Origin: a virus
DNA: 22,318 bases
Reading direction: 5' to 3' (one strand)
IMG/VR virus record: IMGVR_UViG_3300029319_000371
Span: 5,514-27,831 of that record
Below are positions 1-22,318 of the stretch, piece after piece. A program made the translations under genes and the position numbers. How positions within the stretch are numbered: position 1 is the first letter of the stretch; every line of letters starts with the position of its first letter. The notes below the pieces were generated by a model, which was given only the letters and a program-made list of their open reading frames with translations, ran no database searches and was not told the DNA's origin.

Positions 1-221
1 CTTCCCCCATTAATGTTTAAATTTTGTGTTGCTCCTGGTGTTAATTCTAATGTTGCTTCAAATTTACTCGTTGCTGCGTTAAAAACCAAGACCATTCCAT
101 TTTGTAGACCACCAGATATATCTACGTCTGATAATCCACCTAAAGACCCTCCACTACCAGATAAAGAGGATACAACCTTATTCGCATTTCTTGCTCCGAC
201 TCTGACTTTTATTTCAGACAT
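1..221 (-). CDS. Tail-fibre-like structural protein, N-terminal part (cut by the left edge)
   Basis: This gene starts with ATG at 221 and is still open at base 1, so only its first 73 residues are visible. The protein begins MSEIKVRVGARNANKVV, followed by a Gly/Ser-rich stretch (about residues 19-30). Then comes a segment reading LSDVDISGGLQNGMVLVFN and TSKFEAT. That 'LSDVD...L.NG.VL.y....KFeat' pattern is typical of the repeats at the front of tail-fibre and other virion proteins in marine T4-like phages. The start is supported by a CAGG element about 9 bases upstream and by a 5-base gap after the stop of the preceding 112-aa gene, with which it is probably co-transcribed. Being last in the visible order after baseplate genes, it probably encodes an adhesin or fibre component. 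Its full length and C-terminal receptor-binding region are outside the window, so the exact type is unknown. Confidence 0.7.
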   Translation of the reverse strand, partial: MSEIKVRVGARNANKVVSSLSGSGGSLGGLSDVDISGGLQNGMVLVFNAATSKFEATLELTPGATQNLNINGG

Positions 222-226
222 TTTAA

Positions 227-565
227 TTAACCTGTAGTAACTCCAGCAGTAACAATCGCACTTCCACTAACAATTCTTGTTTTTACAGAACCATCATTTA
301 ATAATACATCATAACTATATCGACCTGCTTTTAAAGCAGATGTGATAGAAGACCCCAACGCAATTTTCAATGCTCCTTGAGTCCTATTTGGAAAAGAAAC
401 TGAAAATGTTGCTTTATCGTTTAAAGAAGCAGGATGTTTCTTTAATTTTGAAGTGGCGGTAAAACCAGTCAAATCTAAAGGTGAGTTTGCTGAATCTTCC
501 AAATTGAAAATCTGGTCAAAATCAGCACCAGCATCAATTACTATGTTACTGATATATGCTGCCAT
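227..565 (-). CDS. Small predicted beta-rich virion protein (112 aa)
   Basis: A complete 112-residue protein, MAAYISNIVIDAGADFDQIF... ending in VTAGVTTG, with stop TAA. I see no signal peptide, membrane segment or catalytic motif. Short alternating hydrophobic stretches separated by turns (for example around residues 30-60 and 65-105) suggest an all-beta sandwich. The arrangement 'DxGADFxxxFxLxDxxxxPLDLTGFTaxxxl' followed by a 'LKAGRYxYDVLL' strand resembles small structural proteins beside the baseplate and fibre genes of marine myoviruses, and more loosely the Ig-like N-terminal domains of phage upper-baseplate (BppU-type) proteins. That resemblance is inference from pattern only. It is the first gene after an exact late-promoter box 30 bases upstream of its ATG, and it is followed 5 bases later by a tail-fibre-like gene. 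A role as a fibre connector or virion decoration protein would fit, but no function is shown. Confidence 0.7.
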   Translation of the reverse strand: MAAYISNIVIDAGADFDQIFNLEDSANSPLDLTGFTATSKLKKHPASLNDKATFSVSFPNRTQGALKIALGSSITSALKAGRYSYDVLLNDGSVKTRIVSGSAIVTAGVTTG

Positions 566-594
566 TATTTAACTAATTAGAATCTATCTTGGAA

Positions 595-602
595 TATTTA
601 TA
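595..602 (-). promoter_or_regulatory. T4-type late promoter box upstream of the 112-aa gene
   Basis: The minus strand reads TATAAATA exactly, the consensus recognised in T4-like phages by the phage late sigma factor gp55 with co-activator gp33. It lies in the 39-base gap after the stop codon of the 74-aa gene. By T4 spacing, transcription would start near 589, giving a leader of roughly 24 bases before the ATG at 565. The position is as expected for a late structural gene promoter, although this octamer is less informative in A+T-rich DNA than elsewhere. Confidence 0.7.
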
Positions 603-604
603 AA

Positions 605-829
605 TCATTTATCCATAATATTTCTAAGAAGAGATTTAATCTCATCCATGTCTTGTTTTAAAGAGTCCAAATCACTACGCATATTATCAAATTTCTTTTT
701 TTCTTCGTATTTTTTTTGAGAAACTTTTAAAAATTTGTCAAATTCACTTTGATTTTGGTTGATAATTGCATTTGAATCTGTATCTCTAACAAGAGATACG
801 TCAGATTTTACTTTTAAATACTTTTCCAT
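605..829 (-). CDS. Conserved small coiled-coil phage protein of unknown function (74 aa)
   Basis: A 74-residue, highly charged protein with stop TGA. Its N-terminus, MEKYLKVKSDVSLVRDTDSN followed by AIINQNQSEFDKFL, matches a small-protein pattern that recurs in marine T4-like phages ('yLKVK....LVRDt.s.AIiN.n...y..fl'). From about residue 37 it becomes Lys/Glu-rich, and from about 50 to 72 it has heptad-like spacing (LDSLKQDMDEIKSLLRNIM), which predicts a C-terminal coiled coil. Its ATG overlaps the stop of the 2473-aa gene by one base (TAATG), so translation is likely coupled to that virion protein. That would fit a partner, chaperone or assembly factor, comparable in position only to small T4 proteins that help fibres assemble. 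No catalytic motif is visible and the function is unknown. Confidence 0.75.
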   Translation of the reverse strand: MEKYLKVKSDVSLVRDTDSNAIINQNQSEFDKFLKVSQKKYEEKKKFDNMRSDLDSLKQDMDEIKSLLRNIMDK

Positions 830-3800
830 TACTCAATTTCAAATGATCTAAGTGCGATTGCTCTGAAATTTTTAAGTCGAGGTGGTTTTGCCTGATTTGT
901 AGATGTCATTACAACTTTAATCATGAATTGTTTAAATTGTGCAGTATTTTCTGCGGTAAATTTATATTCACTAAAAGTATTTCTAGTTGTATTTGGATTT
1001 ACAACCTTGTCAGGTAGTCCATTAGTATTAAATGGAATGTAAGTTGCATGGTCATCATCCCCATCACCTCTAATTAATTTATAGAATACTCTGATATCTC
1101 CTTCTGCTTCTCTATGTCCATCAAACTGAACAAGTAACGAATTAGAGACAAATTCCAAATTAATCATTTTTGTCTCATATATCGCAGTATTTGGATCCGA
1201 ACCAGGAATTTTTGGTCTACTGTCAGTTTCAAAGTCTGAAACTTTATTGTCAACAAGATTACTTATTAAAATAACATTTGGATTGTCTAAATTAACTATT
1301 GGTGATACAGCACTATCATCTGTTGAAAGTGTCAATTCTAAAGTAAATGATTTTTGGTTGTTAAGTAAATTGTATTCATTTACTTTTGATGCAACTATTC
1401 TTGGATCATCAAAATAATTTAATTTATTTAAAGCAACATTTTCATAACCTTTATCTGTAAACGATCCCTCATTACCACTTAAACTTGTTCCACCTGTTGT
1501 TTTAACTCTAGATGCTATGTTCGTTCCTGTAGGTGTTATTGATGTAATTTGTGGTGAAATCACTTCAAATGGAATATTTTGAGAGGCAAAAACTGCACTA
1601 CCGCCACCAGATTTTGTTGCATTAAATGCTGGTTCAGTATTTGAACCAGTAGTATTAATACCAACAAAGTAACTATCAAATGTTTTTTCTCTAGAATCAA
1701 TATCGTGATCTTTGTTAATTTTTCTTAGCGATACTCCATTAAATTCATACTTATAAACTAAAACATTTGCTGAATGGTTTGATTTCAAACTTTGATCAAT
1801 TCCTCTATCAGAACCCTCAATTGTAATTGTGTCACCAGAAATTGCATCATATGAAATAATTTCTTTGTCGATAAGAAGATAACCAGGATTCGAAGATGAA
1901 ACCGCATTTCCTTCAAATGTTGTAAAGTTGGTTCCGCTTGTAAGAGTTATTGCTGTGGTATCATCATCAATATTGTTAGTTAAGACTGTTGGAACACCAT
2001 CAGGATGGAAATTAGAAATTCTTACTTTATTAGTGCTTGAATGCATTCCATGATTTTTATGGTCAAACTGTAAAGTGTATCCATCTCTTACTGGGTCTGG
2101 ATTAACTGTGTCAATAGCAGAAGCAGCAATTGTAGTTTGAGTTCCACTGCCAGCATAATGAACTATATCTCTATTGGCAACAAAATCATTTTTGACATTA
2201 TCTAATACAATTAAGTCAGTTCCAGCAATTCCAACATGACTAGTTACTACTGCTCTAACTCCTGATCCTGTTGCACCAATATTACCCAATAGTAATAAAT
2301 CACCAGGAGCATAACCAGAACCAGCAGTTGTTACAGTCACAGCAGCACCTGCTATAATTGGGTTAGGTGCTGACACTCCAGTATTAACTGTTAATTCTAC
2401 TACAGCACCAGATCCTGATCCTGTTAGCGATGTAGCACTAATATTATGAAATGTTCCACTAGTTAGTCCAATTCCACTAATGCCAGTGACTGGATCCGCT
2501 ACTATAGTTAATTTACTATTTCCAGTTGCTAAAGGCCCTCCAGTTGAAAGCACTCTTCCAGTATTTACAACTGATGTTGCACTTGTTTGTCTAATTTCTT
2601 CACCTTGTGCAAAAGTTGTAGTGTTAGCGGATGATAATTTAACATTTACTCTCTTTGAGAATCCAACAACAGGATTTTCTTTTTTAATTTGACCAAGAGG
2701 TAATTCACTATTATAAAGTAAAACACTTGATGGTGTATTTGTAACAAATTCTGCTCTGTTAAGAGTAAATTTAAGATCTTCATATTGAGTTGGAGTCCAA
2801 GTAGTATTGTTTTGTGATTTAAATAAAGATCCAAGAACTGGTTGATCACTGTTTAATCCTTGAGTAAGTAAATCAGTTTCACCCATTCTATTGATAAATG
2901 TTAAATACTTGTCAGTAAAAAATGCCATCAAAACTATAGCATATTCATGACCACTCTGTAAAAATACTGGAGAATCAAATTTAAATGTTGTAGCAGCACT
3001 ACCATCATCTGATAAGTTGATATCTTCTGGATTTACTTTAGTTTCACCAAAAGGAACAACTGTCGTAGTTGGTATACCATCTCTCATTGTTCTTATTTGA
3101 ATAGTTACTGGAATCTCATTATCTTTTGTTTTAAAGAATAATTCTCCACTAGTAATACATAAACCACTTTCAAATTCTGCTCCATCAACAAGGAATGATT
3201 GTGCTAATGGATCTCCTCTACGTCCTCTTGCCCTTGCTCTTCTAGCTCGATTTCTTCGAACTCTTCCCCAACCGCCACCTCTCCTTACGGTGTTTCTTGT
3301 TACGCTAGTTTCTGTTGTATCTTCAGTTCTATCAACATTAAAGTTTCTAGTTACTTGTTCTGATCCTATTTCTACTCTTTCTATTATTGGTGTTTTAATT
3401 GATAAAACTTGCTCTTGTGTATTTGTTTGATACCCACTTGCAAGATACTCTGCCTCTGCAGAACTAGAACCAGGATCTAATACAACATCATTGGTTGGAC
3501 TAGTAGTCACCCTAATTGTATTATTTCCAGTAGTGAATAAAGGATTTCCTTCAATTTTAGGATCTGGAATATGTAATGAAAATACCAAGTCTCCTTTTTC
3601 ATCACTGAATAACCCTACTTCTCCAACTTCACACTCAGCAGTTCCTGAAGCGTTGACGAGGTGCATTCCCTTGTTCACCCATCCAATATGTTCAACATTG
3701 TTTAACGCTCCCATATCTAATGTATCTACATTCAAAACTTGACTTGTGCTTGAATACGCTGTAGGAAGAGTTATTTCACCAAGATCTGGTAATATACATC

Positions 3801-6800
3801 TACTTTGAGTTTCGAGTGGATTATTAAATGGGCCCATCTTGTGGTCTGGTGATGCAACTCTAAATTTAATATTTGCTTGTCCAACAACTGCTGCAGAAGC
3901 TGCAGTTTCAACTATTTCATTAACTGCGAATGAACCCCTATTCATCGTAATTGAAAGATATTTGGGAACCGCATACTTAGTTAAATCCGTATTTTCCATG
4001 AATACGTAATACTTTGTATTTGGTTTTAATCTTTTAGCAAATACTTCAACATTTCTCGATCTTACTTGATAGTGAACATCAATTCCAACAACTTTAGTTC
4101 CCAAGTCAACTACTTCTTCACCAACTGATAATTCTAAACCAAAATCTGTTTGTGTTCCAGATTCTTCAAATGTTTGTCTAATAGTATTTCTAACATCTCT
4201 AGTAGTTGTGGTGGTCGTAGTTGTATTCCTTCCTGACCTTGTGGTTGTTGCATTTGATCTGGTAGAAAGAACTTGCCTATCAATTACATTTTCACTAACC
4301 AAAGTAGCACTATCTCTACCATTCCAAGTTGTTTCTGATGAATTCCAGAAACTTGGTGCCATACCACCATTTTCACGATCTTCAACTCCTAACAAGTCAG
4401 CGATTCCATTAAATACAGAGGTAATTTCTATATTTTGAGCAACTAAAGGAACTTCCTCAACCCAAAAATCAGAATTTGGAGTCAACTCAATTACACCAAC
4501 AAAAATATCTACCATAAATGGGTTTAAATTTTCTGTTCTTGTTGCATATGATTGAACTATTAAAGGAACTTCAGTGTAATTTAAAGTTAAAGCTGATTTA
4601 CCTCTGGTAATATTGGAATCAGCAAAATCACTAGCATAATTGTAGTCAGTAGTTGTTGGATTTGCAGTAGTGCTTACAGTTTCAAATACTAGTCCAACAT
4701 TTCTTTCTGTGGATCTTGGTCTACACTCACTATTCTCAATATCAATATCAAATTTAGATTCACCACTTAAATTATGGGAATTATGATTTCTAAAGTTATC
4801 AACAAAAAAACCAGATTTAAATTTATCTAATCCAGTATTTGGATCTTTAACAGATAAATTTTTGGTGTCAGTCTCTAATAATGATAGTGTTGTGTAATTT
4901 TCTAAATTTTTAATTCTACTTTCAAGACTACCAATATCCCTCATTGTAAATCTTTTATGAGGAACTGTTTTAATTAAAACTTCAGACTGTGCATCACGAA
5001 TGTATGGTGGTAAACTTACAGTCGCAACTTGAAATGCATCTTCATTAGGAATTGGTGCTTTTGGAAGTCTTGAAGGACTACCATCTTTTGTAATTAGCAG
5101 TCCATCTTTAGTCAAGTATAATCTATCAACTCTTCCCAAATAGTATGAATAATCAACAACTACAGTTTTACCTGAAACCACAGTTTCTGAATTTGTTGAT
5201 GCAAAATTCCTAGAAGCAAATGAAAATGGTGAAATGCTACCACCAGTATATGGTGCAACTCTAGGTCTAAAATCTATAAAATCTGAAGCGTAATCATCAA
5301 AGACATATGGTATATCTCTTGAATAACTAAGAGTATTATAACTATTAACTGTCTCTATATTTCCAGATGTTTCATTATTTACAAGATTATCAAATATAAT
5401 TCTTAATTTACGAGTTGGTTTTTCTACATTTGGTTTTCTTATGATTCTAGCAAAATCAGCAAATTCAACTCTTTGACCATTATCTACATCAAAGTTTTTA
5501 AGTATATTTCTGTCTCCTACTGTAACCCCACTTACTGTAGCAACAATACCAGAGGTCTTCAGAGAGATGCTTTCGCCAATTTCAAATCTACTTTCGTTTT
5601 CATAAACAAAAGACAACTGAGACGCTTGTACAACCACTACACGAGCAACAGCACCCGATCTGCTACCAATAAATTGCTCACCAACAGTTACATTTCCACT
5701 AAATGTATCAGTTTGATTCGTAACACCAATTAATGGTAAGTCTGGATCAGTTGAATCATTAGATTCAAAAATTGCCAAAACACGAGATACATCTGGGACA
5801 TTTAATGATATTTCTTCGTCTTGAATTCTTGTTCCATAAACATCACTAGTTGTTAATCCATCATTAAAGGTTGTGGTTGTAATTCCAGAACCGTCTAATG
5901 AAGATTTATCAATGACCAAACTATTGCATCTTGTTAAAGACTTTTCCTTTGATGATAATTTACTCCTTCTTACCGCAGCAGTTAAAGTAGCAGCACCATT
6001 TGCTTGTGATAATCCACTAATAGTAACAGTTTTAAGACTTGCATTTACAGTTACCATAGGTGAAAAAAGTCTTTCAACTACATCACCAACTTCTAAAACA
6101 TAATTTGTTGCACTGAATGGTTCAAAGAAAAGATTACCAGTATCTCCACCAAGAGAATTAATATTAAAAGTAACGCTATTTAAACTTACAGTTCCAGTAA
6201 ATTGCTTTCTTGTAATATATGAACTATCTAAAACGTTCATAGATGCAATATACTTATCCGTTAACTTAACTCTAAAACCAGGATCATCAGATTCTTTTAA
6301 AGTTGGAATTAAAACATCAACACCAGTAGGTGTGCTATTAACAACTGCACCATTACAAACTCCAGTGAGAGATTGGTTAGCAGCAAGACCTACCGAATTT
6401 GCAGCAACTGAAGTTACTGTATTGAAATTAGGATCACCAGCAGTGGCAGATGCGTATGTAATAATATCTCCAACTTTAAGTTGACTTCTAAAGTCAGCAA
6501 TTGATCCTGATGCTAGTGCGTTTCCACCAGTGATATTAAATTCTATACCTTCATTAAATACTTTTTTCTTACGATCTAAAACTGTGTTTGCTAAAAAATC
6601 AGATGAAGTTACTGCTTTTACATCCTCAAAACTATTATCAGTAGCAGTTAATATATTATTTCCTGACTCTATTCCATTAATAATCAGTGGTTCATTAATT
6701 TGAAACAATCCAGTAACATCACGAAGAACTATAGTCGTACCATTAGTTACTGCTCCAACTGCATATCCAACAGATCCACTAAATTTACCTTTTACATGAG

Positions 6801-8250
6801 AGTGAATTACAGTAGAAAAATTATTTGCAGTTGTTAAAGTTGTGTAGAGTTGAAGATCATATACTTTTAAATCATATGTTGAGAATGAAGCAGCAGTTCC
6901 TACTACTTTCTCAGAATAGTCAAAAATTCTTGCATCTCCAATGATAGCACCTTGACCAGCTTGATTTACACCTAATCTTCTATCTCTCAAATTGACTATT
7001 GCATTTGCACCAAATCCAATGTTTGGTGTACCTTTTATATTTGTTACTTCAATTGAATTTCCTATTCTAATTGGAACGCTTTGATTTTCGACTAACTTAG
7101 TGGTTCTTGGTTTTAGAACATCAAGAGATGTGGAAGATAGCTTTTCAACCTCATAACCTCTCACATATGCTTTTCCAGAGGATATCTGTAGAGTAAGAAT
7201 ATCGTCTGATGGTGTATTACCGTTTTGTGTTTGTTGTGTGTCTAAGTATATTCCTCTATTACCAATTCTATCATTTAAACTTTCTCTTGCACTAACTGTA
7301 AATGGTCTAACATAATAATCTCCTGATTCATCATATGTTCTTCTTGCCAATTCATCAGCAAAAATATTATAATCACTTTTAGTAACTATTTTCTTTACTT
7401 CACCGTTTTCTATTCTGAATAATTCAACAAAATCAGCGTCGTCAGTATCTGTTAAAAGTTTTTTATGTAATGAAGTTGATAATCTAAACCTATCTGCACC
7501 TGGTGCTGCTTCATTAGAAAACCCTTTTGCATTATCGTATAAATCTGAATTAACAGAAGAAGGCCCTACTGTTTCTTCTTTTAGTAAAAATCCGACTCTA
7601 TAACTTGGACTATTTGAATATTGGTCTAATATTACAGTTGATGGTACATTTTTTATAAAAAATCCACGAACAAAGAAGACTCCTTCACTTATAGAGAATG
7701 AAGAACCAGTTGATGTTGAGTTTGATACTATACACCTTGCAAATTGACTGTCTGCTGCTATACTTGTGTTTAAATAATTAAAACTTGAAAGAGTTATTAA
7801 ATTTTCACCATCTAAAAAAGTAGGAGTTATCCCATCTCCACCTGATTTTGTATACTTAATATACAATGTATCAAAACCATCAATTGATTCAGATGCTGTT
7901 AATCTATTAACTACTGTCGCTTCTACCCCTGATGTTTCTCCTTGAATTTTTATTTTATTGTCTACTAAAACTTTTGTATAGTTACTAACTGGAATATTTA
8001 AGAAATTAGGATCTATTTTTACCGCAAAATACTCAGAATCATATGAAGTTCCACCAGGAATTACCATCGATCCTTCTTTGAAAAAATGTTGTCCAAATTT
8101 TTCAACTTGATTTTGAAGAATTGATTGTAATGTGGTTAATTCTCTTGCTTGAACTGGAAATCCTGGTTTAAATAAAACTTTATGATAGTTTTTACTATCA
8201 ACAAAGTCGTCAAAATAAGGAGAAACATTTAAATTTGTATTTTGTGGCAT
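829..8250 (-). CDS. Giant DUF4815-type virion structural protein, baseplate/fibre-associated (2473 aa)
   Basis: The N-terminus (residues 31-67: GFPVQARELTTLQSILQNQV, then FGQHFFKEGSMVIPGG) is the conserved opening of the DUF4815 family of T4-like marine phage virion proteins. Further family landmarks are DVSRVLAIFESND (about residue 810), DFRPRVAPY (R995) and MRDIGSLESRIKNLENYT (R1104 onward, a short coiled coil), continuing with LDKFKSGFFVDNF. A Thr run lies at 1343-1350, followed by a beta domain with LKPNTKYYVF. Residues 1656-1679 are an Arg-rich patch directly before DPLAQSFLVDGAEFESG and LFKSQNNTTWTPTQYEDLKF. Near the C-terminus are a GSGY element (Y1980), an IDKEII...RG module (about 2105-2170) and a conserved end domain (FMIKVVMTSTNQAKPPRLKN). 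No membrane segment is seen. The gene starts 5 bases after the gp8 stop and overlaps the next gene by one base. T4 has gp9/gp10 here, so it probably forms the outer baseplate or fibre-anchoring layer; that role is inferred from position and family. Confidence 0.8.
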   Translation of the reverse strand: MPQNTNLNVSPYFDDFVDSKNYHKVLFKPGFPVQARELTTLQSILQNQVEKFGQHFFKEGSMVIPGGTSYDSEYFAVKIDPNFLNIPVSNYTKVLVDNKIKIQGETSGVEATVVNRLTASESIDGFDTLYIKYTKSGGDGITPTFLDGENLITLSSFNYLNTSIAADSQFARCIVSNSTSTGSSFSISEGVFFVRGFFIKNVPSTVILDQYSNSPSYRVGFLLKEETVGPSSVNSDLYDNAKGFSNEAAPGADRFRLSTSLHKKLLTDTDDADFVELFRIENGEVKKIVTKSDYNIFADELARRTYDESGDYYVRPFTVSARESLNDRIGNRGIYLDTQQTQNGNTPSDDILTLQISSGKAYVRGYEVEKLSSTSLDVLKPRTTKLVENQSVPIRIGNSIEVTNIKGTPNIGFGANAIVNLRDRRLGVNQAGQGAIIGDARIFDYSEKVVGTAASFSTYDLKVYDLQLYTTLTTANNFSTVIHSHVKGKFSGSVGYAVGAVTNGTTIVLRDVTGLFQINEPLIINGIESGNNILTATDNSFEDVKAVTSSDFLANTVLDRKKKVFNEGIEFNITGGNALASGSIADFRSQLKVGDIITYASATAGDPNFNTVTSVAANSVGLAANQSLTGVCNGAVVNSTPTGVDVLIPTLKESDDPGFRVKLTDKYIASMNVLDSSYITRKQFTGTVSLNSVTFNINSLGGDTGNLFFEPFSATNYVLEVGDVVERLFSPMVTVNASLKTVTISGLSQANGAATLTAAVRRSKLSSKEKSLTRCNSLVIDKSSLDGSGITTTTFNDGLTTSDVYGTRIQDEEISLNVPDVSRVLAIFESNDSTDPDLPLIGVTNQTDTFSGNVTVGEQFIGSRSGAVARVVVVQASQLSFVYENESRFEIGESISLKTSGIVATVSGVTVGDRNILKNFDVDNGQRVEFADFARIIRKPNVEKPTRKLRIIFDNLVNNETSGNIETVNSYNTLSYSRDIPYVFDDYASDFIDFRPRVAPYTGGSISPFSFASRNFASTNSETVVSGKTVVVDYSYYLGRVDRLYLTKDGLLITKDGSPSRLPKAPIPNEDAFQVATVSLPPYIRDAQSEVLIKTVPHKRFTMRDIGSLESRIKNLENYTTLSLLETDTKNLSVKDPNTGLDKFKSGFFVDNFRNHNSHNLSGESKFDIDIENSECRPRSTERNVGLVFETVSTTANPTTTDYNYASDFADSNITRGKSALTLNYTEVPLIVQSYATRTENLNPFMVDIFVGVIELTPNSDFWVEEVPLVAQNIEITSVFNGIADLLGVEDRENGGMAPSFWNSSETTWNGRDSATLVSENVIDRQVLSTRSNATTTRSGRNTTTTTTTTRDVRNTIRQTFEESGTQTDFGLELSVGEEVVDLGTKVVGIDVHYQVRSRNVEVFAKRLKPNTKYYVFMENTDLTKYAVPKYLSITMNRGSFAVNEIVETAASAAVVGQANIKFRVASPDHKMGPFNNPLETQSRCILPDLGEITLPTAYSSTSQVLNVDTLDMGALNNVEHIGWVNKGMHLVNASGTAECEVGEVGLFSDEKGDLVFSLHIPDPKIEGNPLFTTGNNTIRVTTSPTNDVVLDPGSSSAEAEYLASGYQTNTQEQVLSIKTPIIERVEIGSEQVTRNFNVDRTEDTTETSVTRNTVRRGGGWGRVRRNRARRARARGRRGDPLAQSFLVDGAEFESGLCITSGELFFKTKDNEIPVTIQIRTMRDGIPTTTVVPFGETKVNPEDINLSDDGSAATTFKFDSPVFLQSGHEYAIVLMAFFTDKYLTFINRMGETDLLTQGLNSDQPVLGSLFKSQNNTTWTPTQYEDLKFTLNRAEFVTNTPSSVLLYNSELPLGQIKKENPVVGFSKRVNVKLSSANTTTFAQGEEIRQTSATSVVNTGRVLSTGGPLATGNSKLTIVADPVTGISGIGLTSGTFHNISATSLTGSGSGAVVELTVNTGVSAPNPIIAGAAVTVTTAGSGYAPGDLLLLGNIGATGSGVRAVVTSHVGIAGTDLIVLDNVKNDFVANRDIVHYAGSGTQTTIAASAIDTVNPDPVRDGYTLQFDHKNHGMHSSTNKVRISNFHPDGVPTVLTNNIDDDTTAITLTSGTNFTTFEGNAVSSSNPGYLLIDKEIISYDAISGDTITIEGSDRGIDQSLKSNHSANVLVYKYEFNGVSLRKINKDHDIDSREKTFDSYFVGINTTGSNTEPAFNATKSGGGSAVFASQNIPFEVISPQITSITPTGTNIASRVKTTGGTSLSGNEGSFTDKGYENVALNKLNYFDDPRIVASKVNEYNLLNNQKSFTLELTLSTDDSAVSPIVNLDNPNVILISNLVDNKVSDFETDSRPKIPGSDPNTAIYETKMINLEFVSNSLLVQFDGHREAEGDIRVFYKLIRGDGDDDHATYIPFNTNGLPDKVVNPNTTRNTFSEYKFTAENTAQFKQFMIKVVMTSTNQAKPPRLKNFRAIALRSFEIE
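3214..3285 (-). other. Arginine-rich patch within the 2473-aa virion protein
   Basis: Residues 1656-1679 contain 12 arginines in 24 positions, with Gly, Ala, one Trp, one Val and one Asn as the rest (RRGGGWGRVRRN, then alternating R/A and RGRRG). It follows an acidic/Thr-rich stretch (RTEDTTETSVTRNTV) and sits immediately before the conserved DPLAQSFLVDG block. The arginine codons are mixed (AGA, AGG, CGA, CGT), so this is not simple-repeat expansion. It looks like a flexible basic linker or surface-exposed binding patch; its role is unknown. Confidence 0.75.
4201..4224 (-). other. Poly-threonine run in the 2473-aa virion protein
   Basis: Eight consecutive threonines (residues 1343-1350) are encoded by ACA, ACT, ACG and ACC codons in mixed order. 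They lie within a wider Thr/Arg/Asn-rich linker (ATTTRSGRNT ... TRDVRNT). It separates the DUF4815 N-terminal half from the following beta domain and probably acts as a flexible linker. Confidence 0.7.
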
Positions 8251-8254
8251 CTTT

Positions 8255-9844
8255 TTAGAACTCTATGACTATTTTTACTTCTTCCTTTTGGGAGGAGGTT
8301 CTTGTTACTGGTGCTCGATTATCAATGTATATAATTTCACCAGAGTACTTTTTAACATCTGGACTTGCTTTTCCTAGATTAAACGTTTGTCCAAGGGAAA
8401 CATTTTTTCCACCAACTACAGTTGAACTTTGATTATTAAATGATGTATCAACAATCAAATTTTCAGGAGATCCTCCAGTAATAGCAGTTCCAAGTCCAAC
8501 AAAATCAAGTTTTTTATATGAATAATCTGATAGAGTGGAAAAACCTACTGGTTGATAGTATTTTAAAATTCCAGTATCTGGATTCCAAGATGCAACATAA
8601 CCAACTGCAGTAGAACCAACTCCCACTGTTTGTGTTATTAGTGCATTTGGAGAATAAGTGATTTGTGATGTGCTAAATCCAGATCCAGCATCTGGTTTTA
8701 ACTTTAAAGCACTTAAATTAGTTGCAGTCGTATTATTTAGAAGGTCAGTTCCACCAAATTGTAATGGATTTTTTACTAGACCAACACGGGAAAAATCATT
8801 ACCAAGAACATAGTCTGGAGCATCATCTATATTATTATCAAATTTTGCATATAACATAACTCTAAACCCACCAAGTTCACGATATATATCTGCACCATGT
8901 CCACCTTTTGGGGGAATTACAACTTCAAATTCAGCATCAACTCCTGGTACGAGAGTTTTTCCACCATATGTACCTGCCACAAATGTAACTGCAGCATATG
9001 TGTATCCTGAACCACCAATAACACCTGTTATACTTTCTACAACTCCACTATTAATGGTAATGGAAACTGATCCACCAGTTCCATCCCCACTTATTGGAAT
9101 ATTAGAAATAGTTCCTGTAGATGAAACTACACCATTTGTGATGATACTATATCCAGAACCACCATTTTTTATAACGACAGTTTCGACTCTTCCATCAACA
9201 GCAGCATCCTTTATAGTTTTTGTTGTTGTATCACCCCATTCTTTAGGTAGTGGTATATAGGTAGTGGTTACAAATTTAACTATATCTGATGGTGAAATAG
9301 TATAGAGATACTTCCAGAGATAACCATCTGAACCATTGCCAGCTTGTTGAGGAACTACATTTGTATGAGTTGGTTCAAATAATGACTTTTGACCATCTGG
9401 ATTATCTGCATTAGAACCATTATTGATACACAAATATACATTAAATTCCGAATTTATAACAAAATAACTTGACCCATATAAAGTAGTAGATTTACTTTGT
9501 GGTGTTAAATTAGTGCTAGAATAATTATTTCTATACATCTCATATACTGTTCCAGTTTGCCAATCTAATCTAGGAACAACTCTTCTAATATCATTTGAGG
9601 TTACTTTTTTTAAAAAAAGCATACTATCATAATAATAATTTTCCTGATCAAAAGCATCTACAGGATTTGGTACAGGACTTCCCCAATTAGAGTTACCATA
9701 ATTTGGCACACTAATATTTTTTGGATTTGGATGACCCAAAAATGAATAATAGTTATTATTTCCAGTTGTACCAATACCTACAAAACTGTCTATAAAAGTT
9801 TCTGCGTTTAATATACGATATTGGTCAGTGATTATTGCGGGCAT
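8255..9844 (-). CDS. 8: Baseplate wedge protein gp8
   Basis: A 529-residue protein starting MPAIITDQYRILNAETFIDS, followed by NNYYSFLGHPNP, then NYYYDSMLFLKKVTSNDIRRV, DWQTGTVYEMYRNNYSS, FNVYLCINNG, EPTHTN and GSDGYLWKYLYTISPSDIVKF (residues 171-191). Later come PPKGGHGADIYRELGGFRVM (311-330) and NDFSRVGLVKNP. This order is characteristic of gp8 in T4-like phages, which dimerises in the baseplate wedge and contacts gp10, gp7 and gp6 in T4. T4 gp8 is 334 aa; the extra length includes a G-x-G-Y repeat region at about 215-300 and a longer C-terminal part. The start is fixed by an in-frame TAA three codons upstream (9851-9853) and by the family-typical N-terminus. A late promoter lies 20 bases upstream of the ATG. 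The next gene starts 5 bases after its stop. Confidence is high for family and moderate for the exact contacts in this phage. Confidence 0.9.
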   Translation of the reverse strand: MPAIITDQYRILNAETFIDSFVGIGTTGNNNYYSFLGHPNPKNISVPNYGNSNWGSPVPNPVDAFDQENYYYDSMLFLKKVTSNDIRRVVPRLDWQTGTVYEMYRNNYSSTNLTPQSKSTTLYGSSYFVINSEFNVYLCINNGSNADNPDGQKSLFEPTHTNVVPQQAGNGSDGYLWKYLYTISPSDIVKFVTTTYIPLPKEWGDTTTKTIKDAAVDGRVETVVIKNGGSGYSIITNGVVSSTGTISNIPISGDGTGGSVSITINSGVVESITGVIGGSGYTYAAVTFVAGTYGGKTLVPGVDAEFEVVIPPKGGHGADIYRELGGFRVMLYAKFDNNIDDAPDYVLGNDFSRVGLVKNPLQFGGTDLLNNTTATNLSALKLKPDAGSGFSTSQITYSPNALITQTVGVGSTAVGYVASWNPDTGILKYYQPVGFSTLSDYSYKKLDFVGLGTAITGGSPENLIVDTSFNNQSSTVVGGKNVSLGQTFNLGKASPDVKKYSGEIIYIDNRAPVTRTSSQKEEVKIVIEF

Positions 9845-9864
9845 TGATACTTACATTTTTTGAT

Positions 9865-9872
9865 TATTTATA
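9865..9872 (-). promoter_or_regulatory. T4-type late promoter box upstream of gene 8
   Basis: An exact TATAAATA on the minus strand in the 49-base gap between the giant 3469-aa gene and gene 8. T4-like spacing would place the transcript start near 9859, leaving a leader of only about 15 bases before the ATG at 9844. That leader would contain a start-stop pair, ATGTAA (9851-9856), in the same frame as gene 8. The box shares its first base with the right arm of a hairpin described separately. Confidence 0.75.
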
Positions 9873-9899
9873 CCTGTTATTAATAAACTAATATCAGGT
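9872..9899 (-). other. 28-base inverted repeat over the stop codon of the giant gene
   Basis: Read on the minus strand, the arms are ACCTG-A-TATTA and TAATA-A-CAGGT around a 6-base loop: two 5-bp stems separated by one A/A mismatch. The 5' arm contains the last codon and the TGA stop of the 3469-aa gene, and the last base of the 3' arm is the first base of the gene 8 late-promoter box. No T-run follows, so it is not a standard intrinsic terminator. A 3'-end protecting or processing hairpin is possible. Confidence 0.5.
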
Positions 9900-12800
9900 T
9901 ATTGTGTATATAGTTTGAACAGGTAGGGTTCGAACTACTTGAGCTGATGTTTCAATTCCAAGAACTCCATTTTGATTATGGAAAGTAAATGATTTAGAAT
10001 TAGAACCTCTAGTAACATTAACTGAACCCCAACTATAAGTTCCAGATTTAAAATAACTTGTTAATCCTGATGTATCTATTCCTGCGATTGAATTAACATT
10101 TGCAAAAACTCTTACTATCGAAGATCCAACTGATACATGATGTTCGGCAAAATATACATTATCTAAGAAAGTATTTCCAATACTAACAGTTTCTGGGCCA
10201 GAAGATGTAGTTCTTATACCAGTAACTCCGTTACCAATAAAAGTATTTTTTATTACAAAGTAATCACCAGTAGTGATTCCTGACCTTGTTATTTCATTTC
10301 CTTCAGGACTTGCTGAATATATTGTAGGATCTGGTTTGATTTCAAAGAATATAGCGGGCCCAGTTGTATTAATTCCAGTTGCACTAGTTCCAACTCCAAC
10401 CACTATTCCGTAATCTCCTGAATATGTAACTCCTTGAATTTTTTCAATAACAGTTGTTGATCCTGATCCAATAATGTTTATAGAATTTTTCGTTCCACTT
10501 ACATTATCAATTTCTCCAAATAACCAAGAATCTTTAATGTATATTTTAGAATCAGTAGGAGACACTGACTTTATAATTCCTGATGTCGGATATATCTGTG
10601 GTTCTAAGTAATTTCTTTCTTTAGATATCCTTATACCATCAATAATTGTATCTTCTGTTTGTTTTCTCCACATTGTTGGTCTAGTAAAGTTACTATCAGT
10701 TACTATTCCAACACTTGCATAGGTTGTTGTTTCTACGGTATCTGCTGCAATTAACTCATAAACAACCCTATTATCTTGTTCAGAAATATTATCAGAATAC
10801 TGCAATTTCAATTCATCTCCTGGTTTTATGGTTTCTTCAACATTAACTCCAATAAAATCATCAGTGGAACCAGTATAAAAATACATTTTAAATTTACTAC
10901 CTTGTTTTGGTGCTTCTTTAAATGATATTCTTGTTCCACCATTAAATTCATAGTCTCTACCAGGTTTTTGTAAAACATCATTTATGAATATTAGTAAATT
11001 ATTCTGCAATATGATTCCAGAACCTTCTTGAGCAACTATACTATAGTACTCTTTATTAGTTTCTGTTCGAGTTATAAGGAATGATTTTCTAAATCCATTA
11101 AATTGGAAACTAAAATCGTCAAGTTCTAAAAGTTGACCAAAACCCCAACCTGCAAATTTATCTTGGAATTTATTCTTAACAGTCACTTTAAATGTTGTTG
11201 TTGCTGCTCCTACTTGGAATGGTAGGGCATTTAACTCCAAAACATCTCCGATCTCATAACCAATACCACGATTCACCATATCAAATGATACTATACTGCC
11301 TCCAGTTCCGACTACAACATCTATTTTGGCACCAGAACCTTGATTGGATCCACTTAAGTTATCTAAAGATAAATTTCTGTATGGACTTGGTAATGGTGCA
11401 GTTACAAAAGTTAATCCAGTGCTTATACCTGTGTTTGTATATCCAGTTCCTGGATTTACAATTGAAACGGATGTAACTACGCCAGCAGTCACAAATGCAG
11501 AAATCGCTGCACCAACACCAGTTGTTGAACTAACAGATACTAATGGATTAGATAGATATCCTGAACCTCCAGTTAAGATACCAACTGATTGTATTGTTCC
11601 AGCTGCTGATACCACTGCATTAAATAATGCTTTTCTAGGAACTTGATAACCACTTCCAATGCCAACATCAAACTCATTAATAATTCCACCTCTGGGTAAA
11701 TCTTTGTTTGCTGTTGTTCCTGTAAAATCAATAGTTTGACCAGTTCCAACAAATTCATAATCTGATTTTGTAATATCACCACTAGTATCACCTAAGAAAG
11801 GTCTTTGGAATATGTTATTGATTAATACCACACCAAAACTAGTATTAATACCAGTTAATTGAACACCATTACTTGTTAAGTTAAACTTATCTGTAGATCC
11901 ATCAAATTTATCTGATATGTCATCTATGATTGTATTGGTATTATAAGATTTTCTGTAATATGCTCTACCATTAAAGATTGAAGACGTTTTTATTCCTGTA
12001 TTTCCTGTTGAACCAAAAGGTGCATCAGAAAAATATATTTTACCTTCATCAATTCTGTAATCACCTTTTACAATTGTCACTGCTGCTCCAACTGTATGTG
12101 CTGTAGCAACAGTTCCCATCTGACCTCTAATAACATTTAAGGTTGTGTTTCCAACACCAACTATATCAACTTTAATAATTTCGTCTTCTATTTTAATTAA
12201 TGATTTTCCTGAAATCTCTTTAGTGTCATTTAAAAATATAATATTAGTAGATATTCCTACTGAACTGGATAATCCTACAGAAATTGTGGTGTTAATACCT
12301 ATAGGACTTTGAATAATGTTATCAATACTAATTAATGTTCTAATGGTAGCATTATCTGAAGGAACTGAAAGACTATTAGTAGTTCCAATACCCACTGCGT
12401 TAGTGAATGAAACCGCAATTCCAGCACTTGCATAAGATTCTGATACTGCTATTCCTATGGTATCCTCAGTTTTTTTAATTGCAAAAACAGTTGATGGTAA
12501 TAAGTTAGTAACACCAATACCTGGAACATCTGTATTTGCAATCCCTATCGCTGATTCTCCTGAGTGTGGTTTGTAAATTAATTCCTCACCAGTATTAAAA
12601 TTATGTCTAGGTATGGTAATATCATGATTTGAAGTAGAAACTCCCGTAGAGGGACTAAATTCCCTATGAAATAGAGAGTTTCCATCCGTGAAAACATTAA
12701 AAATAGTTTGTCCAATAATACCGCCACCAGTTGAAGTTACTATTCCTGTAAACTGTGAACTTATGTCATCTATTAAAAATACTTTATTTGTAACGGATTC

Positions 12801-15800
12801 ATTATAGTCAGTTATTATTTTAGATTTAAATACAACTAATTTTGAAAAATCTGGATCTTCAGTATCTTCACTAACTAGATCATAATAATATTTTTCATGA
12901 ACAGATGCTTCTTCATCAATATCAACCTCCAAAGTAACTTCACCATCAGATTTTAAACTCTGGGTTCCTACTGAACTTATTCCCAAATTGCAGAAATTTT
13001 TAAAACCAGCAGTATGATCTAAACTATTAACTGCATCTTTCCAAGTTTCAAATGGAACATCACCCTTAATTGAGTATGAAAATCTTTGATAATAGTCATT
13101 ATCATGTATTCTTTGTATATCTAAATTCAATTTTCCCGAATCAGTTTTCCAACTATTAATAATCCTTGCTGTAGAATCTACATTTAAGTCAAAATCAAAT
13201 TTAAACTGATTAGTAACAGTTCCTTTATTGTTACTAATTGAACCTACAATTAAGTCATTATTGGTAAATTCTCCAGTAACGTTAAAAACTTTTAATGTTT
13301 GTGAAATTGGATCCCAACCATTTTCGGCAACAACTCCCGAAATGTTTTTATCAGGAATTTCAACAATTTCATTTTCAAAGAATGAAGATTTTTTAAATTC
13401 GGGTTTAAACTTTGCTAAGTGTGATGCTTTTATAACTCTACCAAAATTATTATCTTGTTTATATGTTCCTCCAGTTGTTCCAAGTCCAACTAAAGAGTAG
13501 GTGATAGTTTCACCGCCACCAGCAGTACTTGCAATGCCAACTGTAAAAGTTTGATAATCATAAGCACTAGAATTATATCCATCATTACCTTCTACAGTTT
13601 TAATATTTTCAACGAATATCTCATCTCCTACTTCAAAAGGAAAACTTCCTCCCTGATTAAAAAATCCACTTTGACTGGTATCGTCTGGTTGTGGTGCTCT
13701 TAGACTTAAAGTAACTGTTCTATCACCATTAGTCACTGCTTGTGTCACTACTATTCCATTTGAATTATTAATAGGAATAATTCTAAGATCGTCAGATAAT
13801 CCACTATCATTAGTTAAAATTTTAATATCACTGACTGAAGTTCCATTTAGAGATGTTTGAGCAACTATATTTGGTTTACCAATTGCAATAACTTGTGGTG
13901 GACTTGTATAATTAACTCCTCCAGTAACAATACCTATATTCTTAAGTGTAAGTATATCTTTTAATTCTAAAATGACATTACTATCTGCTTTTGGTTTTAA
14001 AGTATGATCTGGTGAAAATTCTAATCCTTGATCAAAAACTTGAGTATCATCAACACTTCCAATACCATCTGATTCTACGGTTAATATTGCACCTGTGCCA
14101 CCAGTAGTTCCTATTGATGTAATTATTGGTAATTCTTGAACATTAAATCCTCTATTTAAAACATTTATTGAATGTATTCCACCACTTTCACCTGAAGACT
14201 TTGTTGAATAGAACGCAGATGAGAATCCACTCTTGGCAGCATCATTATTGTCAAATAAACTTGTTTCCCCAATACCAGTCGAATTAAATTTAAAATTGGT
14301 ATCTGCGATTCCTACAACTTTAAATGGTCTATTAAATTCAGAATCAAGCACTACTAATTTTGAATAATCTGGAACTCTTTCATCCACAGAAAAAGATAGT
14401 GTTTTAGTTGAGTTAGTATTTTTACCTTCAATTCTGTAATAGAATTCAGAAGTTAATGAATTTGCAACAGATATAGTAGTTTGATCATTTGTTTGTGTAA
14501 TTTGATCACTATTATATTTTGATTTAAAGTTAATATCCTCGTAAAAATGTAAATCAAAATCATTTAAACTTGAATCAGAGGTTAAAAATTGAATAGTATT
14601 ATTTTTATATAAAGTTAATTTTGGATTTATCTTTGATATTTGATGACTTGTTCCACCAACTCCTGATATAACAGTATAATTATATGGAAATACTGATAAA
14701 TCATAAGAATTTTCTGCTAATCTTATAGTATCTCTTGAATCTTTAACAACGTAATAAACGCCATTATCAACAAAGGGAGTTGCTGGAGATGGTGAATTAT
14801 AAACAACTAAATCTCCCGTTTCAAAATCGTGATTATTAATTGTTATTTTTGATACCGTAGTTCCAATTCCAATCGCTGTATCTGCAAATAATAATGGATT
14901 AACTACTAATTTTCTAATATTTTCATTATATCTTAAATCAAAGGTTTGAGTTCTATTAGAGGTTACATGCAATTCAAACTCATCGTTCAGTGATAAACCA
15001 TGCTGTTGACCTGTGGTTGTAGCACTTGCAACAGTAACTGTTCCATTCACCCTTCTTAAAGATCCAGAAAGATTGTTTACAATCCTTTCAATTTTATTGT
15101 CATCACCAGCTGTGGTTACAACTGATCTAAAGAATAAATGACTAGTTGTAAATCCAGGTGAGTTTTCAGTAGCCAGTCCAATAAATTCATTGTTAAATTT
15201 AACACAGTAAAATTTATCAATAGTTACTAAGTCAAATTGACTCGATAGATCTGCATTTTTAGAACCCTCAATTGTACATCCAATTGAAACTAATTTGACT
15301 TCATCTCCAGTCTCAAATTTATGATTAGGTAAATAAATTCCTTTTGCTGGAATTGATTTGTTAATCGCTGTGCTTCCTGCAAATCCCACAACTACATTAG
15401 TGGTAGTACTTCCAATTCCAACTGCTTTTGCTGCTTCGAAATATTCTACTTTTGGTAATTCTAAATTTTTATTTTCAATTTTTTTAGGGACAGAATAGGT
15501 AAATTCTGTTTCTAATTTAGTAATTAGTGCTCCTGCATTGTGTGTTGCATTTGAAGTTAAATTATGTTCTCTTCTAATTCTATATTTGTTATTAACATCA
15601 TCATGACCAATAATTAAAAATTGTTCAGAATCAATTTGAATTGCATCATTAACTTTAAATTTTCTATTGATTGTAGGTTCTGAAAAAGTCACGAAAGTTG
15701 TAATACCAGTAGTAGCAGCATTTGCCATTGACTCTGATAAACTAGAAACCATTGTTGATAACCCAATGGTTCTAATACCTTCTATGTTTTTATAATTAGT

Positions 15801-18800
15801 TGATGATATTCCAGATATTTCAACAACATCTCCATCAGAAAGACCATGAGGGACTGTAGATACACCAGTTACTTTGCCATTAATTATTGAAAATTTTAAA
15901 TTATCTACTATTGTATTTGTTGTTCCTATTGATACTATGGGTTTTCCTAGAATTTGAGAAACTTTTGCAGATATGGTTAAATCATTAAAGTTTATTGTAT
16001 CATTTACCTTGTAACCTGATCCAGACTCATTTACACTAATGGAAGTTATTTTAGAAGAATTGACACCATCAACTTTAATTATGGCATTTGAATTTAATGG
16101 ATCTTCAAGTAATGGGTAATTTCTATTTTGATCATTTAATCCTAAATGAGTTACATTTCTCTTGTATTCTCCAGTATTTAAAGTTAAATCTGATTGAATT
16201 TTGCTTATGTCATAATTAAACTCATCTGTTGCATTGCGATGCAAAAATGTAGTGTATGGAAATGATGGATTTTTAGTTATATCATCTATAGTTGAAAAAT
16301 AAGCATAAGTTCCATCTGGAAAATCAGCATTTTTTGTAAATTTTCCATTATACTCATCTAAATCACCATTACCTCTATAGATATAATCTTGCACAAAATA
16401 ACCATTTTGGTAAAATGGTCTTAAACCTGTATCAGCAACAATATCAAGATCATAACTAGATTTTATAAATGTAGTTATTCCAGAAACATTTTCACCAACT
16501 GGGCCATAAATTGGATTTCCATCATATGCCCATCCAACTATTTTTGAATGAGTATCAGTTGATTCTACAAAATTTTCGTCAATATTATCTTTAAGTAACC
16601 GACGATATCTTTTTACTGGATAAAAAGAACATATCTTATTTTTATTATTTAAAGATACTGATCTTAATTGAACAAGTTCTGAGTTACTATCAGTTAGTAC
16701 ATCCTTATATCTTTCTACCGAATTTATTTTCCAATTATGTATATTAGATCCAATAATTGATTCAGAACCAGTTGGAATTACTTTTATAAACGTATCATTA
16801 GAATCGTATCCTGTTCCACCAGAAATTATATTAACACTTGTTATTTTTCCATCAGAAACAACAGATTCTAATTTAGCAAATAAACCAGATGTTCCAGATG
16901 TTCCACCAACTCCTACAACTTCAAGTTCAGGAGGAGTTGTATACTCAGATCCAGAATTTAATATATCAACACCAATTATTTTCCCATTAGTAATAATTGG
17001 TGTTATAATTCCATCTTTACCTGTTAGTAATCTTACGTTAGGTCTACGAAGGTAGTTAATGATATCTGTTACTCCATAACCAACTCCACCATTTCTAACA
17101 AAAATACTTTTTAGTCCACCTTTAACCATTGCTTTTGCAGACGCTTTATAATAATCTGGAATTATAGTTGTTGATCCAGCAGAAACTTTACCCTCAATTT
17201 TAATTTCAATATCTGGATATTTAAATGTATGAGTTCCAACTCCAATGTTATTTAAATTTGTATATATTTTCCTATCATAATTTGTATTTGATACTGTTGT
17301 TGCTGTTCCTGCACTACTTAACTTAAATTTATCTTTATCAATGACTGTAACCTTATACACTGTATTTGAATTTAATCCACCAATCACAGTATCACTAGTA
17401 GAGTACTCAATTACATCACCATTTACAAAACTATGATTTTTAGCATAAATGTAATTATTAAATGTGTTTATACCTACAAATGTTTTAAATATATCTTTTT
17501 TATTATTAGGTGGATATTGTTGAGATGATACCAATACTTTATGATTTGTATATGACGAACCAGACTCTTTAACTACAATTTTGTCAATTACTTGCCTTAC
17601 TTTTTTAGATTTAAAAGTATGAGTTTGAGTTCCATTATCGATAATTTCTAAAAGATTATTTTTATTGAGTGCTCTATTTTTAGTAATTGCTAATTTAAAA
17701 GAATTATTGTCTATTTTTGAAATAAAATAATTACTTCCTGATGTTAATCTATCAGTGCTAAATCCAACACTAGCAACGCTAGTATTAGTATTAATTCCTA
17801 CAGGAATTTGTGTAGCTGTATATGTTACTTCCTCTCCATCCAAGAACCTGTGATCACCAACAAATGTATCATTTGATGTATTGATGTCAAATTCAGTAAA
17901 TGATTTAGTATGAATAAATCCTTTCATTTTTGCTTCGCATATAGCACCTACTCCATTTCCACCTGTTACCCTTACAGAGGGAACTTCAGAATAATCAAAT
18001 CCACTCTCATTTACAATTACCTCTGATAAACTACCTGAGAAGTTTGCATATGCCTCACAATCGCTTCCTGAGTCATCTGTGATTGATATTGTAGGTGGAT
18101 TTACTACATTAAAATCTTTTCCAGAACCTAAAACTTCAAAATTATCAATTTGCCCATAAAATACAGAATCTTCAGAAATTGGTGAATGATACTCTACACC
18201 ATTTAATGATAATCCTATTGCCCCAACAATATTTGAGTTGTTTTTAGATACCTGTGGGTTTTTATATATTCTTTTAAAATTATTCTGATTTACTAATTTC
18301 TCACCATCATACAAACTCGCAGGTGTTATGGTATGTGTACCAGTTCCTAAATCATCATACTTAATTTCTTCAAAAGAATTTCTGTACAAGTTTGCAAGAT
18401 TCAAAGATATCTTAAAATTATCATTATCAACAACTTTTACATAAAAATATCCACTAGTGCTTCCAGATATTCCAGAATCAGAAGATATTGAAAAGTAAAC
18501 TCTTTCACCATTTACAAAATTATGATCAGGTATGGTAATTGTATTTGTGTTTGTACTAATTCCTGATGAGGAAACAGTTTTTGACCTATTTGTTGTTTCA
18601 GTATCAAAAGATGGGTATCCAGAAAAAGCAACATAAGTATTTTTATCAACATCTGAAAAAGAATTTTGAATATTTGAAAGAAGAGATGTAATTCCAAAAT
18701 TTGATGAGGCATAATTTAATTTTTTCTTGACTATGTAATCACCATATACTATAGAACTCAATGAAGTTCCTCCACTTATTAAAAATCTAGTTGGAGTGTA

Positions 18801-20303
18801 TACATCAGCGACAGTCGCATCAGTTATGATAGGACTATTTGTGTCTTTAAAGATAATATCTACTTTATCTCCATTTTTCAAAAAATGTTCAGTTAATGTT
18901 TCAAAAGTTGATGATCCAGCATTATGCTGTTGAACATTAACATATGAAAGATTATTATAAAACCAAGTATTAAATTTTTTATTAGATATATCATATTTTT
19001 CACCCAAATGTTTAACTCTAATAGAATCGTTTTTATCAAAATATTTGGTAACATTAATATTATCAGAAGCACCAGAGATAGATCCAACTATTCTCATTAT
19101 ACAAATCTTAGTTAAGTCATTATCTTCGTAACCATATACAAAATTAGTGTCAATGACTGGATCAGATTCTGTTAGAAGTCTTACTACACCTGTACATCCA
19201 AAAAATTGATTGCTTGACTTAGATGTGTATTCTGCTAAAGTGTAAATGTTATTATCATTTAAATAATAAAAATTACCTGTTGCTCCAAATCCAATTGTGG
19301 AATCAACTGTTAAAACTTCTGTTGTTGATGCAGTTCCAACTACTTTTGTTTTTGTTGAAATCTTAAATGTATCATTTATAGTGCCTTTTGAGAAAGATAT
19401 TCGATAATATTTTTTATTTCCTAAGAATTTTGTTGTAACATTTGAAACTGCACCACTAGCAGTTGGATTTGTAAATGCATCTTGATATATTTTAACACCA
19501 ACTAAATTTAGTGGATCACCAGAAATAACTTCAACTACAATGTCATCAGTTACATCCCATTCCGCTTCTGATGGTATTATTACTTGTTCAAATGGTTTAA
19601 TAACTTCAACTTGTTCTCCATATAAAACTTGAAAAAGTATTTGTAATGAGGTATCTGTTCCTTTTGAACTATAAAAGTCTCTTGCTCTTGATAATATGTT
19701 CTCAATATTTAAACCATAACCTAAACTTCTTCCTTCTATGCCAGGTAAAAAATTATGTCTAAATTTTTTGTAAAATTCAACTACAAAGAGAAAACTTAAG
19801 TTTACTACTGATGAATTTGCAGTATGTGCTGTAGCATTTGTATCACTAAATGTTAAAAACTCAGGATTCTCAAGAGTTTCAATGGTGGATATACCACTAA
19901 ATCCACGAATACATCCAGTAAAGGTAGTATCAGTTTTTCCAGTATACGTAATAATCTCATCATCAATTTTTAATAGTCCATAACTATCTGGAAATCCAAT
20001 TGTTTGATTTACATTAATTACATCATCAAATGCATATGATATAGAAGTTAAAACTACTGGTGATGCTGGAGTGGAACTATTTGGTGCATTAACTGTTTGT
20101 TTTTCAACCAAAGAAATGTCTGAAACAGTTGATATCTTCTTAAAAGAGGAGATATGATCAGATATGTATGTTGTACCATAATCGTGCTCCTCGTACTCAT
20201 AGTACTGAGTCAAAAACTCTTTAAAAAGTGGATTATCTGCTTGTATAAAATCTGGTATTTGACTACCAAGAATATTTGAAATTTTTACTTTTTTATCAGA
20301 CAT
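9894..20303 (-). CDS. Giant modular baseplate wedge protein in the gp7 position (3469 aa)
   Basis: This gene lies between genes 6 and 8, where T4 has gene 7 (gp7, 1032 aa), but its product is more than three times as long. Residues 1-260 look like a conserved assembly domain: IPDFIQADNPLFKEFLTQYY, an IDDEIITYTG...RGFSG module (113-137), VEFYKKFRHNFLPGIEGRSL and ARDFYSSKGTDTSLQILFQV (about 207-226). The rest is a chain of beta-rich modules: nine H-x-F/L-x-x-G-D/E units (H473 to H2567), many G-x-G-Y elements (Y1076, Y1121, Y1166, Y1431, Y2916, Y2955, Y3016), a YHYH-like domain (about 1250-1355), a second IEDEII...RG module (about 2690-2755) and two 'NxxxQxP...APxxG' modules (about 2795-2870 and 3060-3150). 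No membrane segment or signal peptide is seen. The ATG follows the gp6 stop by 3 bases (TAA-CAG-ATG). Assignment as a gp7 equivalent rests on synteny; the C-terminal 3000 residues may instead form peripheral baseplate or adhesin structures. Confidence 0.75.
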   Translation of the reverse strand: MSDKKVKISNILGSQIPDFIQADNPLFKEFLTQYYEYEEHDYGTTYISDHISSFKKISTVSDISLVEKQTVNAPNSSTPASPVVLTSISYAFDDVINVNQTIGFPDSYGLLKIDDEIITYTGKTDTTFTGCIRGFSGISTIETLENPEFLTFSDTNATAHTANSSVVNLSFLFVVEFYKKFRHNFLPGIEGRSLGYGLNIENILSRARDFYSSKGTDTSLQILFQVLYGEQVEVIKPFEQVIIPSEAEWDVTDDIVVEVISGDPLNLVGVKIYQDAFTNPTASGAVSNVTTKFLGNKKYYRISFSKGTINDTFKISTKTKVVGTASTTEVLTVDSTIGFGATGNFYYLNDNNIYTLAEYTSKSSNQFFGCTGVVRLLTESDPVIDTNFVYGYEDNDLTKICIMRIVGSISGASDNINVTKYFDKNDSIRVKHLGEKYDISNKKFNTWFYNNLSYVNVQQHNAGSSTFETLTEHFLKNGDKVDIIFKDTNSPIITDATVADVYTPTRFLISGGTSLSSIVYGDYIVKKKLNYASSNFGITSLLSNIQNSFSDVDKNTYVAFSGYPSFDTETTNRSKTVSSSGISTNTNTITIPDHNFVNGERVYFSISSDSGISGSTSGYFYVKVVDNDNFKISLNLANLYRNSFEEIKYDDLGTGTHTITPASLYDGEKLVNQNNFKRIYKNPQVSKNNSNIVGAIGLSLNGVEYHSPISEDSVFYGQIDNFEVLGSGKDFNVVNPPTISITDDSGSDCEAYANFSGSLSEVIVNESGFDYSEVPSVRVTGGNGVGAICEAKMKGFIHTKSFTEFDINTSNDTFVGDHRFLDGEEVTYTATQIPVGINTNTSVASVGFSTDRLTSGSNYFISKIDNNSFKLAITKNRALNKNNLLEIIDNGTQTHTFKSKKVRQVIDKIVVKESGSSYTNHKVLVSSQQYPPNNKKDIFKTFVGINTFNNYIYAKNHSFVNGDVIEYSTSDTVIGGLNSNTVYKVTVIDKDKFKLSSAGTATTVSNTNYDRKIYTNLNNIGVGTHTFKYPDIEIKIEGKVSAGSTTIIPDYYKASAKAMVKGGLKSIFVRNGGVGYGVTDIINYLRRPNVRLLTGKDGIITPIITNGKIIGVDILNSGSEYTTPPELEVVGVGGTSGTSGLFAKLESVVSDGKITSVNIISGGTGYDSNDTFIKVIPTGSESIIGSNIHNWKINSVERYKDVLTDSNSELVQLRSVSLNNKNKICSFYPVKRYRRLLKDNIDENFVESTDTHSKIVGWAYDGNPIYGPVGENVSGITTFIKSSYDLDIVADTGLRPFYQNGYFVQDYIYRGNGDLDEYNGKFTKNADFPDGTYAYFSTIDDITKNPSFPYTTFLHRNATDEFNYDISKIQSDLTLNTGEYKRNVTHLGLNDQNRNYPLLEDPLNSNAIIKVDGVNSSKITSISVNESGSGYKVNDTINFNDLTISAKVSQILGKPIVSIGTTNTIVDNLKFSIINGKVTGVSTVPHGLSDGDVVEISGISSTNYKNIEGIRTIGLSTMVSSLSESMANAATTGITTFVTFSEPTINRKFKVNDAIQIDSEQFLIIGHDDVNNKYRIRREHNLTSNATHNAGALITKLETEFTYSVPKKIENKNLELPKVEYFEAAKAVGIGSTTTNVVVGFAGSTAINKSIPAKGIYLPNHKFETGDEVKLVSIGCTIEGSKNADLSSQFDLVTIDKFYCVKFNNEFIGLATENSPGFTTSHLFFRSVVTTAGDDNKIERIVNNLSGSLRRVNGTVTVASATTTGQQHGLSLNDEFELHVTSNRTQTFDLRYNENIRKLVVNPLLFADTAIGIGTTVSKITINNHDFETGDLVVYNSPSPATPFVDNGVYYVVKDSRDTIRLAENSYDLSVFPYNYTVISGVGGTSHQISKINPKLTLYKNNTIQFLTSDSSLNDFDLHFYEDINFKSKYNSDQITQTNDQTTISVANSLTSEFYYRIEGKNTNSTKTLSFSVDERVPDYSKLVVLDSEFNRPFKVVGIADTNFKFNSTGIGETSLFDNNDAAKSGFSSAFYSTKSSGESGGIHSINVLNRGFNVQELPIITSIGTTGGTGAILTVESDGIGSVDDTQVFDQGLEFSPDHTLKPKADSNVILELKDILTLKNIGIVTGGVNYTSPPQVIAIGKPNIVAQTSLNGTSVSDIKILTNDSGLSDDLRIIPINNSNGIVVTQAVTNGDRTVTLSLRAPQPDDTSQSGFFNQGGSFPFEVGDEIFVENIKTVEGNDGYNSSAYDYQTFTVGIASTAGGGETITYSLVGLGTTGGTYKQDNNFGRVIKASHLAKFKPEFKKSSFFENEIVEIPDKNISGVVAENGWDPISQTLKVFNVTGEFTNNDLIVGSISNNKGTVTNQFKFDFDLNVDSTARIINSWKTDSGKLNLDIQRIHDNDYYQRFSYSIKGDVPFETWKDAVNSLDHTAGFKNFCNLGISSVGTQSLKSDGEVTLEVDIDEEASVHEKYYYDLVSEDTEDPDFSKLVVFKSKIITDYNESVTNKVFLIDDISSQFTGIVTSTGGGIIGQTIFNVFTDGNSLFHREFSPSTGVSTSNHDITIPRHNFNTGEELIYKPHSGESAIGIANTDVPGIGVTNLLPSTVFAIKKTEDTIGIAVSESYASAGIAVSFTNAVGIGTTNSLSVPSDNATIRTLISIDNIIQSPIGINTTISVGLSSSVGISTNIIFLNDTKEISGKSLIKIEDEIIKVDIVGVGNTTLNVIRGQMGTVATAHTVGAAVTIVKGDYRIDEGKIYFSDAPFGSTGNTGIKTSSIFNGRAYYRKSYNTNTIIDDISDKFDGSTDKFNLTSNGVQLTGINTSFGVVLINNIFQRPFLGDTSGDITKSDYEFVGTGQTIDFTGTTANKDLPRGGIINEFDVGIGSGYQVPRKALFNAVVSAAGTIQSVGILTGGSGYLSNPLVSVSSTTGVGAAISAFVTAGVVTSVSIVNPGTGYTNTGISTGLTFVTAPLPSPYRNLSLDNLSGSNQGSGAKIDVVVGTGGSIVSFDMVNRGIGYEIGDVLELNALPFQVGAATTTFKVTVKNKFQDKFAGWGFGQLLELDDFSFQFNGFRKSFLITRTETNKEYYSIVAQEGSGIILQNNLLIFINDVLQKPGRDYEFNGGTRISFKEAPKQGSKFKMYFYTGSTDDFIGVNVEETIKPGDELKLQYSDNISEQDNRVVYELIAADTVETTTYASVGIVTDSNFTRPTMWRKQTEDTIIDGIRISKERNYLEPQIYPTSGIIKSVSPTDSKIYIKDSWLFGEIDNVSGTKNSINIIGSGSTTVIEKIQGVTYSGDYGIVVGVGTSATGINTTGPAIFFEIKPDPTIYSASPEGNEITRSGITTGDYFVIKNTFIGNGVTGIRTTSSGPETVSIGNTFLDNVYFAEHHVSVGSSIVRVFANVNSIAGIDTSGLTSYFKSGTYSWGSVNVTRGSNSKSFTFHNQNGVLGIETSAQVVRTLPVQTIYTIT
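12393..18887 (-). repeat. Dispersed H-x-F/L-x-x-G-D/E protein modules in the 3469-aa protein
   Basis: At least nine segments share an 'H(N/K/D/S/R/G)F/L..G(D/E)xVxY' start. The best-preserved copies are followed by a gap and then a 'YyV..id.d.FkLa' strand. They begin at H473, H594, H818, H957, H1486, H1661, H1768, H1825 and H2567. Several are followed by a 'GTGTHTI/F' strand (examples: DDLGTGTHTITP, NNIGVGTHTFKYP). The pattern resembles the FCCH-like beta-barrel repeats often found in large phage tail proteins. The copies have diverged greatly at nucleotide level, so they are old duplications. Confidence 0.65.
16239..16556 (-). other. YHYH-like domain embedded in the 3469-aa protein
   Basis: Residues about 1250-1355 carry the landmarks of the YHYH domain family: GWAYDGNPIYGPVGE (W1258), then LDEYNGKFTKNADFPDGTYAYFSTID and, after a short gap, FPYTTF (F1348). 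The naming motif is degenerate: where family members have Tyr-His-Tyr-His/Phe, this protein has Y1333-A-Y-F1336, so the first conserved histidine is Ala. The surrounding residues remain well preserved, which argues for a retained structural fold. Confidence 0.65.
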
Positions 20304-20306
20304 CTG

Positions 20307-22211
20307 TTATCTTGTATATTTTTTGTTGCTAATAAAACTAGACGGTGGTATGTAATTTGTTCCCGATACATTAGATCCAGAAACAAGAACATCCTCTAAT
20401 AAATTCAATTTACTATTTCCTGTAGTATCTAGCACAATATAAAGATTCTCTTTTGCAACAATATCATTAGATTCTGGAGTAACTTCAATTTCTACTCTAT
20501 TTTGTATTGTTGACGATACAATAGTGATTGGAAATAGCAAAACTTCACCTTTTACATAATCCACAGTGCCTGCATTACTATTAATATATGTAATCACACC
20601 CTCATTGATTGTAAAAAACTTAACAACTCCTGTAAGTTGATCATTATTTGGAAAATCTGTTAAATATACATCTTTTTCAACTCCATCTATTTTAAATGCA
20701 GAAGAACGAACATTAAATCCTTCTAAATCAGCGTGAAATTTGTTTCCATAGCAAATTTCGTAAGTTGCAAGTTTATTATATGAGGGAACTAAATTTCTTC
20801 TTATTACAAGAGTCGTAATATTTGAAGTTATACCATTATCAACCTTATCAATTTGAGAAAGTAACTTACTATACTTCAATCTTCCACCAAAAGAGTTTAT
20901 ATCTGGAGATTCTGCGTAACTTTCAACTGCAGATAGTATTCTGGACTGTAAATTTAACTTGTCACTAATAAATCCTGAGTCATACGACACAGTTGAGTCA
21001 AATTCAACATACAAATACATCAAATCTAAAAATTCTTGTTTAATTCCAGCTACTGTGTACCTTTTTAAATCATTTTTAATCAAATTTTTTGCTACTGCTG
21101 ATAAAAATTCACCATTTTTTGGTTTTACAGTGATGTAAACCTTTCCAAATTGAGGTGGATCTAGTTCCTCTCCACCATAAGCACTTACGGAGTCAATATT
21201 TGGATATAAAAAGGGTATTAAACTCTTATAATCATTAGGTGTAACTGCTCTATACTGAGAGGCATAGACTCTAGGAGCAAGATATTTAATATTGTCTATA
21301 GATTCTATGTCATCTCCATTTTCAGACCGTTGTGTGGTCGTTAAAAGGGATATGTTACTTGTAATATCGACATCCGCACCACCAAAAAGGTATGTTAATC
21401 TTCCTGCAAAGTTAAAATTAGCAGCATCATTACCATCTTTTCCATTTGAAACAATGTATGTAACTCTAATTTGTGATCTATTTCCAGGATGCTTACCTAA
21501 AACACCATCTCCAAACATAATTTGATATTTTTCATCATCTATCTCTTGAACTAAAAATAATCTAGAGTTTTGATTTACTTCAAATATGTTTGTATAGAGA
21601 TTGTATTGAAATGTAGCACCTGCATCTCCCGTTTCATCCATTTCTACAACATCTACACGAATTGAAGATGTATCTATATTTCTATTGGGTAAAATATATC
21701 TTTCATTTGCTTGTGAACCATCTACAGTGAAAGTTTTAGTTAGATAAGTACCTTCATAAATGGAAATATCATTAAAACTTGCAATTCCATTACTATTTGG
21801 AGTGACTGTAATGTCCTCTGGTATTGAAAATGTATAATTTCCACCTTGAACATTACCCAATGCAACTAAACCTGCGTTCAATTTGACTTGTTTAGCGTTA
21901 AGTGATGATACATCAACATTAAAATTAACCTTCGCAATTGCCGATTTAGTTGATCTTGGCACATAACCTATATTTCTTGCTAATGATACGACATTTTCAC
22001 GTAGAGTTGCACTATCAATGAATGATTCATTGACAGACATGTTCGTATTATATGCAGTTATGTAAGAGTTATAAGCAAGAGTATCGATTAAAATTGAAAA
22101 ATTAGATCCTTCAAAGTCAAAATCAGAAAAATTTGAGTTTGCTCTCAAATAATCTTTGATCTGAGTTCTTATGGTATTGAAATCGAGGTTAGTAAACTGT
22201 GTAAATGACAT
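20307..22211 (-). CDS. 6: Baseplate wedge protein gp6
   Basis: A 634-residue protein, close to T4 gp6 (660 aa). The N-terminus, FTNLDFNTIRTQIKDYLRAN, then FSILIDTLAYNSYITAYNTN and MSVNESFIDSATLRENVVSL followed by ARNIGYVPRSTKSAIA, is the conserved opening of gp6 in T4-like marine phages. A baseplate J-like core follows, with the glycine motif MFGDGVLGKHPGNRSQIRVT at 232-251. IKYLAPRVYASQYRAVTPND (308-327) and GKVYITVKPKNGEF (356-369) are further landmarks. In T4, gp6 dimers form the inner ring joining the wedges around the central hub, together with gp25 and gp53. The ATG overlaps the stop of the upstream gp25-like gene by one base (TAATG) and the next gene starts 4 bases after its stop, so these three genes form one translationally coupled block. 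No strong Shine-Dalgarno sequence is visible. The start is supported by the family N-terminus and the overlap. Confidence 0.92.
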   Translation of the reverse strand: MSFTQFTNLDFNTIRTQIKDYLRANSNFSDFDFEGSNFSILIDTLAYNSYITAYNTNMSVNESFIDSATLRENVVSLARNIGYVPRSTKSAIAKVNFNVDVSSLNAKQVKLNAGLVALGNVQGGNYTFSIPEDITVTPNSNGIASFNDISIYEGTYLTKTFTVDGSQANERYILPNRNIDTSSIRVDVVEMDETGDAGATFQYNLYTNIFEVNQNSRLFLVQEIDDEKYQIMFGDGVLGKHPGNRSQIRVTYIVSNGKDGNDAANFNFAGRLTYLFGGADVDITSNISLLTTTQRSENGDDIESIDNIKYLAPRVYASQYRAVTPNDYKSLIPFLYPNIDSVSAYGGEELDPPQFGKVYITVKPKNGEFLSAVAKNLIKNDLKRYTVAGIKQEFLDLMYLYVEFDSTVSYDSGFISDKLNLQSRILSAVESYAESPDINSFGGRLKYSKLLSQIDKVDNGITSNITTLVIRRNLVPSYNKLATYEICYGNKFHADLEGFNVRSSAFKIDGVEKDVYLTDFPNNDQLTGVVKFFTINEGVITYINSNAGTVDYVKGEVLLFPITIVSSTIQNRVEIEVTPESNDIVAKENLYIVLDTTGNSKLNLLEDVLVSGSNVSGTNYIPPSSFISNKKYTR

Positions 22212-22318
22212 TATATTCTAGTCGGTTGAAGTAAAAATTCGATATTTTGTGTCGGAAATGGCAATCCAGTAATATCATACTCAATTCTTATCTGTAATTC
22301 GTATGAATCAACTAAAGA
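22211..22318 (-). CDS. 25: gp25-like baseplate wedge protein, C-terminal end (cut by the right edge)
   Basis: An open frame enters from the right edge and ends at a TAA (22211-22213). It encodes the last 35 residues: SLVDSYELQIRIEYDITG, then LPFPTQNIEFLLQPTRI. Alternating hydrophobic strands closing with 'FLLQPTR' fit the C-terminus of gp25, the small wedge protein with a lysozyme-like fold that in T4 joins gp6 and gp53 and helps start sheath assembly. The position directly before gene 6 with a one-base overlap supports this, because the two genes are neighbours in marine T4-like phages. Only a short piece is visible, so a different small wedge protein such as gp53 cannot be excluded. The start and any promoter lie outside the window. 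Confidence 0.65.
   Translation of the reverse strand, partial: SLVDSYELQIRIEYDITGLPFPTQNIEFLLQPTRI

What the first reader, a model, noticed from the sequence alone, without database searches (positions are those of the whole stretch)
16239..16556. YHYH-like domain with a broken signature inside a baseplate-region protein
Residues about 1250-1355 preserve the landmarks of the YHYH family (AYDGNPIYGP, LDEYNGK, FPDGTY, FPYTTF), but the eponymous motif reads YAYF. YHYH proteins are known mostly as poorly characterised secreted or surface proteins of bacteria. A copy embedded mid-chain in a phage structural protein, with the likely functional His lost, suggests reuse of the fold as a binding module.
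Basis: partly seen in the sequence, partly recalled or inferred. Interest (0 to 1): 0.6.

Follow-up and report, generated by a model that had tools for sequence, protein, structure and literature searches.

The report
Dead half-domain in phage baseplate protein
A giant baseplate protein of a T4-like marine phage carries the second half of a bacterial "YHYH" domain without the histidines that would hold a metal, so this known component is probably a structural or sticking module rather than an enzyme, and the supposed "broken" motif YAYF is in fact a normal part of the domain.

Summary
A YHYH (PF14240) match is really present: 63 bits, E 3.5e-17, residues 1246-1340 of a 3469-residue protein encoded between gp6 and gp8. 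It covers only the second half of the profile (about 86-183 of 193). The central claim, that the eponymous motif is broken and reads YAYF, is wrong. YHYH lies in the first half of the domain, upstream of DGxP. YAYF is a separate C-terminal motif: 8 of 8 distinct intact phage YHYH proteins carry both, and bacterial YHYH proteins carry YAYF too. All three family histidines are absent here, and none of 89 related baseplate copies keeps any. This contradicts, for these copies, a published prediction that phage YHYH domains are Zn-dependent hydrolases. The module is not hypervariable, and no match was found in the shorter proteins at the same locus of HTVC008M and Melnitz, so it is accessory. I favour a non-catalytic structural or docking module. 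YHYH domains in marine phage baseplates were already known. No solved structure resembling the fold was found.

The parts
9894..20303 (-). P0001, 3469-aa baseplate wedge protein (phrog_2885) encoded between gp6 and gp8; host chain of the module
   Evidence: phrog_2885 'baseplate wedge subunit', E 0, residues 1-2519
16284..16568 (-). C-terminal half of a YHYH domain (residues 1246-1340)
   Evidence: PF14240 E 3.5e-17, profile 87-183 of 193; modelled with pLDDT mostly 82-94
16500..16529 (-). AYDGNPIYGP (residues 1259-1268); the family-invariant DGxP aspartate is kept
   Evidence: D in 77 of 77 cellular copies
16341..16361 (-). LDEYNGK motif (residues 1315-1321)
   Evidence: L-D..NG conserved in A1 and A2
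16296..16313 (-). GTYAYF, the C-terminal G-x-Y-x-Y motif (residues 1331-1336); not the eponymous YHYH
16593..16637 (-). KICSFYP-V-KRYRRLL (residues 1223-1237), proposed counterpart of YHYHGMP-EGFIAK; ICSF in place of YHYH
   Evidence: Profile-profile alignment (low local confidence), same strand, four residues, helix spacing in both models, intermediate sequences
20307..22211 (-). gp6 baseplate wedge protein
   Evidence: PF21379 E 1.7e-16 and phrog_219
8255..9844 (-). gp8 baseplate wedge protein
   Evidence: PF09215 E 4.4e-14 and phrog_438
829..8250 (-). VrlC-like DUF4815 protein following gp8
   Evidence: PF16075 E 1.3e-53; same place as annotated VrlC in P-SSM7 and S-ShM2

Best explanation
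Residues about 1223-1350 are a degenerate YHYH domain embedded in the long, beta-rich baseplate wedge protein that sits between gp6 and gp8. The fold of the second half is kept; the first half, which holds the three metal-site histidines, has diverged beyond recognition and keeps none of them. The module therefore most likely does no metal-dependent catalysis. It acts as a rigid structural or docking module in an accessory part of the baseplate that most cyanophage-type relatives carry and two other marine relatives lack. Shown: homology, half-coverage, absence of the histidines, conserved position, conservation profile, no match at the same locus in two isolates. Inferred: that loss of the histidines means loss of catalysis, and the structural/docking role itself.
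For: Half-profile match only. H151 kept in 73/77 and both YHYH histidines in 76/77 cellular copies and 8/8 distinct intact phage copies, against 0/89 baseplate copies of this type. The only His in residues 1190-1345 is H1252, in a different motif. Profile-profile match E 2.7e-37 to the intact family, with KICSFYP opposite YHYHGMP. Same order of strands and helix in the two models. The module is as conserved as the whole protein among close homologues (0.69 v 0.70) and more so among distant ones (0.48 v 0.30). Same-locus proteins of HTVC008M (1016 aa) and Melnitz (896 aa) keep homologous stretches, including the N-terminal one, but give no module match in the default search.
Against: No coordinates could be superposed; pLDDT at the ICSF segment is only about 56, so that exact pairing is tentative. 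Only four distant homologues entered the conservation test, two of them identical in score. The DGxP aspartate is kept, so some metal or ligand site cannot be fully excluded. No experiment shows the structural role or the location in the virion.
Confidence: 0.66

Rival explanations
1. The module is a receptor- or glycan-binding domain that touches the host surface.
For: The pelagimyophage paper lists YHYH domains among carbohydrate-binding and host-recognition-linked domains (PMC7029224). It is an accessory, beta-rich module of the baseplate.
Against: It is not hypervariable; it evolves no faster than the rest of the protein, unlike typical receptor-binding tips. No lectin family match.
Confidence: 0.2
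2. It is still a metal-dependent hydrolase, as predicted for phage YHYH domains (Iyer et al. 2021, PMC7824862), with the metal ligands supplied differently.
For: Published prediction based on three conserved His and an Asp; the DGxP aspartate is kept here.
Against: None of 89 copies of this class keeps any of the three His; residues 1190-1345 contain a single His. The intact version exists as a separate protein in some phages (S-ShM2_094).
Confidence: 0.08
3. A pure folding relic with no role, kept only because it cannot be removed from a long chain without disrupting it.
For: HTVC008M and Melnitz proteins at the same locus give no match for it.
Against: Its core is among the more conserved stretches in distant homologues, which implies selection.
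Confidence: 0.06

Closest known systems
PF14240 YHYH proteins of bacteria (e.g. Deinococcus sp. KNUC1210 WP_239051980.1; Pfam survey in two phyla)
   Same: DGxP, LDExNG, GxYxYx and FPY landmarks; significant profile match; same predicted order of strands in the second half
   Different: The cellular proteins have the full-length domain with H-x6-YHYH; here the first half is unrecognisable and its histidines are absent
Intact cyanophage YHYH proteins (S-ShM2_094 YP_004322760.1; ACG-2014d gp072; S-SSM4 CYXG_00060)
   Same: YAYF C-terminal motif, DGxP, phage origin, encoded in the baseplate cluster
   Different: They keep CGGHPEQxGxYHYH or a near variant and carry a weakly recognised alpha/beta-hydrolase or PHA-depolymerase-like C-terminal part; separate proteins of about 573-590 aa
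phrog_2885 and gp6-gp8 giants of cyanophages ('baseplate wedge initiator', e.g. S-PM2 p081, S-B05, DSL-LC03)
   Same: Same gene position, N-terminal homology, same half-module, near residue 1250 in most
   Different: Ordinary sequence divergence (about 30-45% identity at the N-terminus)
Pelagibacter phage HTVC008M gp055 and Melnitz gp161
   Same: Same locus after gp6 and before gp8 (Melnitz has further genes before gp8); homologous N-terminal and some C-terminal stretches
   Different: Roughly a quarter to a third of the length, no YHYH module match in the default search

Membership tests
PF14240 YHYH | Profile score above the curated cut-off (25 bits) | tested here: met
   63.4 bits, E 3.5e-17
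PF14240 YHYH | Coverage of the whole domain (positions 1-193) | tested here: not met
   Only positions 86/87-183 match; most strong cellular hits start at 1-7
PF14240 YHYH | Eponymous YHYH motif upstream of DGxP | tested here: not met
   No YHYH in the protein; the equivalent place appears to read ICSF
PF14240 YHYH | C-terminal motifs DGxP, LDxxNG, GxYxYx, FPY | tested here: met
   All present
Predicted phage YHYH Zn-dependent hydrolase (PMC7824862) | Three conserved His plus Asp | tested here: not met
   0 of 3 His, DGxP Asp present; 0/89 related copies keep the His
Predicted phage YHYH Zn-dependent hydrolase (PMC7824862) | Hydrolase activity and metal binding | not testable with these tools
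   No experiment reported in the papers found
phrog_2885 baseplate wedge subunit | Profile match over the N-terminal 2500 residues | tested here: met
   E 0, 2296 bits
T4 gp7 | Sequence similarity to T4 gp7 | tested here: inconclusive
   phmmer of the whole protein against PDB chain sequences gave nothing at E<=1; only the gene position (between gp6 and gp8) agrees. Distant homology is not excluded

The most novel reading that the evidence does not exclude
The marine T4-like phages turned a bacterial metal-site protein into a non-catalytic building block of the baseplate, while some of them (e.g. S-ShM2) keep an intact copy encoded next door, so that dead and intact YHYH domains sit in one cluster and may pair or divide labour during adsorption.
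Probability: 0.15. Interest if true: 0.55.

Novelty: new member of a known kind. Interest (0 to 1): 0.33.

Why it matters
It corrects where the YHYH signature is and shows that a published function (Zn hydrolase) cannot be carried over to the commonest phage copies seen here, which are annotated by the same name. It also defines a clean experimental pair: the intact domain and its His-less relative from the same phage. The YHYH fold itself has no solved relative that these searches could find.

Tried and rejected
Rejected: YAYF as the mutated YHYH. First genome-contig scan with the phage domain found no cellular relative; repeated with a Deinococcus protein. PDB by sequence: whole protein, Deinococcus protein and both profiles gave nothing convincing. 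Foldseek PDB gave no match at E<=0.001 for either model. Foldseek viral library was run only for the cellular model; its best named hits are cyanophage YHYH proteins. Considered that H1252 might be one of the site histidines: rejected, that position is not invariant and lies in another motif. A cupredoxin-like insertion in related copies, seen by eye, found no Pfam support. Could not identify which phage protein AOO14285.1 (the example in PMC7824862) is; the S-RIM14 and S-CAM7 proteins looked at carry other numbers. One Pfam call failed on coordinates.

Full report
What was found. The window is part of a 27.8-kb virus contig. Its genes run gp6 - P0001 - gp8 - VrlC-like DUF4815 on the minus strand, the arrangement of marine T4-like phages. 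P0001 has 3469 residues and matches phrog_2885, baseplate wedge subunit. Pfam YHYH (PF14240) matches residues 1246-1340 with E 3.5e-17.

Where the eponymous motif is. The match spans only profile positions 86/87-183 of 193. In bacterial YHYH proteins the sequence runs ...NAHVQPxGxYHYHGMP...DGFPxY...LDECNG...GxYxYx...YPY. The Deinococcus fragment that ends just after YHYHGMP maps to profile 3-86, and the rest to 91-193. It reads YAYF in 135 of 169 distinct viral domains. Eight of 8 distinct intact phage proteins have YHYH and YAYF in one chain. In the profile-based survey of two bacterial phyla (28 of 398 and 34 of 296 genomes with a match), YAYF is among the commonest C-terminal states, carried mainly by members of the second phylum.

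The histidines. Columns of a profile built here give H151 in 73/77, the two YHYH histidines in 76/77 and the DGxP aspartate in 77/77 cellular copies. Twelve of these 77 come from a search seeded partly with YHYHGMPE or from its neighbours and lean towards the motif; the other 65 come from the Pfam survey. Of 89 baseplate copies of the present type, none keeps a histidine at those columns, and 84 or more have no aligned residue there. Profile-profile comparison (E 2.7e-37) places KICSFYP opposite YHYHGMP, with low local confidence. Both AlphaFold models have a strand, four residues and a helix at that point, and other phage copies read, for example, GYGVVANP, QYTHLYAP and GEYAHLSNP there. I therefore read the first half as diverged rather than deleted. 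P0001 has one histidine between 1190 and 1345, H1252.

Related copies. Three kinds occur in cyanophages: intact proteins of about 573-590 aa with YHYH (S-ShM2_094 and relatives); 'baseplate wedge subunit' proteins that keep a recognisable first half without the histidines (ACG-2014d gp074, S-SSM4 CYXG_00062); and the half-matching kind in the giants. A tree of the second half puts the phage copies together with a group of cellular proteins from the phylum sampled through a Flavobacteriaceae genome (FastTree on about 111 columns, midpoint rooting, deep branches not tested).

Is it dispensable? The N-terminal 333 residues match 466 phage records and the YHYH module 462, with the same numbers by organism word (Synechococcus 372, Cyanophage 61, Prochlorococcus 24, Marine 5); the surplus is four Methylophilales records. 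The Melnitz protein at this locus (896 aa) and HTVC008M gp055 (1016 aa) have homologous stretches to P0001, with no module match in the default search; with filters off only scores of 2.5 and 0.9 bits appear. The module is thus accessory, and most cyanophage-type relatives keep it. Its sequence is not hypervariable.

Reading. Most likely a non-catalytic structural or docking module. The binding reading is second. The hydrolase reading (PMC7824862) fails its own defining feature here. The presence of YHYH domains in these phages was already known (PMC7824862, PMC7029224), and several database records name it. What is added is the position of the motif, the loss of the site in this whole class of copies, and the absence of a match in two isolates.

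Limits. No coordinates could be superposed; the ICSF segment has pLDDT about 56; cellular sampling is two phyla; the contig is a fragment; records close to the window may be hidden from some searches.

Noticed in passing
L144:27940-29661 (S-ShM2_094); also L145:15783-17546 and L152:8223-9995: Intact YHYH domain fused to a weakly recognised alpha/beta-hydrolase or short-chain PHA-depolymerase-like part (for S-ShM2_094: NF050058 E 4e-7, below its cut-off; Abhydrolase_2 E 0.002). S-ShM2_094 is annotated 'gp7 baseplate wedge initiator', which its sequence does not support.
   Followed up: partly
L152 CYXG_00062 residues about 311-454; L062 PSSM7_092 residues about 360-480 and 540-665: Cupredoxin-like stretches (by eye, e.g. 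NHPLALS...YFCRYHALMG) inserted in or beside YHYH domains of a cyanophage baseplate protein; no Pfam support.
   Followed up: partly
L392:33435-36485 (HTVC008M gp055): Annotated 'head closure Hc2' although it lies between gp6 and gp8 and is homologous to the baseplate protein P0001; P0001 residues 2884-2958 match phrog_460 (head closure Hc2) in a region of GxGY repeats, a possible cause of the name.
   Followed up: partly
window 9894-20303, P0001 residues 594, 957, 1486, 1661, 1825, 2567: Repeated H-x-F/L-x-x-G-D/E motifs resembling the E1_FCCH domain (PF16190 E 0.00023, below cut-off).
   Followed up: no
G000:C1 about 4031-5734 (L002): Runs of undetermined residues (XXXX) in two ORFs next to the window, probably scaffold gaps.
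   Followed up: no
BFVD hits A0A5J6VJS1, A0A5B8IDC5: YHYH domain proteins in giant eukaryotic viruses (Megaviridae sample, Mimiviridae ChoanoV1) resemble the cellular model.
   Followed up: no
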